NCBI RefSeq assembly: GCF_028649655.1
Contig: NZ_JAQSLN010000002.1
Coordinates: 62,001-126,000, forward strand
Length of the DNA stretch: 64,000 bases
Direction of reading: 5' to 3'
From: Halobacteriovorax sp. GB3
Lineage (GTDB): Bacteria; Bdellovibrionota; Bacteriovoracia; Bacteriovoracales; Bacteriovoracaceae
The position numbers and the translations under genes are program-made. Positions 1-64,000 of this stretch are shown piece by piece (the first letter of the stretch is position 1; each line of letters begins with the position of its first letter). Under the pieces are notes generated by a model. It searched no databases and had not been told where the DNA came from. It saw nothing but the letters and a program-made list of their open reading frames with translations.

Positions 1-633
1 CTTCATCATCGCTGTAACAACGGCTTCTACTTGTGCTTTTTGTTGTTTGAGATGATCTCCCTTTTTTAATATTTCTTTTGTTAATTGAATCTTTTTTGAG
101 TCTTCATTTTCTTCGTCAAATTCAGAAAGGTATTCAACATATTTTTCGTTCTCAGCTGCAGACATCGCTGCTTGTTGAGCGAGTTCTGTTACTTTTTGCA
201 CAAGAGGTGCTGTTGAAAATTCAATGAGGTTTTCTTTTTCTAATTCAGAAAGCTCTAAAAGAACTTCATCTTGAATCTTTTTAAAAAGTTTATATTCTTT
301 TAAAAAACCTACAAATTCTTCAAGTTTCTTATTTTCTTTGTTCTGTTGCATTTTTACAGAAAGAAAAGCAACAATCTTATCATCTGTCTTGTCGATTTTA
401 AGTGCGGCCTTAAACCTTTCATTGAGCTCGTCAAGATTTTGATCTTCAACAAGTTCTTTTGAAGATGCTTTTTTTATTGCACTTAATTGACTTGTCACTT
501 TATCAACTTCAAAGGCCTTCTTTTCTTCAAAGATATCAGATGTTAACTCTTCAGAGTCAGATTTGAATAAAAAAGTAGAAGCACTACCAATGAGAATAGT
601 TGCACTTAATCCTAAAACTAGTTTTTTATTCAT
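1..633 (-). CDS. Exported or anchored helical protein of unknown function, 3' end outside window
   Basis: I do not recognise this protein. The 211 codons in the window start with a short basic N-terminus and one hydrophobic segment (about residues 4-23), a signal peptide or membrane anchor. The rest is rich in Lys, Glu, Leu and Ala and should be almost wholly alpha-helical, with no Cys and no obvious catalytic motif. The reading frame is open to the window edge, so the C-terminus is missing. Its ATG (complement of 631-633) overlaps the TGA of the upstream protease gene in an ATGA junction, so the two are probably translated together. That coupling suggests a partner, inhibitor or substrate of the protease, but this is inference from position only. 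Confidence 0.75.
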   Translation of the reverse strand, partial: MNKKLVLGLSATILIGSASTFLFKSDSEELTSDIFEEKKAFEVDKVTSQLSAIKKASSKELVEDQNLDELNERFKAALKIDKTDDKIVAFLSVKMQQNKENKKLEEFVGFLKEYKLFKKIQDEVLLELSELEKENLIEFSTAPLVQKVTELAQQAAMSAAENEKYVEYLSEFDEENEDSKKIQLTKEILKKGDHLKQQKAQVEAVVTAMMK

Positions 634-1499
634 TTTTTAATTCCTTTGATCAAATCGAGATCAATAAGGTTAGAGAAATTCGCCGCACCATAGCCCTCTT
701 CTATTTTATTGCGTCCCCAGCGGTTACATTTCTTGTGGGGATCCTTTTTGAAATTAGTACCTGTTCCTCGTACGAGAACTCCTAAAATATTGTGATCTTC
801 GTCGAAAATTGGAGAACCCGAGTTCACGCTAAATGTATCGAGCTGGTGTCGAAAGCTTGCTTTATTTTCTTTGACTTCGAGAACTGGAGAAGGCTCAACG
901 TACTTTTGGCTTATTCCTAGAGGGAAGCCAATCATATAGATGAGTTCATTGAGTAGGGGTTTTCTATTCGACAGTTTTAGAGGTTTTCTATTTTTAACTT
1001 TTCGATCAAGCTGAATTACTGCGACATCTCTTGGAAAGAAATTTTCTCCAGCATCAACATAAACAACTTTTTTACATCGATATACGTCGTCTTTTGTTAC
1101 GGAGTATTCTTTTTGATCGAATGTTTTATTTTGATAATCGAAAACGACAGAATAGTTTTTGCATGTCTCTTCTTGTTCTGAATATTCACCAATACAATGA
1201 GCCGCTGTTAAATAGAGGTCTTCTGAGATAAGGGCGCCGGAACAATTTGCAATCGACTGCTGATGGGCAAAGGATTCATCAGAGCAAAAGTTGAAGTATT
1301 TCTTTTGTAGCTTGTAGCCAGATAGTTGATAAGTATCGAAATTAATATTTTCATTTGCTACAAAAGCTCCAACGGATCTTGCGATCTCTTGAACTTTTAA
1401 GGGTGCATCGAGGAGAACTTCTCTACGATTATCTTCACCGAAAATATCGGCGCGTGCTTGAAGGCATAAAAGGAGAGTAAAAAAGACGATTTTTTTCAT
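630..1499 (-). CDS. Secreted trypsin-like serine protease (S1 family)
   Basis: This is a periplasmic or secreted endopeptidase of the trypsin/V8-like fold. Residues 1-17 form a Sec signal peptide ending ARA. The triad is readable: His101 in TAAHC, Asp158 in PRDVAVIQL, and Ser227 in VNSGSPIFD. The usual GNSGGP or GDSGGP is thus relaxed to NSGSP, as in glutamyl-endopeptidase-like members. Several Cys (72, 86, 102, 113, 142, 258) could form disulfides, fitting export. At 289 residues it has one protease domain and no PDZ domain. The start at 1499 gives a good signal peptide. It is the first gene of a two-gene unit with the helical protein at 1-633, joined by a 4-base overlap. The substrate is unknown. 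Confidence 0.85.
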   Translation of the reverse strand: MKKIVFFTLLLCLQARADIFGEDNRREVLLDAPLKVQEIARSVGAFVANENINFDTYQLSGYKLQKKYFNFCSDESFAHQQSIANCSGALISEDLYLTAAHCIGEYSEQEETCKNYSVVFDYQNKTFDQKEYSVTKDDVYRCKKVVYVDAGENFFPRDVAVIQLDRKVKNRKPLKLSNRKPLLNELIYMIGFPLGISQKYVEPSPVLEVKENKASFRHQLDTFSVNSGSPIFDEDHNILGVLVRGTGTNFKKDPHKKCNRWGRNKIEEGYGAANFSNLIDLDLIKGIKK

Positions 1500-1591
1500 A
1501 CTTTTTAATATGTGATATCGGGATTTTACACAAATACCCCCTGTAAGAATTACTGAAAAATGGCAAAAAGTTCCGACTTAATTTCAGTAGG

Positions 1592-1618
1592 TTATCTTTG
1601 CTTTTTAGTCTCCGATAA
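1592..1618 (+). promoter_or_regulatory. Weak sigma-28-like promoter candidate
   Basis: TCCGATAA at 1611-1618 matches the FliA -10 consensus GCCGATAA at 7 of 8 bases. Eleven bases upstream is TTATCTTT (1592-1599), matching TAAAGTTT at only 5 of 8 with a poor TAAA core. The predicted start of transcription would fall at the Shine-Dalgarno of the next gene, leaving almost no leader. It is kept as a possibility because a better example lies at 24929-24955. Confidence 0.25.
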
Positions 1619-1635
1619 GTTGTTAGGAGGCTTGT

Positions 1636-2067
1636 ATGCATATTTTCTATCTTCAGTTTGAAAAGAATTTAAATAGTGAGTTTTTCTATCTCACAAGAGT
1701 TCTTAATGAATATGGCGTTAAGCTTATTCCAATTCGCCTTCAAGATCTCATTCAGATGAAGTTGAAAAATCGCGACTATATCATTTGTCTTGTAAAAAGC
1801 ATGGAAGCGAGATCAAAATTTCTTGTGGCAAAGAGAAGGTTTCTCGATTTCGCGATGAAATCGGGGCGCTTAGTTGTTTTCGATGCAAGCTCATTTGGTC
1901 CACAACATGTCGACTCATCTGTTCATCGTAAGGGATGTTATCACCACCTAAATTTGCCGGTAGATATTTACGAGCTTGTCGAAGAAATATCGCTTACAAT
2001 ATATAAAGATAGTATTAATAAGTCAGGGAAATGGCCTGGAGGGAGAAGAGCAAAACTCCCTTATTAG
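1636..2067 (+). CDS. Hypothetical protein, receiver-like alpha/beta pattern
   Basis: No family is recognised. The 143-residue protein has no signal peptide, so it should be cytoplasmic. It opens with a hydrophobic strand (HIFYL) and alternates strands and helices, with further strands near DYIICLV and RLVVFDAS. It closes with a stretch (LNLPVDIYELVEEI) that resembles the end of response-regulator receiver domains. No clear phospho-acceptor Asp pocket is visible, so any receiver relationship would be to a degenerate fold. The C-terminal tail is short and basic. A strong AGGAGG at 1625-1630 sets the ATG. It heads a run of four plus-strand genes (1636-4096) with very short gaps, probably one transcript. 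Confidence 0.7.
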   Translation: MHIFYLQFEKNLNSEFFYLTRVLNEYGVKLIPIRLQDLIQMKLKNRDYIICLVKSMEARSKFLVAKRRFLDFAMKSGRLVVFDASSFGPQHVDSSVHRKGCYHHLNLPVDIYELVEEISLTIYKDSINKSGKWPGGRRAKLPY

Positions 2068-2075
2068 GATGATTG

Positions 2076-2690
2076 ATGAATAATCGTGATGATGTTTTTA
2101 CGACAAGGATTTTAACTCTTCTTAAAATAGATGCTAATAATCTCTTTAATCGTTTAAAGAGTAGAGAAAGTGAATACCTCGCGATCTTTTCTCAAAAGCG
2201 CACAAGAGATCATTTCAAAGAAATTTTTATCTCTAAGTATCCATCCATTTCAATGGGCGATCTGAAGTATTGTAGTGAAGATGTGATTATTAGCTTAGAT
2301 GCTTTTTATACAAAAGTTGATGATATGAGATGGTACCTCTATCATACTGACGATATGCCTGTGACAGTTGATGATAATGTTCGTCACTTTCTAAGAGAAC
2401 TCAAAGAATTGTATTCGAATCTGATGCTTTATCTTCAAGCAGAACTCGACCCAAATGATGATGGAGAGGGTGGTGAAGAAGGTGAAGATGAAGAGGAAAT
2501 AATTGATCTCGAACAAGTGGATTTGATCGATCTTCCGGATATTGATTTTGATGTAGAAGAGACTGAGCTACCAGAAAGTAGTGAAGAGAGCTCTGATGAA
2601 GTTTTCAACGATCGAGATCCTTCAAAAAACCTCGCAGGAGAGGACACTATTTTAGGTGTCTTCAACAAGGAAGATTTAAAGGATCTTTAA
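2076..2690 (+). CDS. Hypothetical acidic cytoplasmic protein
   Basis: Unrecognised. The first ~120 residues look helical and mixed in charge. From about residue 125 onward the chain becomes extremely acidic, with runs of Asp and Glu interspersed with Ser, typical of a disordered tail that binds basic partners or metal. It then returns to a short conserved-looking end. There is no signal peptide. I prefer the ATG at 2076 over the TTG three bases earlier, because the AGGA at 2065-2068 sits at proper spacing. The gene follows the previous stop by 8 bases. Its TAA overlaps the ATG of the methyltransferase by one base, so it belongs to the same operon. Confidence 0.7.
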   Translation: MNNRDDVFTTRILTLLKIDANNLFNRLKSRESEYLAIFSQKRTRDHFKEIFISKYPSISMGDLKYCSEDVIISLDAFYTKVDDMRWYLYHTDDMPVTVDDNVRHFLRELKELYSNLMLYLQAELDPNDDGEGGEEGEDEEEIIDLEQVDLIDLPDIDFDVEETELPESSEESSDEVFNDRDPSKNLAGEDTILGVFNKEDLKDL

Positions 2691-3388
2691 TGCGAATATT
2701 TTTAGTTCTTTCACTCTTACTCATTTCAAATTTTTCTTTAGCTAGACAAGCTGTTTCTGGAAATCGTTTTGAGCTGCTCTCTGGGATTAGAAATAATTCA
2801 AAGTCTCAATTATTTTGGGATAAGAAGTTTAATAAAGAACGATATGTCTATGGAAAGGCACCTTCAAAGTTTCTAGCAGAGAATTATGACTATATTCCTC
2901 ATGGGAGTCGTGTTCTCGATATTGGTATGGGAGAAGGGCGTAATGCGGTTTTCCTCGCGACAAAGGGATATAAAGTCACAGGAGTGGAAATTAGTCCCAT
3001 CGCTATTCGAAAAGCTAAGCTCTTAGCTAGAGAATTTGACGTAAGAATTGACCCAGTACTTTCATCAATTGAAGATTATAAAGTTGAAAAGAACTCTTTG
3101 GATGCGATCATTTGTTTTTACTTTGTTGATAAGGCCATTAATGAAAAATTCTTCGAATGGTTAAAGCCTGGTGGAATTCTCATATTTGAGGCCTTTACTA
3201 AAAGACAAGAGTCTATTTCGAAAGATAAGGAAATTGATTTAGGTGAAGTTTTTGAAGAGGGGGAATTGTTAAAAATCTTTCCTAAGATGCGAACACTTAA
3301 GTTTGAAGAGCCACTTCATCGCAAAGATTTCACGACGAGTATCATTTTACAAAAGCCTAGGGAATCTTCTTCTGGCTTACAAAATTAG
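2690..3388 (+). CDS. SAM-dependent methyltransferase with N-terminal signal peptide
   Basis: A class I methyltransferase of the TehB/UbiE-like group. Motif I is clear as VLDIGMGEGRN (residues 75-85), followed by the acidic strand end GVEIS that would bind the ribose of SAM. The post-motif region IICFYFVDK and the LKPGGILIFEAF strand are also typical. The odd part is the first 18 residues, a good Sec signal peptide or membrane anchor ending FSLA. Nothing supports a later start: the next in-frame Met lies inside motif I, and AAGGAT precedes this ATG at good spacing. SAM is not expected in the periplasm, so the protein may be anchored with its domain inside, or the leader may serve another role. 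The substrate is unknown. Confidence 0.8.
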   Translation: MRIFLVLSLLLISNFSLARQAVSGNRFELLSGIRNNSKSQLFWDKKFNKERYVYGKAPSKFLAENYDYIPHGSRVLDIGMGEGRNAVFLATKGYKVTGVEISPIAIRKAKLLAREFDVRIDPVLSSIEDYKVEKNSLDAIICFYFVDKAINEKFFEWLKPGGILIFEAFTKRQESISKDKEIDLGEVFEEGELLKIFPKMRTLKFEEPLHRKDFTTSIILQKPRESSSGLQN

Positions 3389-3412
3389 CCATTTTAGGTT
3401 GAAATAAGATTA

Positions 3413-4096
3413 ATGCGTAATGTTGTTATAAAATTCCTGACTTTTTTTCTCTTATTTTCTGACATCTCTTTTGCTGATGCCACAGAGGGATATTTCTCTG
3501 GTCGTATTAGTTCTTTTCAAGTTGAGGCGGGCCTATTGAAGATTAAGGCCGACTTTCCCAATATAAAATATGTGAACAAAAAAGATGTTGTTGAGTTTTG
3601 GAATCAACAAGCTAATTTGCGTCGTTGTCGCTCTTACGTGGCAGGAAGAACAAGTGATTATATTCTCTTAAAAATTCCGAACCCGTATGAGTGCTCTAAA
3701 TCGGTTTCATTGGATAGAGGTGTTTATCTCAATTTCTTTTCTCAAGACCTTGTTAATAATTTGAAGATGGGAAAAGAGGTGGTCGAGATTCTTTTAAAAA
3801 AGAGGTTGGCCTTAAAGAGTAAGCTCTCCCATGTTCAGCGTGATCTGGACAGTCATATTGAAAAAGTAAATGCCGTGAATTCTCGCTACGAAGTTTTGAG
3901 ACAAAAACTATTATTGGAGTGGAAAAAAGAGATTCAGTCTTTAGAAGAGGATCGCGTTAATTCGATGCGTAATTATAAAGGAATCGAAATTCGCCTTGAT
4001 GAGGTGAGTCATAAGCTTGAAAAGTATCGTGTCGAAGATGAAAACCTCAAGGCCGATCGATGGTCATTGGATCCCCGCCTGTACTATAAAAAATAG
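3413..4096 (+). CDS. Exported coiled-coil protein, unknown function
   Basis: Not assigned to a family. Residues 1-20 are a signal peptide (cleavage near SFA/DA). Residues 22-110 form a small, probably beta-rich domain with two Cys (72 and 94) that could pair. Residues 120-210 are heptad-like, rich in Leu, Lys and Glu, and predict a long coiled coil. The C-terminus ends in an aromatic, basic YYKK. Location should be periplasmic or attached to the envelope. It is the last gene of the 1636-4096 run, 24 bases after the methyltransferase. No terminator hairpin is evident in the 107 bases before the peptide transporter. Confidence 0.7.
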   Translation: MRNVVIKFLTFFLLFSDISFADATEGYFSGRISSFQVEAGLLKIKADFPNIKYVNKKDVVEFWNQQANLRRCRSYVAGRTSDYILLKIPNPYECSKSVSLDRGVYLNFFSQDLVNNLKMGKEVVEILLKKRLALKSKLSHVQRDLDSHIEKVNAVNSRYEVLRQKLLLEWKKEIQSLEEDRVNSMRNYKGIEIRLDEVSHKLEKYRVEDENLKADRWSLDPRLYYKK

Positions 4097-4203
4097 TGGT
4101 GTCGTTTTGCTACTGGTCAAATTGACTAAAATTCTGTACAAATTTACTTCATTAAATTGAAGAAATTAAATGTATTTTGTAGATCCGTAGCAAAGGAAAG
4201 ACT

Positions 4204-5847
4204 ATGACAAAATTTAAGATGCTTCTAGGATTGGCCCTTATATCACTGGCCTTTTCTTCGAATGCTCAAGCGGCCATTGGAAGCCCTGATGCAAAACAAG
4301 GTGGGACGTATAAGTACAATCTTTCGTCACAACCAACAACTCTAAACGCACTATCTTCTTCAGATGTTCCAGCAAGACAAGTTCAAGACTATGTTATGGA
4401 ATATCTAACGATGCAACATCCTGACACTCTAGAAACAATTCCTGCACTTGCAACGAAGTGGGAAGTTTCTAAAGATGAAAAAACTTTTATCTTTACTCTA
4501 AGAGAAGGTGTTAAGTGGCATGATGGAAAACCACTTACTGCTGAAGATGTTAAATTTTCTTTTGATGCAATCATGCACCCAAAAAATAAGTATAAGACAG
4601 CACCAAAGAAGCCTTATTTTGAAAATATCGCAGGTGTTGAAATTCTAGCTCCAAATAAAGTTAAGTTTTCTGTTAAGAAGCCTTACTTCAATAACTTTAA
4701 CGTTGTTGCCAACGGACTAAGAATTGTTCCTAAGCATGTTTATGAAAACCCTACTAAGAAAGAAGAGAAAAAACTTAATAAGACTCTTATTGGTACAGGT
4801 CCTTACATCTTCAAAGTAATGAGAAGAGGAAAGTTTATTCGTCTTGTTAAGAATGAGAAGTGGTGGGGAAATAGTGTTCCTGAATATAAAGGAATGTATA
4901 ACTATGATAACGTTCTTCTTCGTTTTGTTAAAGATTCAACAATTGCTCTTCAGCGTCTAGAGAAGGGTGACCTTAACTTTCTAGAGCTAACTCCAGAAGA
5001 GTTTGTTAAGAAAACTAATTCATCACGTTGGGGAAAATCTGTTTTTAAAGTAAAGACAACAAACAAAGCACCACAAGGTTATGGGTTTGTTGGTTGGAAC
5101 ATTGCTAATCCACTTTTTGCTTCTAAAAATGTTCGTGTTGCTCTAACTCACCTTTTCAACAGGAAAGAGATGATTGAGAAGTTCTCATACAATATGTCTG
5201 AACAAGCTACGGGACCTCTTTATAAGACTTCTCCATACGCGAATAAAAGTGTTAAGCCAATTGATTATAATCCTAAGAAAGCTCTTGAAATCCTTAGAAA
5301 AGAAGGATGGAAAGATACTGATGGTGACATGATTCTGGATAAGATGATTGATGGAAAGAAAGTAAAATTCTCATTCACCATCCTTGAGCCACTACAAGAC
5401 TTTGTTAAGTATCTTACAATTTTCAAAGAAGATGCTAAGCAAGCTGGTATTGATGTAAACATTAAATTCATCGAATGGAACACATTTGTAAAACTTCTTA
5501 ACGAAAGAAAGTTTGAAGCTGTTCGTCTAGCTTGGGGATCTGGTTCGGTTGACTGGGATCCAAAACAAATTTGGCACTCAAGCTCAATTGAAAACCAAGG
5601 TTCTAACTTTGTAAGTTACTCGAACCCAAAAGTTGATAAGCTAATTGATGAAGCGAGAATGATTTCTGATAGAGAAAAAAGAATTCAAAAGCTAAATCAA
5701 GTTTTTAAGCTAATTGCTGAAGATGCTCCGTATACTTTCCTTTTCAATAGAAAGTATGTTTTCTACGGACACACAAAAGATCTGAAAAGACCAAAAGACT
5801 CCTACACTTATGAAGTTGGTACAAGTTATTGGTGGTTAGATAAGTAG
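4204..5847 (+). CDS. Peptide ABC transporter substrate-binding protein (SBP family 5)
   Basis: Periplasmic peptide-binding protein of the OppA/DppA/YejA superfamily, which captures oligopeptides and delivers them to the two permeases encoded next. Residues 1-23 form a Sec signal peptide ending AQA, without a lipobox, so it should be soluble in the periplasm. Family hallmarks are the KWHDGKPLTAEDVKFSFDAI region (about residues 102-121), GTGPYIF, and long substrate-lobe segments. At 547 residues it is typical for the family. A strong AAAGGAAAG precedes the ATG. The stop is 19 bases before the permease start, with no terminator between. Because the permeases look YejB/YejE-like, peptides or peptide-nucleotide compounds are plausible ligands. 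The ligand cannot be read from sequence. Confidence 0.9.
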   Translation: MTKFKMLLGLALISLAFSSNAQAAIGSPDAKQGGTYKYNLSSQPTTLNALSSSDVPARQVQDYVMEYLTMQHPDTLETIPALATKWEVSKDEKTFIFTLREGVKWHDGKPLTAEDVKFSFDAIMHPKNKYKTAPKKPYFENIAGVEILAPNKVKFSVKKPYFNNFNVVANGLRIVPKHVYENPTKKEEKKLNKTLIGTGPYIFKVMRRGKFIRLVKNEKWWGNSVPEYKGMYNYDNVLLRFVKDSTIALQRLEKGDLNFLELTPEEFVKKTNSSRWGKSVFKVKTTNKAPQGYGFVGWNIANPLFASKNVRVALTHLFNRKEMIEKFSYNMSEQATGPLYKTSPYANKSVKPIDYNPKKALEILRKEGWKDTDGDMILDKMIDGKKVKFSFTILEPLQDFVKYLTIFKEDAKQAGIDVNIKFIEWNTFVKLLNERKFEAVRLAWGSGSVDWDPKQIWHSSSIENQGSNFVSYSNPKVDKLIDEARMISDREKRIQKLNQVFKLIAEDAPYTFLFNRKYVFYGHTKDLKRPKDSYTYEVGTSYWWLDK

Positions 5848-5866
5848 TAAGCCTTAGGAGGCTAAA

Positions 5867-6907
5867 TTGTTTAATTATATTATTAGAAGATTATTACTGA
5901 TGATCCCGACATTGTTCGGGGTCACAGTTATTGTTTTTGGGATTATCAATCTCGCTCCAGGTTCACCTGTTGAACAAAAGATTCAACAGATGAAGTTCGC
6001 TGGTGCTGGCGCAGGTGCTGGTAGCGGAGGAATGAGTGGAGCTGGTGCTGATAGTTCTGGGGTTTCTGAAGAAGTTATCGAAGCTTTGAAGAAACAATAT
6101 GGATTCGATAAGCCCGTTCACGTCCGTTACTGGATTTGGCTTAAAAACCTTTCTCGTCTTGATTTTGGAGAGAGCTTTACTTATGAAGAACCGGCCATTG
6201 ACGTTATTCTGTCAAAGTTGCCTGTCTCTCTACAGTTTGGGGCAATATCATTGCTTCTCTCTTACATCATTTGTATTCCGTTGGGTGTTTTAAAAGCAGT
6301 GAAGAATGGGTCAAAGTTTGATCTTGCAACCAGCTTTATTCTCTCAGCGCTCTACGCGATTCCACCGTTCATGTTTGGTATTCTTTTAATTGTTTACTTT
6401 GCCGGTGGACTTTATTTTGATTGGTTCCCTGTTGGGGAGCTTTATTCTGATATGTACTTTGATATGACAACTTGGGAAAAAATTGTGAACAGAGTTCACC
6501 ATTTTATCCTTCCAGGTATCTGTTACATGTTAGGTTCATTTACTGTTTTAACACTTCTTATGAAGAACTCTATGCTTGATGTTATTTCTAATGACTATAT
6601 TAGAACAGCAAGAGCTAAAGGACTTTCAGATAAGAAAGTATATTTAAAGCACGCTCTTAGAAATGCTCTAATCCCAATCGTTACTGGGCTTAGTGGTTTC
6701 CTTACAATTTTCTTTGCTGGGTCGATTCTTCTTGAAAAGATTTTCAGTTTAGATGGTATGGGTCTACTCAGTTTCCAGTCTATTCTTGAAAGGGATTACA
6801 ACGTTATTATGGGCCTTATTTTCATTCAATCCGTGCTCATGTTGTTAGGTAACCTGTTTAGTGACATCTTGTACACGCTAGTTGATCCAAGGATTGATTT
6901 CTCATGA
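5867..6907 (+). CDS. Peptide ABC transporter permease, YejB/OppB type
   Basis: Inner-membrane permease subunit of a dipeptide/oligopeptide importer. The N-terminus has the typical YIIRRLLLMIPTLFGVT helix and the INLAPGSP motif. The EAA coupling loop that docks on the ATPase reads DYIRTARAKGLSDKKV followed by HALRNALIPI. About six TM helices are expected, and 346 residues is usual. An insertion rich in Gly and Ala (about residues 44-66) follows the first periplasmic stretch and looks like a flexible linker. Translation starts at TTG, chosen because TTAGGAGG stands at 5852-5859 with good spacing and the N-terminal helix begins there. The stop overlaps the next permease start by four bases (ATGA). 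No ATPase gene accompanies the pair. Confidence 0.9.
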   Translation: MFNYIIRRLLLMIPTLFGVTVIVFGIINLAPGSPVEQKIQQMKFAGAGAGAGSGGMSGAGADSSGVSEEVIEALKKQYGFDKPVHVRYWIWLKNLSRLDFGESFTYEEPAIDVILSKLPVSLQFGAISLLLSYIICIPLGVLKAVKNGSKFDLATSFILSALYAIPPFMFGILLIVYFAGGLYFDWFPVGELYSDMYFDMTTWEKIVNRVHHFILPGICYMLGSFTVLTLLMKNSMLDVISNDYIRTARAKGLSDKKVYLKHALRNALIPIVTGLSGFLTIFFAGSILLEKIFSLDGMGLLSFQSILERDYNVIMGLIFIQSVLMLLGNLFSDILYTLVDPRIDFS

Positions 6908-7926
6908 TAGAAAAATATTTTAAAAACGAACTTACTGTAAAAAGATGGAGAAGGTTTAAGGCCAGAAAGTCAGCTGTGATTGCTTCAGTCGCTTTGATCT
7001 TTTGTACTGTTTTAACTTTTTCAGCTCCTTTGATTGCAAACTCAAAACCATTAGTTATGCAATATAAAGGAAATATGTTCTTTCCAATCTTTAATGATTA
7101 CCATCCAAAAGAATTTGGGATTACGACTTCTTTAACTGTTGATTATAGAAAGATTACTGAGAACTCAAATGAACTTGTTATTTGGCCTTTGATTAAGTGG
7201 GACCCGTATGAGTCAAATGATTCTCTCGATTACTATCCAGCACCTCCTTCGGAAGAAAACGTTTTAGGTACTGATGATAGAGGTCGTGATGTATTAACAA
7301 GACTTCTCTATGGGTTTAAATACTCGATCACTTATGCTGTTCTCGTATGGCTTTTTTCGGCCATCATTGGAATCATCATTGGTGGGATCATGGGATTTAA
7401 AGGAGGTCTCTTTGATATATTAGGTCAAAGACTTGTTGAGATCTTCTCTACAATACCATATTTCTTTCTGTTGCTTATTCTTGTATCGATTTTTCAACCA
7501 TCGCTGACTCTACTGATTATTATTACATCACTGTTTAGCTGGGTTGGAATTAGTTACTACGCAAGAGCTGAGTTTTTAAAAAATAGAAAGCAAGAGTATG
7601 TAGAAGCTGCAAGAAGTATGGGAGCGTCTGTTCCGACAATTCTTTTTAAGCACATTCTACCAAACTCGCTTACACCAATTATTACGTTTGCTCCATTTGT
7701 TATTGCTGGAGCAATTTCGAGTTTAGCATCTCTCGATTACCTTGGTTTTGGTCTACCTGTTCCAACGCCTTCATGGGGAGAGTTACTTGCTCAAGCTCAA
7801 AAGAACTATACAATTGCATGGTGGCTTGCCGTTTATCCATCAATTGCACTTTTCTCGACACTCTTCATGTTTGTCTTAGTGGGAGAAGGGGTTCGAAACG
7901 CAATGGATCCAAAAGCACAAGCTTAA
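6904..7926 (+). CDS. Peptide ABC transporter permease, YejE/OppC type
   Basis: Second permease of the peptide importer. The cytoplasmic N-terminus (TVKRWRRFKARKSA) leads to TM1, then a periplasmic region of about 85 residues, as in YejE. The conserved NVLGTDDRGRDVLTRLLYG motif follows, then TM helices and the EAA loop (EYVEAARSMGASVPTIL, then HILPNSLTPI). The ending SLDYLGFGLPVPTPSWGELL is diagnostic of OppC/YejE proteins. At 340 residues it matches E. coli YejE closely. It overlaps the preceding permease by ATGA. A Rho-independent terminator directly follows, so the unit ends without a YejF-like ATPase. The ATPase must be encoded elsewhere and may be shared with another transporter. Confidence 0.9.
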   Translation: MIEKYFKNELTVKRWRRFKARKSAVIASVALIFCTVLTFSAPLIANSKPLVMQYKGNMFFPIFNDYHPKEFGITTSLTVDYRKITENSNELVIWPLIKWDPYESNDSLDYYPAPPSEENVLGTDDRGRDVLTRLLYGFKYSITYAVLVWLFSAIIGIIIGGIMGFKGGLFDILGQRLVEIFSTIPYFFLLLILVSIFQPSLTLLIIITSLFSWVGISYYARAEFLKNRKQEYVEAARSMGASVPTILFKHILPNSLTPIITFAPFVIAGAISSLASLDYLGFGLPVPTPSWGELLAQAQKNYTIAWWLAVYPSIALFSTLFMFVLVGEGVRNAMDPKAQA

Positions 7927-7934
7927 TATTAAGA

Positions 7935-7956
7935 GGGCCTCTCGGGGCCCTTTTTT
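7935..7956 (+). terminator. Rho-independent terminator after the peptide permease operon
   Basis: GGGCC at 7935-7939 pairs with GGCCC at 7946-7950 around a six-base loop, and is followed at once by six T (7951-7956). It lies 9 bases after the permease stop and separates the peptide importer from the cobalamin riboswitch. Confidence 0.9.
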
Positions 7957-7974
7957 AATTTATACTTACAAACT

Positions 7975-8062
7975 TATTTGATGAAGCTAGGTGAAATTCC
8001 AGCACTGTCCCGCAACGGTAATCCTTTTAGGTAAGTCCGATCTTGAATAGGTTTTTGACATT
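7975..8062 (+). ncRNA. Cobalamin (B12) riboswitch
   Basis: The conserved core is plain: GGTGAAATTCC at 7991-8001, then the B12-box-like CTGTCCCGCAACGGTAA, and after a short arm AAGTCCGAT. These match the cobalamin riboswitch consensus (GGTG..A.TCC, CTG.CCCGC.ACGGT.A, AG.CCGA). It stands between the upstream terminator and a btuB-like gene. The Shine-Dalgarno GAGGAGG of btuB (8066-8072) follows immediately, so control of translation by ribosome-site sequestration is likely. No intrinsic terminator with a T tract is seen between aptamer and gene. The aptamer is rather short in its peripheral arms. Exact outer boundaries are estimated. Confidence 0.9.
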
Positions 8063-8076
8063 CCCGAGGAGGAAAT

Positions 8077-9867
8077 TTGAAAAAAATAATTCTCTTATCT
8101 GCTATTCCGTTTTCTATTTACGCCACAAATGATCTGACTGTTAATGTAACGGCAGAGAGGTTAAGTAAGCCACTTTCTGAGGTCACAAGTTCCACAATAT
8201 ATTTATCCAAAGAAGATATAGAAAATTCAACCGAGATGTATCTCCCAGAGCTATTAAATACGAAGGCGGGAATTCAAGCTGCAACAAGTGGTGGTCCAGG
8301 ACAAACGTCATCTCTTTATATTCGTGGAGCTAAAACGGAGTACACTCTCGTTATTATTGATGGGGTCAAGGTAAATGATCCCTCTGCTATTGGAGCACAA
8401 TTTGATCTTAGACAAATTCCTCTTGGCTCTATTGAAACAGTTGAAATATTAAAAGGTCCACAAACTGTTCTCTATGGAGTTGATGCAGTTGCTGGTGTTA
8501 TTAAAATCACGACAAGAAAATCAAAGAGAAAAGAGTCAAATCTATCTTTTGGAGTTGGATCTTTTGAAACAAAAGATGTTAGTGCTTCTACTAGTGGAGT
8601 TGAAGGGAAGCTTCGCTACCGTTTTTCTGGATCTGCTTACCGAACGAAAGGGATCTCTGCTGCTGATCAAAATGAAGGGGATGCACGAGAAGCGGATGGG
8701 TTCATGAGAAATTCATTCAACGGAAGTCTTTCATATTCAGTAAATAATTATGATCTGGGACTCAGTCTTTTTACGATTAAATCAACAGGAGAGACTGATG
8801 CTTATAGCAGCGGAAGTTCGAAAGACCGTGTTGATGATGACAATGATCAATATGATCAATTTTTAAGTAGTTTGAATTTTGGATATAATTGGTCTGATCA
8901 TTTTTCTTCAAAAATAGTTCTGAGTGAAAACAAGATTTTTAGAACAAATGACCAATACTCTCTTGAGTGGAGAGCGAAAAAGCAGCAAGTCGAGTTAGAA
9001 AATATCTATCGTTATTCTTTAGAGCAGGCCCTCATTTTTGGCGGAGAGTTTGAAAGAGATAAGATCTCGTCGAAATCTGAATTCAAGGGAAGAACGAATA
9101 ATAAAAAATCATTCTATCTATTAAATCAAAGCAAATATGGAAAACTATTTTCTGATCAAGGAGTACGACTAGCTTATCATAAGGCCTATGATTCAAAGGC
9201 AACGTATAAATTGGGCTTAGGTTATTACTTATCAAGCAACGTCATTGTAAAAGGGAGTTATGGAACTTCGATTAAAGAAGCTACAACCGATGAACTCTAT
9301 ACAAATTATGGTGGCAATCCGAACTTAGATCCTACTAAATCTGAATCCTTTGATTTATCGCTTGAGGCCGATTTTGAAAAACTTGATTTCAAGCTAACCT
9401 ATTTCGATACAGAGTATAGAGATCAGATAACTTATAATTCATCAACAAGTAGCTACGAAAATTTAAAGAAAACAAAAACAAAGGGATTAGAGTTAACTTT
9501 TGAATCTTACATCTTTGATTCTCTTCGTCTTATAGGGAGTGCAACAGTGCTTAGGGCCTATAGTTTAGAGGATGGGAGCTATTTGGCAAGAAGAGCGAGA
9601 CATCATGAATCATTATCTCTTGAGTATTTTGGATTTGGTAAAACTCTAATCAATTTAAGTTTTAAAAATGTAGGTAAGAGAAATGAAAGCACTGGGCAGG
9701 TGATGCCATCTTACTTCATTACCGATTTCTCGACTCGCTATGATCTTTCTAAGAGGCTTTCTTTAAGTGCTAAAGTATTAAATGTTTTCGATAAGAGTTA
9801 TCAAGAAGTTCGTACTTATGGAAAAGCTGGACGAAATTACTTTCTTTCGGCGGATTTCAAATTTTAA
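8077..9867 (+). CDS. btuB: TonB-dependent cobalamin outer-membrane receptor
   Basis: Outer-membrane channel for B12 powered by TonB-ExbBD. After a short signal peptide comes a TonB box (DLTVNVTA). The plug domain follows (LPELLNTKAGIQ, SLYIRGA, VIIDGVKVNDPS, VEILKGPQTVLYGVDAVAGVI), then a beta-barrel of about 22 alternating strands ending in the aromatic FLSADFKF that marks OM proteins. Length (596 residues) fits BtuB (about 600). The cobalamin assignment rests on the riboswitch in its leader and on the btuFDC genes behind it. Start is TTG with GAGGAGG at 8066-8072. No TonB or ExbB gene is in the window. The gap to btuF is 67 bases without a terminator, so one transcript is likely. Confidence 0.9.
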   Translation: MKKIILLSAIPFSIYATNDLTVNVTAERLSKPLSEVTSSTIYLSKEDIENSTEMYLPELLNTKAGIQAATSGGPGQTSSLYIRGAKTEYTLVIIDGVKVNDPSAIGAQFDLRQIPLGSIETVEILKGPQTVLYGVDAVAGVIKITTRKSKRKESNLSFGVGSFETKDVSASTSGVEGKLRYRFSGSAYRTKGISAADQNEGDAREADGFMRNSFNGSLSYSVNNYDLGLSLFTIKSTGETDAYSSGSSKDRVDDDNDQYDQFLSSLNFGYNWSDHFSSKIVLSENKIFRTNDQYSLEWRAKKQQVELENIYRYSLEQALIFGGEFERDKISSKSEFKGRTNNKKSFYLLNQSKYGKLFSDQGVRLAYHKAYDSKATYKLGLGYYLSSNVIVKGSYGTSIKEATTDELYTNYGGNPNLDPTKSESFDLSLEADFEKLDFKLTYFDTEYRDQITYNSSTSSYENLKKTKTKGLELTFESYIFDSLRLIGSATVLRAYSLEDGSYLARRARHHESLSLEYFGFGKTLINLSFKNVGKRNESTGQVMPSYFITDFSTRYDLSKRLSLSAKVLNVFDKSYQEVRTYGKAGRNYFLSADFKF

Positions 9868-9934
9868 TCAGCAATTATTTCTTCTCGGGGACAGAGATAT
9901 TGAGCAATCGTAAAATAAGAGGAATCTCGAACAA

Positions 9935-10741
9935 ATGGATAGAATGAAATTAGTACTTTTTTTTCTTTTATTTTCTTTTCAAACAATGGCCTTCTCAAAG
10001 AGGGTTATTTCAACGTCTCCAAGTGTTACTAACATTATTAGGGAACTCGGTGCAGGTGATAAACTCGTTGCAGTCTCTCCTTATTGTGAGAATGAAAAAT
10101 CATTACCTATAACGGGAACTAATTTTGGATTTAAATTTGAAAAGGCGCTTTCTTTAAGGCCAGATTTAATTATTCTTCCAAAGACAAACTCTTCAAAATT
10201 AATTTCAAATTTTAAAAAATTAAATTTTCACTATCTAGAACTTGATCATGATAGTGTTGATGGAATACGTACTAGCATTTCTATCCTAGGTAAAGAACTC
10301 GGTTATGAATCAAAAGCAAAGCTCATGCTTAAGACGTTTGATAAAAAGCTTATGGCCAATTATAGAGAGTCAAATAAGTCAGTTCTTATTGTCGTGAGTA
10401 GTAGTCTCTCTCACGGGAAGATTCGTGACCTTTATAGTGCTGGAGAAGAAAGCCTTTACGGTGACCTTATTCGCAAAGCAGGATTTAAGATTGCGACAAA
10501 GGGATTAAAGGGTGGATATCCAGCGATTAATACTGAGAAGCTAATGGCGTTAAATCCTGATGTGATCTTCTACTTTGCTAAGAAAGAAAATTTAGATAGT
10601 TATGTTAAAGCTTGGCAGAAGCTCTCTTTCTTATCTGCAGTTAAAAATAAGCAAGTTCATGCTCTTTTGGATAATAAACTTAATATTCCTGACCATCATA
10701 TTGTAGATTTAGTAACTGTTTTAAGGGAGAAGGTCCTATGA
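9935..10741 (+). CDS. btuF: Cobalamin-binding periplasmic protein
   Basis: Periplasmic B12-binding protein that hands the vitamin to the BtuC permease. A signal peptide (KLVLFFLLFSFQTMAF) is followed by the BtuF/FepB-type fold. RVISTSPSVTNIIRELGAGDKLVAVSPYC corresponds to the first lobe of class III binding proteins and is split here as RVISTSPSVT and GAGDKLVAVSPYC. LRPDLIILP and LNPDVIFYF are the usual paired strand motifs of each lobe. 268 residues is the family size (E. coli BtuF has 266). The start at 9935 follows GAGGAA; a second ATG at 9944 would also leave a complete signal peptide. Its TGA overlaps the btuD ATG. The riboswitch upstream supports cobalamin rather than siderophore. Confidence 0.85.
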   Translation: MDRMKLVLFFLLFSFQTMAFSKRVISTSPSVTNIIRELGAGDKLVAVSPYCENEKSLPITGTNFGFKFEKALSLRPDLIILPKTNSSKLISNFKKLNFHYLELDHDSVDGIRTSISILGKELGYESKAKLMLKTFDKKLMANYRESNKSVLIVVSSSLSHGKIRDLYSAGEESLYGDLIRKAGFKIATKGLKGGYPAINTEKLMALNPDVIFYFAKKENLDSYVKAWQKLSFLSAVKNKQVHALLDNKLNIPDHHIVDLVTVLREKVL

Positions 10742-11505
10742 TTTCCGTTCATAATCTCTCTTTAAAAATTGGAAAGAATCAAATCTTAAAAGAAATCAGT
10801 TTTGATGTTAATAAGGGTGAAGTTCTTTCTATTATTGGCCCTAATGGGGCAGGTAAATCGACCATGATTAAATGTCTTAATTTAATCAATGACGATTTCT
10901 TTGGAGAAGTTCTCTATAATAATGAAGATATTAAGGGTTATGAGACCAAAGAAATTGCTAAAATCTTTTCTTATGTCTCTCAAGATATGGATTCTAACAA
11001 TCCTTTTAGTGTGAAAGAGCTTATGCACCTCTCTCGCTATCCTTTCATGAATAAATATCGAAGCTTAGAAATTGAAGAAATTCGTTTGATGAATCACTAC
11101 TTAGAGAAACTAGATGTCGCACATTTAATTGATCGCTCAATTAATGAACTAAGTGGCGGTGAAAGACAAAGAGTTTTCGTTTCAAGTTCTCTTTTTCAAG
11201 GCAGCGAAGTTATTCTTCTCGATGAACCTACGAGTTCACTTGATCCTAAACATCATCAAGAAATTCTCGATGTAATTTTAGAAGAAAAAAAAGAAGGAAA
11301 GACTATAATCATGGTTTCTCATGATATTAATTCTTCTTGTCATTTGAGTGACAAAGTTCTTGGACTTAAAAATGGTGAGGTCCAATTTTTAAAAGAAGGA
11401 AAAGGTCTTTTAAAAACTGAACTTGTCGATGACCTATTTGATTTTAAATTTACGAAACTCAATCATGAAAATGAGGTCTATGTTATTAAAGGTAGGGCGA
11501 AATGA
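10738..11505 (+). CDS. btuD: Cobalamin ABC transporter ATPase
   Basis: ATP-hydrolysing subunit of the B12 importer, on the cytoplasmic face of the inner membrane. Motifs are complete: Walker A GPNGAGKST (about residues 34-42), signature LSGGERQR, Walker B VILLDEPTSSLD, and the switch His in VSHD. The FepC/BtuD subfamily is indicated by the Q-loop region FSYVSQD and by the neighbours. At 255 residues it matches BtuD (249). It overlaps btuF by ATGA at the start and btuC by ATGA at the end, so stoichiometric expression through translational coupling is likely. A strong GGGAGAAGG precedes the start. Confidence 0.9.
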   Translation: MISVHNLSLKIGKNQILKEISFDVNKGEVLSIIGPNGAGKSTMIKCLNLINDDFFGEVLYNNEDIKGYETKEIAKIFSYVSQDMDSNNPFSVKELMHLSRYPFMNKYRSLEIEEIRLMNHYLEKLDVAHLIDRSINELSGGERQRVFVSSSLFQGSEVILLDEPTSSLDPKHHQEILDVILEEKKEGKTIIMVSHDINSSCHLSDKVLGLKNGEVQFLKEGKGLLKTELVDDLFDFKFTKLNHENEVYVIKGRAK

Positions 11506-12443
11506 AACTTTGGGTGTTGGCCTTTGTTGCTTTTTTCGTTCTAATTGTATCTCCTTTTTTTGGGCCGGAGTTTATTTCTCTTGAAAGAATCTTAAATGGA
11601 GATGCAGCCTTTTTATTCTATGAACTTCGAATTCCAAGGTCTCTTATCACTTTCATGGCGGGAGCTGGACTAGCTCTCAGTGGTATGACCTTTCAGTCTC
11701 TTTTTAGAAATGATCTTGCAACACCTTATACCTTAGGTGTTTCTACGGGAGCTTCTCTTGGAGTCTCTCTATTTATTGCATCGGGTATTTATCTCTCTGG
11801 TGGGACAAGCCTCTTCGCTTTTTTAGGGGCACTTCTTTCTGTGATGATTGTTTATGGTATCGGCCAAACGAAAGCAAAAATGCACATGAATGTCGTTTTA
11901 CTTGCAGGTGTGGCCATGGCCATGACTTTTTCATCTTTCATTATGCTCATTCAGGTTCTTGTAAAAGAAATGGATGCAGTTCGTATTATTAGATGGCTAA
12001 TGGGATCTATTGATGTTGTTGGTATGGAAAGTGTTTATGCGGTAGCACCTTTCTTTTTTGTGGGTATCTTCTTTATTTATAAAAAGCGTGTTGAGCTCAA
12101 TCTTATTACAATGGGTGAGAGTGTCGCCTATAGTCGAGGTGTCGATACTGAGAGATTAAGAAAGCATCTCTTTTTAATGACATCACTTCTTGTTGCTGGA
12201 ATCGTCAGTGAATGTGGCCCGATTGGTTTTGTTGGGATGATGATTCCCCATATCGGTCGAGAAGTCGTTGGAGCAGATCATAGAAAACTTTTTTGGTTTT
12301 CATTACTCGCTGGTGGAAGCTTTTTAATTCTTTGTGATTTAATTGGAAGGGTCTTTTTTGATTCTTTAGTATTACCTGTTGGGGTAATCACGGCCCTCCT
12401 AGGAGGACCATTCTTTTTATATCTTATTTTAAAAAAGAAGTAA
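11502..12443 (+). CDS. btuC: Cobalamin ABC transporter permease
   Basis: Inner-membrane FecCD/BtuC-family permease that forms the B12 channel with BtuD. Landmarks are LRIPRSLITFMAGAGLALSGMTFQSLFRNDLATPYTLGVSTGASLG in pieces (RIPRSL, GAGLALSG, FQSLFRNDLATPYTLG), and later GPIGFVGMMIPHIGR, the coupling-helix region that contacts the ATPase. Ten TM helices are expected from about 313 residues, close to E. coli BtuC (326). It overlaps btuD by four bases. Its TAA abuts the TAA of the convergent nuclease gene with no base between, so the transcripts must overlap. This ends the riboswitch-controlled operon. Confidence 0.9.
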   Translation: MKLWVLAFVAFFVLIVSPFFGPEFISLERILNGDAAFLFYELRIPRSLITFMAGAGLALSGMTFQSLFRNDLATPYTLGVSTGASLGVSLFIASGIYLSGGTSLFAFLGALLSVMIVYGIGQTKAKMHMNVVLLAGVAMAMTFSSFIMLIQVLVKEMDAVRIIRWLMGSIDVVGMESVYAVAPFFFVGIFFIYKKRVELNLITMGESVAYSRGVDTERLRKHLFLMTSLLVAGIVSECGPIGFVGMMIPHIGREVVGADHRKLFWFSLLAGGSFLILCDLIGRVFFDSLVLPVGVITALLGGPFFLYLILKKK

Positions 12444-13103
12444 TTACTCTCTCCAAGTAAAGCCCTTTTTAAGGGCCATATCTTCATACTTAAAGAAGAC
12501 ACGTGCGTATGGAGGAACTTGTTCAACTTCTTCTGGATGATAGAGTTTCTTCGTTTCGTAATTGGCTACAAAATTATTTCCAACATATCCACGAACACTC
12601 ATTCTAAAATTATATGGAAGTTGAGCTTCAACTTTATCGTATGAAAAGAGACCTCTTTTATTAAAGTAGGCTTCCTTAGCATATTGAACATACTTTTTTA
12701 CAACTTCATCATCGTAAGGAGCAATGAAGTACATCGCACCCATACCTTGTCTTAGAAGTTCTCCGTTTACATCGACTCCATTAGACATCACTCTACCTAG
12801 AACTCTATTATTCTTATCGTGCGTTTCTGGCCCGGTAACGATTTTAACTTCAGATCCAATTGGTGTTAGTTGTTTTAGAAAGTCGCGAGCATCATAGGCA
12901 ATTTGTCCTTGTCCGTGACCTTGAAAATCAATCTCTGGTGTATCAACACCAAGAAAACGAATTCGTGTTTCTTTCACTTTTCCTGGCTCAATAATACGAA
13001 TAGTGTCTCCATCATGGACAGAGCGAACGATCCCTACAACTGTTGCTGCAAAAGATTGTAAAGATAGGAAAAACGTCAATAAAATCAATGTGTTTTTAGT
13101 CAT
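12444..13103 (-). CDS. Secreted thermonuclease-like nuclease (SNase fold)
   Basis: Extracellular or periplasmic nuclease of the staphylococcal nuclease family. A signal peptide (residues 1-19, ending SFA) precedes the OB-fold domain. Family motifs are present: VHDGDTIRI (metal-binding Asp), IRFLGVDTPEIDFQGHGQ with the catalytic Arg and Asp-Thr-Pro-Glu, NNRVLGRVM with the second catalytic Arg region, and VNGELLRQGMGAMYF. The domain ends near residue 155 and is followed by about 60 residues of unassigned C-terminal extension rich in aromatic and charged residues. In a predator such an enzyme could digest prey DNA, but that is inference from lifestyle. Convergent with btuC, divergent from the yciH-like gene. 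Confidence 0.88.
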   Translation of the reverse strand: MTKNTLILLTFFLSLQSFAATVVGIVRSVHDGDTIRIIEPGKVKETRIRFLGVDTPEIDFQGHGQGQIAYDARDFLKQLTPIGSEVKIVTGPETHDKNNRVLGRVMSNGVDVNGELLRQGMGAMYFIAPYDDEVVKKYVQYAKEAYFNKRGLFSYDKVEAQLPYNFRMSVRGYVGNNFVANYETKKLYHPEEVEQVPPYARVFFKYEDMALKKGFTWRE

Positions 13104-13113
13104 TTAAACTCCC

Positions 13114-13150
13114 TTTACCACTTCTTATCAGCTTGATAAATTGTGGTAAA
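13114..13150. promoter_or_regulatory. Large two-tier inverted repeat between divergent genes
   Basis: TTTACCAC (13114-13121) pairs with GTGGTAAA (13143-13150). Inside it TTATCA (13125-13130) pairs with TGATAA (13134-13139) around GCT. Only the 3-base joints TTC and ATT fail to pair. The element fills the 97-base gap between the nuclease and the yciH-like gene, placed for a shared operator of two divergent promoters or an RNA hairpin in a leader. I cannot name a regulator. Confidence 0.55.
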
Positions 13151-13200
13151 TTAACTTTCTCGCCAATAGGTGTTTATTACAGGAAAACGAGGGTGATTTT

Positions 13201-13533
13201 ATGAATAAAGACGACTATGTCATTGTTTATTCAAGTGATGGATCAGGCAAGAATATTGCCAAAAAAGATAAGAAGAAAACGTATGCCGACATCAATCCGA
13301 AAGAGACGATATTAAAGCTTCGAATTGAGAAAAAGGGGCGTGGAGGTAAGTCTGTAAGTGTCGTCTATGAAATTCCTGAAAACCCGACATATTTTAAGAA
13401 ACTTTCAAAAGAATTAAAGGCCGCATGTGGAGTCGGTGGAAGTTTTAAAAATGATACAATAGAAATTCAAGGTGATCAGCGCGAAAAGATCAGGGCCTTC
13501 TTAGAGAAGAAAGGCTTTACTGTTAAAGGTTAA
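13201..13533 (+). CDS. Translation initiation factor SUI1/YciH-like protein
   Basis: Small bacterial homologue of eukaryotic eIF1 (SUI1). In bacteria YciH is thought to influence fidelity of start selection or act in stress; its exact role remains uncertain. The C-terminal two thirds carry the family pattern: KKGRGGKSVSVVYEI, then LSKELKAACGVGGSFKNDTIEIQGDQREKI, read here as LKAACGVGGS, the conserved TIEIQGD, and the closing FLEKKGFTVKG. At 110 residues it is typical. GAGGGTGA precedes the ATG at good spacing. It appears to be a single-gene unit, bounded by the divergent nuclease upstream and the convergent HtrA gene downstream. Confidence 0.88.
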   Translation: MNKDDYVIVYSSDGSGKNIAKKDKKKTYADINPKETILKLRIEKKGRGGKSVSVVYEIPENPTYFKKLSKELKAACGVGGSFKNDTIEIQGDQREKIRAFLEKKGFTVKG

Positions 13534-13556
13534 AAAAAGGCCACTTTAAAGTGGCC
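13532..13556 (-). terminator. Terminator hairpin for the HtrA gene
   Basis: GGCCACTTTAAAGTGGCC (13539-13556) is a perfect 18-base palindrome. On the minus strand it is followed by seven T (complement of 13532-13538), five bases after the protease stop codon. On the plus strand it begins five bases after the yciH-like stop but lacks a T tract, so it is primarily a minus-strand terminator. Confidence 0.85.
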
Positions 13557-13561
13557 TAGTC

Positions 13562-14641
13562 TCATTCAATTTCACCCGTTGGAGCTAATTTCATTTTAAC
13601 TTTCTTCGTTTTCTTATTTCGAAGATACTCAACTTGAACTTCGTCTCCAATTTTATAATTCTCTAAGACATTATAAATTTCATCAAAGTTATTTACTTCC
13701 TTGCCATCAACTTTAGTGATGATATCGCCAATGTAAACTCTTCCATAATCATCTTTACTCATTCCACGAAGGCCAGCTTTTGCTGCGGGACCATTTTCAT
13801 CGACATAGCTAATAACAACACCTTTTCTCATTCCATAGCGCTCTCTCCAATACTCTGGAGCAATTCCAATTCTAAAGCCAGGTCTTTTTACTTTTCCAAA
13901 TTTTATTAGCTCAGGAACAATTCTCTTAATTGTATTAACGGGAACAGCAAACCCAATTCCTGCACTAGATCCTGATTGGCTGTAGATCATTGTGTTCATT
14001 CCGATCACTTGTCCTTGACTATTAAGAAGCGGACCTCCCGAGTTACCGGGATTAATTGATGAATCAGTTTGAATCATATTGGTAATTGTGACTCCTCCAA
14101 TTCCTTTAATCTTTCTTCCTATGGCCGAGACAATTCCTGCTGTAATCGTGTGATCTAGTCCAAAAGGGTTACCAAGCGCCATGGCCTTTTGGCCAACAAG
14201 TAATTTTGCACTGTCTCCTGAGATGATTGGCTTTAAGTTTTTAGGCTTTTCAATGAGTTTTAAAACAGCGATATCCTTAAGTGGCTCGCTACCAACAAGT
14301 TCTGCTTTGTATTGTTTTTTATCTTTGTGAAAACTAATCGTGAACTTATCTCCACCTTCAATAACATGAAAGTTTGTAACAATGTGACCTTCTTCATCCC
14401 AAAGAAACCCACTTCCAGATCCTGCAGGTACTTCGTGAGCATAGGAGTCAAAGAGAAAGCCTCTTCTTACTTTTTTAATATTCGTTACGTTAACAACAGA
14501 GGCGACATTATTTTTATAAACATCGACGGTATTTTTCTCATATTCGAGTAAGTTATTGACCTGTTCACTTGATCCTCCAAAGAGGGCAAGAGATGAGTAG
14601 GGAAGTAGAGTGATCGCTACCAATGCTACGAGCTTCTTCAT
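13562..14641 (-). CDS. HtrA/Deg-family periplasmic serine protease with one PDZ domain
   Basis: Envelope quality-control protease that degrades misfolded exported proteins. Signal peptide at residues 1-20. The protease domain has a complete triad: His92 in TNFHVIEGG, Asp123 in LKDIAVLKL, and Ser201 in SINPGNSGGPLL. The regulatory loop region TNMIQTDSSINPG is canonical for DegP/DegQ/DegS. One PDZ domain covers about residues 250-350, with VVISYVDENGPAAKAGL and IGDIITKVDGKEV. A single PDZ and 359 residues make it DegS-like in architecture, but a cleavable-looking leader suggests a soluble form. AGGAGG lies upstream of the ATG. It is divergent from the decarboxylase gene, and a hairpin with T tract closes it. 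Confidence 0.92.
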   Translation of the reverse strand: MKKLVALVAITLLPYSSLALFGGSSEQVNNLLEYEKNTVDVYKNNVASVVNVTNIKKVRRGFLFDSYAHEVPAGSGSGFLWDEEGHIVTNFHVIEGGDKFTISFHKDKKQYKAELVGSEPLKDIAVLKLIEKPKNLKPIISGDSAKLLVGQKAMALGNPFGLDHTITAGIVSAIGRKIKGIGGVTITNMIQTDSSINPGNSGGPLLNSQGQVIGMNTMIYSQSGSSAGIGFAVPVNTIKRIVPELIKFGKVKRPGFRIGIAPEYWRERYGMRKGVVISYVDENGPAAKAGLRGMSKDDYGRVYIGDIITKVDGKEVNNFDEIYNVLENYKIGDEVQVEYLRNKKTKKVKMKLAPTGEIE

Positions 14642-14752
14642 GACCTAAAATCCTCCTGAAATTTGCTCCACTGTTATTATATAGATATAATCGCTTGATC
14701 TTTTATTCAAGAAAAGGGTCGGTAAATTTTTTGTAAAAATGGAGTTAAGTCC

Positions 14753-15652
14753 TTGGAAATAAAGTACTTTAATAGAGAAAAACAAGATTTTGAGATAGAA
14801 AAAGTCTATGGTGATAAAGCGGTAAAATGGATGTACGCCACTTCTTCTGGTAATGTTCTGGCCAATTTATTGGTAAAAGCACCTGTGAGTGTCGCTTATG
14901 GTGCACTTCAAAGTACTGCATGGTCGAAATCTAAAGTAGATTCTTTTATCAAAGATTTTAATATCAATATGAGCGAATATCTTCCTGAAGAAGGACGTGA
15001 TTCTAGAGATCCTTACTCAAGTTTCAATGCATTCTTTATTCGTCGTTTTAAAGATGGATCAAGACCATTTGTTGAAACTCCAAATATAATGCCGGCCTTT
15101 AGTGAAGCAAGATACTTTGGATATGAATCAATTAAAGACGAAGAAGTTATTCCTGTTAAAGGAAAGTATCTAAATTCAAAAGAACTTCTGGCCAATGAAA
15201 AGTGGACTTCTACTTTCCAAGATGGACCACTTCTTTTAGCGCGTCTATGTCCAGTCGACTATCACCGCTATCACTATCCAGATAATGGAAAAGTTATCGA
15301 CTATTATAAAGTTGGGGGAGAGTATCACTCGGTAAACCCTGTCGCTCTTAAAGAAAAAGCGGATATCTTTTCTACAAATATTAGAGAAGTGACAATTCTA
15401 GAAACAGAAAACTTTGGCAAGCTCGCCTATGTTGAAGTCGGCGCGATTATGGTTGGAAAAATCATTCAATCAACAGATTTAAAAGATTTTAATCGTGGGG
15501 ATGAAAAAGGATTTTTTCTCTTTGGAGGCTCAACGGTCATCGTTATTGGTGAGAAAGGAAAGTGGAGGCCAAGCGAAGACATTATGGATCTAACTGGTAA
15601 AGGAATTGAAACCTATATCAAGCTTGGATCTCCAGTGGCTAATGCCCTATAG
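14753..15652 (+). CDS. psd: Phosphatidylserine decarboxylase
   Basis: Converts phosphatidylserine to phosphatidylethanolamine at the inner membrane. The enzyme is made as a proenzyme that cleaves itself to form a pyruvoyl group. The cleavage motif appears as FGGST near residue 258, the counterpart of LGST, with Ser as the future pyruvoyl. Other family marks are FNAFFIRRFKDGSRP, the His-rich LCPVDYHRYHYPDNG active-site segment, and VGAIMVGKI. At 299 residues and with this N-terminus it resembles the clostridial/PSD-II-like branch rather than short archaetidylserine enzymes. Start is TTG, preferred because GGAG stands eight bases upstream and the overlapping ATG at 14739 reads into a stop. Its 3' end overlaps the convergent hydrolase gene by 14 bases. 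Confidence 0.92.
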   Translation: MEIKYFNREKQDFEIEKVYGDKAVKWMYATSSGNVLANLLVKAPVSVAYGALQSTAWSKSKVDSFIKDFNINMSEYLPEEGRDSRDPYSSFNAFFIRRFKDGSRPFVETPNIMPAFSEARYFGYESIKDEEVIPVKGKYLNSKELLANEKWTSTFQDGPLLLARLCPVDYHRYHYPDNGKVIDYYKVGGEYHSVNPVALKEKADIFSTNIREVTILETENFGKLAYVEVGAIMVGKIIQSTDLKDFNRGDEKGFFLFGGSTVIVIGEKGKWRPSEDIMDLTGKGIETYIKLGSPVANAL

Positions 15653-16418
15653 AATAAATACCAAAAACAGGAAAATGGTCTGATGGGTAAATCCCATCAA
15701 CATTTTCTTTGTATAATTCAAGATCATAAACACGAAAATTAGATGAGGTTAGAATCCAATCAATTCTCGTTCCATCTTCTCTTGTTCCATTAAAATTGTG
15801 ATGTGAAGTTTCTTCTTCTTTTTTCAATGTAAACCAACAGTCTCGAAGATCAGACCATTGGTCGTGAATCACTTTTCGTACATCTTCAAAAGGAGACTCA
15901 TTAAAATCTCCAGTTAAAACAACGGGAAGATTTTCTTTATTAACTTTGTCACATTCTTGAATTAAAACTCTTATTTGCTCTTTTCGCGTCTGCGATAGAA
16001 CGTGATCTAGGTGTGTATTTACATAGAAAAACTTTTCTTGGCTTTCTTTGTGAGTTGCAATAATCCAAGTACAAAGTCTAGGAAAGGCACTTTCAAATGA
16101 CTTTGAGCCTGCTTCGTAAGGAGTTTCACTTAACCAGATGTCTCCGCTATTGTGAACTTCAATAGTCTCTGGGTTTACAAAAATACAAGGGTACATTCTT
16201 TCATCGATCCACTCTCTGTGAGAATCGACGAGTTCTAGTTTTATGAGATTATTTTCAAGATCTTTTAGTTGTGGTTCTCTTCCTTCTTGCGTCCCAAGAA
16301 GGTCAGGTGCAAATTCATTTAAGCATTGAGCCAGAATACCTCTTCTTCCATTCCAATCATGGGAACCATCTTGTGGATTATCAAAGCGAATATTTGAACT
16401 TGCGATCTTAAAATTCAT
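15639..16418 (-). CDS. Endonuclease/exonuclease/phosphatase (EEP) family hydrolase
   Basis: Metal-dependent phosphoesterase of the DNase I/exonuclease III fold. The expected motifs are all visible: ASSNIRFDN at the first strand, LLGTQEG with the metal-binding Glu, FFYVNTHLDH with catalytic His, LTGDFNESP with Asp-x-Asn, RIDWIL, and the closing SDHFPVF. There is no signal peptide, so it acts in the cytoplasm. The substrate may be nucleic acid, a sugar phosphate or a phospholipid; sequence alone does not decide. I place the start at the ATG complementary to 16416-16418, which has AGAGG upstream. A longer frame from 16457 would run through a perfect inverted repeat that looks like an operator and adds an atypical N-terminus. 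Confidence 0.85.
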   Translation of the reverse strand: MNFKIASSNIRFDNPQDGSHDWNGRRGILAQCLNEFAPDLLGTQEGREPQLKDLENNLIKLELVDSHREWIDERMYPCIFVNPETIEVHNSGDIWLSETPYEAGSKSFESAFPRLCTWIIATHKESQEKFFYVNTHLDHVLSQTRKEQIRVLIQECDKVNKENLPVVLTGDFNESPFEDVRKVIHDQWSDLRDCWFTLKKEEETSHHNFNGTREDGTRIDWILTSSNFRVYDLELYKENVDGIYPSDHFPVFGIYSIGH

Positions 16419-16436
16419 TTTTGCCTCTGTTTTAAA

Positions 16437-16465
16437 TTGAGAACACTTTGTTCTCAAACGAGAAC
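16437..16465. promoter_or_regulatory. Triple-box operator, GAGAAC/GTTCTC
   Basis: TTGAGAAC (16437-16444) and GTTCTCAA (16450-16457) form a perfect inverted repeat with a 5-base spacer. A third half-site, CGAGAAC, follows at 16459-16465 in direct orientation. The array sits between the EEP hydrolase and two HTH-type genes, just upstream of a TATGAT that could be a -10 element. It looks like an autoregulatory operator of a small DNA-binding protein. Confidence 0.6.
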
Positions 16466-16559
16466 ATCTAAACTATTAGATAAATATGATAACAGATAGT
16501 TAACGATAAGCCAGTGTTGGCATCTTCTTTGCTCTAAAGACGAGGAAAAGGAGGAAATA

Positions 16560-16895
16560 ATGGAACAAAAGAAAGTACTTGATCAGTTTATGTCTCTCTA
16601 TGAGAAACCGACACTTGCTCTCATGAGTCAAATGACTGGCATTCAGCAAACGAGGTGTTTTCGTATTCTTAATGGCGCTGAACTTAAATATAGTGAATAT
16701 TTAAAACTCAAAGAGCTCATTGGAAAGAAGTCGACAGAGTTAAATGGTGGGCTATCTGATTTAACTGAACGTTGTCTTATGGAATTGAGTGAACAAGCTT
16801 TAAAAGAGATTGGAGAGTTGTGTGAGAGAAAACTTTTCTTCAAAGAGCTTCAAGCAAAAAAGCATGAAGATCACCTTATAAAGAGAGAGGCCTAA
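16560..16895 (+). CDS. Small HTH-like protein, probable DNA-binding regulator
   Basis: Family not recognised. The 111-residue protein is helical. The segment PTLALMSQMTGIQQTRCFRILNG (read as ALMSQMTGIQQ then RCFRILNG) has the spacing of a helix-turn-helix, with small residues at the turn and polar residues on the recognition helix. A second helical half ends in a charged tail. No signal peptide or Cys pair is seen. A strong AGGAGG precedes the ATG. Its stop lies three bases before the next gene, which also looks like a DNA-binding protein, so the two form an operon. The triple GAGAAC operator about 95 bases upstream suggests autoregulation by one of them. Confidence 0.65.
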   Translation: MEQKKVLDQFMSLYEKPTLALMSQMTGIQQTRCFRILNGAELKYSEYLKLKELIGKKSTELNGGLSDLTERCLMELSEQALKEIGELCERKLFFKELQAKKHEDHLIKREA

Positions 16896-16898
16896 AAA

Positions 16899-17378
16899 AT
16901 GAACACACTACTACTTTTAGAAAGAGCAGTTGTTGAATCAATTGCAAAAGGAAACAAAACAGCTCAAAAAATTTCTAAGGACCTCGACCTGTCTAGTTCC
17001 TGGGTTTCCTCTCTTTTGCATGGCCTTTGTCAGAAAGGACTACTTGAATTTAATGGCAACAATTATTGTCTAGCGAGAAAAGAAAAGTTTTCCATCGTTA
17101 ATCAGGAAAAGTCTTTGAAATCAGAGATAAAAGAACTAATTAACTCCCTCGTTGATGGTCATTTTAGCTCTGAGTCAAAAACTGGAATAAAATTAAGAAA
17201 AGTACATATGAATAATCATGAGCAGGCAATCTACTCAACTTTACTAGCAAACCTAGAGCAATTCATTGAGGGACTAAAGCCAGCGGTAACGAGCAAAACA
17301 TCAGATTACCAAGTGGTTTTTTGGGCAAACTCCACCTATGGAAATTTAATGGAAGATTATTTGCGAAATAATTATTGA
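16899..17378 (+). CDS. Winged-helix-like protein of unknown role
   Basis: Unrecognised family, 159 residues. The first 60 residues read like a MarR/ArsR-type winged helix: VVESIAKGNKTAQKISKDLDLSSSWVSSLL is recognisable in the parts NKTAQKISKDLDLS and SSWVSSLLHGL, followed by KGLLEFNGNNYCLA as a beta-wing. The remaining 100 residues are helical with a conserved-looking C-terminal LMEDYLRNNY and no known motif. It likely binds DNA and acts with the preceding small protein. The gap between them is three bases. A good sigma-70-type promoter for the next gene begins four bases after its stop. Confidence 0.65.
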   Translation: MNTLLLLERAVVESIAKGNKTAQKISKDLDLSSSWVSSLLHGLCQKGLLEFNGNNYCLARKEKFSIVNQEKSLKSEIKELINSLVDGHFSSESKTGIKLRKVHMNNHEQAIYSTLLANLEQFIEGLKPAVTSKTSDYQVVFWANSTYGNLMEDYLRNNY

Positions 17379-17382
17379 TTTT

Positions 17383-17411
17383 TTGACATCTAAAAAGGCT
17401 AGAAATACAAT
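17383..17411 (+). promoter_or_regulatory. Near-consensus sigma-70 promoter for the response regulator
   Basis: TTGACA (17383-17388) is a perfect -35 element. After exactly 17 bases comes TACAAT (17406-17411), five of six bases of the -10 consensus. Transcription should start near 17418, about 17 bases before the response-regulator ATG. This suggests strong, housekeeping expression. Confidence 0.8.
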
Positions 17412-17434
17412 TTTATTATGACCAAAGGAATAAA

Positions 17435-18106
17435 ATGGATAAAATTTTAGTTATTGATGATAATGAGTATTTTCTAGAAGGCTTTGCAGATATTCTTGAT
17501 GATTATTACAAGATAACATCATGCTCAAACTCAACGAGTTGTCTTGATTATGTTGGTGCAGATAAGTTCAATGCTATCGTTGTCGACATTCATATGCCTA
17601 TTTGGGATGGATACTCTGTAATTGAGAGAATCAAGTCGCAGCCTAAGTACAATGGTTGTCCGATTATTCTAATGAGTAGTGACTTGAACGTCGCAAAAAA
17701 AATCAAAGGTCTCGAGATTGAAGTTGATGACATCATTGATAAGGCCATGTCCCCTGAAGAAATAATTATTCGAATTAAAAATAAAGTAGAGCACTTCAAT
17801 GGGAATAACTCCCGAAGTACTCTCGATATTGGAAATATGACAATTCATAGAAGTCTTTATCAAGTCTTTATAGATGGAGAGGAGATACCATTGACACACA
17901 ATGAGATGAAGATCCTTCTTTGTTTAATAGATGAAAATGGTTCTCTTATTCCTCGAGAAGAAGTTGTTAAGAAAGTTTGGCCTGATAAGGTGGTTGGAGA
18001 TGGAACTTTGAACACTCATCTTTCAAACTTGAGAAAAAAGATCAAGAACTTCTCAGGTAAGATAAACTGCGTAAGAGACGCAGGTGTCTGTATTCTCGTA
18101 GATTAG
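17435..18106 (+). CDS. OmpR/PhoB-family response regulator
   Basis: Two-component transcription factor. The receiver domain (residues 1-115) has the acidic pocket Asp8-Asp9, the phospho-acceptor Asp51 in VVDIHMP, Ser81 and Lys103. The Lys is followed by Ala rather than the usual Pro. The C-terminal winged helix (about 125-223) shows the OmpR pattern: LTHNEMKILLCLIDENGSLIPREEVVKKVW in parts (LTHNEMKIL, IPREEVVKKVW) and TLNTHLSNLRKKI as recognition helix. The wing end is degenerate: the usual KG.GY appears as RDAGVCILVD. It aligns without gaps to the regulator at 56242. The gene downstream is a degenerate kinase-like membrane protein that may signal to it. A near-consensus promoter lies directly upstream. 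Confidence 0.9.
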   Translation: MDKILVIDDNEYFLEGFADILDDYYKITSCSNSTSCLDYVGADKFNAIVVDIHMPIWDGYSVIERIKSQPKYNGCPIILMSSDLNVAKKIKGLEIEVDDIIDKAMSPEEIIIRIKNKVEHFNGNNSRSTLDIGNMTIHRSLYQVFIDGEEIPLTHNEMKILLCLIDENGSLIPREEVVKKVWPDKVVGDGTLNTHLSNLRKKIKNFSGKINCVRDAGVCILVD

Positions 18107-18118
18107 TCAAGAATTACG

Positions 18119-18151
18119 CATCCCAAGAGTAATGAATCTTACCTTGGGATG
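18119..18151 (+). terminator. Long hairpin after the response regulator, probable terminator
   Basis: CATCCCAAG (18119-18127) pairs perfectly with CTTGGGATG (18143-18151). Within the loop GTAA pairs with TTAC, giving about 13 pairs with one bulged A. It starts 12 bases after the stop. The following bases are ACAAAATTTT rather than a pure T tract, so termination efficiency is uncertain. Confidence 0.6.
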
Positions 18152-18250
18152 ACAAAATTTTCCTCATACATTTTAAGTACCTCAATATTATAAAATAAAA
18201 AATAATTGGCTACTGCTAGAAAGGTGAGTAGCAAAATTAAAGAGGTATTT

Positions 18251-19801
18251 ATGAACATCAAAGCGAAGATAATCGCTAACAAAACTTTTGGCCTTTTAGG
18301 CGTAACTTCATTTCTCTTCTCTGGTCTCGTTGTTGGAAACCTAGTTGTTGGTAAAGCAAATTTTGACGGAATGAAAAATGCTTATTCAAAGTTTAGACCT
18401 TGTCATACGAAGGTAGTTCAAAATGCAAAGACTTATTTAGCTGATTCAAAGCTGAAGTCTAAAATTAACCCGACGCAATTTGCTGCAAATTCTAATTGTG
18501 TAAAAAAGGTTACTGGGGAACTTTCAAAAGGCCTAGCCGCTAGTCCTGGAATTGTTTCTGAGTTAAAGAACTATGCCTCTGAAGTAAAAGACCTCATCAA
18601 ATACTCAAATTTCTCAAAAGAAAAAAATAATCAAGTTCACTTTACGAATCAAATTGGAACAGTGGAATTTGCTTTTGAAAGAACTTATAGAATTATTTCA
18701 AATCAATTTTTGAAAGAGAGTGGAGTTTCAAAATACTTAAAATCAGAATATCTCGCTATCTCTGTTGGAATCTTTGTTCTTTCAATCCTAAGCCTCTTTG
18801 GAATGAATTTTTCAGTAAGAAGAGAAGAGAAAATTTCTGAAATTGAAATGAGAGCGAAGGCCATCCTTAATGAAGCTTCAGAATCTGAAAATGATTACTT
18901 GAATGAAGAAGAGGTAAAAGCTCTATTTATCGATATGATGAGCACATTAAAGGCATCAAGTTCAAAAGAGCTATTTGAGAGTTACTTTGATCGAAATGCG
19001 ACAATGAACGCTGTGAAAATGAAATTTGATAAAATTGATTCAATTGCTAAAGCTAAGGAAGAGACAAACTCAGTTCTCGATACATTCCTAGTTGATGATA
19101 GCTATCAAAAAGTAATTAATAGACTTTCAGAGCTTTCATCTGGGATTGAATATCTTGGTAATTTCTCTCAAGAGACTAAAAATTCAGAACAAGCAATTAG
19201 TAAGAAAATGGATATGATCTCAGATCAACTGAAGAATCTTTCTACGAGAATTGATTCAATGGATATGAGTGAAGAGACAAAGTCTGAATTGAAAGAGGCG
19301 GCCACGAAGATCGTTTCTAAGAATCCTGAGAAAGCTGTTTCAAATCCTACTGACCTTGGTTCTGTTCTTGAAGAAGCCGTTGATGATCTTTCATCACTAT
19401 TTTTTGCCGCAGGTGTAACTTGTGACGTCGATGTTAAGGGTGGAATCCACCTCGGGAAATCGACGCAGAAAATTAAAGAAACATTTGAAGATATTCTAAG
19501 AGAGTCATTGAAAAAATCGAAAATGGTTAAGGGGCAGAAGCTTTTAACTATTCGATCTGAAATGGTTGATAAGACACTGTCGATTAAACTTGTTAATAGA
19601 TTGACGAGTGAAGCGGTCGATCATTCGAGAAAAACTCCAGGTAAAACTCACTACTTTAGAGCGAGAGATACTAAGTTTGAATGTAGCAAGGATGCATTCA
19701 GTGATCTAAAAAATGCTAGCGGACAGCTAGTAGGTCATGAGTATAAATATAGTATTCAACTTCTTAAAAAGAAAAAATCACAAGCTAACAGCTCCCTCTA
19801 A
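18251..19801 (+). CDS. Two-TM membrane protein with degenerate histidine-kinase-like C-terminus
   Basis: Not assigned to a named family, but the layout is that of a sensor kinase. TM1 spans about residues 11-33, a periplasmic domain of about 130 residues follows (Cys51 and Cys83 may pair), and TM2 spans about 166-186. A long cytoplasmic helical region (190-360) stands where HAMP/DHp would be. Residues 369-450 read like the link into and start of a HATPase domain (DLGSVLEEAVDDLSSLF, KIKETFEDILRESLKKS). The catalytic marks are missing: no clear phospho-accepting His box, the N-box Asn is replaced, and there is no DxGxG. It may be a pseudokinase acting on the regulator upstream. ATG at 18251 has AAAGAGG before it; a TTG at 18206 is less likely. 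The gene ends exactly at the motB stop. Confidence 0.7.
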   Translation: MNIKAKIIANKTFGLLGVTSFLFSGLVVGNLVVGKANFDGMKNAYSKFRPCHTKVVQNAKTYLADSKLKSKINPTQFAANSNCVKKVTGELSKGLAASPGIVSELKNYASEVKDLIKYSNFSKEKNNQVHFTNQIGTVEFAFERTYRIISNQFLKESGVSKYLKSEYLAISVGIFVLSILSLFGMNFSVRREEKISEIEMRAKAILNEASESENDYLNEEEVKALFIDMMSTLKASSSKELFESYFDRNATMNAVKMKFDKIDSIAKAKEETNSVLDTFLVDDSYQKVINRLSELSSGIEYLGNFSQETKNSEQAISKKMDMISDQLKNLSTRIDSMDMSEETKSELKEAATKIVSKNPEKAVSNPTDLGSVLEEAVDDLSSLFFAAGVTCDVDVKGGIHLGKSTQKIKETFEDILRESLKKSKMVKGQKLLTIRSEMVDKTLSIKLVNRLTSEAVDHSRKTPGKTHYFRARDTKFECSKDAFSDLKNASGQLVGHEYKYSIQLLKKKKSQANSSL

Positions 19802-19813
19802 TTACTTAGAGGG
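19794..19813. other. Stem-loop spanning two abutting stop codons
   Basis: CCCTCTAA (19794-19801) and TTAGAGGG (19806-19813) pair perfectly around TTAC. The hairpin contains the stop codons of the plus-strand kinase-like gene and the minus-strand motB, which meet with no gap. Neither side has a T tract, so it may serve as an mRNA 3'-end stabiliser or Rho-type end rather than a classical terminator. Confidence 0.6.
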
Positions 19814-20602
19814 CGCTGCCTTAGGCTTTATTTCTTCTACATTTGATTGAGCTTTGAAAAGAACACCAAGTCCCATCTGAACTTCTTGTTCTGGCTTATG
19901 TAAGATTCTAAGAACGATTCTTCTGTTCTTTGCTTGATTTTCTTTTATTGGATTTCCATCTTTATCTTCGTTTGGATAAGCAGGCTTTGTCTCTCCATAA
20001 CCAACTGCAACGAGATAATTTCTATCAAAACCATTTGATTCAAACTTTCTTACGATTGTGGAGGCTCTTGCTGCACTTAACTCCCAGTTTGAAGGAAATT
20101 TTCTTGAGTGTATTGGGATATCATCTGTATGCCCTTCTACAAGAATTCTAACATCTTTGTGTGTGGACTTAATTTTATCAATAATAATTTGGACAAACTT
20201 ATCGGCATCAGAGGTTAGAGTTGCTTCACCGAGATCAAAGAACGTTTGAACATTCATAATGACATCAAGACCTTCATCATGCTGAAGGACCTTTGTAACA
20301 TTATCCATATTACTAATCGTTGAGAGTTCTACTGCTAGCTTTGTCATTTTATCTTCTGAGATATCATTATCTCCATGAAAATATTTTGCCATGAGCTCAG
20401 CCTTTCTTTGGAAAGTTGCTGGGTCATAGTTCGCAAAGGCCATCATAAGAATAAAGAAACAAGCAAGTAGAGTCATGAGGTCGGCATAAGACATGAGCCA
20501 TCCTGAATCATCTCCTCCACCACTTTTTTTGGGAACAGATCTTATGACGGGAAGATCGTCCTCAAAGTCTGTATTTTCGATTTCTTCGTTATCATCAACC
20601 AT
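19802..20602 (-). CDS. motB: MotB-like stator protein with OmpA peptidoglycan-binding domain
   Basis: Stator subunit that anchors an ion-driven motor to the cell wall. The cytoplasmic N-terminus (about 33 residues) is followed by one TM helix with the essential ion-binding Asp41 in SYADLMTLLACFFILMM. A plug/linker follows, and from about residue 135 an OmpA-like domain that grips peptidoglycan (VEGHTDDIPI, NWELSAARA, GYGETKP, NRRIVLRI). Length 266 fits MotB/PomB. The start directly follows the motA stop with no gap, so expression is coupled. It is the last gene of the five-gene operon whose other members include a FliF/FliG-like fusion. I therefore suspect it powers that assembly and not only a flagellum, though an ordinary flagellar role cannot be excluded. 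Confidence 0.9.
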   Translation of the reverse strand: MVDDNEEIENTDFEDDLPVIRSVPKKSGGGDDSGWLMSYADLMTLLACFFILMMAFANYDPATFQRKAELMAKYFHGDNDISEDKMTKLAVELSTISNMDNVTKVLQHDEGLDVIMNVQTFFDLGEATLTSDADKFVQIIIDKIKSTHKDVRILVEGHTDDIPIHSRKFPSNWELSAARASTIVRKFESNGFDRNYLVAVGYGETKPAYPNEDKDGNPIKENQAKNRRIVLRILHKPEQEVQMGLGVLFKAQSNVEEIKPKAAPSK

Positions 20603-21391
20603 CTATTTACCCAGTACTTCTTTCCAATCAAGGCGATCAGATGGAAGGAGAAAAGAGTTTAGTCTCTCTGCTAGCACAATTGGACTTGTCTTCTTGATCA
20701 TAAGTCTAAAGCCTTCTAGTACAATCTTATTTTGAAGGTATCGCTCATTAGCAGAGTCCTCTAGGTTTTCACCTACTGGAACAATCATAAGGTTGGCAAT
20801 AATAACCCCATAGAGAGTTGTAATAAGACAAACACCCATGGCCGGACCAATTGTTTTCATTGCATCTTTTCCACCAAGGTTTGCAAGAAGTACAACCATA
20901 CCAATTGTTGTTCCCATCATTCCCATTGCAGGTGGGTATTTACCCATGGCCTGAAATTTTTCCGTGTCTCTCATATAGAGCTCGTGAACGTTTTCAATTC
21001 TCTCATTGAGAATTGTTGTTAGAGATCTTTCGTCGACAATCCCATCTGCATAAAGACTTAGACATTCTTTAAAAAAATGAATATCACATTCTTCAATGAG
21101 TTGTTCTATTGGAGTACCTGTTCGATATTTTTCAGAAGTCTGAATAATTGTTGCAATTGTTTTGGCGTAATTAACCTGACTACCTTTAATAACTCGAGTA
21201 AAGAAAACTTTTAAGAGTTTAAAGAGTACAGGGAGGGGGAAGGAAATAGAGATCGCCGCAACTGTCCCACCAATAACGATAAATAAACTTACTGAATCAT
21301 AGAAGATGATTACATTACTAGTTGAAAGAAATAGTCCTAGAACAAGGACAGTCGTTGCTGCTGCAAATCCAATTAAAGAGTAAAAGTTCAT
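20603..21391 (-). CDS. motA: MotA/PomA-like stator channel protein
   Basis: Forms the ion channel of the stator with MotB. Four TM helices are visible: about residues 1-22, 30-50, then 150-170 and 180-200. The large cytoplasmic loop between them carries the charged residues that push on FliG (RIENVHELYMRDTEKF). The segment YPPAMGMMGTTIGMVVLL and the following TIGPAMGVCLITTLYG are close to PomA-type MotA proteins, which often use sodium. This fits a marine organism, but ion choice is inference. Length 262 is usual. GAAGGA precedes the ATG. An 88-base gap separates it from the upstream beta-barrel gene on the same strand, with no terminator seen. Confidence 0.9.
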   Translation of the reverse strand: MNFYSLIGFAAATTVLVLGLFLSTSNVIIFYDSVSLFIVIGGTVAAISISFPLPVLFKLLKVFFTRVIKGSQVNYAKTIATIIQTSEKYRTGTPIEQLIEECDIHFFKECLSLYADGIVDERSLTTILNERIENVHELYMRDTEKFQAMGKYPPAMGMMGTTIGMVVLLANLGGKDAMKTIGPAMGVCLITTLYGVIIANLMIVPVGENLEDSANERYLQNKIVLEGFRLMIKKTSPIVLAERLNSFLLPSDRLDWKEVLGK

Positions 21392-21479
21392 AGAATCCTT
21401 CTACGAAAATGTTAATATTACCTTTAAATTCTAGGATAAAGTGTAATTGATTGTAAAAAGATAAATAAATGAACTTACA

Positions 21480-22145
21480 TTATAGTGGGAATGTTGCTCC
21501 AAATAGGATTTTGATGTTCATCCCTGAAGAAGAAATTGTACTAATACCATAGGCGTAAGAGAGTCCAGCTTCAAAATTAAGACCCCAAGATTTACCCATT
21601 TGTTTCGTGTAACCCCAGTGTCCACCGAAGTCTATCCCCGTACTCACGGCACTCAGAACCGTACCGAAGCTTACAACTGAAACCCTAGAGAATCCTAGGT
21701 CAACACCATAGTATTTTCTAACTTTAGGAACCATTTTAACCGACTCTTTTTCTCCGATAAAGACTCTTTGAATCCCCGTTCCAGAGTAGTAGTTTCTTGT
21801 TCCAAGACCAAAGTAGTTATAGTGCATCTTACCTGTTGCTGTAGAGAGGGCGATGATTGTTCTGGCGAAGTAAGAGCGCTTAAAGTTATCAAAGATTTCG
21901 ATGTCAGCATCAAAAGATGGCATTACTGAGAAACCACCATTTTCAAGATCACTTGAAGCGTTTGCTTGTCCACCTGTTCCACCTTGATCTCCAGAGCTAC
22001 TGTCTGTAAGAGGGTTGGCATAAGAACCTTGAACCATACCTGTTCTAATCGTAAACTGCATATTATCAAGCTTCGCATGTGCAGCAAAGCTTGAGATGAT
22101 TGCTAAGAAAGCAAAGAGGTATCTAAAATTAAGCTGCTTGTTCAA
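21480..22145 (-). CDS. Probable outer-membrane beta-barrel protein
   Basis: No named family. A signal peptide (ending AAHA) precedes about 195 residues of alternating polar and hydrophobic strands with many Gly, Tyr and Phe (YFARTIIALST, HYNYFGLGTRNYY, YGVDLGFSRVSVV, WGLNFEAGLSYAYG). The last strand runs to the C-terminus (KILFGATFPL). That pattern fits an OM barrel of about 8-10 strands. It overlaps the upstream rotor-like gene. I prefer TTG (complement of 22143-22145), with AGGA eight bases before it, over the ATG at 22154, where the AGG directly abuts the start. Its place between a rotor-like protein and the stator genes suggests it is the outer-membrane part of the same machine. Confidence 0.7.
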   Translation of the reverse strand: MNKQLNFRYLFAFLAIISSFAAHAKLDNMQFTIRTGMVQGSYANPLTDSSSGDQGGTGGQANASSDLENGGFSVMPSFDADIEIFDNFKRSYFARTIIALSTATGKMHYNYFGLGTRNYYSGTGIQRVFIGEKESVKMVPKVRKYYGVDLGFSRVSVVSFGTVLSAVSTGIDFGGHWGYTKQMGKSWGLNFEAGLSYAYGISTISSSGMNIKILFGATFPL

Positions 22146-24096
22146 GTTGCCCATCCTTTTGCACGTACTGCTCGCATAGCTCATCAATTGTCCCTTCAAC
22201 TTCTTCTTGGAGCTGAGCGCTAGATTTAATCAGTTTTCTAGCAAAGCTGATGAAAACGCTATCGATCTTGTCTTTGTTCTTTCTAAGTCTTGCAAGCTGA
22301 AGCTCATCTGTTTCAACGTTACTTAACTCAAGATCAAAGATTTCTCTTTTCTTACTTCCATTTGGAGCGATAATCTCAAGCATCTTCGTTTTAATTTCAT
22401 CATCAGATACTGCGAGGAATTCTACGAGAGTCGCTTGCTTCATCTTAGAGAGAACAACCTTTAAGACTGAATCTGGCAGGTTGAAAATTGCTTTTGCTGG
22501 AAGAAGAGTCTTTAAAAGTTCCTTCATCTTCGCTTTATTTCCATTCATACCAAAGGCCTTGAAGAAATATTCTTCGTTAGCAATATCCATGTGAGGAAGA
22601 ATTTCCATAATCTTATCACTAAATGGTGATTCTTCTTCTGATACTTGGTTTTCTTTAATCTTACTCTGTAGAAGAGCATCGTTTTGCTTCATTTCTTCAG
22701 GAGAGATCTTCATACTTCCTGTTGTAAGTCTTTCGACAACTTCACTATCAAGCTGTGGAATGATTTTTACAATAAATGAGCTCGATAGAGTGTTCATTAA
22801 TAGAGGTCCAAGTTCTGGACTTTCATTAATGATTCTCACACAAGATTCAACATCAAGGCTGTAAAGAAGGCTCTTCGTTTCTTCAGAGATGAGATCTGTT
22901 GGTACAATAATTTCTTCTAGAATCTGCTCATCAACAAAGCGTGCACCTTTTGTCTGGTCGTACTCTTCAGAAGAGCTACTGATAAATCCTCTCCAAGTCT
23001 TTCTTTCTTGAAGTGATAGCTGTTCAAATGTTTGCAGAAGCATTTCTGGCTCAAGCTCTTGAGATAAGAAGATAAGAGCACTTTTCGCTTCTGGAGACTT
23101 AAGGCTGATCCACTTTTTAAGTAGAGTTGCCGCTTCAGACTTACTTTCGTTGAAATATCTTTCAAATCGTTGAACAGATGAACTCGAGTCTGCTCCAGCA
23201 GTTGTTGACATTCCTTGGAAGTCTCCAGGGGAACCAGCTCCGGCACTAGCTGTGCCTTCTGATTTAGATTCCGCAACTTCAACTTCTTGTGATCCTCCAC
23301 CTTGCTCAGATGATGCTTGGGCCATAACGGCTACTTCTTTATTACTTTCAATCACGGCTTCTGTTTGGCTTCTCGATAATTTTGAATATCTAGAGAAGAG
23401 AAACATCACAACTAAACTCATAAAGAGAGTAGCGATTAAAAAGCCTAGAGAAGTTGAGTATTTTGCTCCAAGTTCAAGTAGCTCTGGAACAGTGTAGTCT
23501 TTAAGTGTTTTTTCTTGCGGTGGTATAACAACCACTTTTTCTTTGAATTTAGCTGTTGCGAAAGTCATTGTCGGAGTGACTTCTGCATTGAAGCTTAGCT
23601 TTTTAAGAATTGTTTGAATATTGGCCACAACATCTTTCTCTAGAAGTTCATCGAGAAGTACTGTGATTTTAACACTTCTTAGTTTCTCGTATGGAGCTTC
23701 TTCAAGTTTTGTAATGACTGTCTTTTGCTTTGGATTCATATCCTTTGCAATTTTATCAATAGGAACTTCAATCCCAAGCTTATGAAAGAGGAGGTAGTCC
23801 TTTTTAGCGATCTTATCATCAGTTAGGTCAAAACCTTCACTGTTTGATGCGACCGTTCTTTCTTGCTTCGGTTGAACAACCTTAGGTTTAACAACTTGTG
23901 TGTCGATTTTGACATCTAGAATATACTGATCTTTGTTAATCAATACAGCTAGAGCATTATCGATTTTTGTCTTGATTTGATTTTCAAGTGATTGCCTGTC
24001 AAATTTCACTGTTGAAAGCGAATAGATGTTTTGAGCAAAAAGCGTAAAAAACAAAACAAGAAAAAGTTTAAATGTGTTGTTAGTACTTTTCTTCAT
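22129..24096 (-). CDS. FliF-like periplasmic/TM segment fused to FliG-like rotor domain
   Basis: A 655-residue fusion that mirrors the flagellar MS-ring/C-ring junction. Residues 1-26 are a signal peptide or first TM helix. Residues 36-68 (SLENQIKTKIDNALAVL, then YILDVKIDTQV) and 138-185 (KLRSVKITVLLDELLE, NIQTILKKL) resemble the split ring-building domain RBM3 of FliF. A TM helix covers 213-236, then a Ser/Gly-rich linker (240-308). The cytoplasmic part follows FliG order: N-domain (EAATLLKKW to LSLQERKTW, 320-368), middle domain (about 405-470, with NESPELG where FliG has EHPQ), and C-domain (about 530-625, LVEFLAVSDDEIKTKMLEII, which would face MotA). RBM1 and RBM2 of FliF are absent. Its ATG overlaps the upstream TAA by one base. 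Homology is judged by eye. Confidence 0.7.
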   Translation of the reverse strand: MKKSTNNTFKLFLVLFFTLFAQNIYSLSTVKFDRQSLENQIKTKIDNALAVLINKDQYILDVKIDTQVVKPKVVQPKQERTVASNSEGFDLTDDKIAKKDYLLFHKLGIEVPIDKIAKDMNPKQKTVITKLEEAPYEKLRSVKITVLLDELLEKDVVANIQTILKKLSFNAEVTPTMTFATAKFKEKVVVIPPQEKTLKDYTVPELLELGAKYSTSLGFLIATLFMSLVVMFLFSRYSKLSRSQTEAVIESNKEVAVMAQASSEQGGGSQEVEVAESKSEGTASAGAGSPGDFQGMSTTAGADSSSSVQRFERYFNESKSEAATLLKKWISLKSPEAKSALIFLSQELEPEMLLQTFEQLSLQERKTWRGFISSSSEEYDQTKGARFVDEQILEEIIVPTDLISEETKSLLYSLDVESCVRIINESPELGPLLMNTLSSSFIVKIIPQLDSEVVERLTTGSMKISPEEMKQNDALLQSKIKENQVSEEESPFSDKIMEILPHMDIANEEYFFKAFGMNGNKAKMKELLKTLLPAKAIFNLPDSVLKVVLSKMKQATLVEFLAVSDDEIKTKMLEIIAPNGSKKREIFDLELSNVETDELQLARLRKNKDKIDSVFISFARKLIKSSAQLQEEVEGTIDELCEQYVQKDGQLEQAA

Positions 24097-24692
24097 TACT
24101 TACCCGACTTAGTTTTCTCGATGATTAATTTTTTCATCTTCAGTACAAATGCGTTATCTGTATTTTTACTATAAGCAAGATTAAATGCTTCTAGTGATTT
24201 CTTAAATTTACTTTGAAGGTAGTAGATACTTCCTTCTAATTCATTTGGAACAGAAAGTTCTGGAAAATCTTTTTTGATTGTTGCCGTAATTTTCAGGGCC
24301 TCTTCAAAACTCTTTGTTCTAATAAGACGTTGAACTTCAAATAGTTGATTGGAGAGCTCATCATATTTTCTAGCGTTATCGAGTTTATCTTCTGGCTTTA
24401 GGTTCATCTGAACTTCAATATCAACTGCCTCTGTTTCAGCGAGTAATACTGAACTCTTTTTGTAGCCTTCTTTTTGAAGATCAATATAGAGTGGACCATC
24501 TTTAATCTTTTTCTTTTCAAGGTCATCACTATTTATCGTAAGGGGAGTGACTCCCATTTCCTCATAACTTTTTGTCCCCATCGAGCGAACATAAATCTTC
24601 GCTCCTGCAGGTTCTGTTGTGACCTTAATTGAAGTCGAGCTTGAGCACGAGGCCAATAAAATCATTGATAGTAATAAAAAGTATGTTTTCAA
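24096..24692 (-). CDS. PEGA-domain/TPR lipoprotein
   Basis: Envelope lipoprotein. The leader ends in a lipobox LLASC (Cys16), and Ser after the Cys suggests outer-membrane sorting. Residues 20-95 look like a PEGA domain: IKVTTEPAGAKIYVR, then GVTPLTIN and YIDLQKEGYKKSS, a small beta fold common in cell-surface proteins. Residues 105-195 are paired helices of TPR type (FEEALKITATIKKDFPEL, FKKSLEAFNLAYSKNTDNAF), suitable for protein contacts. As first gene of the operon it is one-base coupled to the FliF/FliG-like fusion. A TPR/PEGA lipoprotein beside an OM barrel and a stator recalls the envelope parts of the myxobacterial gliding machine, though I claim no sequence homology to those proteins. 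Confidence 0.78.
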   Translation of the reverse strand: MKTYFLLLSMILLASCSSSTSIKVTTEPAGAKIYVRSMGTKSYEEMGVTPLTINSDDLEKKKIKDGPLYIDLQKEGYKKSSVLLAETEAVDIEVQMNLKPEDKLDNARKYDELSNQLFEVQRLIRTKSFEEALKITATIKKDFPELSVPNELEGSIYYLQSKFKKSLEAFNLAYSKNTDNAFVLKMKKLIIEKTKSGK

Positions 24693-25073
24693 AATATAAA
24701 CTCCTTATATTTTTCTTTCTCATACGCTTATTCGGTGATCGAAAAAAAAATGTTGGTTTTATTACACATTTTTAAGTTAGTGGAATTTTTTGCCTCTCAA
24801 GGTTTCTTGAGTATTAAAAGACAACTTTATAAAGAGGTATTTTTTTTAGGAATCTTCAATATTGGTTAATAGTTTGGAACTAATTTAAAAAAATTGAGTA
24901 AAAAGCCATGCTTTTGTGGCGGAAATAATTAAGTAATTTTGGTTTATGCCGATAAGTAGATGTAATAACTGCCGGATAGAGAAGAATTGTGAATTTATAT
25001 TATCATTATTGAGTCGCATAACGTTAAGAACGAAAGAAATAACAACTTAAAGAAAGACGTATTTGGATTGCAC
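24693..25073. promoter_or_regulatory. 381-base divergent intergenic region
   Basis: AT-rich control region between the motor-like operon and the giant lipoprotein gene. It contains a hairpin CTCAAG-GTTT-CTTGAG (24796-24811) and a weaker GCCA/TGGC stem (24905-24920). Toward the plus strand there is a sigma-28-like promoter, listed separately. No coding potential, RNA gene or riboswitch consensus is visible. A leader of about 110 bases precedes the giant gene. Confidence 0.6.
24929..24955 (+). promoter_or_regulatory. Sigma-28 (FliA)-type promoter candidate
   Basis: GCCGATAA at 24948-24955 matches the FliA -10 consensus at all 8 bases. Exactly 11 bases upstream lies TTAAGTAA (24929-24936), matching the -35 consensus TAAAGTTT at 5 of 8 including the central AAGT. 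The 8-11-8 layout is that of flagellar class 3 promoters. It reads into the 6112-residue lipoprotein gene about 118 bases downstream. Confidence 0.65.
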
Positions 25074-28000
25074 ATGAAACTATTAAAGTTAATTTTGTTA
25101 AGTTCAGTCTTAGTTTTCTTTACCGCCTGTATGGGTGCGGGGAATACTGAGTTAGAGCAAGCAACATTTGGATTGAAGCTAACTGTCCTTTCCGGTGATG
25201 GCCAGGTTCTAGAAGATCCATCATCACTAGCTGACGAGGTAGTCGTTAAATTAACGAACGCTTCAGACGATAGTCCTGTTGCTAACGCCAGTATTTCTTT
25301 CGTTCTGGAAAATGCAGATTCAGGTGCAAAAGTTTTAACGACTTCAGCTATTACAAGTAGTGCTGGTATTGCAAAAACTAAAGTTGTGGGTGCAGATGAC
25401 TTTGGTAAGAAAGCAATCATTAGAGTACTTGCAACAGGTACAGGATTAGAAGAAGTTGTTGTTGTTTCTATTCGTAATAAAATTATTCCAACTAAGATTG
25501 CAATCTTAGACCCTCCTGCCAATGTTGTTGCAGGGATCCCATTTGACCTTCAGTTAAGACTCGTTGATGACAACGGGAGAGTCTCAGAAGAGCCGGACTT
25601 CAACACAGAGATCTCTGTGGACTTCAGTTCTATTTCTGGAAATATTAGTGATTCATCGCGATTCAATAAGACGAATCCTGCTGATCGTATTGTTAAGTTT
25701 GTTGAAGGTGTAGGGGTTTTAACTGCCGTTACTTATACAACAGCAGAAGATTTAACAATTACTTTAAGAGATCACGGGAAGATTCCTGAGCTTGAGGCGA
25801 TTACTCAAAGGGCAATGAATATCTCTGAAGTTAAGACGATGAGAATTGTACCTTCGAGTCCAACTCGTATGCAACTTGACGACCCAACTGACGGGACAAC
25901 TGATGACACTATTGCTGTTGTCGGTAAACTTTATGACCAATATGATAACTTTGCTTACAACTACTCTAATGCTTGTCAGGCGCGTTATACAGTTGCTGGT
26001 GATAATTTAAATCAAGCATGGATTGTAGATTCAGCAGATCCAAGTGCTAGAAACCAGACTGGTATTGCAACATTTAATGGTGGTCGTGGACAAGTAAATG
26101 TTAAAGATACTAATGTTGAAACAGTAACAATCACAATTAATAATGTAACTCTTGGTTGTGGTGGATTATCTAACTATGGTACTGCGCAAGATGTTCGATT
26201 TGATGTTGGACAAGTTGCAAAAATTGAAATTCGAGCACCTGTTCCTGATACCAAGAGGACAACTGAGGAAATTTCACTATTACTAGAGGCCACCGATGCG
26301 GGTGGTAACTTTGTTTCTTCATACAATGGAAAAGTTGGTATCGAATTTGATCCGGCTTGTTCGGCCACAATTAACATTGCTGATCACGACGGTACGAATA
26401 AAGCTAGCTTAAATCTTGGTACTAAAACAGTACGAGTATCAAACACAAATCTTGATAGAAAACCTACTGAAGAATGTACTGTTTCGTTATCCTCAACAAC
26501 TGATACGACGGGTATCGATTTAACATCTTCGCAAAAGATTTACTTCACTCCTGGTCTTCCTAAGCAATTCGCTTTCGTTCAAACGAATTATACAGGTGAA
26601 GTTGGATGGGGAACACTTGCTTCTCAAAGAAATCCTACAACTATTGATGTAGAGGTTCTTGATACTTATGGAAACCCTGTCACAACATATAGTGGTGGTG
26701 GTGTTGATATTGAATCAGATGGAACAACTGAAATTTCAACAACAGATGCAGACGGATCAACAAACCCTAAAACGATTTCTATTGCGGCCAATGGTAAAGG
26801 AACGGCGACTGTTTGGGGTCTGAAGAATGAAACAGTAACTCTAAAGTTTACAAATGGTCCTGCTGGAATGAGATTTACAACGGGTAACTCTGAAAACGTC
26901 CCTGTTGATAATTTAGGTAATTCAACTTCTAGTTTATATTTCAAGTGGGGTATCCCAAGTTATATTGAAATCGTTGAGCCAACAGATGGTAGTGTTGATG
27001 CTGCAATTCCTTTGACTATTACGGCATACGACTACGGTGGGAACCAAGTTAACGACTATGGAACTGCTGGAACACCTATTTCTGAAATTCAAGTTGTTGC
27101 AGATAGTGGTACTGCTGTTTTTGATGGCCCAGTTAGTTTTGTTGGTGGTCAATCAACTGTTAATGTATCTAATACAGTTGAAGAAACGGTTAATCTTTCT
27201 CTTAATTTTAGATCAGGTGTAACTTCATACAAGAACTCTAAAGGTCAAGACATCAATATTACTGATGCCGTTAAGGCCAATAAAGATGTGTATTTTAAAT
27301 GGGGTACTGTTGGAAGAAAATTTGTTATCACTGATCCGCCAGATACGAATGTTGATACATTCGCGCGTTTAAGAGTTCAGGTTGTTGACCAATTTAACAA
27401 CCCTGTTCGTGATTATGGATGTGGTGGAGACACTCAAGATGTTGCTATTGCTGTTAACGGTACTGCTCGTTTAAGTCAGGCTTCGACAACAAATCATACT
27501 GATGATCCAACTTATACAGCACTTTCTCAGACCGAATTTGTAGATATCAAACTACAAACGGGAAGTTGTCCAATCACTAATACTACAAGTGATGCCTCTT
27601 ATGGAGATGTATTCCTCTTTAATAGAAGTATTGCACCTTTTGGAAGCGACTTTCAAACTGTCGGTGTGACTATGAGTGATTCTGATGGAACAGGTTACAG
27701 TTTAACTCCTACTGGAGGGGTTATCTCAGTTAACTTCGCTCCTGGAACGCATACGACTTATAATATTTTAGATAGTGTTGGTACTGTTGATGCTCCAATT
27801 AGAGTACCTGTTCAAGCTGTTGACCAATTTGGAAACCTTGCCGTTACTTATGTTGAAAATGATGCTGTTACTTTTAGATGGGTTGATCAAAAGAATGCAG
27901 ATATTAATTTAGATGCAGATAATAATCCAACGACAACAGCTGATAATAGAGCTTCAGGTGATCTTTTTGTAGACTTCCTCTCTGGTGATAGAGGAGAAGG

Positions 28001-31000
28001 TTATATTTATTTAAGTGATACAGTTTCTGAATCGATTACAGTCGGTCTCGAACTTAAGTCTGGATATACAACGTCAAAAACAGCGACAATTCTATTTAAT
28101 TCTGGTGTTGTTACTAACTTTGCGATTGTTCCACCAAGTGACCCATCAACAATTACAACTGATGATAAGGTCCTTTTTAATATCAGAGCTCTTGATCAGT
28201 ATGGAAATATAAATACATCATATGAAGATGATATTAAAGTCTCTGTAAACAAAAGTGCAGGTATTCTAACAAATCCAACTGAGACTGATCCAACGAACTT
28301 TACAACTGTTACGAATCGTGTTGTCGATATTTCTTCTGGTGTTGGGACAATTTATGTTTATGATCCAGTAAAAGAAACAGTAACAATGTCTATGATCGAT
28401 GAGCTGGGAAGAACTCTTACTCTTCCATCAATTGACGTGGACTTCTTACATGGTCAACCTGTAACAGCTAATATTGCACAAGTTGATTCTACTCAATTCA
28501 ATTATCCGTCGCTAATTTCATCTAATGTTAATGCTGATACTCCTGGTCTTGTTACTGTTGAAATTCGAGATCAAAATGGAAACATTGCAGATACTTTTAC
28601 TGATGATGTGAATCTTGTTATTAGAAGTGGGAATGCTGAACTCGTTGCTTCAGCACCGGCGCAAAATGATATTCCAAATACTGGTCTCAATCAAACGAGA
28701 AGAGTAAATATCTCAAGTGGTGTGGGAACATTATATGTGAATTCAAGAGCTGTAGGAGCTGTTACTCTACATCTTGACGATTCTATTGCATCCACAGGGC
28801 TTACGATGGTTCCATCATCTGTGGACACTCCAATTACCCTCAATGTTCAACACGGAACTGCAGAAAGATTTGGAATCTATCTTCCAACTGATATTCCAAT
28901 GACACCAGGGCAATTAGGAACTCTTCCATCAGGTGTTTATACTGGAAATACGGATAACGACGTTGTTGTTGCTGTTAATGTTTATGACCACTATCACAAC
29001 TTAGCGACTAGCTTTGGTGGAGATGTTACTTTAACTGTTGATAAAAACGCAATTATTGATAGTACTTCTATTCCCGTTTCTTCGAATTACGTTGATACGA
29101 AAAATGTTAAGTTAACTATGGTTAACGGAACAGCTGTCTTTGATATCTATGACTATCAAGTTGAAAATAGTGTCTCAGTAACTCTTAGTGGAAGCTTAGG
29201 GACAAATGCTGGAAATTTAGACACTAGTCATGCTCGTCTTATCAACTTTACATTTGGTGCTCCAAGCTACTTTGCTATTGTTAAGCCAGGAGTGGATGCT
29301 ATTGTAGATAATCCTTCTTCAATTAATGTAGAAGTTCGCGACCAAAGACACAACGTTATTACTAGTGGATTTCAGGGAAGCGTTGACTTTACTGTTGATG
29401 GAAGTGCCTTTTTAAATGACGCTTCTGATATCAATCCAACGACTGGGCTAGTGGCCAGTCCAATGAAAACAAGAACAATTACATTTGGACCAACGAGTAC
29501 AGGTGTTGAATCAATCAATGTTTACGATAGAACATCTGAAACAGTTACATTTTCACTTTCAAATGGTTCTGAGACAGCTCCAGGGACGAACTCTCTTGCT
29601 GTTGTTGATGCCAAAAACCCTGCAGAGCTTAAAAATCAATACTTCGCTCCAGGTGCAGAGAAAGATTTTCAAATTCAGACTCCGGCAACTATTGATGGAG
29701 ACGGAAATCATGTGACTGCTGATAACTCTCTTGTTATCGAAGTAAGGGCATTTGATAAGTATGGTAACTTTAAAAATGATTTAACTGCCGCAGATCTTAT
29801 TCAACTTCAGCTTTCTCTAAGTGGTAGAGTTGTTGGAGCTGATGACATTACTCCGATTGCAGATGATAAAATTGATTTTGGTGGTAGCTTCCCACAAGGT
29901 GTTGGTCGAATTAAAATTCGTGACACAGTAGCAGAGACAATTGATCTCACTCTTGCAGACCACCTCGGTCGTGGATATACAGGAAATACTGTTCAGGTTA
30001 AAGTTCGTCACGGTAATGCTTACGACTTCATAATTTCAAATGCTCTCGGGTCAAATGATTCTGGAACAAACCCAACACTTGCAACAAGAGCAGATGTTGA
30101 AATTGATGTTGAAGTTACGGCACGTGATGCTTTCCAAAACACTGTTGAAAACTTTGCTGGAAAAGCGAACTTAGCTTTTATTTCTGGTACAGCAGGAGCT
30201 TCATTCCCATCTGGACAGACAATCTCTACTTGGACAAATGGTGTAGGGCAAATTGCATTTACAAAAACTGTCGTTGGAGATGTAACTGTTGAAGTTCAAG
30301 ATCACGTAGATGCTCCAACGATGCTTAATACTGATCCATCTGCGCAAAGAACGATTACAATTGTTCACGGTCTTCCTAATAAATTTGCTTTCTTAGCTCC
30401 AACTCCTCCAATTCGTGCAGGTGAGGAAATCGCGGTTACAATTGAAGCGCAAGATGTTCACGGTAACAAAGCATTAAGCTATGGTGGAGCAGGTAAAGAT
30501 GTTCAAGTTGAATATCGAAATGGGGTTGGTACGATTAAAGATGGTGCCAGCTTTGTAAGTGGGCCATTAACTTATGAATTAAGTGCTGGTAGTGCAACAG
30601 TAATCCTTAAGAAAGAGGCCTTTGCTGCAACTTCATATCCAAATACAGATGAAACAATCCAATTAGGTTTCCTTACTGCTAGTGATGGGTCGATGGATGT
30701 TACGGATACTGAAAGTATTACGTTCACTCCAAATGATCCTGTTGAACTTATCGTTGTCGTCGATCCAACTCTAAATACTGAAGGAGCGGGACCATTTTCA
30801 ATTGATTCAGATGTGTCTGTTAGACTTGAAGCTAGAGATGCCTATGGTAACTTTAATGACGAGTATACAGGAACAGTTAATTTTACATCGAATAAAGACT
30901 CATGGATTTATCAAGACTCTGTATCTTGGGCGAGCCAAAATAGAACAATTCAATCTGAGAATATCTCCATCACTGGTGGAGCAAAGATTGTTAAAGTTGC

Positions 31001-34000
31001 CGATCTAACTGCTGAAACTTCAGTAACTCTAGGACTCAATACTCCTGTAGGTGGTTCAATTTCTACCTTAACACCAGCACAAATCGATTTCATGCACGGT
31101 GTAGGTACTACTTATAATATCATTTTTGTTGCTCAGCCTGCTGCTACGACTCCGACATTTACAACGGATAAGCAAAGAGGTGTTCAGCTTCAAGTACTAG
31201 ACCAAGGTGGAAACATCGTTCTTAATCATGCGACTCACGATGTTCGTATGACTCACAATGGTGTCGATGCTAACTTTACTGGTGATGATGGAGCTGATGA
31301 AGGTAAGGTTAGTGTAACTAATGGTACGGCAGATTTTTTCTTTGATAGTAGAAGAACAGGTAATATCACTCTAGGTATTGACCCTGCTCTTTATGATTCA
31401 AGCTTATCACTTGCAACAAGACAAGTTAAAATTGATCCAGGTACAGTAAGTACTCTTGCTATCGTTGCCCCAGCTTCAACTACTGCGGATACTCTTCTTA
31501 TTTCGGACAATACATACACACAACCTGCTTGTGGCGCCGCTGTCCCAGGTGCAGCTCCATGTCCAAAGCCAACAGATATCTTAAGAGTTGAGCCAAGAGA
31601 TAAGTACGGTAACGTTAATAATATCGAAGGTGCAGGGAAAACGTATGACGTGACTCTGAAGGCCATTGATACAGCGACACTTCAAGAAAGATGGAGTGAG
31701 AACGTTAAAATTACTGAGGGAAAAACTTATCTTAATGATGGTGTGACTCTCTTTAATCAACAATTAATTAGAGCAGAGAATGTTAGATTTACACTATCTG
31801 CACCTACACCTTCTTCACAATTAGATGAAGACGGAAACACTGTTAATATCGATGTAACATCAAATCCAACTGCGACGATTAATCCAGGTGTTCCTGCTAA
31901 AATTTGGATTGTTCAGCCAACAAATAACTCGATTGATAATCCAATTGAAGTAACTGTTGAAGTTCAAGATGGTCACGATATTGATGGAAACGGAAATGGT
32001 AACCTTGTTCCAACCGCTCCTGATTATGCCGTTGACTTTACTCTAAGTTCAGCTTCTGGCCTTCCTGTTTGGAATGGAAAAGGGACTAATGATCCAAGAG
32101 ATAGTGATACAACAGATACTATTTCTGGGGATACAATTACAATTAAAAAAGGTGTTGGTGTTTTCAACCTCGAGTCTACGAGAGCTGAAAGTGTTGATAT
32201 TGGTCTAACTGCAGCTCCAGGTGGAGTTCCAAGTCGTCTTAATGATGGTGACTCTAATGTATTCTTCGGAGTTTCTGGACAAACAAAGACTGTTGTCTTC
32301 TCTCCAGGTATTCCAAATAATTATAAAATCTCTCCTCCAGCGAATGGAACTCTTTATGATGCAGCGGAAGGAGATGAACTTAAGAGATTTAACTTTGAAG
32401 TTAAGGCCTACGATAGAGGTGGTAACTTTAAGAACACTGTTAATGGTTCCGTTATTGTTGATGCCTCTATTGCAGATGGAACTGTTACTCTTTATAACTC
32501 TGATGAATCACAAAGTGGAACAGGTTCACTCATTATTAATCTTGTTAATGGGGTTGGTAATGTTAAATTTACAACGACTAAAAGTGGTACGGTAGCTCTA
32601 TCTTTAAGAAAAGATGAAGTAACTCCTGACCCTGTCGGTATTGATGTTGATTCTACATCATTTAACGTAACAGTTTCTCCTGGTCCTGTAACAGTTATTG
32701 CTCTTGATGATCCTGTTGATATTCGAACAACGACATCAAACTCAATGGCAGATGTTAGTGATAATACGAAAATGAGTACGACTTCTGTTGTTGCAAGAGC
32801 TTATGATACATTTGGTAACTTCAATAACGCATTTACAGGTTCTGTTTTAACACTTGCTAGTGACTCAGCAAATATGGAAATGATTAAGGTTGTCGATTCT
32901 ACGGCATCAACAGACCTTTCATTTAGTAATGGTCAGGCGTCACTACTTGTTAGAAATAAAACAGCTGAAACAGTTAATCTAACTCTTAACGATACGTATA
33001 ATCAGTTTTCTGGAGTCAATATAACGGCAACTCAAAACGTTGTCTTTTCTCCTGGTCCTGTTTCACAAGTATCTCTTGAAGTTCCTGCTTCTTCAGAAGC
33101 TCCGGGGACAACTCTTCTAGACACAGATGGAAATGAAACATTTACTGTTAGATTAAGAGATATTTATGGAAACCCTAATACTGATGCTACAGAGGGTACT
33201 CTTACTAACGAACTGAATCTTTCTTTAACACTAGAAACTAATTCTACAGGGGACTTCGATAGTTCTCCAGGAATGACGACCAAAGTACAAAGTTTCTCTA
33301 ATGGTGTTGGAACATTTACGGTTCAATTAAGAAAATTTGGTAATGATCGCTATGATGCAGCTTCTATTAGTAATCTTGGTCGTGAATCTGGGATGGAGCA
33401 CATTACAGTTAATATTGATTCATCAGCGAGCTCACTAGCTAATTATAATAATATAGCTTCGAGAAAAATTTATTTTAAAAATGGTGGAGCTAATTTTATT
33501 ACACTTGATGATCCAGATCCACTTGCTGATAAAACAATCGATGATACGGTTACTGTTAGATTAAAGGCAAGAGACCTTTATGGTAACTTAGATATTGGAC
33601 ATGGAACGCCACCAATTAATACAGTAAACCTCACTGTTGATGGTAATGCTATTATTAATGGATCTTCGAATTCAGAAATGATTGCTATTACAAATGGTGT
33701 TGGTACAGCAACTGTTACTAACACTGTTGCTGAAACAGTAAACCTTAATCTTGGAGCAGGAAGTGAACCAATTAGTGGAACTCCGCTAGCACCACCTGTT
33801 TCAACTGATTATTCTAGAACTCAAGACTTACTCTTTAGCCCAGGTGCTGTAACATCCTTTGCATTTGCTGCGAGTAAGCAAACATCAGGTTCTATTGTAA
33901 GTAGTGCAAATGTTGGAACTGTAACAAACGACTCTACTCCAGAGAGAATTACTGTTGATAATGCGGCTGAATTCTATCTCTACGCCATTGACCAAGGTGG

Positions 34001-37000
34001 AAACATTGTTCCAACTTTCAATGAGAATGATCGTATTTCAATTTCAGCGAATAAAGGTGCAACAGTTAACACTGCAGAATCAACTTATGGTGATTTCATT
34101 GCAGGTGAAAGTAAGGTAACAGTTAGCCATACGGTTGATGAAGTTGTTAGGCTGACAATCAACAAGTTAAATGGAGCAGACTCATCTGTTACGACAAATA
34201 ATATCGACATTGATTTTGATCACGGTCTAACGAGCACATTCGCTTGGAACGTCCCGACTGGTCTTACTGTTGACAATGTTGCTAACGTTGTCGTTCAAGC
34301 TCAGGATCAATATGGAAACAATAATGATAACTATGCAGGACAACTAACTTTTAGTGGTGCTGAAGCTGTAAATGATCCACTTATTATTAGAGAACCTTAT
34401 ATTTCTAGTGATGCTAATGATACTGACCCAAGTGATAATTCTCACTTACAACAAGCGGGTGGTTATCAAGCAACAATGTCAGGTGGTTCACTAACATTAA
34501 ATCTGATGGCCTTAAGGTCTACTCAGTACAATTTAAATATTGATGCTGCTGATGAAACTTCTGATAGTAATGGTTCGCTAAGTCGTCCATCGACCACGAT
34601 TGCCTATCAGCCTGGTTTTCCTATCAATTTCGAGATCTATGAGATCACTGATGGTTCTTATAGTCCTTACACATCTTCTGGAACAATAAATATCATTAGA
34701 GCAAGTGATGGTAGTACACTAAATACAGATAAATTTGCTCGAATTGGTATCCAAGCACTAGATAGAGGTGGAAATAGATCTCTTGGTTATACTCAACCAA
34801 ATGCTCTTAGCTTAACTTCTTCTCCAAACACAAATGTTGACTTCATTCTTCCGGGTGGAGCGACATGGAATGCAGGTGGTGGCAATGGACAGTCTTCGAT
34901 TATCCTCGGATTCTTAGATGGAACAGGTGTTGTTGAAGCTGAGATGAGAAGTAAGGATGACAGTACATTCAGCCTTAGCCTTGGAAGTCTTGTAACAGGT
35001 ACTGAGAAAAATGCTGGAAATAAGCAGATTACTTTTGCCCCTGGTCAGTTTAGACAAGTAGCATTTCCTGGATCGAATGTTTCAACGGTTAAGGCCGATG
35101 CGACATTCCCTCTAAATATTGAAGCACGAGATAACTTTAATAACCTCGCAACTGATTATACGGGATTTGTTAGAGTTGGACTTGAAACGAGTCCGGGAAC
35201 AATTGTTTTCCCTGGAGATGCGGGATTCCCTGCTGACGTTGTTTTCCCTGCCGGAGATGGTGGACGCGAAAATGGTGTTATTGAAATTGTAAATGGTGTC
35301 GGTAGTTTGGCAGGATTTGAAGGTCATACTGCTGGTGATGTTGTCAAACTTGTTATCGTTGAAGATACTTTTGATTTTGATCAAAGTGGTGGAATTGGTC
35401 CAACAACATTTTCTCATAGTGTTACTGTAACAGCAGGGGATCCTGCAAGTATCGTTTATGCTTCAACAATTAATGATGTTGTCGTTGATAACGATGCTAG
35501 TTTCACTTTAAACGTTGTCGATACTTATGGAAACCTATGTAACACGACAAACGGAACAATTGATGTTCATGTTAATGGTGCTACTTATGGTGTCTCTCAA
35601 AAAACTATTTCAACTGCACCTGTTACTGGGTCTTCGGGAGCATCAACTTCTCCTTCTCCTGGGAATAGTGTTTCATTTACAAATGGTACAGGAACTTACA
35701 ATATTCACTCGCAAAGAGCTGATACTGTAACTGTTACGATTTCTAATCCAACAATTGCTGGTTTCTCTCCGGTTATTCCAACTCCAACGAGAAACTTTAC
35801 GTTCTTACCGGATACTGCTCAAGTTATTAACTTTGTTCAGTCTGATTACGAAACTGATGCAACTCCTGGTAATGAAAAGGTTGGTGTTGACCATGCAATC
35901 TATTTAGCGGCCACTGACCAATTTGGTAACATTGCTAATCACAATGGTTCTGTAACGATAGTTGCTGCTGCTCCTGCAAATATGGACCTTGCAGCTCCTG
36001 GTACTGTGACATTTACTAACGGGCGTGCAACTCAAAATATTCGATCTTCAATTACGCATACTGCGAACTTAAGCCTTACTGCTAGTGGAGGTTTAACGGC
36101 AACTGATACCTATAGTGTGACTTTCACTCCAGGTGATCCACACCATATGGCCTTTGGAAACACTGTTTCCGATGTTGTTGTTGGTAACTCTACAAGTGTT
36201 ATCTTAAGAGTTGAAGATGAGTTTAATAACTTATGTACTCAAACTTCTGGAAACGTAGAGCTTGTTATTGATGCTCAGGCAACATTAGACTCTAACGTAA
36301 AAATCGGTGGTTCAGGTGGGACGGCAAGTGCTTCTGCTCCAACTGGTAATACTACCGCTCTAACAAATGGTACAGTAACTCTATCTCTCTATTCTGAGAA
36401 ATCGGATATTGTTAACCTTAGTATGAAAAATGCAAGTTTCACTCTTGCTGGATCTACTCCGTATCCGTCGAGTGTAAATTTTAATTTCTTACCAGGTAAC
36501 CCTGTAGATATTAAATTTAAAGCAGCTGATTATGCGACAAGTAGAACAAGTGGTTCGACTGTCGCTGGTACGGCTTATTCAATCTATCTCGTTGCTCGTG
36601 ACCAGTATCAGAACACTGCTAACTTTAATGGTACCGTTGCACTTAACTCTAACCATACGATGGACTTGGCGGCTAACGGGACTGTGACGTTCACAAATGG
36701 GCGTGGTACACAAGATGTTAACTCATCTGTTATGAACCACTCTGTCTCTCTTTCACTTGGAGCTGTCTCTGGAGCGGGAAGTGCTTCAATTACAGACCTT
36801 GCAGAAACATTTGCCCTTGATATCGATCACGGCGCTGTAGATCACTTCGAATTTACAATGACACCGAGAGGTGGTGGTGGAAACTACACAATTGATGAGG
36901 TTATTGGTTATACAATTGATGCCGTTGATGTTTACGGTAACTTAAATAATGATTTCAATGGATCTGTAAATGTTCAGTCGACTCAAAACTCAGCTGTTCA

Positions 37001-40000
37001 AAATCCATGGATCAGTGGTTCTCCAACGACTTTCTTGGCCTCAGGTCAAAACCTCACACTGTCTGGTGGTACTTATAATTTAAGTGTTGAAACAGTTAAC
37101 TCTGGACCACTAACACTTAGAATTCAAAGTGCATCTGCTGGGACAATTGGTCAAACAGCTTCAACGACAATTGATCCAGGTGCGATTACATTCTTTAGAG
37201 TTATTGAGCCAAATGTTGGTAAGGTTTCAAACCCAGCTAATACGGACTTAAAAGTTGCAATTGATATTGAAGCTCTCGATAGAGGGTATAACAGAATTAC
37301 AAACTTTACTTCTGGTGTCGCCATTGGACAGTTGCAAGTTCAGTCTGTTGCTACTTCAGATATCACTCAAACTGATATTACAACGTCATCAACTTATTCT
37401 GATGAGAATACGCCATACGAACAATCAATGGATATCATTTCATTCACAAATGGTCTCTCTAAGGCATACATTAAATCTAAGGCGGTTGCTCAGTATGACA
37501 TCAATTTAAATGTTACTCTTGGTGGAACATCTCTTTATGATGGTGCGAAGAGAATTGAATTTGAACCAGGTGGAACGAGTAAGATTATCTTCTCATCTGC
37601 TCCAACACAAAATAGAGCGGATTTAACTTTTAACGTTACTCTTCAAGCACAAGATGCTTTTGGAAACGCGACTCCTGATTTTACTGGGAAAGTGAAGCTG
37701 AAGCAATCTTCTGGTACTGGCTGTACGATCCCGAACGATACAGTTGATTTTGTTTCAGGATCTTATACATTTACAGGTGCTGAAGCCATTCAATGTACTG
37801 TTGCTGGAGATATTCAGCTTGGTGTTGAAAATGGATTTGGTACAACTGTCTCTGATATGACAGCTGTTGCTCCAATTTCAATTAAGCACGGGCAGACAAA
37901 CTTACAATTTTTCTTATACCCAATTACTGACACTCAAGTTAGTAATAGTACGGAAAAAGATGTAACAATAGAGCTTCGTGACCAATACGGTAACTTCGCT
38001 AATACAATGGCCTCAAGTTATGATGTTAACTTAACGGCTGCTAGTGATGACAACGCTCAAATCTATATTGATTCAAGTTCGATGTCTTCAGGAACAAGAC
38101 TTGTAACACTACCTGCTTTAAATGGTAAAGCTGTTCTCAAAATGAGATCGACAAAGGCCATGGCCGCAACTCTGAATCTTTCAGATGCCGGAACGGGATT
38201 CCCTAGAAATCCATCAGCGGGTAGAAGTTTTAACTTCACGCCAGGTGTTGCTTCTAAACTTAGATATCAAACGGCCTCACTGACTCAGCAAACGACTGAT
38301 TCATTTGCACTAGAGATTCACGCACTTGATGAATTTGATAACGTTGCTCCAACTTTTGGAACATCTGTTACTGTTCAAGCAAGTGATAATACAGATCTCG
38401 CTGTAGGATCAACTGGTCTTGTGGCCATGAGTAGTGGTAAGGGAACAGTTAATATTCAAAGAACATCACCTACAAGTGGTTCTCCTGTAACGTTCTCTCT
38501 CGTTGGTCCTGCTGGAATTGATGTGACAACTTCATTTGTTCTTACTGTTTTAGCTGGTCCTCCAAGTAAAGTTAGAATCGAAGACTTAACGACTCCGGTT
38601 GGAAGTAGAAATGTTGACCACCCAGGTATTCCAGTTAACGTGACTCTTGTTGACCAGTATGACAACCCAACTCTTCCTTCAAGTGGAAGTGTTAATGTCA
38701 CAATGAGTGTAAACTCTGGTCCAAATGCTGTTTGGAATGACTCGGCCATTGCTGATACGGTTGTTACGTGGACAAGTGCAACTCCAGAAACACAAACGAG
38801 ACAGATTACTTCTCAACAAGTTGGAAATGCAAATATTGGATTTACTTCGGCAACTCCAAGTTCTATTGATATTACACATAATATTTTCTTGAACTTCGCT
38901 CACGGTGCAGCTTCTCAATATGTCTTTGGAACCCTTCCAACAAACCCTGGAACGGACCAAACGGCAGTAGTAAATGTTAGACTTGCTGACCAGTACGGAA
39001 ATACATGTACTTCAGAGAGTTCTAAGAGTGTAACTTTAAACGGAACAAGTGTTGGTGGTATTGCCGGTACAATTTCAGGAACGGGAATTTCCACTCAATT
39101 CGCTTCTGGTGTCGCTGGATTTAATGTTAAGTCAGCAACAAGACAAGATATTCAACTTTCTGTTGTTGATAGTTCTGGAGACGGTCATGCCATACCTGCG
39201 AATCAAACGATTAACTTTGTTTGGGGAGCTCCATTTAAAATTGCTTGGAAAACTCTACCAACACCTGTTCAAGTTGGAAACGTATGGACGGTTGAAGCTC
39301 AAATTGAGGATTCAAACTCAAACGTTCTTCTTGAATATAGTGGTAGTGTAAACCTTGCGACTTCATTTGCTGGTGCAACTCAGCCTGATGGAAGCACTCC
39401 ACCAGATCCTACTGGTGGTGGAACTGTTGCCTTCTCAAGTGGTGTAGCCGCTTGGAACCTTTCTGGTAATGGTGCCGGTAACTTAACGCTGACAGCTTCT
39501 AAAGCTTCAGGTGATGGAAGTCCAGGAAATGCAAATGGTGTTATGGTTGTTGAACCAGCTTCACCATCTAAAATCTTTATTGCTCCTCCGGGAAGTTCTG
39601 GGATTATTTCTCAAGCAACGACTGTTCAGACGATTCTTCTTGATTCATTTGGTAACGAGTCGAAATACAACGGAACAATCACTTTTGATGTTAGAGCATC
39701 TCAGTCTCAAACTCCTACAGCAAGTGATGGTTATCATGATGTTGCAACGAACCCAACATCTCGTGCAATTACATTTACAAATGAGTCTCAAGCGACTTTT
39801 AAAATTAGAAAGACAACTCACGGTTACGTTAACGTTTATGTACCTTCTCCTCCGGGTGGAATGAGTATGCAAAATTCTAACGGAATCGATTTCCACTTCC
39901 AGCCGGGTGATCCAGTTGAGTATGCTCTTGAGCTACCTGCAAAACCAGCAGATGCTCTTTTCCACTCGACAGTATCGAGTGGAGATAGAGATGCTGCCCA

Positions 40001-43000
40001 CGCTGTATCAGGTGTACCTGTAACAGTTCAAGTAAAGGCCGTAGACGTAACAGGTGCTGTTGCTTCTACTTGGGGTGGGGTTGTTAAAGTATCTGTTTCT
40101 GGAAACGGAAGATTAATTTCTAACGAGCTTGTCAGTCTTACAAGTGGTCAAGGATCATTTGAATTATTCAATGAATATCCTGAAGATGTGACGATTACTC
40201 TTGAAGATCAATCTTCTGATAATCTAGGAGATACTCTTGCTGAATGTACTGTTTTAAATACTTGTCAGCAGACTCTTGTTGTTAAGAGATCGAGAGCAAA
40301 AGAAGTTAAGCTCACAAGTAATGTTTCGACGATTAGAGCTTACTCTACGAACGGCCAGGATAATATTACATTTACTGCAACTGTTTATGATGAGTCTGAC
40401 AACGTCTTTACAAGTTATCGTGGTGATTTATATGGAACTGGTTGTTACGGATTTAATGGTGGACGTTATGTAGAAGTTCGAAATGGTGTTGGTACGAAGT
40501 CTTGTTGGGATAGATACCAGGCTACTGATACATTCTCCGTTTCTAAACACGAAGATTACACTGGTGCATTACCAATTGCTATGGATTCAATTACCTTTAA
40601 TACAATCCACAATACTCCAACTAGAGCTTATTTGTACTGTCCAGATGATTCTGTTGCTCCAACTGATGGAGTTGAAAGATGTTATCACAGATTAACTGAT
40701 AATTTTGGTAGCGGAGTAGTTGGAAGTTGGGGGAATGCAATCAATGATTCCGATGGTTATACTATCGACATTGAGTTACGTGATAATGGCGGAACAATTA
40801 ATCCTAACTCAATCTACTATACAGATGTAAATGATGATGGAATCTTTGATCCTGCCGATCAAGCAACTGCTAATACTTCTGGTGGGACACTTGATCTAAC
40901 TGGAACAGACGGTCAGCGAAATTTCTTTGTTAACAATACACAAGAAGAGTTTGTCGTCATTAATATGGCAAATATCCAATACACTGGTGGTACGTGGACC
41001 GCTGGTCAAATTAGTGCAATTAGTATTCAAAACACTCAAACGGTTTACTTTACACCAGCTCAAACTACTGAAGTAGAGTTGACTGTAACTGAAAACCCAG
41101 CTGCACCTAATCCAACGCAGGATAACTCTGAGTATTTTACAGCGACACTGACTGCGAAAACGGCAAGTGGAGCGACTTCAACAGCTGAAGATGGATTCAT
41201 CTATGTTGATATTATTACTACAGGTGTTGCAAATCCTATTGATACATCGAAAGTTTATCTAGAGAAAAATAATGCCGGTTCATTCAGTCAATCGACAAGT
41301 GAACTTGTTCAATTTGTTAATGGTATTGCGACAGTAAATATCGCCTCTAGAGTAACAGGTGATATCAAGATTAGAATGAGAGATCCTGGAACATCTGGTT
41401 GGACATTTACAAATAATGAACCAACAAAGACATTTGTTCCTAATCCTGCAACGAAGTTCATCAATCAAGACGTTGCTACAACAAGATTTGCAGACAGTAC
41501 AACTCAAACGATTACTGTGTATGCAACGGATGCAAACGACAACATTGATACGAACTTCAGCAATAATGTTAACGTGACGTTTACTCTCGGTGGAGTTGAT
41601 AAGCGATCTACAATTACGAATCTTTCTTCTAATCAGATTGCGTTCACTAATGGTGTGGCAACACTTAATGTTGTGACAAATGAGCCTGGAAGTTATGCTT
41701 TAACAGTTGGACCGTTTACTGGTGTAACCGCTGATAGTGATAACTATAGTTTCAGCGCACCAGATCCTGATGTCATCATTAGATCAGATTCAAATACAGT
41801 TGCTGGTGGATCTGTGACAATTGATGTGAGAGCGCAGAAGTCAAATGGTGTGCTTGCTTCATCATTCAATGGTTTCTACAACATTACGTACAAGTTAAAT
41901 GGTGCTGGAACAGTTATCAATGATGGTTCAATCGATGATAGTTCTGATAACGTAGCGCTTTCTAGTGGTGTTGGACAATTTACAGTTACTTCTTCTAAGG
42001 CCCAAACTGTTGATATTGAATTCAGTCAGGTCTTTACAAGTGGTCCAAGTCCAACATTTGCGACACTTACAGTGATCTTTGGAAGTGGTGCTCCATCTGA
42101 AATGGTAATCACTCAGCAGCCGGTAGGTAATGTTGTTACAAATACAAATCTATCTCAATCTCTTGTGATTGAACTAAGAGACTCAGATGGAAATGTAGTA
42201 ACAGATGCTACGAATACAATTACTCTAGAAGGTCACGTAGGAGCTGGTTGTTCAAGTATTGATAACACGAACTTCTCTTACAATGGCGGTTCAGGTGGTA
42301 AAACACCAACTAGTGGAGTTGTAACATTCAATGCAATTCAATCGGCAATTGGTCAGACAATGTCGATCAAGATTAAAGACTCTTCTGGGGCCATCTCTCC
42401 AGTTTGTACAAATAGTTTCTCTGTCTATGAGCCATTAGCAACAACTCTTGTTGGTTCTGCTACGGTAAATTCTAAAGATGAGAGAATTATAGAGTTAAGT
42501 GGTGGTGTGCCGCCACTAAGTGTTCAGTCTTTAACGACAACGACGACTTCAACGGCTGTGATTGTTACAAGTGCTGATCCAAGCTGTAGTGTTGCTCAGT
42601 GTGTGAAGTATACGGCAGGTACAAATAATAGTGCTGAAAGTATTGTGATTGCTGATGGGGCATCGAATACAGATACGATTAACCTGACGCTGACAACGCC
42701 AACATTTGAGTTCCTAAATGCGGATAATGCTGATGTTGTAATGGGATCACCACACGATCTTGGTCAGATTACAAATACTGGTACTTTCTCAAGAACTGTG
42801 AAGATTAAAAACACTGGCTCAATTACTTCTGGTGCTTTAAGTCTCACACTGACTGAAGATAACGCTAATATTTGGTCACTGACTGATGTTGATTGTATTG
42901 GAACAGATTTAGCAACAAATGGAACGTGTACTGTTGATGTTAACTTCCATGCTGACTCTTCTGAAGCTGCTGGATCGTATAGTGCTACTCTTGAAGTTAA

Positions 43001-43412
43001 GGGGCCAAATGATGCTGGTCTTCAGACTATTCAGATCGATGCTGAGAAATTACCACCAGTTAGCTTCCTTGATAGTGGAAATAGCCCACTCTCAACTACG
43101 CTTAATATGGGGGCTTTCTCAAATACTTCTGATAATAACGTAACGATTAGAGTGAAACATGCCGATACAGCAGGTACGAGCTCTGGTAGTTTAACTGTTG
43201 CTAATACGCCAGATTTTGCTGATATGTGGACGATTACAAGTGATGGATGTACAGGTCAAAATCTTGCTGCATCAGGAACTTGTGACATTGTTTTAAGATT
43301 TAACTCTCAGACGGGTAGCCAGTCTGCTGGAACATACTCTACATCACTTCAAGTGAGTGGAGCTAATGTGGGACAAAGTGCAATTACTGTCCAAGCAACT
43401 AAGAATCCTTAG
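25074..43412 (+). CDS. Giant multi-domain surface lipoprotein, 6112 residues
   Basis: Probable outer-membrane-anchored adhesin of about 0.6 MDa. The leader ends FFTAC (lipobox, Cys18 from the ATG at 25074); a TTG at 25068 is less likely. After a Big_1/invasin-like region, about 45 modules of roughly 130 residues follow. Each opens with F.PG.P..F.I, carries a turn motif D-x-(Y/F/G)-G-N (DTYGNP, DQYGNI, DAFGNA) near the middle, and ends with a strand such as AETVNLTL. This is the layout of bacterial Ig-like/invasin repeats. A calcium-loop motif DVNDDGIFD lies near 40826-40852. The last 230 residues are two ASPM-SPD-2-Hydin-like domains, each with a Cys pair. Ser, Thr and Gly are abundant. No sortase, autotransporter or RTX signal is seen. 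The sigma-28-like promoter and the divergent motor operon hint at a role in surface motility or prey contact, which is inference. Confidence 0.9.
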   Translation: MKLLKLILLSSVLVFFTACMGAGNTELEQATFGLKLTVLSGDGQVLEDPSSLADEVVVKLTNASDDSPVANASISFVLENADSGAKVLTTSAITSSAGIAKTKVVGADDFGKKAIIRVLATGTGLEEVVVVSIRNKIIPTKIAILDPPANVVAGIPFDLQLRLVDDNGRVSEEPDFNTEISVDFSSISGNISDSSRFNKTNPADRIVKFVEGVGVLTAVTYTTAEDLTITLRDHGKIPELEAITQRAMNISEVKTMRIVPSSPTRMQLDDPTDGTTDDTIAVVGKLYDQYDNFAYNYSNACQARYTVAGDNLNQAWIVDSADPSARNQTGIATFNGGRGQVNVKDTNVETVTITINNVTLGCGGLSNYGTAQDVRFDVGQVAKIEIRAPVPDTKRTTEEISLLLEATDAGGNFVSSYNGKVGIEFDPACSATINIADHDGTNKASLNLGTKTVRVSNTNLDRKPTEECTVSLSSTTDTTGIDLTSSQKIYFTPGLPKQFAFVQTNYTGEVGWGTLASQRNPTTIDVEVLDTYGNPVTTYSGGGVDIESDGTTEISTTDADGSTNPKTISIAANGKGTATVWGLKNETVTLKFTNGPAGMRFTTGNSENVPVDNLGNSTSSLYFKWGIPSYIEIVEPTDGSVDAAIPLTITAYDYGGNQVNDYGTAGTPISEIQVVADSGTAVFDGPVSFVGGQSTVNVSNTVEETVNLSLNFRSGVTSYKNSKGQDINITDAVKANKDVYFKWGTVGRKFVITDPPDTNVDTFARLRVQVVDQFNNPVRDYGCGGDTQDVAIAVNGTARLSQASTTNHTDDPTYTALSQTEFVDIKLQTGSCPITNTTSDASYGDVFLFNRSIAPFGSDFQTVGVTMSDSDGTGYSLTPTGGVISVNFAPGTHTTYNILDSVGTVDAPIRVPVQAVDQFGNLAVTYVENDAVTFRWVDQKNADINLDADNNPTTTADNRASGDLFVDFLSGDRGEGYIYLSDTVSESITVGLELKSGYTTSKTATILFNSGVVTNFAIVPPSDPSTITTDDKVLFNIRALDQYGNINTSYEDDIKVSVNKSAGILTNPTETDPTNFTTVTNRVVDISSGVGTIYVYDPVKETVTMSMIDELGRTLTLPSIDVDFLHGQPVTANIAQVDSTQFNYPSLISSNVNADTPGLVTVEIRDQNGNIADTFTDDVNLVIRSGNAELVASAPAQNDIPNTGLNQTRRVNISSGVGTLYVNSRAVGAVTLHLDDSIASTGLTMVPSSVDTPITLNVQHGTAERFGIYLPTDIPMTPGQLGTLPSGVYTGNTDNDVVVAVNVYDHYHNLATSFGGDVTLTVDKNAIIDSTSIPVSSNYVDTKNVKLTMVNGTAVFDIYDYQVENSVSVTLSGSLGTNAGNLDTSHARLINFTFGAPSYFAIVKPGVDAIVDNPSSINVEVRDQRHNVITSGFQGSVDFTVDGSAFLNDASDINPTTGLVASPMKTRTITFGPTSTGVESINVYDRTSETVTFSLSNGSETAPGTNSLAVVDAKNPAELKNQYFAPGAEKDFQIQTPATIDGDGNHVTADNSLVIEVRAFDKYGNFKNDLTAADLIQLQLSLSGRVVGADDITPIADDKIDFGGSFPQGVGRIKIRDTVAETIDLTLADHLGRGYTGNTVQVKVRHGNAYDFIISNALGSNDSGTNPTLATRADVEIDVEVTARDAFQNTVENFAGKANLAFISGTAGASFPSGQTISTWTNGVGQIAFTKTVVGDVTVEVQDHVDAPTMLNTDPSAQRTITIVHGLPNKFAFLAPTPPIRAGEEIAVTIEAQDVHGNKALSYGGAGKDVQVEYRNGVGTIKDGASFVSGPLTYELSAGSATVILKKEAFAATSYPNTDETIQLGFLTASDGSMDVTDTESITFTPNDPVELIVVVDPTLNTEGAGPFSIDSDVSVRLEARDAYGNFNDEYTGTVNFTSNKDSWIYQDSVSWASQNRTIQSENISITGGAKIVKVADLTAETSVTLGLNTPVGGSISTLTPAQIDFMHGVGTTYNIIFVAQPAATTPTFTTDKQRGVQLQVLDQGGNIVLNHATHDVRMTHNGVDANFTGDDGADEGKVSVTNGTADFFFDSRRTGNITLGIDPALYDSSLSLATRQVKIDPGTVSTLAIVAPASTTADTLLISDNTYTQPACGAAVPGAAPCPKPTDILRVEPRDKYGNVNNIEGAGKTYDVTLKAIDTATLQERWSENVKITEGKTYLNDGVTLFNQQLIRAENVRFTLSAPTPSSQLDEDGNTVNIDVTSNPTATINPGVPAKIWIVQPTNNSIDNPIEVTVEVQDGHDIDGNGNGNLVPTAPDYAVDFTLSSASGLPVWNGKGTNDPRDSDTTDTISGDTITIKKGVGVFNLESTRAESVDIGLTAAPGGVPSRLNDGDSNVFFGVSGQTKTVVFSPGIPNNYKISPPANGTLYDAAEGDELKRFNFEVKAYDRGGNFKNTVNGSVIVDASIADGTVTLYNSDESQSGTGSLIINLVNGVGNVKFTTTKSGTVALSLRKDEVTPDPVGIDVDSTSFNVTVSPGPVTVIALDDPVDIRTTTSNSMADVSDNTKMSTTSVVARAYDTFGNFNNAFTGSVLTLASDSANMEMIKVVDSTASTDLSFSNGQASLLVRNKTAETVNLTLNDTYNQFSGVNITATQNVVFSPGPVSQVSLEVPASSEAPGTTLLDTDGNETFTVRLRDIYGNPNTDATEGTLTNELNLSLTLETNSTGDFDSSPGMTTKVQSFSNGVGTFTVQLRKFGNDRYDAASISNLGRESGMEHITVNIDSSASSLANYNNIASRKIYFKNGGANFITLDDPDPLADKTIDDTVTVRLKARDLYGNLDIGHGTPPINTVNLTVDGNAIINGSSNSEMIAITNGVGTATVTNTVAETVNLNLGAGSEPISGTPLAPPVSTDYSRTQDLLFSPGAVTSFAFAASKQTSGSIVSSANVGTVTNDSTPERITVDNAAEFYLYAIDQGGNIVPTFNENDRISISANKGATVNTAESTYGDFIAGESKVTVSHTVDEVVRLTINKLNGADSSVTTNNIDIDFDHGLTSTFAWNVPTGLTVDNVANVVVQAQDQYGNNNDNYAGQLTFSGAEAVNDPLIIREPYISSDANDTDPSDNSHLQQAGGYQATMSGGSLTLNLMALRSTQYNLNIDAADETSDSNGSLSRPSTTIAYQPGFPINFEIYEITDGSYSPYTSSGTINIIRASDGSTLNTDKFARIGIQALDRGGNRSLGYTQPNALSLTSSPNTNVDFILPGGATWNAGGGNGQSSIILGFLDGTGVVEAEMRSKDDSTFSLSLGSLVTGTEKNAGNKQITFAPGQFRQVAFPGSNVSTVKADATFPLNIEARDNFNNLATDYTGFVRVGLETSPGTIVFPGDAGFPADVVFPAGDGGRENGVIEIVNGVGSLAGFEGHTAGDVVKLVIVEDTFDFDQSGGIGPTTFSHSVTVTAGDPASIVYASTINDVVVDNDASFTLNVVDTYGNLCNTTNGTIDVHVNGATYGVSQKTISTAPVTGSSGASTSPSPGNSVSFTNGTGTYNIHSQRADTVTVTISNPTIAGFSPVIPTPTRNFTFLPDTAQVINFVQSDYETDATPGNEKVGVDHAIYLAATDQFGNIANHNGSVTIVAAAPANMDLAAPGTVTFTNGRATQNIRSSITHTANLSLTASGGLTATDTYSVTFTPGDPHHMAFGNTVSDVVVGNSTSVILRVEDEFNNLCTQTSGNVELVIDAQATLDSNVKIGGSGGTASASAPTGNTTALTNGTVTLSLYSEKSDIVNLSMKNASFTLAGSTPYPSSVNFNFLPGNPVDIKFKAADYATSRTSGSTVAGTAYSIYLVARDQYQNTANFNGTVALNSNHTMDLAANGTVTFTNGRGTQDVNSSVMNHSVSLSLGAVSGAGSASITDLAETFALDIDHGAVDHFEFTMTPRGGGGNYTIDEVIGYTIDAVDVYGNLNNDFNGSVNVQSTQNSAVQNPWISGSPTTFLASGQNLTLSGGTYNLSVETVNSGPLTLRIQSASAGTIGQTASTTIDPGAITFFRVIEPNVGKVSNPANTDLKVAIDIEALDRGYNRITNFTSGVAIGQLQVQSVATSDITQTDITTSSTYSDENTPYEQSMDIISFTNGLSKAYIKSKAVAQYDINLNVTLGGTSLYDGAKRIEFEPGGTSKIIFSSAPTQNRADLTFNVTLQAQDAFGNATPDFTGKVKLKQSSGTGCTIPNDTVDFVSGSYTFTGAEAIQCTVAGDIQLGVENGFGTTVSDMTAVAPISIKHGQTNLQFFLYPITDTQVSNSTEKDVTIELRDQYGNFANTMASSYDVNLTAASDDNAQIYIDSSSMSSGTRLVTLPALNGKAVLKMRSTKAMAATLNLSDAGTGFPRNPSAGRSFNFTPGVASKLRYQTASLTQQTTDSFALEIHALDEFDNVAPTFGTSVTVQASDNTDLAVGSTGLVAMSSGKGTVNIQRTSPTSGSPVTFSLVGPAGIDVTTSFVLTVLAGPPSKVRIEDLTTPVGSRNVDHPGIPVNVTLVDQYDNPTLPSSGSVNVTMSVNSGPNAVWNDSAIADTVVTWTSATPETQTRQITSQQVGNANIGFTSATPSSIDITHNIFLNFAHGAASQYVFGTLPTNPGTDQTAVVNVRLADQYGNTCTSESSKSVTLNGTSVGGIAGTISGTGISTQFASGVAGFNVKSATRQDIQLSVVDSSGDGHAIPANQTINFVWGAPFKIAWKTLPTPVQVGNVWTVEAQIEDSNSNVLLEYSGSVNLATSFAGATQPDGSTPPDPTGGGTVAFSSGVAAWNLSGNGAGNLTLTASKASGDGSPGNANGVMVVEPASPSKIFIAPPGSSGIISQATTVQTILLDSFGNESKYNGTITFDVRASQSQTPTASDGYHDVATNPTSRAITFTNESQATFKIRKTTHGYVNVYVPSPPGGMSMQNSNGIDFHFQPGDPVEYALELPAKPADALFHSTVSSGDRDAAHAVSGVPVTVQVKAVDVTGAVASTWGGVVKVSVSGNGRLISNELVSLTSGQGSFELFNEYPEDVTITLEDQSSDNLGDTLAECTVLNTCQQTLVVKRSRAKEVKLTSNVSTIRAYSTNGQDNITFTATVYDESDNVFTSYRGDLYGTGCYGFNGGRYVEVRNGVGTKSCWDRYQATDTFSVSKHEDYTGALPIAMDSITFNTIHNTPTRAYLYCPDDSVAPTDGVERCYHRLTDNFGSGVVGSWGNAINDSDGYTIDIELRDNGGTINPNSIYYTDVNDDGIFDPADQATANTSGGTLDLTGTDGQRNFFVNNTQEEFVVINMANIQYTGGTWTAGQISAISIQNTQTVYFTPAQTTEVELTVTENPAAPNPTQDNSEYFTATLTAKTASGATSTAEDGFIYVDIITTGVANPIDTSKVYLEKNNAGSFSQSTSELVQFVNGIATVNIASRVTGDIKIRMRDPGTSGWTFTNNEPTKTFVPNPATKFINQDVATTRFADSTTQTITVYATDANDNIDTNFSNNVNVTFTLGGVDKRSTITNLSSNQIAFTNGVATLNVVTNEPGSYALTVGPFTGVTADSDNYSFSAPDPDVIIRSDSNTVAGGSVTIDVRAQKSNGVLASSFNGFYNITYKLNGAGTVINDGSIDDSSDNVALSSGVGQFTVTSSKAQTVDIEFSQVFTSGPSPTFATLTVIFGSGAPSEMVITQQPVGNVVTNTNLSQSLVIELRDSDGNVVTDATNTITLEGHVGAGCSSIDNTNFSYNGGSGGKTPTSGVVTFNAIQSAIGQTMSIKIKDSSGAISPVCTNSFSVYEPLATTLVGSATVNSKDERIIELSGGVPPLSVQSLTTTTTSTAVIVTSADPSCSVAQCVKYTAGTNNSAESIVIADGASNTDTINLTLTTPTFEFLNADNADVVMGSPHDLGQITNTGTFSRTVKIKNTGSITSGALSLTLTEDNANIWSLTDVDCIGTDLATNGTCTVDVNFHADSSEAAGSYSATLEVKGPNDAGLQTIQIDAEKLPPVSFLDSGNSPLSTTLNMGAFSNTSDNNVTIRVKHADTAGTSSGSLTVANTPDFADMWTITSDGCTGQNLAASGTCDIVLRFNSQTGSQSAGTYSTSLQVSGANVGQSAITVQATKNP
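25700..42400 (+). repeat. Array of about 45 diverged Ig-like modules within the giant lipoprotein
   Basis: Reading the translation I count about 45 occurrences of the D-x-x-G/N-N turn at intervals of about 110-150 residues, from DDNGRV to RDSDGN. Examples are DQYDNF, DAGGNF, DTYGNP, DQFGNL, DKYGNF, DRGGNR and DEFDNV. Modules are strongly diverged, so the array is not a simple nucleotide repeat and should not be recombination-prone except in the recent duplication noted separately. Confidence 0.8.
35435..36815 (+). repeat. Tandem duplication of a two-module unit (about 2 x 690 bases)
   Basis: Two consecutive bimodular units resemble each other more than their neighbours. Unit 1 has INDVVVDNDASF, VVDTYGNLCNTT and MDLAAPGTVTFTNGRATQ. 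Unit 2 has VSDVVVGNSTSV, VEDEFNNLCTQT and MDLAANGTVTFTNGRGTQ. The order A-B-A'-B' shows that pairs of modules were duplicated. Boundaries are estimated. Confidence 0.7.
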
Positions 43413-43420
43413 GAGACAAA

Positions 43421-44293
43421 ATGAATAGTAAGATCAATCTTTTTGCCTTATCGATACTTATCTCAGGCTCTGCTTTTGCAGAGTCCCTGAGTTGTTATGA
43501 TCAAGGGTTAAAATACTCTTCTCAAATAAGTGAAGATGCCGTCAATTCGATTTCATCTTATTGTTTAGATCAAGTCTATTCAATTGCTCCTAATTTAAAT
43601 GAGAACAATAGAGCTCCAGCATCTCTTTCAAATAATACCTTTCCAAAGAATTATGAGATCAACCGAGAAAAGAAGATTGAGGTCTTTTCATTGGAAAATA
43701 TTCTCGTCGTTAGAAAGGACGGTAAAGAAAATATCTACGCCGGTTCTAAAACTGGCCTCAAGTTTATTGAAGCTGTCACTGTAGACCCTTCAGGAGATAC
43801 GGTTGCCGTACTCAATAGGGGCAGCTCTAGTAAGCAAGTTCTCGTATTTTCAACGAAATACTCTGGAAACATACGACCACAGTCGGTTATTTCAGGTAAA
43901 GAAATTAATCCGATTAACTCAATTGCTTTTAGCCAAAATGGTAAAGAAATCTATTTGAATGATGGTGTAAATAAGAAGCTTCTCTCGGTTGAAAAAGAGA
44001 AGGATTCAAGAAAGCAAGACCCTGCTTTACACCCAGTTTTTAATGAGAGACTTGTTTTTAATAAAAAAGATGAAGTTAGTTATATCAAGTCTTCTGGAGA
44101 TGACTTTCTCTACCTAAATGGTCAATTTCTTCATTCTGTAGCGAAGACATTTGATAAGGGAAATTGGACACTTGATCTCTCTGTTGTTGGAGCAACAAAT
44201 CCTAAAGGATTTTACGTTTCAAACTCTGGAAAAGAGATCAAAATTGTGACAAATAAAAATGGTGTAAAAACTGTCCAGTTCCCAGGCAAGTAA
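43421..44293 (+). CDS. Exported beta-propeller-like protein, unknown function
   Basis: Not recognised. A signal peptide (residues 1-20, ending AFA) is followed by a short segment with two Cys (CYDQGL and YCLDQV) that may form a disulfide. Repeated strand motifs then resemble blades of a propeller: VTVDPSGDTVAVLNRG, NSIAFSQNGKEIYLNDG and FYVSNSGKEIKIV each have the hydrophobic-x-S/P-x-G-x-x-hydrophobic pattern of WD40/YncE-like blades. About four blades are seen, so the fold may be incomplete or open. It starts eight bases after the giant lipoprotein stop, with TAGGAG upstream, so it is very likely in the same transcript and could be a chaperone or partner of that protein. Confidence 0.7.
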   Translation: MNSKINLFALSILISGSAFAESLSCYDQGLKYSSQISEDAVNSISSYCLDQVYSIAPNLNENNRAPASLSNNTFPKNYEINREKKIEVFSLENILVVRKDGKENIYAGSKTGLKFIEAVTVDPSGDTVAVLNRGSSSKQVLVFSTKYSGNIRPQSVISGKEINPINSIAFSQNGKEIYLNDGVNKKLLSVEKEKDSRKQDPALHPVFNERLVFNKKDEVSYIKSSGDDFLYLNGQFLHSVAKTFDKGNWTLDLSVVGATNPKGFYVSNSGKEIKIVTNKNGVKTVQFPGK

Positions 44294-44314
44294 GCGATTT
44301 GTTATACTTTGTTT

Positions 44315-45781
44315 ATGAAAATAAACAAAACTATACTTATCTGTGCATCGGTTCTTATTCTTATTATTGGCCTCTTTGTTTTTCTAAAGACAGAAAAGAA
44401 AGTCTTTACTCAATCTGATCCTGTCGATCGCCAAATTGTAGAATCTCTATCTTCACTAATTGGACTCAATGTTACTCTTGGCTCATTCGAGCTTGATGAA
44501 AAGAGTAAGCATTTAGTGATGAAAGACATTTCAATTGCTTTTCATGGTGAAGAGCCTTTTCTTATATTTGAAGAAGGTGAAGCTCGATTGGGAATGAAAG
44601 AGCAGGACCAAACAGTAATTAATTTTTTAGAATTTAGAGGGATTAAAAAGCTAACTTTCTTTGAAGGGGCTGCTCCAGGAGTAAGTGCTAACCTAGACCT
44701 TTTGAATAAAGAAAATATGGATAAGTTTATCTTAGAGCTTCAAGATAAAATTAATGAAATTAATGGAGATCAAGTTTCATCTATTATCGAATCACTAAAG
44801 GTCTCAAAGAGTGAATTAAAAACATGTAAGCGCTCAAAGAGAAATTGTCGAAAAATTAAACTTGCTAAGAAAGAGAAAATTTCAAAAGTTCTAGAGCTTA
44901 TTGATATAAAAAAAATTGCTGAAAAACCAATGTCTGAAGGTGGAAGAGGTCTCTTTACTATCTCTGCAACAAAAGAAAGTCTTTTAGCGGCTTCATTTAG
45001 ACCACTTCTCGACCAACGTCTCGGTATGATGAATAAGTTAATGCTAACGATTCATAAAGCATTTTTTGATACAGATAAAAAGATCAGTCACAAAATCCTT
45101 TTTAAAGAGATTTGGATTAGAGATAAGAAAAAAGATCAAAATAAAGAATTTGTCGCTGGTGTCAAAAACCTTACATCTAATCCTAGTTTAAATGCAGATA
45201 AAACAGTCTTTAGAATGCAAGGTGATATCGTTGATCAGGGCATTAGAGGAGTCAATCTTCGATTGGTTATACACAAAGGTAAGAATAATGCCGTTTCTGT
45301 AAATGGAACAATCGGGCAATATCCAATATCTTCTCTTTCATTGAATATCGATGATATGTTAAGTGCACAATTATCGAATCTAGAGACAAGTATTAAAATC
45401 AAAACTTTCGTTTTGAATGAAAAGTCACAAGGGTCATATAATCTCTCTTTAAATAATCTAGAGGTTGAAAGTGCGAAGTCTGAATATCTTAATTTAAAAA
45501 AATCGACCCTTGTTTCAAGAAGAGTTAATTCTTACTATGAATCTTCGAAAGATTCTCAGTTTTTAGATGTTTTTATTGGAGAGAAGTCTGTTAAAGAGAA
45601 TAACCCAAAAATTGTTAAATCTCTTCATGATAGGGCCTTAAAATTTATCTTAGCAAATGAAGACTTTTCTAAGAGATATAAAGCTAAGGTTGGAGATCTG
45701 TTTGAAAGGCTTGAAAAAGAGAGCGCAAGTCTCGATAAAATCTGGCCAAAAGATGGATTTCTCAAAATGTCACGTATGTAG
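44315..45781 (+). CDS. AsmA-like single-TM membrane protein
   Basis: Family uncertain. One N-terminal TM helix (about residues 5-24) would anchor the protein in the inner membrane with about 460 residues in the periplasm. The stretch LIGLNVTLGSFELDEKSKHLVMKDISIAF, seen as VTLGSFELDEKSK and LVMKDISIAF, resembles the start of AsmA/DUF748-type proteins, which help place or move lipids and OM proteins. A basic, Cys-containing helical insertion (SELKTCKRSKRNCRK) lies near residue 175. The C-terminal half is beta-rich. ATG at 44315 is preferred over the TTG two codons earlier. No Shine-Dalgarno is obvious, and a TATACT lies 7 bases before the ATG, so leaderless initiation is conceivable. Confidence 0.65.
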   Translation: MKINKTILICASVLILIIGLFVFLKTEKKVFTQSDPVDRQIVESLSSLIGLNVTLGSFELDEKSKHLVMKDISIAFHGEEPFLIFEEGEARLGMKEQDQTVINFLEFRGIKKLTFFEGAAPGVSANLDLLNKENMDKFILELQDKINEINGDQVSSIIESLKVSKSELKTCKRSKRNCRKIKLAKKEKISKVLELIDIKKIAEKPMSEGGRGLFTISATKESLLAASFRPLLDQRLGMMNKLMLTIHKAFFDTDKKISHKILFKEIWIRDKKKDQNKEFVAGVKNLTSNPSLNADKTVFRMQGDIVDQGIRGVNLRLVIHKGKNNAVSVNGTIGQYPISSLSLNIDDMLSAQLSNLETSIKIKTFVLNEKSQGSYNLSLNNLEVESAKSEYLNLKKSTLVSRRVNSYYESSKDSQFLDVFIGEKSVKENNPKIVKSLHDRALKFILANEDFSKRYKAKVGDLFERLEKESASLDKIWPKDGFLKMSRM

Positions 45782-45881
45782 CCAGTGTAAATTATTTAGA
45801 CATAGTCTTTTCGTGATTTTCGCTATTTAGTGTTGGTTTCGTTATTGCATAATATCTTCCATGAATATTTTGGGGGATCTT

Positions 45882-48800
45882 ATGTCTTTGAAGAAAACTT
45901 TTTCTGCACTTCTACTATTCTCATTAAGCCAAACGGCAGTTCTGGCAACACCGGCCTTTTGTAAGTTCTATGAGAACCTAGAGATTAGTGCCCAAAGGGA
46001 AAGTGTTAGAGAAAAGTATGGAGAGGTGATTCTTCATAAACTAGAAAGTAAGGGAATTGCCCATCAGTTTCGCGTAAATGATCTACTTGATAATTACTAC
46101 CAAGCATTCAAATATAAAAAAATAGAAAACTCTAAACACTTCTCAAGTGACCTTACGATTAAAGCACTTGAAAAAGCATCTAGTGCACAAGAAGCTTACT
46201 ACGGTGTTTCCAATCTCGATCTAGATGAGTCTATTGTTAAAGATGTTTATCAATGTATTCAAAGTAATAATAAACTAAAAGAGCTCTCTCTTGTTCTTCC
46301 AACTGATATTACAGAAGACAAAGAAATAAGTGATGCCTTTATCTCGAATCTCTTTTTCAATGCTCTTAGGGTTAAGTATTTTCTCGATTTGAGAAATAAA
46401 TTGGAATTACAAAAGAAGAAAAGACTTTCAGATCTACTCGTTAGAAGTTCGGGAAGGGGCTATTATCAAATCAATAAAAAGGCCGAAAGAAGAGAAGATA
46501 TCGAAAAGGAATTTGATCCAAAAATAGCTGTGATCAATGATACATTGATTCCTATTTTTCAAAGCTCACCGCTTCTTTTTGAATATGAGAACGATTTTGA
46601 TATTGCCGATTGGGTGAATATTAAAATCGTCGCTTCTGAATTGACGAAGAGATTATTAGACGGTCTGTCGACAAAATTTCTAAGTGAAGCTATGAATTCT
46701 CTTGAGAATAGTGGATCTATTGTTGATTTATCAAGTGTCATTTTAAGTCCTTCTTATCAAGTTGTTTTAGATAATCATGTTCTTGGCCTAATTAATTCAA
46801 AGAAATTTAAAAGTGAGATTAAGGATTATCTTTCAGATTATTTGAATGGAATCCGTGAAGGAATGCTGGAGCTTTGTGAATCTAATGGAGAAAACCTCCA
46901 TCACAACGATTCGTTAGTTAAGGCCATTTTTGATGACAATATTTACGATAAAAATTTTGATCTTCAAATGGCAAAGGATCAGGGGGCATATTGTCATCTC
47001 GTTGAAAACTATCCACGCGAAGAGATCGGTTCTTTCTCTTGGAAAACTGGTGTTGGTCTCTCTATGATGGCCCTTGGAGGTATCAGTCAACTATTTGTAG
47101 GAGTAGGAAATATTGTTGGAACTGGTCTCATCGCTACTGGTGGAGCTATTTTAACAGGTGAAAGTATTCATAATGCTTACCTTGCCAGTAAGTCAGAGAA
47201 AATATCAGAAGTTCTTAATATCGGTGGATGGGAAGACTACAAGAGTGTCATCGAAATGAAAAATATTAAAACGGATCTTCTTTCTGATAGTGGGACAGAC
47301 GCCGTTTTGACTGTCGCAACAGCTGGTATTGGAAAATTAATTAAGCATTCTGCTAAGTCTAGAGTCTATACTGCTGAAGAATCAGCAATGAATACTAAAT
47401 TTTCTCGTGTAAAACGTGGAGAAACAAACCAAGAGTTAATTATAAGACAAGACGGTGAAGCTTATTTAACAGGACTTTGGAATCGTCATGAGTATTATGA
47501 AAAATCGTACGAGCTCCGTGTCGATAAATTCAAAACAAAAAGAAAAACTGCATATCTTATGGATAAGAACAGATCTAAACTCCCTGCATTTCATGTCTAT
47601 GGAGAATCTGGAGAGGAAACTCTTGGGATTTTATCTCATGTTTCAAATAAAGAGCTTCTCGATTCTGAAGATGGAGCTGAAGCACTAAAGAAAGTACAAA
47701 AATGGATGGATGATTACTCATCTTATAGAGACGAAATTTCAGTCACTGTGGATAAGGGAATGCAGTCATTTGATCGGATAAAAGAACTGGAAAAGGCCCT
47801 TGAAGAATTTAATTATGAATCATTTGAAAATGGTAAAGCTCAAATTGTAAATCTAACTAAATTTAAAGATGGAAAGAGATTAGATATAAAAGAAAAATAC
47901 GAGTTTCAATCATTAAATGAGCTCAAAGAAGAATTGCGTAAAGAGAAAACTGTATCGACTCACTCGTTTGCTAGAAATGGCTTTGAAGAACTCTCTACTA
48001 AAAGTAGGCTCTACGATGTTATGGATATGCAGGCCGTTGATTATAGGCGACTAGAGTTTTTAAGAGATGAACTTAAAAAGGCAGGTAGTAGATCAGAACT
48101 AAGTAAAGCTCAAAATGATATTTTAGTAAAAACAGAATCACTTCTTGCTGATAGTAAATTAAGACCTAGAAGAGATGCTCTTGATCGTCTTGAGAAGAAA
48201 GAGTTTAAGGCCGAGCTTAGAGATTTTATTAGAGGATTAAGATCAAAAGAGAAGCTACTGAGTAAGATGCAATTCAAACTCACTGGTGTAGCAAAAGAGC
48301 AATTTGAAAATACTGGATTTGTTGGAAAACACTTTAAGACATTACTCATTGCCAACTTAGGTCTAGTTTCAACAAATGTTACCTACCGCTATCTAGAGTC
48401 AGGTGGCAGTTTAGCTGAGCTAGCTGCTAAATCTAATATAAACCTCAATAAAGTTGTACGCTTTATAAATCAGGGTTATACCCTAGGCGAAGAGAAATGT
48501 GCTGCTAGCGGTAGATCTTTTTCTTTTATGCTTTGTTTTAATGAACTTGCTAAGGAAGAAGTTGGAATTGAACTAGCTAGAGCGAAGGTTAAAGACCATA
48601 GCTATCAATTTAGAAATGATCCTAAGGTTATTAAGAAAGTAACAGAATATGCTCATCGAATGATTTCTTTGAAGAAGAAAGTACGTGGGGCTGAGCTATT
48701 TAATCTAACAAATTCTATTTTATCGCTTCATTATGCTCATAATGCTGTTCATGAGTTTTCTGCTTTAGTAGGTGAGTTGAATCCTAAGCATCCTGAGATT

Positions 48801-49100
48801 GCTTCTGATATTGCTTATGTTTTAACAGGGAAAGATCAGACAGAAGTTGAAATGCGACTTCACTTGATCGATAACAAGTATAGAGGAAAGTATATTGATA
48901 TTATTAAAGAGTTTGTTTCTAGGAAAAAAGAAATCGTCTCAGCAATTACAGAGTCAGGTCGCTTACCACATGATTTAGAGAACAAAATTCGCGGGCTCGA
49001 TTATGATGAGGCAGAGTACTCTATTATTGATGATGAATTCAATTTATTCAATCAGGAGATTTTAAAAGAAGTTGGAGAGTCTCTAGATGTTAGCTTTTAA
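45882..49100 (+). CDS. Large exported protein of unknown function, 1072 residues
   Basis: No family recognised. A signal peptide (SLKKTFSALLLFSLSQTAVLA) is followed by a mostly helical protein. Around residues 390-440 lies a strongly hydrophobic Gly-rich region (VGLSMMALGGISQLFVGVGNIVG, read as SMMALGGISQLFVG and IVGTGLIATGGAIL) that could be a membrane hairpin or a pore-like segment. Residues 560-880 are highly charged and helical, with coiled-coil character. The C-terminus remains charged. I start at the ATG 45882, which has GGGGGAT upstream, rather than at 45861. It ends with an 18-base overlap with the convergent MetE-like gene. A glycine-rich membrane segment in a large exported protein could suggest an effector, but this is speculation. 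Confidence 0.75.
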   Translation: MSLKKTFSALLLFSLSQTAVLATPAFCKFYENLEISAQRESVREKYGEVILHKLESKGIAHQFRVNDLLDNYYQAFKYKKIENSKHFSSDLTIKALEKASSAQEAYYGVSNLDLDESIVKDVYQCIQSNNKLKELSLVLPTDITEDKEISDAFISNLFFNALRVKYFLDLRNKLELQKKKRLSDLLVRSSGRGYYQINKKAERREDIEKEFDPKIAVINDTLIPIFQSSPLLFEYENDFDIADWVNIKIVASELTKRLLDGLSTKFLSEAMNSLENSGSIVDLSSVILSPSYQVVLDNHVLGLINSKKFKSEIKDYLSDYLNGIREGMLELCESNGENLHHNDSLVKAIFDDNIYDKNFDLQMAKDQGAYCHLVENYPREEIGSFSWKTGVGLSMMALGGISQLFVGVGNIVGTGLIATGGAILTGESIHNAYLASKSEKISEVLNIGGWEDYKSVIEMKNIKTDLLSDSGTDAVLTVATAGIGKLIKHSAKSRVYTAEESAMNTKFSRVKRGETNQELIIRQDGEAYLTGLWNRHEYYEKSYELRVDKFKTKRKTAYLMDKNRSKLPAFHVYGESGEETLGILSHVSNKELLDSEDGAEALKKVQKWMDDYSSYRDEISVTVDKGMQSFDRIKELEKALEEFNYESFENGKAQIVNLTKFKDGKRLDIKEKYEFQSLNELKEELRKEKTVSTHSFARNGFEELSTKSRLYDVMDMQAVDYRRLEFLRDELKKAGSRSELSKAQNDILVKTESLLADSKLRPRRDALDRLEKKEFKAELRDFIRGLRSKEKLLSKMQFKLTGVAKEQFENTGFVGKHFKTLLIANLGLVSTNVTYRYLESGGSLAELAAKSNINLNKVVRFINQGYTLGEEKCAASGRSFSFMLCFNELAKEEVGIELARAKVKDHSYQFRNDPKVIKKVTEYAHRMISLKKKVRGAELFNLTNSILSLHYAHNAVHEFSALVGELNPKHPEIASDIAYVLTGKDQTEVEMRLHLIDNKYRGKYIDIIKEFVSRKKEIVSAITESGRLPHDLENKIRGLDYDEAEYSIIDDEFNLFNQEILKEVGESLDVSF

Positions 49101-49748
49101 ATATAATAAATCTTTTAATATTTGATAGGAGTCGAGTCCTTTATCTGCTAGGCCACAAGCTGGACTTAAAAGGACTCTTCTATCATCTAACTTAATTTTT
49201 TTAAGCTTTTCAATATCATACTTTTTATCTGTAGGAATAATTCCAATAACAAGTGTTTTAGCTTGCCCATAATCCAATCTTTCCTCAAGAGAGGCATCGA
49301 AAGAGTAGTAATCGAGATTTAATTTCTTTAGATCCACTATGCGCTTAGAGCAACTGTGAAGACCGCACTCCCCAAATTGCCTTATAAAGCTAATCAGTTC
49401 TTCAAGTTCTTGATTTATCTCTGGTAGATAGGGTTCATCAACAAAGATGATAAGCTCCTTATGCTTGAGAGTTCTGTAGAGAAAAAGGAAATACTCTTTT
49501 ATGGCATCTATATTTAGGTCTGATGAAATCGGCCCTGGAATCTGTATTTTAACCTTCTGTGCTTCAATCTTTGAAAATTCAATAAGAGAAAGACTTGTCA
49601 ATGAATTCATTTGATCAATCATATTCCCTTCGAGGTGAGGGAGTTGTGGGAGAAAGGGAATGTCAAATTTTGTTGTAAAGTGGATTGATTCTTCAACTGT
49701 GTTAAAGTTAAGACTTCCTATTCCTGTAATAAGTCTTTTATCCATCAT
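49083..49748 (-). CDS. Stand-alone mini MetE/UROD-fold protein with zinc-ligand motifs
   Basis: About 220 residues resembling the C-terminal zinc domain of cobalamin-independent methionine synthase (MetE). Seen motifs: the opening ITGIGSLNF, VKIQIPGP, IIFVDEPYL, GLHSCSK and SPACGLADKGLDS. In MetE, homocysteine is activated on zinc held by a His-x-Cys and a later Cys in a P.CGL context; both are present here. It is far shorter than MetE (about 750) and shorter than the roughly 350-residue core enzymes. It may transfer a methyl group from a small donor or corrinoid protein, or serve as an accessory to MetH. It is the last gene of the metF-metH operon. The start is uncertain among three close ATG codons (49754, 49748, 49745). 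Confidence 0.7.
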   Translation of the reverse strand: MMDKRLITGIGSLNFNTVEESIHFTTKFDIPFLPQLPHLEGNMIDQMNSLTSLSLIEFSKIEAQKVKIQIPGPISSDLNIDAIKEYFLFLYRTLKHKELIIFVDEPYLPEINQELEELISFIRQFGECGLHSCSKRIVDLKKLNLDYYSFDASLEERLDYGQAKTLVIGIIPTDKKYDIEKLKKIKLDDRRVLLSPACGLADKGLDSYQILKDLLYLKANI

Positions 49749-50178
49749 ATCCATATCTTTCAAGCATTTCACTCACAAGATAATCAAAGTCATGGGTCAA
49801 TTTGATATTGTCGGGACTTTGATCTGCACATTGCAAGTAGCCAATCATTTTTAAAAAATCTGTTGATCGTTCTTGCTCTTTTATCCATGTATCAAATATT
49901 TGAATTGTTTTAATCCATTCAGATAGGGAATAGCTAGATTTATCAACGTATTCAAAAAAGGTAATGATGGCATTTCTTCCATTGGGATTCGATTTTCCAT
50001 AACGAAAGATATAGAGAAAGAGAGTTGAAAATTGTTCAAGTGTCTGACTTTCTTTTAAAAGATTGAGAAGCTCTTCGTCTTTAACATCACGTAGAGGAAG
50101 GGTTTCTCTAGCTTTTTCATAGAGATTAACCCACTTTTCTTTTTCCTCTTTCGATTTTAAAACGTCTTCAATATTCAC
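49738..50178 (-). CDS. Small helical protein in the methionine operon
   Basis: Unrecognised, 146 residues, no signal peptide, no Cys, predicted all-helical with many Leu, Glu and Lys. Segments such as LLNLLKESQTLEQFSTLFLYIFRYG (as LLKESQTLEQFS and FLYIFRYGK) and IIGTFFEY-like helices give no known motif. It starts at GTG directly after the metH TAA with GGAG eight bases before, and its stop overlaps the start of the MetE-like gene. The tight placement between two methionine-synthesis proteins suggests a function with them, perhaps as an adaptor for methyl or corrinoid transfer. Nothing in the sequence proves this. Confidence 0.65.
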   Translation of the reverse strand: MNIEDVLKSKEEKEKWVNLYEKARETLPLRDVKDEELLNLLKESQTLEQFSTLFLYIFRYGKSNPNGRNAIITFFEYVDKSSYSLSEWIKTIQIFDTWIKEQERSTDFLKMIGYLQCADQSPDNIKLTHDFDYLVSEMLERYGYDG

Positions 50179-53100
50179 TTAGGACTCCGGATCATAATCA
50201 AGATTTGGTGCGAGCCATTTTTCAATTTCGCTAACCGACATGGCCTTTCTTTTGGCATATTCAGTGATTTGATCTTTCCCTAGGTTTCCTACATTGAAAT
50301 ACTTTGCCTCTGGATGACAAAAATAGAGACCTGAAACAGATGCTGGAGGATTCATTGCAAAGTTTTCAGTCAATGTGACAGAACTCTCTTTATCTGCGTT
50401 TAGAATTTTCCATAAAATCTCTTTCTCTGTATGGTCTGGGCAGGCTGGATAACCTGGAGCGGGCCTTATTCCTCTGTACTTTTCCTTGATGAGCTCTTCA
50501 TTACTGAGAGATTCACTCTTACCGTATTGAAAATGATCTCTCACTTTCTTATGTAGATATTCTGCTGTCGCTTCGGCAACGCGGTCTCCGATGGCCTTAA
50601 CTAGAATAGAGTTATAATCATCGTGCATATCTTCGAAGTGCTTGGCAAATTCATCAACTTCACGACCAGCGGAAACAATGAATCCTCCAATATAGTCGAG
50701 ACGATCACTACTTTTTGGAGCAATGTAATCACTTAGGCAGCGATAGGCTTGTCCATGCTCAACTTTTTCTTTTTGCTGACGTAAAAAGTGTAACGTTTCG
50801 ATCTTAGAATTTCTCGATTCGTCTAAATAGAGGTGAACATCTTCTCCTTCTGAATTAGCAGGAAAAATTCCGTAAGTTGCTTCTATGTTAAAACGCTTTT
50901 CCTCAATAATTCTCTCTAGCATCTTGGAAGCATCTTGAAATAATGTTCTTGCCTGCTCCCCATATTTTTCATGACCGAGAATTTTAGGGTAGGTTCCTTT
51001 CAGTTCCCAAGTCCAAAAGAAAGGAGACCAATCAATATAGGGAACGATCTCTTCTAGAGGAATCTTTTTTAAAGTTTTAATACCTGTGAAATCAGGTTTT
51101 GATATTTCTATTTTATTCCAATCTGTAATGAAATGATTTTCACGAGCAGTGTTAAAGTCAATGACTCGATCTTTTTTTGTACCTGATTGAAAGTGAATAC
51201 GAGTTTTTTCTTGTGCAGCCTTCAGCTCACTTATGTATTTTTCTTTTTTACTTGGATTAACAAGGTTATTACATACTTCTATAACTAGTGATGCATCGGC
51301 GACATGAACAATTGGTCCACTATAGTGTTTAGCAATCTTGATCGCTGTATGGGCCTTACTTGTCGTTGCCCCTCCAATAAGAAGAGGTGTCTCTAGGCCT
51401 TCTCTTTCAAATTCTTTGGCAATATGAATCATTTCATCGAGAGAAGGGGTAATGAGTCCAGAGAGTCCAACAATCGTTGCGTTGTGTTTTTTCGCTTCTT
51501 CAATAATCTTGTCACAAGAAACCATAACGCCCAAATCGATAACTTTATAACCATTACAAGCAAGTACAACAGCTACAATATTCTTACCAATATCGTGAAC
51601 ATCACCCTTTACGGTAGCAATTAGAAACGTTCCTTGCTGACGAGAATTGGCATTATTTTTCTTTTCTTCTTCCATGAAAGGTTCGAGATAGGCAACAGCT
51701 TGTTTCATAACTCTTGCACTCTTTACAACTTGTGGAAGAAACATCTTTCCAGCACCAAAAAGTTCCCCTACGACTTTCATGCCATTCATGAGAGGCCCTT
51801 CGATGACATCGAGAGGTCTTTCAAGATTTTGACGAGCCTCTTCAGTATCTTCTTCAATAAAAGTTGTTATCCCTTTAACAATTGAGTGTGAAATTCTCTC
51901 TTCTAGTGAATTGAGTCTCCACGTCGATTCTTCTTCTTTTTTCTTTTTACCAGAACCTTTGATTTTTTCTGCATACTCAATCAACTCTTCTGTCGCATTG
52001 TCGTGCTTATTAAGAAGAACTGATTCAACTCTTGTGAGTAATTCTTTATCAATATCTTCGTAAACTTCAAGCATTCCAGCATTAACGATACCCATATCAA
52101 GTCCAGCTTGAATTGAGTGATATAAAAAGGCCGAATGCATGGCCTCTCGAACGACATTGTTTCCTCTAAATGAAAAAGATATATTTGATACCCCTCCACT
52201 TGTTAGAGCACCAGGACAGAGTCTCTTAATTTCTCGAACAGCTTCAATGAAGTCGACGGCATAGTTATTGTGTTCTTCAATACCTGTTGCAACAGTTAGA
52301 ATATTTGGATCGAAGATAATATCAGTAGGAGGGAAACCAACTTCATCAACAAGAATATCGTAGGCCCTCTTGCAAATTCTTATTTTATCTTCTTTTGTTG
52401 CCGCTTGCCCTTTTTCATCAAAGGCCATGACGACAGTGGCTGCACCATATCTCATAATTTCTTGAGCTTGATACTTGAAAACTTCTTCACCCTCTTTAAG
52501 AGAGATTGAATTTACAATTCCTTTTCCTTGAATACATTTAAGTCCTGCTTCGATGACTTCCCATTTTGAAGAATCAATCATAATAGGAACTTTACAGATG
52601 TCTGGCTCACTTGCGACAAGATTTAAAAATTTAATCATGCAAGCTTTAGAATCGAGCAGGCCTTCGTCAAAGTTTATATCAATGATATTGGCACCATTTT
52701 CTACCTGACTTCTCGCAACATCGAGCGCAGCCTCAAAATCACTATTCTTAATAAGTTTGGCAAAGCGCGGAGAGCCCGTTACGTTTGTCCTCTCTCCAAC
52801 CATATAGAATGGTCTATTCTCTGTTTGTGAAATATTAAGAGGCTCAAGCCCACTCAAAAAGAGGGCTTCTTTTATAGACTTTATTTTTCTTGGTGATTTA
52901 TCAAATAATTTATCGCGGATGGCCTTAATGTGCGCCGGAGTCGTCCCGCAACAACCGCCAACTAGATTTAAAAACTCAGAGTCAGCGAATTCTTCAAGTA
53001 GGCTAGAAGTATCGTTTGGCGTTTCATCATAACCGGTATCACTTAAGGGATTAGGAAGTCCTGCATTAGGGTAGCAACTAATAAAACAGTCAGCTATTTG

Positions 53101-53895
53101 TGATAGTTCTTCAATGTAAGGGCGCATTTCTTTTGCACCGAGGGCACAGTTAATTCCCACACTAAGAGGCTTAGCATGACGAACTGAGTTCCAGAAAGCT
53201 TCAACTGTTTGTCCTGAAAGAGTTCTTCCCGAAGCATCAGTTATTGTTACAGAAAGCATTACCGGAAGTCTTTCTTCTTTGTCGTCGAAGAACTTTTCTA
53301 TAGCGTAGATTGCTGCCTTAATATTTAAAGTATCAAATGTTGTCTCAGGCAAAATGATATCGACTCCACCATCAACAAGACCCTCTATTTGATAATAGTA
53401 ATTTTCTACAAGCTCTTCGAAGGTAACACCACGATAAGCTGGGTTATTTACATCAGGTGAAATGGAAGCTGTTTTATTTGTTGGACCTAGAGCTCCAGCT
53501 ACAAAACATTCTCTACCTGGATTTTTACTCATAAATTCAAGGCATGCTTCTTTAGCAAGCTCAGCAGATCTTTTATTGATCTCATAAACAGCTTCTTCGA
53601 GATGATAGTCAGCCTGAGCTATCTTCGTTCCACTAAAAGTATTCGTTTCAATAATGTCTGAACCAGCTTCGAGATATTTTTTGTGAATATCTTTGATAAT
53701 TTGAGGCTGAGTGATACTGAGAAGATCATTATTACCTTTTAAATCGTGAGGGAAGTCTTTGTAACGATCTCCACGATAATCCTCTTCAGTTAGTTTGTAT
53801 TGTTGAATCATCGTGCCCATGGCACCATCCAGAAACACAATTCTCTCTTCTAATATTTTCTTAAGCTTGTTACCACGAGAAGTTAACTTTTTCAT
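50179..53895 (-). CDS. metH: Cobalamin-dependent methionine synthase
   Basis: Transfers the methyl group of 5-methyltetrahydrofolate to homocysteine through methylcobalamin. All four modules are present. The homocysteine domain has zinc ligands Cys250 (GINCALG) and Cys315-Cys316 ([11 protein letters not shown]). The folate/pterin domain has [12 protein letters not shown] and [13 protein letters not shown]. The cap and B12 domain has [11 protein letters not shown], where His is the lower cobalt ligand. The reactivation domain has [15 protein letters not shown] for SAM. At 1238 residues it is close to E. coli MetH (1227). I start at the ATG complementary to 53893-53895, ten bases after metF, with GGA upstream; an earlier ATG would overlap metF. 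It depends on B12, which the btu system in this window imports. Confidence 0.95.
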
Positions 53896-53905
53896 TTTTT
53901 TCCAA

Positions 53906-54853
53906 TTAGTAAAACTTTTTAACAACTTCTTTTACAGACTCTGTATCATTCATTACATAAAAGTGAAGACTAGGAACTCCAAAGTTTAAAAGCTCTTCAC
54001 TTTGTCTAATGGCCCAGCGAACACCAATTTCTTCAATATGCTTAGGATTGGCCGTCACTTCGTCAACAAGCTCATCAGGAAAATCAATATAGAAATTTCT
54101 TGGAATTGTCGTCAATTGCTTCATGTTCTTTAGAACTTTGAGTCCAGGCACGATAGGAACATTGATTCCTTCTTCTCGACATTGTTTAACAAAGTTAATG
54201 TATTTCGAAGTATCAAAAAACATTTGCGTCACGACATAATCTGCACCCGCTTCAACTTTCTTTTTTAACCATTGAAGATCGAATTTCATATTTGGTGCTT
54301 CAAAGTGCTTCTCTGGATAACCAGCAACACCCATGCAAAAGTCAAGAGGACGAGCATTTGAAATTTCATCTAAAAAACGACCCTCTTTGATATCTTGAAT
54401 TTGATTAACTAGATCAATAGCATAAGTATTAACTGATCTATTGGCAGAAACTTTTTTATTATAATTTAATCCGTCCCCGCGAAGAGCAAGAACGTTATGA
54501 ATTCCAAGGTAGTTTAATTCAATAAGAGCATCTTCCGTCTCTTCTCTTGTAAAACCTTGAGTTAGTAGGTGAGCAACAGTGTCAATCTTAAAACGGTTTT
54601 GGATAATTCCACAGATACCGATTGTTCCTGGTCTCTTTTTAAAAATCTTTCGCTCAATTGTTCCATCTGGATTTTCATTGTAATAAGCTCCAGCTGGATG
54701 GGCCGTAACATCAATCCAAGAAGGATTATAAGGCTCAAGCCCTTTGACGATATCTGTTAAGTCTTGAACGTTTCTACCTCTTGGAGGAGGGACAATTTCA
54801 AAACTAAATAAGGCATTATTTCCGGCTTTTTCAATGTGATCGATTACTTTCAT
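53906..54853 (-). CDS. metF: 5,10-methylenetetrahydrofolate reductase
   Basis: Flavoenzyme that reduces methylene-THF to methyl-THF, the methyl donor for the MetH made from the next gene. The TIM-barrel pattern is clear: [11 protein letters not shown] with the catalytic Glu, [51 protein letters not shown] and the closing [11 protein letters not shown]. At 315 residues it is slightly longer than E. coli MetF (296), and the SAM-regulated domain of eukaryotic enzymes is absent. It is the first gene of the methionine operon. Upstream, on the side shared with the divergent kinase gene, are a hairpin and a strong inverted repeat that could control it. Confidence 0.93.
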
Positions 54854-54901
54854 TTTTTATCCAATTTCTAAAGACAATTTCTCTTAATTATAAGCTTAAA
54901 A

Positions 54902-54920
54902 CCCTCTATGTTATAGGGGG
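54902..54920. other. Stem-loop in the metF leader
   Basis: CCCTCTAT (54902-54909) pairs with ATAGGGGG (54913-54920) around GTT, with one G-T wobble on the plus strand. Read on the minus strand the stem has one C-A mismatch and is followed by TTTT, so it could act as a weak attenuator about 50 bases before metF. No SAM or cobalamin riboswitch consensus is present here. Confidence 0.4.
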
Positions 54921-54921
54921 A

Positions 54922-54947
54922 AAGGTTACTTCGATAAAAGTTACCTT
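54922..54947. promoter_or_regulatory. 26-base operator-like inverted repeat between metF and the kinase gene
   Basis: AAGGTTACTT (54922-54931) and AAGTTACCTT (54938-54947) are inverted copies of each other with one mismatch, separated by CGATAA. The size and symmetry suit a dimeric regulator. It could control metF, the divergent hybrid kinase, or both. It does not match the MetJ met-box AGACGTCT. Confidence 0.55.
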
Positions 54948-55037
54948 AAAATATACTCAATATTCACCTAAGGCATAGAATAACAATTATACTTACCGAA
55001 AGGACTATTTGTAAAAACTCTTAACTATGGTTATCTC

Positions 55038-56135
55038 ATGAAATTGAAAAAGCTTGATTCTACAGATTTCTCAAACTTCATCACTTCTATGAGTCACGAA
55101 GTTCGAACTCCATTAAATGGAATCCTAGGGATGTCAGATCTGTTGCTAATGAGTCAACTAGATGATGATCAAAGAGGGAAGCTCAATATTATAAAGGAAT
55201 GTGGTGAAGAGCTTCTAGAGCTTGTTGATAGTGTTTTAGAAATTACGGCCATAAATAATGGCCGAGTCGCAAGCTCTTTTGAAAAAGTGAATTTAGAGTC
55301 ATTTATTCGAAGAGTTTGCTCTAATTATGATCTTAAAATGAAAGAGAAGGGAATCTCTTTCATTTTAGATCTTGAATCACTCGATCGAATAGCTCGCATT
55401 AATACGAGCCACTTGAGAAGGATTCTTTTATGCCTACTTGATAATGCTTGTTCTTACTCTGAAATGGGAGAAGTGAGACTGAAGGGTGTTTATAAAGAAA
55501 ATGATCTCTTTGAGTTCTCTATTTCAGATACGGGAAGAGGGATAGATGAAGATGAAATCCAAAAGGTATTTGAGCCTTTTTATCGTGGGCAAGATGAAAA
55601 TTCAGACATTCGAAAAGTAGGTCTTGGGCTTACTGTAGTTAAAAGTCTCTTGGATCATCATGACTACTCTTTCTCAATAGAGTCCAAAAAAGATATCGGC
55701 ACAAAATTTACATTTGATTTTAAAGTTAATGAAATTGATCAGGTAATCCTTGAGGACAAGCATAGAGATCTTTCAAAGGTAAATGTTCTTGTTGTTGAGG
55801 ACATGTCTGTTAATCAACAGGTGATTGAAGCATTTCTGAATAAATTTGGAATCCTTCCTAAATTCGCATCAAGTGGAGAGTCTGCGATTAATCTTTCGCA
55901 AAATGAAAAATTTGATTTGATATTTATGGATATTAAATTACCAGATATCAATGGAATCAAAGCGACAAAAGAAATCCTTTCACATGACCCTTCTGTTTAT
56001 ATCATTGCGTTAACTGCTGAAGCATTTGAAAGAGATAAGCAGGCTTGCTTAGAGGCAGGTATGAAAGATTACATTTCAAAGCCTTTGAATAGAGAAGTTT
56101 TGAAAAAGGCACTTGAAAAGTTTAGTACGCAATAA
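55038..56135 (+). CDS. Soluble hybrid histidine kinase with receiver domain
   Basis: Two-component hybrid kinase without any sensor or TM domain, so it is cytoplasmic and must be recruited to a signal by another protein. The dimerisation/phospho-acceptor domain begins near residue 12, with His20 in SMSHEVRTPLNGIL. The ATPase domain has the N-box Asn136 (LLDNACSYS), DTGRGI (164-169), an F-box-like EPFYRG and GLGL (196-199). A receiver domain follows, with Asp298 in IFMDIKLPD and Lys348 in ISKPL. All catalytic residues look intact. ATG at 55038 has no strong Shine-Dalgarno and no upstream alternative in frame. An OmpR-type regulator starts 106 bases after its stop and is the likely partner. Confidence 0.9.
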   Translation: MKLKKLDSTDFSNFITSMSHEVRTPLNGILGMSDLLLMSQLDDDQRGKLNIIKECGEELLELVDSVLEITAINNGRVASSFEKVNLESFIRRVCSNYDLKMKEKGISFILDLESLDRIARINTSHLRRILLCLLDNACSYSEMGEVRLKGVYKENDLFEFSISDTGRGIDEDEIQKVFEPFYRGQDENSDIRKVGLGLTVVKSLLDHHDYSFSIESKKDIGTKFTFDFKVNEIDQVILEDKHRDLSKVNVLVVEDMSVNQQVIEAFLNKFGILPKFASSGESAINLSQNEKFDLIFMDIKLPDINGIKATKEILSHDPSVYIIALTAEAFERDKQACLEAGMKDYISKPLNREVLKKALEKFSTQ

Positions 56136-56241
56136 AACTAAAACACTCGGCCATTATTACCTGCTTAATTCTAGGAAAGAAGTATTGGATAAATATTTTA
56201 TTCCTGATAGAATCTTTTTGGATAATAAAGAGGTGTTTTAT

Positions 56242-56916
56242 ATGTACAAAGTTTTATATGTTGATGATAGTGAAATGAATCTAGATTACTTTGGAGATAT
56301 CTTCTCTCAAAAATTCAATGTTAAATTAGTTCAAAATCCTATCAATGCTCTTTCTGTCTTAGCAGATGAAACATTCGATGCAATTGTTCTCGATGTGCAC
56401 ATGCCATTATGTGATGGTTTTGATCTTTTTAAGAAAATGCGTGATAGAAACCTTGTTAAAAACTGCCCAGTACTCTTTTTCAGCAGTGACTCTACTGAAA
56501 AGTCGACGATCAAAGGATTAAAAATTGGTTGCGATGATTATCTAACGAGAACGATGACAGGTGAAGAACTTCAGCTTCGAATTGCAAATAGAATTAAAAA
56601 GTATAAGTCATTTACTGAAGATGAAATGTCAGTAGGAAATATCAAAATTGATAAGAAAGCGATGCAAGTATTTCTTGATGGAAATAGGCTAAGCCTCACT
56701 GGGACTGAATTTAAAATCCTTTTAGGTCTATCGACAAATAAAGGAAAACTAGTTCCAAGAGAAGAATTATCTAAGATCGTTTGGGGTGATACTGAGGTTG
56801 CTGTTGGAACAATGAATACTCATATTACCAACTTAAGGTCGAAATTAGATGGTTTTAACCACAAGATTGCCAGTATTAAAGGGCGAGGCTTTATTTTAAA
56901 AGAACTTGTCGTCTAG
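56242..56916 (+). CDS. OmpR-family response regulator lacking the conserved receiver lysine
   Basis: DNA-binding response regulator paralogous to the one at 17435; the two align over about 223 residues almost without gaps. The receiver has Asp8-Asp9, phospho-acceptor Asp51 (VLDVHMP) and Ser81. The invariant Lys that should follow near position 103 is Arg (DYLTRTM), which may weaken or alter phosphorylation-driven switching. The winged helix is intact: LTGTEFKILLGL, VPREELSKIVWG, TMNTHITNLRSKL and the wing KGRGFIL. I use the ATG at 56242 with AAAGAGG upstream. The frame stays open back to 56113 and overlaps the kinase gene, but that extension has no receiver-like sequence. Probable partner of the hybrid kinase just upstream. 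Confidence 0.88.
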   Translation: MYKVLYVDDSEMNLDYFGDIFSQKFNVKLVQNPINALSVLADETFDAIVLDVHMPLCDGFDLFKKMRDRNLVKNCPVLFFSSDSTEKSTIKGLKIGCDDYLTRTMTGEELQLRIANRIKKYKSFTEDEMSVGNIKIDKKAMQVFLDGNRLSLTGTEFKILLGLSTNKGKLVPREELSKIVWGDTEVAVGTMNTHITNLRSKLDGFNHKIASIKGRGFILKELVV

Positions 56917-56949
56917 CAATTTTTTCGAATATCTATTATCCTAGTAAGT

Positions 56950-57828
56950 ATGGATGAAATAAAGATTTCAAGTCATTTCGTTACTGCTAGGATTTCTTCT
57001 TTTGGAGCTGAATTAAAGGGCCTAAAAGATAGAGAGTCAAATATAGAATACATTTGGCAGGGTGACTCTGATCACTGGGAACGTTCTGCTCCCATCCTTT
57101 TTCCAATCGTTGGAAGTTTACGTGAAGATAAATATCGAATTGGCCGTAAGTACTACGGTATGAGTCGACATGGTTTCGCACGCGATAGTGAATTTGAAAT
57201 TATCGAAAAGGAAAAAGACTCTGTTAAATTGAGACTCATTCAAAGTGATGAGACTCTTAAGATTTTTCCTTTTAAATTTAGTCTCGATGTTCGCTACAAA
57301 GTCTATGGACCAAAACTTATCATTTCATATGAAGTTAAAAACTTAGATAGAAAAGAGATGTTCTTTTCTATTGGTTCCCATCCCGCATTTAATGTCCCAT
57401 TAAATAAAGGACAGCTCGAAGATTACTTTGTTGAATTTGAAAAGCGTGAAGAAAAAGGCGCATACTATCTACACAATGGTCTTGTTGATTTTCATTCACC
57501 AGATGATAAGACAATGATGATTGATGATAAGAGAATTGAACTCACAAAAGATCTCTTTAAAAGTGATGCTCTTATCTTTAAAGATCCTGATTCTAAGCGA
57601 GTCTTTTTGAAAAATTCATTTGATGAGCATTCTGTCACAATCGACTTTGGAGATATCCCTTATTTAGGATTGTGGGCACCTGAAGGAGCTCCTTTTGTGT
57701 GTATCGAGCCATGGTATGGTGTTGCCGATGCAACTGATTCCAATAATGATTTCGTGATAAAAGAAGGGTTGATTAGTTTAGAGCAAGAAAAGTCATTTAA
57801 GTGTGAGTACACAATTCATGTAAACTAG
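56950..57828 (+). CDS. Aldose 1-epimerase family protein (LacX-like)
   Basis: Galactose-mutarotase-fold enzyme that likely interconverts anomers of a hexose or phosphorylated sugar in the cytoplasm. Family features are ISSFGAELKGL at the N-terminus, FPIVGSLREDKY, MSRHGFARDSEF with a His/Arg binding region, FSIGSHPAFNVP with a catalytic His, and CIEPWYGVAD containing a conserved Glu. The SHPAFN/EPW pattern and 292 residues place it nearer the LacX/YeaD-like branch than to GalM. There is no signal peptide. It is a single-gene unit 33 bases after the regulator. A strong hairpin begins at its stop codon. The true substrate is unknown; many LacX-like proteins are uncharacterised. Confidence 0.88.
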   Translation: MDEIKISSHFVTARISSFGAELKGLKDRESNIEYIWQGDSDHWERSAPILFPIVGSLREDKYRIGRKYYGMSRHGFARDSEFEIIEKEKDSVKLRLIQSDETLKIFPFKFSLDVRYKVYGPKLIISYEVKNLDRKEMFFSIGSHPAFNVPLNKGQLEDYFVEFEKREEKGAYYLHNGLVDFHSPDDKTMMIDDKRIELTKDLFKSDALIFKDPDSKRVFLKNSFDEHSVTIDFGDIPYLGLWAPEGAPFVCIEPWYGVADATDSNNDFVIKEGLISLEQEKSFKCEYTIHVN

Positions 57829-57847
57829 GGGGAGAATATCCCCCTAG
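57825..57847. terminator. Bidirectional terminator hairpin
   Basis: CTAGGGGGA (57825-57833) pairs with TCCCCCTAG (57839-57847), nine perfect pairs with a five-base loop. It includes the mutarotase TAG and lies ten bases from the convergent nitroreductase stop. A T run follows on the plus strand only after a gap (57860-57865). On the minus strand TTTAC follows directly. Confidence 0.75.
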
Positions 57848-57856
57848 TAAGTAACC

Positions 57857-58498
57857 CTATTTTTTATATTCAAATACTTCTTCTTGATCGAAGCGTACTT
57901 TTTTAAGGTCTTTGTATTTGTCATCATCTTTTCTATATCCAAGTGCAACTGCAGCAATTGTCTTATATGGGCCGTCTTCTAGTCCTAAAAGTTTGTCGTA
58001 AGCTGCAGGATCAAGTCCTTCAAGAGCACAAGTATCAATTTTTAAGAGTCCAGCCGCTAAAGTGAGTTGTCCCATTGCAATATATGACTGTCTTTGGGCC
58101 CAAGCATCGATTGTTTGAGATCTTGGTCCTTCAACGAGATTTCCGACCATCATGTCTCTATATCCAGCCAAGTCTTCAACTTGAAGTCCTCTTGTTTTAG
58201 CAATATCGGCAACAAATTTATCTACGTATTGTGCATCTAGTTTTTCAAGAGTTGTGAAAACCAAATAGTGAGAAGCATCAGTTACTTGAGATTGATTCCA
58301 AGAAACTTCTCTTAGTTTTGCACGAAGTTCTTTATTTTCTACAACGATAAACTTCCATGGTTGAAGCCCGTAAGAAGAAGGAGCTAGTCTTACTGACTCA
58401 ACAAGAGTATTCCAATCTTTTTCGTTAATTTTCTTGTCTGCATCAAAGATCTTCGTGGCATATCTCCAATCAAGTGCTTCTAAAATTTGTTCATTCAC
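57857..58498 (-). CDS. Nitroreductase family flavoprotein (NfsB-like)
   Basis: FMN-dependent NAD(P)H oxidoreductase of the oxygen-insensitive nitroreductase family, reducing nitro compounds, quinones or similar electrophiles. Typical parts are WRYATKIFDADKKI at the N-terminus with FMN phosphate contacts, LAPSSYGLQPWKFIVV, and GLLKIDTCALEGLDPAAYDKLL toward the end, with YKTIAAVALGYR closing the fold. The start is GTG (complement of 58496-58498): GGAG lies eight bases upstream. The open frame extends to 58540, but that part is atypical and lies within the regulator gene. It overlaps the ohrR-like gene by eight bases, so it belongs to the gpx-ohrR operon and probably answers to peroxide. Confidence 0.9.
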   Translation of the reverse strand: MNEQILEALDWRYATKIFDADKKINEKDWNTLVESVRLAPSSYGLQPWKFIVVENKELRAKLREVSWNQSQVTDASHYLVFTTLEKLDAQYVDKFVADIAKTRGLQVEDLAGYRDMMVGNLVEGPRSQTIDAWAQRQSYIAMGQLTLAAGLLKIDTCALEGLDPAAYDKLLGLEDGPYKTIAAVALGYRKDDDKYKDLKKVRFDQEEVFEYKK

Positions 58499-58940
58499 AA
58501 TTTTTCTCCGTTGTATTGAGCAATTCAAATAGCTCGTCAATTTTAACTTTAAAATTCATCAGTTCGCTTGGATCTCCTTCGTAATTACAAAGGATTTTTC
58601 CCGGAACTTTCTTTGCTTTGTTTTTTAATTTCTTTCCATCGTCTGTTAAAGAGACATAGACGATTCTTTCATCATTTTTACAACGCTTCTTTTCGATCAA
58701 TCCTTTGTCAATGAGTCGCTTAATCAAGGGACTCAAAGTTCCAGAGTCTAGACTTAGTTTCTGACCTAGCTCTTTGACATTAACGGCTTCTTTTTCCCAT
58801 AGAACAATCATCACAAGGTATTGCGGATAAGTTATATCGAGCTTTTCAAGAAGAGGTCGATATCTTGCCGTCACTAATTTACTAAGTCTATAGAGACTAA
58901 AGCAAAATTGATTTTCTAATAAGAGTGCGTCTTTATTCAT
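58491..58940 (-). CDS. ohrR: OhrR-type MarR-family peroxide-sensing repressor
   Basis: Redox-sensing transcriptional repressor. The N-terminal helix LLENQFCFSLYRLSKL holds the reactive Cys13 exactly where OhrR has its peroxidatic Cys. ITYPQYLVMIVLWE is the family's typical next helix. The winged helix is complete (VNVKELGQKLSLDSGTLSPLIKRLIDKGLI in parts, wing NDERIVYVSLT). A second Cys near residue 122 and Cys148 could form a disulfide, as in two-Cys OhrR. Organic hydroperoxide would release it from DNA. A palindromic site similar to known OhrR operators lies in the promoter of this operon, upstream of gpx, so the gene is probably autoregulated. It sits eight bases after the peroxidase gene. 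Confidence 0.87.
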   Translation of the reverse strand: MNKDALLLENQFCFSLYRLSKLVTARYRPLLEKLDITYPQYLVMIVLWEKEAVNVKELGQKLSLDSGTLSPLIKRLIDKGLIEKKRCKNDERIVYVSLTDDGKKLKNKAKKVPGKILCNYEGDPSELMNFKVKIDELFELLNTTEKNCE

Positions 58941-58948
58941 TGTAAAAC

Positions 58949-59431
58949 CTATTTCTTACCAAGAAGATCTAGTAGGTCCTCTTCAATTTTTTGTGGCTTA
59001 TCTTGTGGAGCATATCTCTTAACTGGTTCACCATTTCCATCTACAAGGAATTTTGTAAAATTCCATTTAATTGGTTTTGATCCAAGAAGTCCTGGTTGTT
59101 TTTCTTTGAGGTACTCATAAAGAGGGTGGGCTTCATCACCGTTAACATCAATTTTATCAAAAATTGGAAATGTTACATTGAATTGAAGATCGCAAAATTG
59201 CTGAATCTCTTCCGCTTCACCTGGTTCCTGTTTACCAAATTGGTTACAAGGGAAGGCGAGAACTTCGAATTCACCTTCGTGCTTTTTATAAAGCTCTTGA
59301 AGGTCTTTGTACTGCGGCGTAAATCCACACTTACTGGCAGTATTTACAATAATAAGAGGCTTTCCTCTAAATTCTTCTAAACTTCTTTCATTTCCTTTAA
59401 TGTCTTTGGCCTTGAAATCATAAACACTCAT
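58949..59431 (-). CDS. gpx: Glutathione-peroxidase-like thiol peroxidase
   Basis: Thioredoxin-fold peroxidase of the BsaA/BtuE/GPx family. The active-site Cys35 stands in NTASKCGFTPQ. The conserved FPCNQFGKQEPG (about residues 61-71) and KWNFTKFLVD supply the Gln, Trp and Asn of the catalytic tetrad. Bacterial Cys-type members generally use thioredoxin rather than glutathione. There is no leader peptide, so it acts in the cytoplasm. At 160 residues it is standard size. It is the first gene of a three-gene unit with the OhrR-type repressor and a nitroreductase, a logical peroxide and electrophile defence set. The promoter region shows a palindrome overlapping the -35 element. Confidence 0.9.
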   Translation of the reverse strand: MSVYDFKAKDIKGNERSLEEFRGKPLIIVNTASKCGFTPQYKDLQELYKKHEGEFEVLAFPCNQFGKQEPGEAEEIQQFCDLQFNVTFPIFDKIDVNGDEAHPLYEYLKEKQPGLLGSKPIKWNFTKFLVDGNGEPVKRYAPQDKPQKIEEDLLDLLGKK

Positions 59432-59472
59432 AATATCCCCTTTTTTTGAATTATAGATAAGATACGATGTAT

Positions 59473-59492
59473 TTAAATTGTGTACAACTTAA
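59473..59492 (-). promoter_or_regulatory. OhrR/MarR-type operator overlapping the gpx operon promoter
   Basis: TTAAATTGTG followed by TACAACTTAA is a 20-base palindrome with 8 of 10 positions symmetric, close to the AATTGTATACAATT core known for OhrR operators. Read toward gpx, TTGTAC inside it could be a -35 element, with TATCTT 17 bases later as -10. A bound repressor would therefore block polymerase. Confidence 0.65.
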
Positions 59493-59589
59493 TTTTTGTC
59501 AATTTATTGTTAAGTTTACGCATTCCTTGGCGTAGTGGTGCTTTTGAATTAAAATAACCGCTTAAGATAATGAGACTTTAGGAGTTTTA

Positions 59590-60636
59590 ATGACAAAATT
59601 TTATGGCTTCACCTTTATGCGAGGCGTAGACAAATTAGACTACCCTTATATGGAAATGCTTGAGTCGATGTCAGGGCTTGTTGATGAAATTTATTTGGCC
59701 CTCGGCGATAGTGAAGATAAAACAGGTGAAAGAGTTAAGACTCTAGGGAAAGTCAAAGTTATCGACACTGTTTGGGAAGATAAGTACATGGGTGATGGAG
59801 GAATGATTTTTTCTCAACAAGCAAATGTTGCGCTTGATGAACTTAGAAAAGATCATGGAAATGAGGATGATGCATGGGCCATTTTTCTTCATTGTGATGA
59901 AATCATTCATCCTAGTGAGTACAAAAAACTAAAAGAAGATATTGAGGCCGCCATTGCAAGTGGAGCTGATGCTGTAAGACTACGTTTTTTACACTATTGG
60001 AAAGATCACTATCATATTGCGGTTAATAAGAGATGGCAGCCAGCTGAGATTAGAGCATTCAAGCTAAAGTCTGATATTATTTGCCACGGAGATGCTCAAG
60101 GTTTCAGTGGATACAAGAAGCAAGTGGACAGTGATGTTTGTTTATATCATTACGGACATGTTCGCCCAGCTGAACAACATAAGCTTAAGCAAGAAGAGAT
60201 TATGAGACGCATTCGTCCAGCTGCAAAGTTTAATAAATATTGGAGCCGTGAAAAAAAGGCCTTCGCTAAAACAAAAATGCAAAAGGTTCTTATTGAGCAT
60301 CCATCTTTTATGAAAGAGCGAGTTGAAAGACTTAGAGATCCATTTGAACTAGAAACTAAGAAAGTTGTTTATATTGTCGGTGACTATACTGAATTTTCGG
60401 AAGATATCACTTCTAAGATAAATGCAGATGAAGTCAACTTTGTTCTAACATCTGAAGAAGTTCCTTTTGAACATCGATTTAAAAATATGGTTATTATGAA
60501 GCCAAGCTTGATGGAAAGAATTCAATATGATCAACCTAAAAGTGTTGATATGGAGTCTGATCTTGCAAGTTCTTGGTCAAAAGATTTTGAATTAATATTG
60601 AGACTTTCAAATATTGATGTTTCAGTGAAATTATAG
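59590..60636 (+). CDS. Glycosyltransferase-like protein at head of the rhamnose cluster
   Basis: Probable family 2-like (GT-A) glycosyltransferase, assigned with moderate certainty. The N-terminal half has the pattern of such enzymes: GFTFMRGVDKLDYPYMEMLES, seen as FTFMRGVDK and YPYMEMLES, then VDEIYLALGDSEDKT, and WAIFLHCDEIIHPSEY, in which the HCDE takes the place of the D-x-D metal site. RLRFLHYW follows at the usual acceptor position. The C-terminal 110 residues (VVYIVGDYTEF onward) look like a separate small alpha/beta domain. No TM helix is seen. It is nine bases ahead of rmlA with GGAG-type Shine-Dalgarno sites throughout, so it likely adds a sugar to LPS O-antigen or another surface glycan. 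Confidence 0.7.
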   Translation: MTKFYGFTFMRGVDKLDYPYMEMLESMSGLVDEIYLALGDSEDKTGERVKTLGKVKVIDTVWEDKYMGDGGMIFSQQANVALDELRKDHGNEDDAWAIFLHCDEIIHPSEYKKLKEDIEAAIASGADAVRLRFLHYWKDHYHIAVNKRWQPAEIRAFKLKSDIICHGDAQGFSGYKKQVDSDVCLYHYGHVRPAEQHKLKQEEIMRRIRPAAKFNKYWSREKKAFAKTKMQKVLIEHPSFMKERVERLRDPFELETKKVVYIVGDYTEFSEDITSKINADEVNFVLTSEEVPFEHRFKNMVIMKPSLMERIQYDQPKSVDMESDLASSWSKDFELILRLSNIDVSVKL

Positions 60637-60645
60637 GGAGAGAAG

Positions 60646-61518
60646 ATGAAAGGTATTATTTTAGCCGGTGGTTCTGGAACAAGATTAAATCCCGCAACAC
60701 TTTCAATCTCAAAGCAAATCATACCCATTTATGATAAGCCGATGATTTACTATCCTCTTTCTGTTTTAATGCTCTCGAATATTAGAGATATTCTTATTAT
60801 CTCAACTCCTAGAGATATTGTTCACTTTAAAAGCCTCTTTGGTAACGGAAACCAACTGGGATTAAATATTGAGTACGCTGTTCAGCCAAGTCCCGATGGG
60901 CTTGCCCAAGCGTTTATCATTGGTGAAGAATTTATTGGTGATGATAGTGTTTGTCTTGTTCTTGGAGATAATATCTTTTATGGCCACGGTCTCACTCAAA
61001 AACTAGAAAGAGCGGCTAGTCTTGAAAGTGGTGCAACGATCTTTGGTTATAATGTTCAAGATCCTGAAAGATATGGTGTTGCTGAATTTGATAAAAATCA
61101 TAAGGTCTTGTCGATTGAAGAAAAGCCAGAAGTGCCAAAGTCTAATTACGCTGTTACTGGGCTTTACTATTATGATAATAGCGTCGTTGAGATTGCTAAA
61201 AATGTTAAGCCATCACATCGAGGTGAGCTGGAAATTACAACAGTCAATCAGGCCTATCTGGAAAAGGGAGAGCTTTCTCTTGAACTTCTAGGGAGAGGAA
61301 TTGCTTGGCTTGATACAGGAACACACTCGTCACTTCTCGATGCTTCTAACTTCATTCAAACAATTGAGCAGAGACAGGGGCTTAAAGTTGCATGTCTTGA
61401 AGAAATTGCATTTAAAAAGAATTGGATTGATGCAAGTGAAGTTGAAAAAGTCGCTAGTTCTATGAAGAATAGTGAATATGGTAAACATCTTCTTCGAGTT
61501 TTAAAGGATCACGTGTGA
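60646..61518 (+). CDS. rmlA: Glucose-1-phosphate thymidylyltransferase
   Basis: First enzyme of dTDP-L-rhamnose synthesis: joins glucose-1-phosphate and dTTP. The nucleotide-binding start [17 protein letters not shown] and [12 protein letters not shown] are diagnostic. [12 protein letters not shown] holds the metal Asp, and [20 protein letters not shown] and [13 protein letters not shown] complete the active site. At 290 residues it has the expected size. The GGGAGAAG before the ATG is strong. The stop overlaps rmlC by four bases (GTGA). Confidence 0.95.
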
Positions 61519-62063
61519 AGATTGTTGAAACACCCATAAAAGATCTTTTGATTATTGAACCTTCTGTTTTCGATGATGATAGAGGATATTTCTACGAGAG
61601 TTTTAATAAAGAGAGATTCTTAAAGAATGACCTGGAATATGATTTCGTACAAGATAATCAATCATTTTCTTCCTACGGCACAATTAGAGGGCTCCATTTA
61701 CAAATTGGAGAGTTCGCTCAAGCTAAGCTTGTTAGATGTCCTGTTGGTAAAGTTCTAGATGTCGCTGTTGATTTGCGAGTAGGGAGTGAAACATTTGGTC
61801 AAAGCTTTTCGATTGAACTCAGTGAAGAGAATCATAGGCAACTACTGATTCCAAGAAACTTTGCTCATGGTTTTTCTGTTTTATCTAAAAATGCACTTTT
61901 TCAATACAAATGCGATAACTTTTATAACAAAGAAAGTGAAAGAGGAATCATCTATAGTGATTCAACTTTATCAATTGATTGGCAAGTCGAGGAAGATAAG
62001 ATCAGCTTATCTGAAAAAGATAAACTCCTTCCGACATATAATGAATATTGTGAGAGATTATGA
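61515..62063 (+). CDS. rmlC: dTDP-4-dehydrorhamnose 3,5-epimerase
   Basis: Third step of the pathway: inverts C3 and C5 of dTDP-4-keto-6-deoxyglucose. A cupin-type enzyme of 182 residues. Seen are [21 protein letters not shown] (as [14 protein letters not shown]), [19 protein letters not shown] with the catalytic His, [13 protein letters not shown], and [10 protein letters not shown]. The motif usually reads RGLHYQ; here Leu replaces Tyr. It starts at GTG inside the rmlA stop and ends in an ATGA overlap with rmlD, so translation is fully coupled. Confidence 0.93.
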
Positions 62064-62899
62064 TTTTTGTTACAGGTGGTAATGGACAGCTAGGAAAATC
62101 TTTAAAAAAAGTGGAATCAGAGATTCAAACTTTTAGTTCTTCTGAATGCGATATTACATCTTATGAATCAGTTCATAAGGCCTTGGAAAATTCAAAGGAA
62201 GGTGACTTTCTTATTAACTGTGCCGCTTATACTGCCGTTGATCTTGCTGAAGAAGATCAAGACAATGCTTTTCTTGTGAACAGAGACTCTCTAGCGATCC
62301 TATCAAAAATCTGTCAGGAAAAAGATCTTAACCTCATTCATATTTCAACTGACTATGTCTTCGATGGTAATAATCATCGACCTTATAAAGAAAGTGATTC
62401 TGTTTCTCCACAATCAGTTTATGGAGCCTCAAAAAAAGAAGGGGAAGAGTCACTTATACAAAGTTCTTTTAAAAATTACTCTATTGTCCGTACGTCTTGG
62501 GTCTACTCTGAATACGGAAAGAACTTTGTGAAGACGATGATGGCTTTATCAAAAAAAGAAGAATTATCTGTTGTCTTTGATCAAGTTGGTTCTCCAACAT
62601 ATGCTACAGATCTGGCCGAATTTCTAATAAGAATGACGAATGAATTTGAGAAATGTCGTGGCGAAATCTTTCACTTTTCAAATGAGGGAGTGTTGTCATG
62701 GTACGACTTTGCAGTAGAGATTATGGAAGAGTTGAAAAGTAAATGTACGATTCATCCAATTGAATCTCACCAATTTCCAACGAAAGCAAAGAGACCTCAT
62801 TATTCAGTTTTAAATAAATCAAAAATTAAAAAAACGTTAAATTATAATGTTCCCTATTGGAAAGAAGGACTTAGAAAATGTCTAAAAAATCTATCTTAG
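62060..62899 (+). CDS. rmlD: dTDP-4-dehydrorhamnose reductase
   Basis: Final step: NAD(P)H-dependent reduction to dTDP-L-rhamnose. A short-chain dehydrogenase-like enzyme with nucleotide motif GGNGQLGKSL, NCAAYTAVDLAEED, the catalytic STDYVFDG, YGASKKEGE with Tyr-x-x-x-Lys, and RTSWVYSEYGKNFVKTM. KRPHYSVLNKSK near the end is characteristic of RmlD. Length is 279 (usual about 295). It overlaps rmlC by four bases at the start and rmlB by 22 bases at the end. Confidence 0.93.
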   Translation: MIFVTGGNGQLGKSLKKVESEIQTFSSSECDITSYESVHKALENSKEGDFLINCAAYTAVDLAEEDQDNAFLVNRDSLAILSKICQEKDLNLIHISTDYVFDGNNHRPYKESDSVSPQSVYGASKKEGEESLIQSSFKNYSIVRTSWVYSEYGKNFVKTMMALSKKEELSVVFDQVGSPTYATDLAEFLIRMTNEFEKCRGEIFHFSNEGVLSWYDFAVEIMEELKSKCTIHPIESHQFPTKAKRPHYSVLNKSKIKKTLNYNVPYWKEGLRKCLKNLS

Positions 62900-63891
62900 T
62901 TACTGGTGGAGCTGGCTTCATCGGATCAAATTTTGTCCACCTTTTTGTAAATAGATATCAAGATTATAAGGTTATTAATCTAGACCTTCTTACGTATGCA
63001 GGTGATTTAAAAAATCTCCAAGGATTAGACGAGTCAAATTATGAGTTTGTTAAAGGAGACATCTGCGATAGGGAACTCGTTGAAAAAATATTCACTGAAA
63101 ATAATATTCAAGGTGTCATTCACTTCGCTGCAGAATCACACGTAGATAACTCAATATCTGGACCTGGTGAATTTGTAAGAACAAATGTTAATGGAACATT
63201 TACTCTTCTCGATGTGGCAAGAACAACTTGGATGAATGGTCCTTTTGAAATTAAAGATGCTTATAAAGAAGCACGTTTTCACCACATCTCTACAGATGAG
63301 GTGTATGGGACTCTAGGTGAAACGGGATACTTTACAGAGACAACTCCCTACGCACCAAATTCACCGTACTCAGCTTCTAAAGCCTCATCAGACATGATCG
63401 TAAGAAGTTATTTCCATACTTATGGAATGAATGTAGTAACGACAAATTGTTCAAATAACTATGGCCCTCGTCAACATGGTGAAAAGTTAATTCCAACAAT
63501 CTGTCGAAATGCCCTTAATGAAAACCCAATTCCAATTTATGGAGATGGAAAAAATATTAGAGATTGGCTCTATGTGACTGACCACTGTGAAGCAATCGAT
63601 CTCGTTTTCCATAAGGGGCGTGCAGGAGAAACGTATAATGTTGGTGGAGATGCGGAGAAAACAAACTTAGAAGTTGTTCATACAATTTGTGCACTTTTAG
63701 ATGATATAAAGCCGCGCCAAAAAGGAAGCTACAAGGACCTCATCAGCTTTGTTAAAGATCGTCCTGGCCATGATCGTCGTTACGCAATCGATGCCTCAAA
63801 ATTAAAGGGCGAGTTGAAGTGGGCCCCTGCTCACAATTTCGAACAAGGTATCCAAGATACAATTAACTGGGAACTTGATCGAAACTCATAA
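62878..63891 (+). CDS. rmlB: dTDP-glucose 4,6-dehydratase
   Basis: Second step of the pathway: converts dTDP-glucose to the 4-keto-6-deoxy sugar with bound NAD. An extended SDR enzyme of 337 residues. Motifs are GGAGFIGSNF, the FAAESHVDNS loop, HISTDEVYG with catalytic Thr-Asp-Glu, YSASKAS with Tyr-x-x-x-Lys, and NCSNNYGPRQ plus RDWLYVTDHCEAI for substrate. The ATG lies within the end of rmlD. The order A-C-D-B puts rmlB last, whereas many clusters begin with it. Its stop overlaps the stop of a convergent LysR-type gene by six bases. Confidence 0.94.
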   Translation: MSKKSILVTGGAGFIGSNFVHLFVNRYQDYKVINLDLLTYAGDLKNLQGLDESNYEFVKGDICDRELVEKIFTENNIQGVIHFAAESHVDNSISGPGEFVRTNVNGTFTLLDVARTTWMNGPFEIKDAYKEARFHHISTDEVYGTLGETGYFTETTPYAPNSPYSASKASSDMIVRSYFHTYGMNVVTTNCSNNYGPRQHGEKLIPTICRNALNENPIPIYGDGKNIRDWLYVTDHCEAIDLVFHKGRAGETYNVGGDAEKTNLEVVHTICALLDDIKPRQKGSYKDLISFVKDRPGHDRRYAIDASKLKGELKWAPAHNFEQGIQDTINWELDRNS

Positions 63892-64000
63892 ATTTTTCAA
63901 ATAAATCTCAAGCTCAGTAAGAAAAACCCTCGTGTTAATCGAAAGGTTTTGCTTGCTGGGCATAACCGCCCATATGGGAGTGTCTTCCGGAAGAAATTTC
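63886..64000 (-). CDS. C-terminal end of a LysR-type transcriptional regulator (partial)
   Basis: The complement of 63886-63999 encodes 37 residues ending in TGA. The segment TPIWAVMPSKQNLSINTRVF followed by LTELEIYLKNL has the closing pattern of LysR-type regulators: a Pro-rich lead, the aromatic strand before Pro-Ser, a Leu-Ser/Arg step and a last helix of form R.F...L...L. The rest lies beyond the window. It converges on rmlB with a six-base overlap. Too short to be listed by a length filter, but the pattern is good. Confidence 0.7.
   Translation of the reverse strand, partial: KFLPEDTPIWAVMPSKQNLSINTRVFLTELEIYLKNL

Follow-up and report, generated by a model that had tools for sequence, protein, structure and literature searches.

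The operon at positions 19802-24692 of the window, the whole 64,000-nucleotide stretch of Halobacteriovorax sp. GB3 DNA that was analysed, raises the question of whether flagellar-motor parts can form a machine outside the flagellum. It consists of five minus-strand genes (Table 1) whose junctions overlap or abut, with the sole exception of an 88-base gap between the outer-membrane protein gene and motA, in agreement with the tight operon described in the initial annotation. No FliF, FlhA or FliM/N genes were found within the window, nor any homologues of the organism's own rod, hook or fliF-operon proteins, which bears out the earlier claim that rod, hook, export and C-ring genes are absent nearby. 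The module has no linked or dedicated flagellar export gate, rod, hook, filament or C-ring. In the literature searched, no description of a module of PEGA protein, fusion, outer-membrane protein, MotA and MotB was found; the novelty first proposed for this make-up was upheld. We consider it probable, though well short of certain, that the operon encodes a self-contained ion-driven machine of the envelope, made from flagellar-motor parts and separate from the flagellum, which we infer to rotate.

Table 1. Features of the operon and its neighbourhood; positions refer to the window and residues to the encoded protein.
Feature	Position	Strand	Remarks
MotB, plug and OmpA-like peptidoglycan-binding domain	19802..20602	-	266 aa; Asp41 intact
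MotA, PomA/MotP-like stator subunit	20603..21391	-	262 aa
Predicted outer-membrane barrel gene	21480..22199	-	at most 239 aa; start uncertain; overlaps fusion gene
FliF-FliG fusion gene	22129..24096	-	655 aa: signal peptide, RBM3, TM, FliF C-tail, FliG
RBM3 first half, alpha-beta, residues 29-66	23899..24012	-	hhalign to FliF RBM3 alpha1-beta1, E 1.5e-3
RBM3 second half, beta-alpha-beta, residues 139-182	23551..23682	-	FliF beta2-alpha2-beta3 in order; weak alone
Single transmembrane helix, residues ~208-240, FliF TM2 equivalent	23377..23475	-	model; collinear FliF alignment
FliF C-terminal FliG-binding motif, residues 308-339	23080..23175	-	hhalign E 1.7e-4 to FliF C-tail
FliG middle and C-terminal domains, residues 391-606	22279..22926	-	hhalign E 2.7e-6, 206 collinear columns
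Torque-helix equivalent, residues 582-596	22309..22353	-	basic at 582 (78%), acidic at 590 (32/32)
PEGA/TPR outer-membrane lipoprotein gene	24096..24692	-	198 aa; lipobox LASC-S
Giant repeat lipoprotein, putative surface partner	25068..43412	+	6114 aa; divergent to operon
Bitopic membrane protein, possible partner	18206..19801	+	531 aa; convergent to operon

Searched alone against Pfam, NCBIfam and PDB, the 655-aa protein returned no useful match. A low-diversity FliG/FliF profile gave weak results in hhalign, and a diverse sequence set was required. With a profile of 32 fusion sequences, FliG ranked first and second in PDB (best E 1.8e-5), and the top nine Foldseek matches of the fusion model were all FliG. 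The HD100-type homologue of the fusion, probably the member from Bdellovibrio bacteriovorus HD100, exceeded the curated Pfam cut-offs for FliG_C and FliG_M, matched PDB FliG in phmmer (E 6e-12), and covered FliG residues 9-310 in hhalign, with an E of 6e-14 for FliG N-M-C. FliG_N reached 25.5 bits against a cut-off of 25 in this member, through a match that overlaps FliG_M, and in the window fusion it was seen solely in the span of the Foldseek match. The FliG_M and FliG_C domains were thus recovered by profile, Pfam cut-offs and PDB comparison, and the FliG identity originally assigned to the cytoplasmic region stands. In the hhalign alignment, the spacing of residues 582 and 590 matches the basic/acid spacing of FliG R281 and D289. 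MgtE_N, matched in 20 of the 32 members, was also considered as the identity of the fusion. This reading was dropped, since FliG came first in all PDB comparisons and the HD100-type member exceeded the FliG cut-offs.

The membrane-proximal part of the protein was compared with FliF. The alignment was collinear in hhalign, running from RBM3 through TM2 to the C-terminal FliG-binding motif, the consensus of which in the fusion is vERFxxxLxxxPxEAxxLiKkWI. Each single test of RBM3 gave modest evidence (E 1e-3 to 6.5e-3). The scores of the C-tail and of the RBM3-TM2-tail alignments were reached by none of 149 shuffled controls, the C-tail alignment outscored unrelated real profiles, and the HD100-type member matched FliF with an E of 4e-5. 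The structure model of the fusion placed the RBM halves at residues 29-66 and 139-182, followed by a helix (203-261) containing the TM segment and by an all-helical domain at 304-645. When the RBM3 domain was modelled in isolation, its core had a pLDDT of 83-87 and its three best PDB matches were FliF. FliF TM1, RBM1, RBM2 and the long beta-collar insertion were absent from both sequence and model; upstream of RBM3 there is only a signal helix, and the loop 68-136 is disordered in the model. The initial annotation had described RBM3-like periplasmic halves and a lack of RBM1/2, both of which were confirmed, and had named profile and structure comparison with FliF and FliG as a check; significant profile matches to both were found. 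It had overlooked the FliG-binding motif between the TM helix and FliG. These profiles and the structure model identify the 655-aa protein as a natural fusion of FliF and FliG, in which RBM3, TM2 and the FliG-binding motif precede FliG. One chain joins these parts, and therefore the membrane ring and the torque ring would be a single protein.

The two genes at the distal end of the operon encode a flagellar-type stator. MotA matched MotA_ExbB (E 1e-17) and the MotP/PomA models (E 1e-38), and MotB matched MotB_plug (E 2.5e-13) and OmpA (E 2.4e-16), with the ion-binding Asp41 in the context S-Y-A-D41-L-M; the dedicated PomA-like MotA and the MotB with intact Asp41 were correctly recognised from the start. 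In the MotA tree, the module MotA formed a clade distinct from flagellar MotA with a support of 0.93. MotA R90 is kept in 86% of 59 sequences, and its charge equivalence with FliG is alignment-based.

Was this simply the flagellar motor of the organism? The genome has its own flagellar fliF-fliG cluster and another MotAB elsewhere, with a single FliF at C2:305 kb and with FlhA and FliM/N confined to contig C3. The module is therefore not the flagellar motor of this genome, and the independence proposed for the locus survived the objection that it might hold the only fliG and motAB. The possibility of a sole or decayed flagellar locus was rejected. In a relative (G067, 94% complete), two modules with intact fusion genes were found, and searches of that genome for FliF, FlhA, FliM/N and FliG_N found none; this is a single non-flagellate case.

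The fusion was present in 70 of 369 genomes of the phylum Bdellovibrionota. The expected synteny across the phylum was observed: the operon recurs, and the order of PEGA/TPR, fusion, outer-membrane protein, MotA and MotB genes is kept in other families, and therefore chance assembly is ruled out. Halobacteriovorax sp. GB3 itself has a second copy; neither this copy nor the phylum-wide conservation had been noticed in the initial annotation. Among 129 genomes of the order, a module-type MotA (defined as >200 bits) occurred in 44 of the 44 genomes with the fusion and in 2 of the 85 without it (Fisher p 2e-32, uncorrected for relatedness). MotAB is co-inherited with the FliF-FliG fusion.

The remaining genes belong to the outer envelope. 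The PEGA domain of the 198-aa protein had an E of 8e-4, slightly under the cut-off. At 52 of 54 loci its gene had the same strand as the fusion gene, mostly directly upstream with a gap of 0-16 bp. The protein is sorted to the outer membrane as a lipoprotein here, as first annotated, and so are its counterparts in many distant families, but most Bacteriovoracales members carry an ordinary signal peptide. The outer-membrane protein had no Pfam or NCBIfam match; homologues lay within 10 kb of the fusion in 40 of 54 loci, and its signal peptide and C-terminus suggest a beta-barrel. A giant lipoprotein is encoded next to the operon, a neighbour not mentioned in the initial annotation. It has an orthologue (4049 bits) at the equivalent position of the orthologous locus L052, where the sole homologue of the 531-aa bitopic protein among the module loci was also found, again at the equivalent position (E 1e-18). 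Open frames of at least 900 aa occurred at 39 of 57 module loci and at 1 of 7 control regions, a small control set.

Taken as a machine, the RBM3 domains of the fusion would assemble a periplasmic ring, and the wall-anchored MotAB would push the FliG torque helix, with MotA R90 acting against the conserved acidic residue 590, so that the ring turns. The torque would be passed to the outer membrane by the PEGA/TPR lipoprotein and the barrel. There it would move or rotate surface structures, the best candidates being the giant repeat lipoproteins whose genes lie next to many copies. The cell would probably use this to move over surfaces or to adhere actively, which in this predator might take place on prey. 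The module is without export gate, rod, hook and FliM/FliN, and therefore serves neither secretion nor filament building.

The gene order of the module equals that of flagellar fliF-fliG, as would be expected of a decaying duplicate, a partial fliF-fliG and motAB copy retained by chance. Such an origin is very unlikely because of the conservation: frames are open, residues and operon order are conserved across families, the stator is co-inherited, and the functional residues of MotB are intact. It is also unlikely, though less remotely so, that the module is a flagellar accessory which adds stator units, perhaps together with an auxiliary ring, the fusion recruiting or tuning these units. Stators of differing types can mix within one motor, which leaves room for such a role. 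In HD100 the fusion gene lies between bd3009 and bd3020, and the stator of the module is very probably MotA2B2 (Bd3021/Bd3020). As PMC11323537 and PMC12827227 cite it, Morehouse 2011 counts all three HD100 MotAB pairs, MotA2B2 included, as flagellar stators that contribute to swimming. Halobacteriovorax marinus SJ is reported to possess a single motAB pair (PMC11323537). However, G067 has two complete modules without FliF, FlhA, FliM/N or FliG, the module MotA clade is distinct from flagellar MotA, the module carries its own FliG, and the fusion is missing in 85 genomes of the order, though FliF occurs in 118 of the 129.

An envelope energiser of Tol-Pal or Ton type appears rather unlikely. 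In this reading MotAB would use the ion flow for conformational work on outer membrane or wall, be it in constriction, in surface export or in remodelling at prey contact, with no net rotation. Envelope-tethering systems, too, typically have OmpA-type wall binding, an outer-membrane barrel and a PEGA/TPR lipoprotein, and the patchy distribution of the module is compatible with this role and sets it apart from core cell-division systems. But MotA is of the PomA/MotP type and not TolQ/ExbB, and the torque-helix charges of FliG and a ring-building RBM domain are retained. A strict gliding machine, the sought-after gliding motor of Bdellovibrionota, would be a sub-case of the rotary machine and not exclusive of it; we regard it as possible but doubtful. 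According to a 2026 review, the machinery by which this phylum glides has yet to be identified, and its motor, its adhesins and the transmission of force pose a major open challenge (PMC13104615). The combination of a motor, outer-membrane parts and giant surface proteins has a layout analogous to that of known gliders. On the other hand, gliding of HD100 is usually assigned to Agl-Glt clusters. The strain has four Agl-Glt-like clusters, one of which is upregulated at the gliding exit phase (PMC3169522), and the fusion is missing from 85 of 129 genomes of the order.

We therefore return to the rotary machine. It is a credible but tentative proposal that it represents a new class, Bdellovibrionota-wide, in which a fused rotor and its own stator turn outer-membrane and surface proteins instead of a filament. 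It would serve motility on surfaces or the engagement of prey, and its stator in B. bacteriovorus would long have been counted among three flagellar stator pairs. To our knowledge, the flagellar FliF-FliG rotor is otherwise known only inside flagella. If the proposal is true, the flagellar motor was reused as a stand-alone engine, with rotor and stator kept and export, rod, hook and filament dropped. A one-chain rotor should be easier to purify and image, and the module comprises few genes, accessible to genetic work in the model strain HD100, where MotA2B2 merits re-examination.

The closest known systems are compared here. The flagellar motor shares with the module RBM3, the FliF TM2 and C-tail, the FliG domains, a PomA-like MotA, and a MotB with plug and OmpA domains, and its order of fliF then fliG is retained within the fusion. 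In the flagellum, however, FliF and FliG are separate, whereas the module has one chain without FliF TM1, RBM1 and RBM2; the flagellar export gate, rod, hook, filament and FliM/FliN are all missing at the module locus, which adds a PEGA lipoprotein, an outer-membrane barrel and a giant lipoprotein, and the module occurs in a non-flagellate genome. Myxobacterial Agl-Glt is likewise ion-driven, with inner-membrane, wall and outer-membrane parts, but its stator B subunits are of the ExbD/TolR type (PMC3169522), and a FliF/FliG rotor is not described there. Agl-Glt is defined by AglR with two ExbD/TolR-type partners plus Glt proteins; the module differs from it in its B subunit, a MotB that carries a plug and an OmpA domain, and in having a FliG torque helix. 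By analogy, the module may be likened to GldLM/T9SS with the SprB adhesin in Bacteroidota, a rotary inner-membrane motor that moves giant surface repeat proteins; GldLM resembles MotAB but is not homologous to it (PMC13104615), and a T9SS role is not proposed for the module. Finally, Tol-Pal and ExbBD-TonB also use an ion-driven A/B pair to energise the outer membrane, whereas the module combines a PomA/MotP-like A subunit with a rotor ring protein.

The five genes form a tight minus-strand operon in a 3.62-Mb genome. The MotA and MotB of the window passed the Pfam cut-offs; MotA was closest to the MotP/PomA models in the curated model search, and MotB retains the ion-binding Asp41. No Pfam or NCBIfam model matched the 655-aa protein as a single sequence. 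When a 32-sequence profile of this protein and its homologues (hereafter the fusion) was compared with the whole PDB, FliG ranked first and second (E = 1.8e-5 and 0.057). The AlphaFold model contained an RBM-like alpha-beta...beta-alpha-beta domain, a long TM-containing helix and a helical cytoplasmic domain, and its best nine Foldseek matches were all FliG. When the profile of the fusion was set against one of 62 diverse FliG sequences, the cytoplasmic part gave a collinear profile-profile alignment of 206 columns that extends from FliG-M as far as the torque helix (E = 2.7e-6).

The periplasmic domain, modelled alone, reached a core pLDDT of 83-87. Its three top PDB matches were all FliF and many further FliF RBM3 entries stood among the top 50, with modest E-values (best 6.5e-3). 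Against a profile built from 41 diverse FliF sequences, the first half of the periplasmic domain aligned to RBM3 alpha1-beta1 (E = 1.5e-3); the other half followed in order on beta2-alpha2-beta3, but weakly. A collinear alignment spanned RBM3-TM2-C-tail (E = 4.9e-4), and residues 308-339 matched the C-terminal FliG-binding motif of FliF (E = 1.7e-4), each profile-profile E-value applying to a single comparison. None of 149 shuffled-column controls attained any of the FliF scores, and reversed controls and nine unrelated real profiles also scored lower. The claim of the initial annotation that FliF and FliG parts are joined in one chain is well supported. Judged from sequence, the chain order reads as FliF(RBM3-TM2-tail)-FliG, as in the flagellar fliF then fliG genes, which adjoin each other in this genome; the fusion gene may have been born by the joining of such a pair.

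Of the 129 genomes of the order, 44 had a relative of the fusion, as did 70 of the 369 in the phylum sample; members of Bacteriovoracaceae and Bdellovibrionales are among them. A second copy lies on contig C4 of the window's own genome. The PEGA and fusion genes were co-oriented in 52 of 54 loci, usually spaced by 0-16 bp. An outer-membrane barrel homologue lay within 10 kb of the fusion gene in 40 of these loci and MotA plus MotB in 35, while all five genes were present in 26. The same uninterrupted gene order as in the window was found in other families (L209, L210, L211, L213, L217, and L219). A high-scoring module-type MotA occurred in 44/44 fusion-bearing genomes of the order versus 2/85 without the fusion (Fisher p = 2e-32, uncorrected for relatedness). 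Moreover, the module MotAs, including that of HD100, clustered away from flagellar MotA with a support of 0.93.

The 6114-aa giant lipoprotein next to the operon has a strongly conserved orthologue at the same place in the orthologous locus L052, which carries the closest relatives of the window's fusion and MotA. Giants of at least 900 aa were found near 39 of 57 module loci versus 1 of 7 control regions, and some contain fn3, Big_1 or laminin-G domains. Such giants may serve the module as surface partners. Module-type MotAB with no fusion gene detected was seen at L223 (G097) and L224 (G068), and giant lipoproteins flank the G068 copy.

Coordinates of the module in the window (C2:62001-126000) and of related features
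Feature	Position	Remarks
Module operon	window 24692-19802 (-)	PEGA/TPR lipoprotein, 655-aa protein, predicted outer-membrane barrel, MotA, MotB
Fusion gene	window 22129..24096 (-)	
Second, paralogous module	window's genome, C4:129-150 kb (L042:9890-16825, L043:1992-10945)	fusion, PEGA, barrel, two more conserved proteins, several giant fn3-type lipoproteins, own MotAB
500-650-aa families with membrane helices	L042:13259-14926; L054:11889-13844	adjoin module in 10 loci; one family with weak PAS match
Soluble FliG-like relative of fusion, 355-370 aa	L225:8794-9861 (G084); also G099, G100	without RBM3 or TM; close to module MotAB and barrel genes
Three stand-alone 136-141-aa proteins	window's genome, L045:9225-9650; L046:9595-10014; L047:8886-9296	above Pfam FliG_C cut-off
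HAMP-SpoIIE phosphatase gene	L249:7173-8924	convergent to fusion gene in Bdellovibrio-like genomes; may regulate module
Fusion homologue, one TAG flagged within matched frame (search output)	G145:C1:2741389-2743233; G147:C1:2549678-2551525	intact 616-aa frame read in L251

A divergent 575-584-aa version of the fusion was found with PEGA and MotAB in Bdellovibrio-like genomes. The probable B. bacteriovorus HD100 member (genome G132) scored above the FliG_C, FliG_M, and FliG_N cut-offs of Pfam, and as a single sequence against the PDB it matched FliG at E = 6e-12. Its alignments gave E = 6e-14 for FliG N-M-C, 4e-5 for FliF and 6.6e-10 for the window family. In G132, about 10 kb separate PurF from the module MotB, which agrees with the published positions of bd3009, an amidophosphoribosyltransferase (PMC12546842), versus motB2 (bd3020) and motA2 (bd3021) (PMC11323537). 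The positions of three MotA-sized candidates in G132 fit the three published motAB pairs.

The window's genome has a distinct fliE-F-G-H-I cluster, encodes FlhA and FliM/N elsewhere and carries a further MotAB at L048. The two modules of genome G067 (94% complete) both include PEGA and MotAB; searches for FliF, FlhA, FliM/N, and FliG_N found none in this genome or in its congeners G065, G066, and G068. Contamination is an unlikely source of the G067 modules, because the MotA of one is sister to that of congener G068 in the tree. Another explanation is that the module MotAB would act as an accessory flagellar stator. Its main evidence is the published flagellar role of MotA2B2, reportedly assigned by Morehouse in 2011.

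The best explanation is that the module would be a stand-alone rotary machine. The position equivalent to FliG D289 was acidic in 32/32 fusion sequences and that equivalent to R281 basic in 78%, both equivalences depending on the 206-column alignment, and R90 was retained in 86% of 59 module MotAs. In E. coli, these residues form the charge pairs coupling stator and rotor (PMC12505986). At the level of sequence, the kept charges support, without proving, torque transfer from the module MotAB to the fusion. With export gate, rod, and hook all absent, torque would have no outlet but the periplasm and outer membrane; there, its natural receivers would be the barrel and the PEGA/TPR protein. A 2026 review states that no machinery for gliding has been identified in this phylum (PMC13104615), which speaks for the module as a gliding machine in the strict sense. 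However, we consider that reading rather unlikely, because HD100 has Agl-Glt clusters, one of which is upregulated at prey exit (PMC12546842; PMC3169522).
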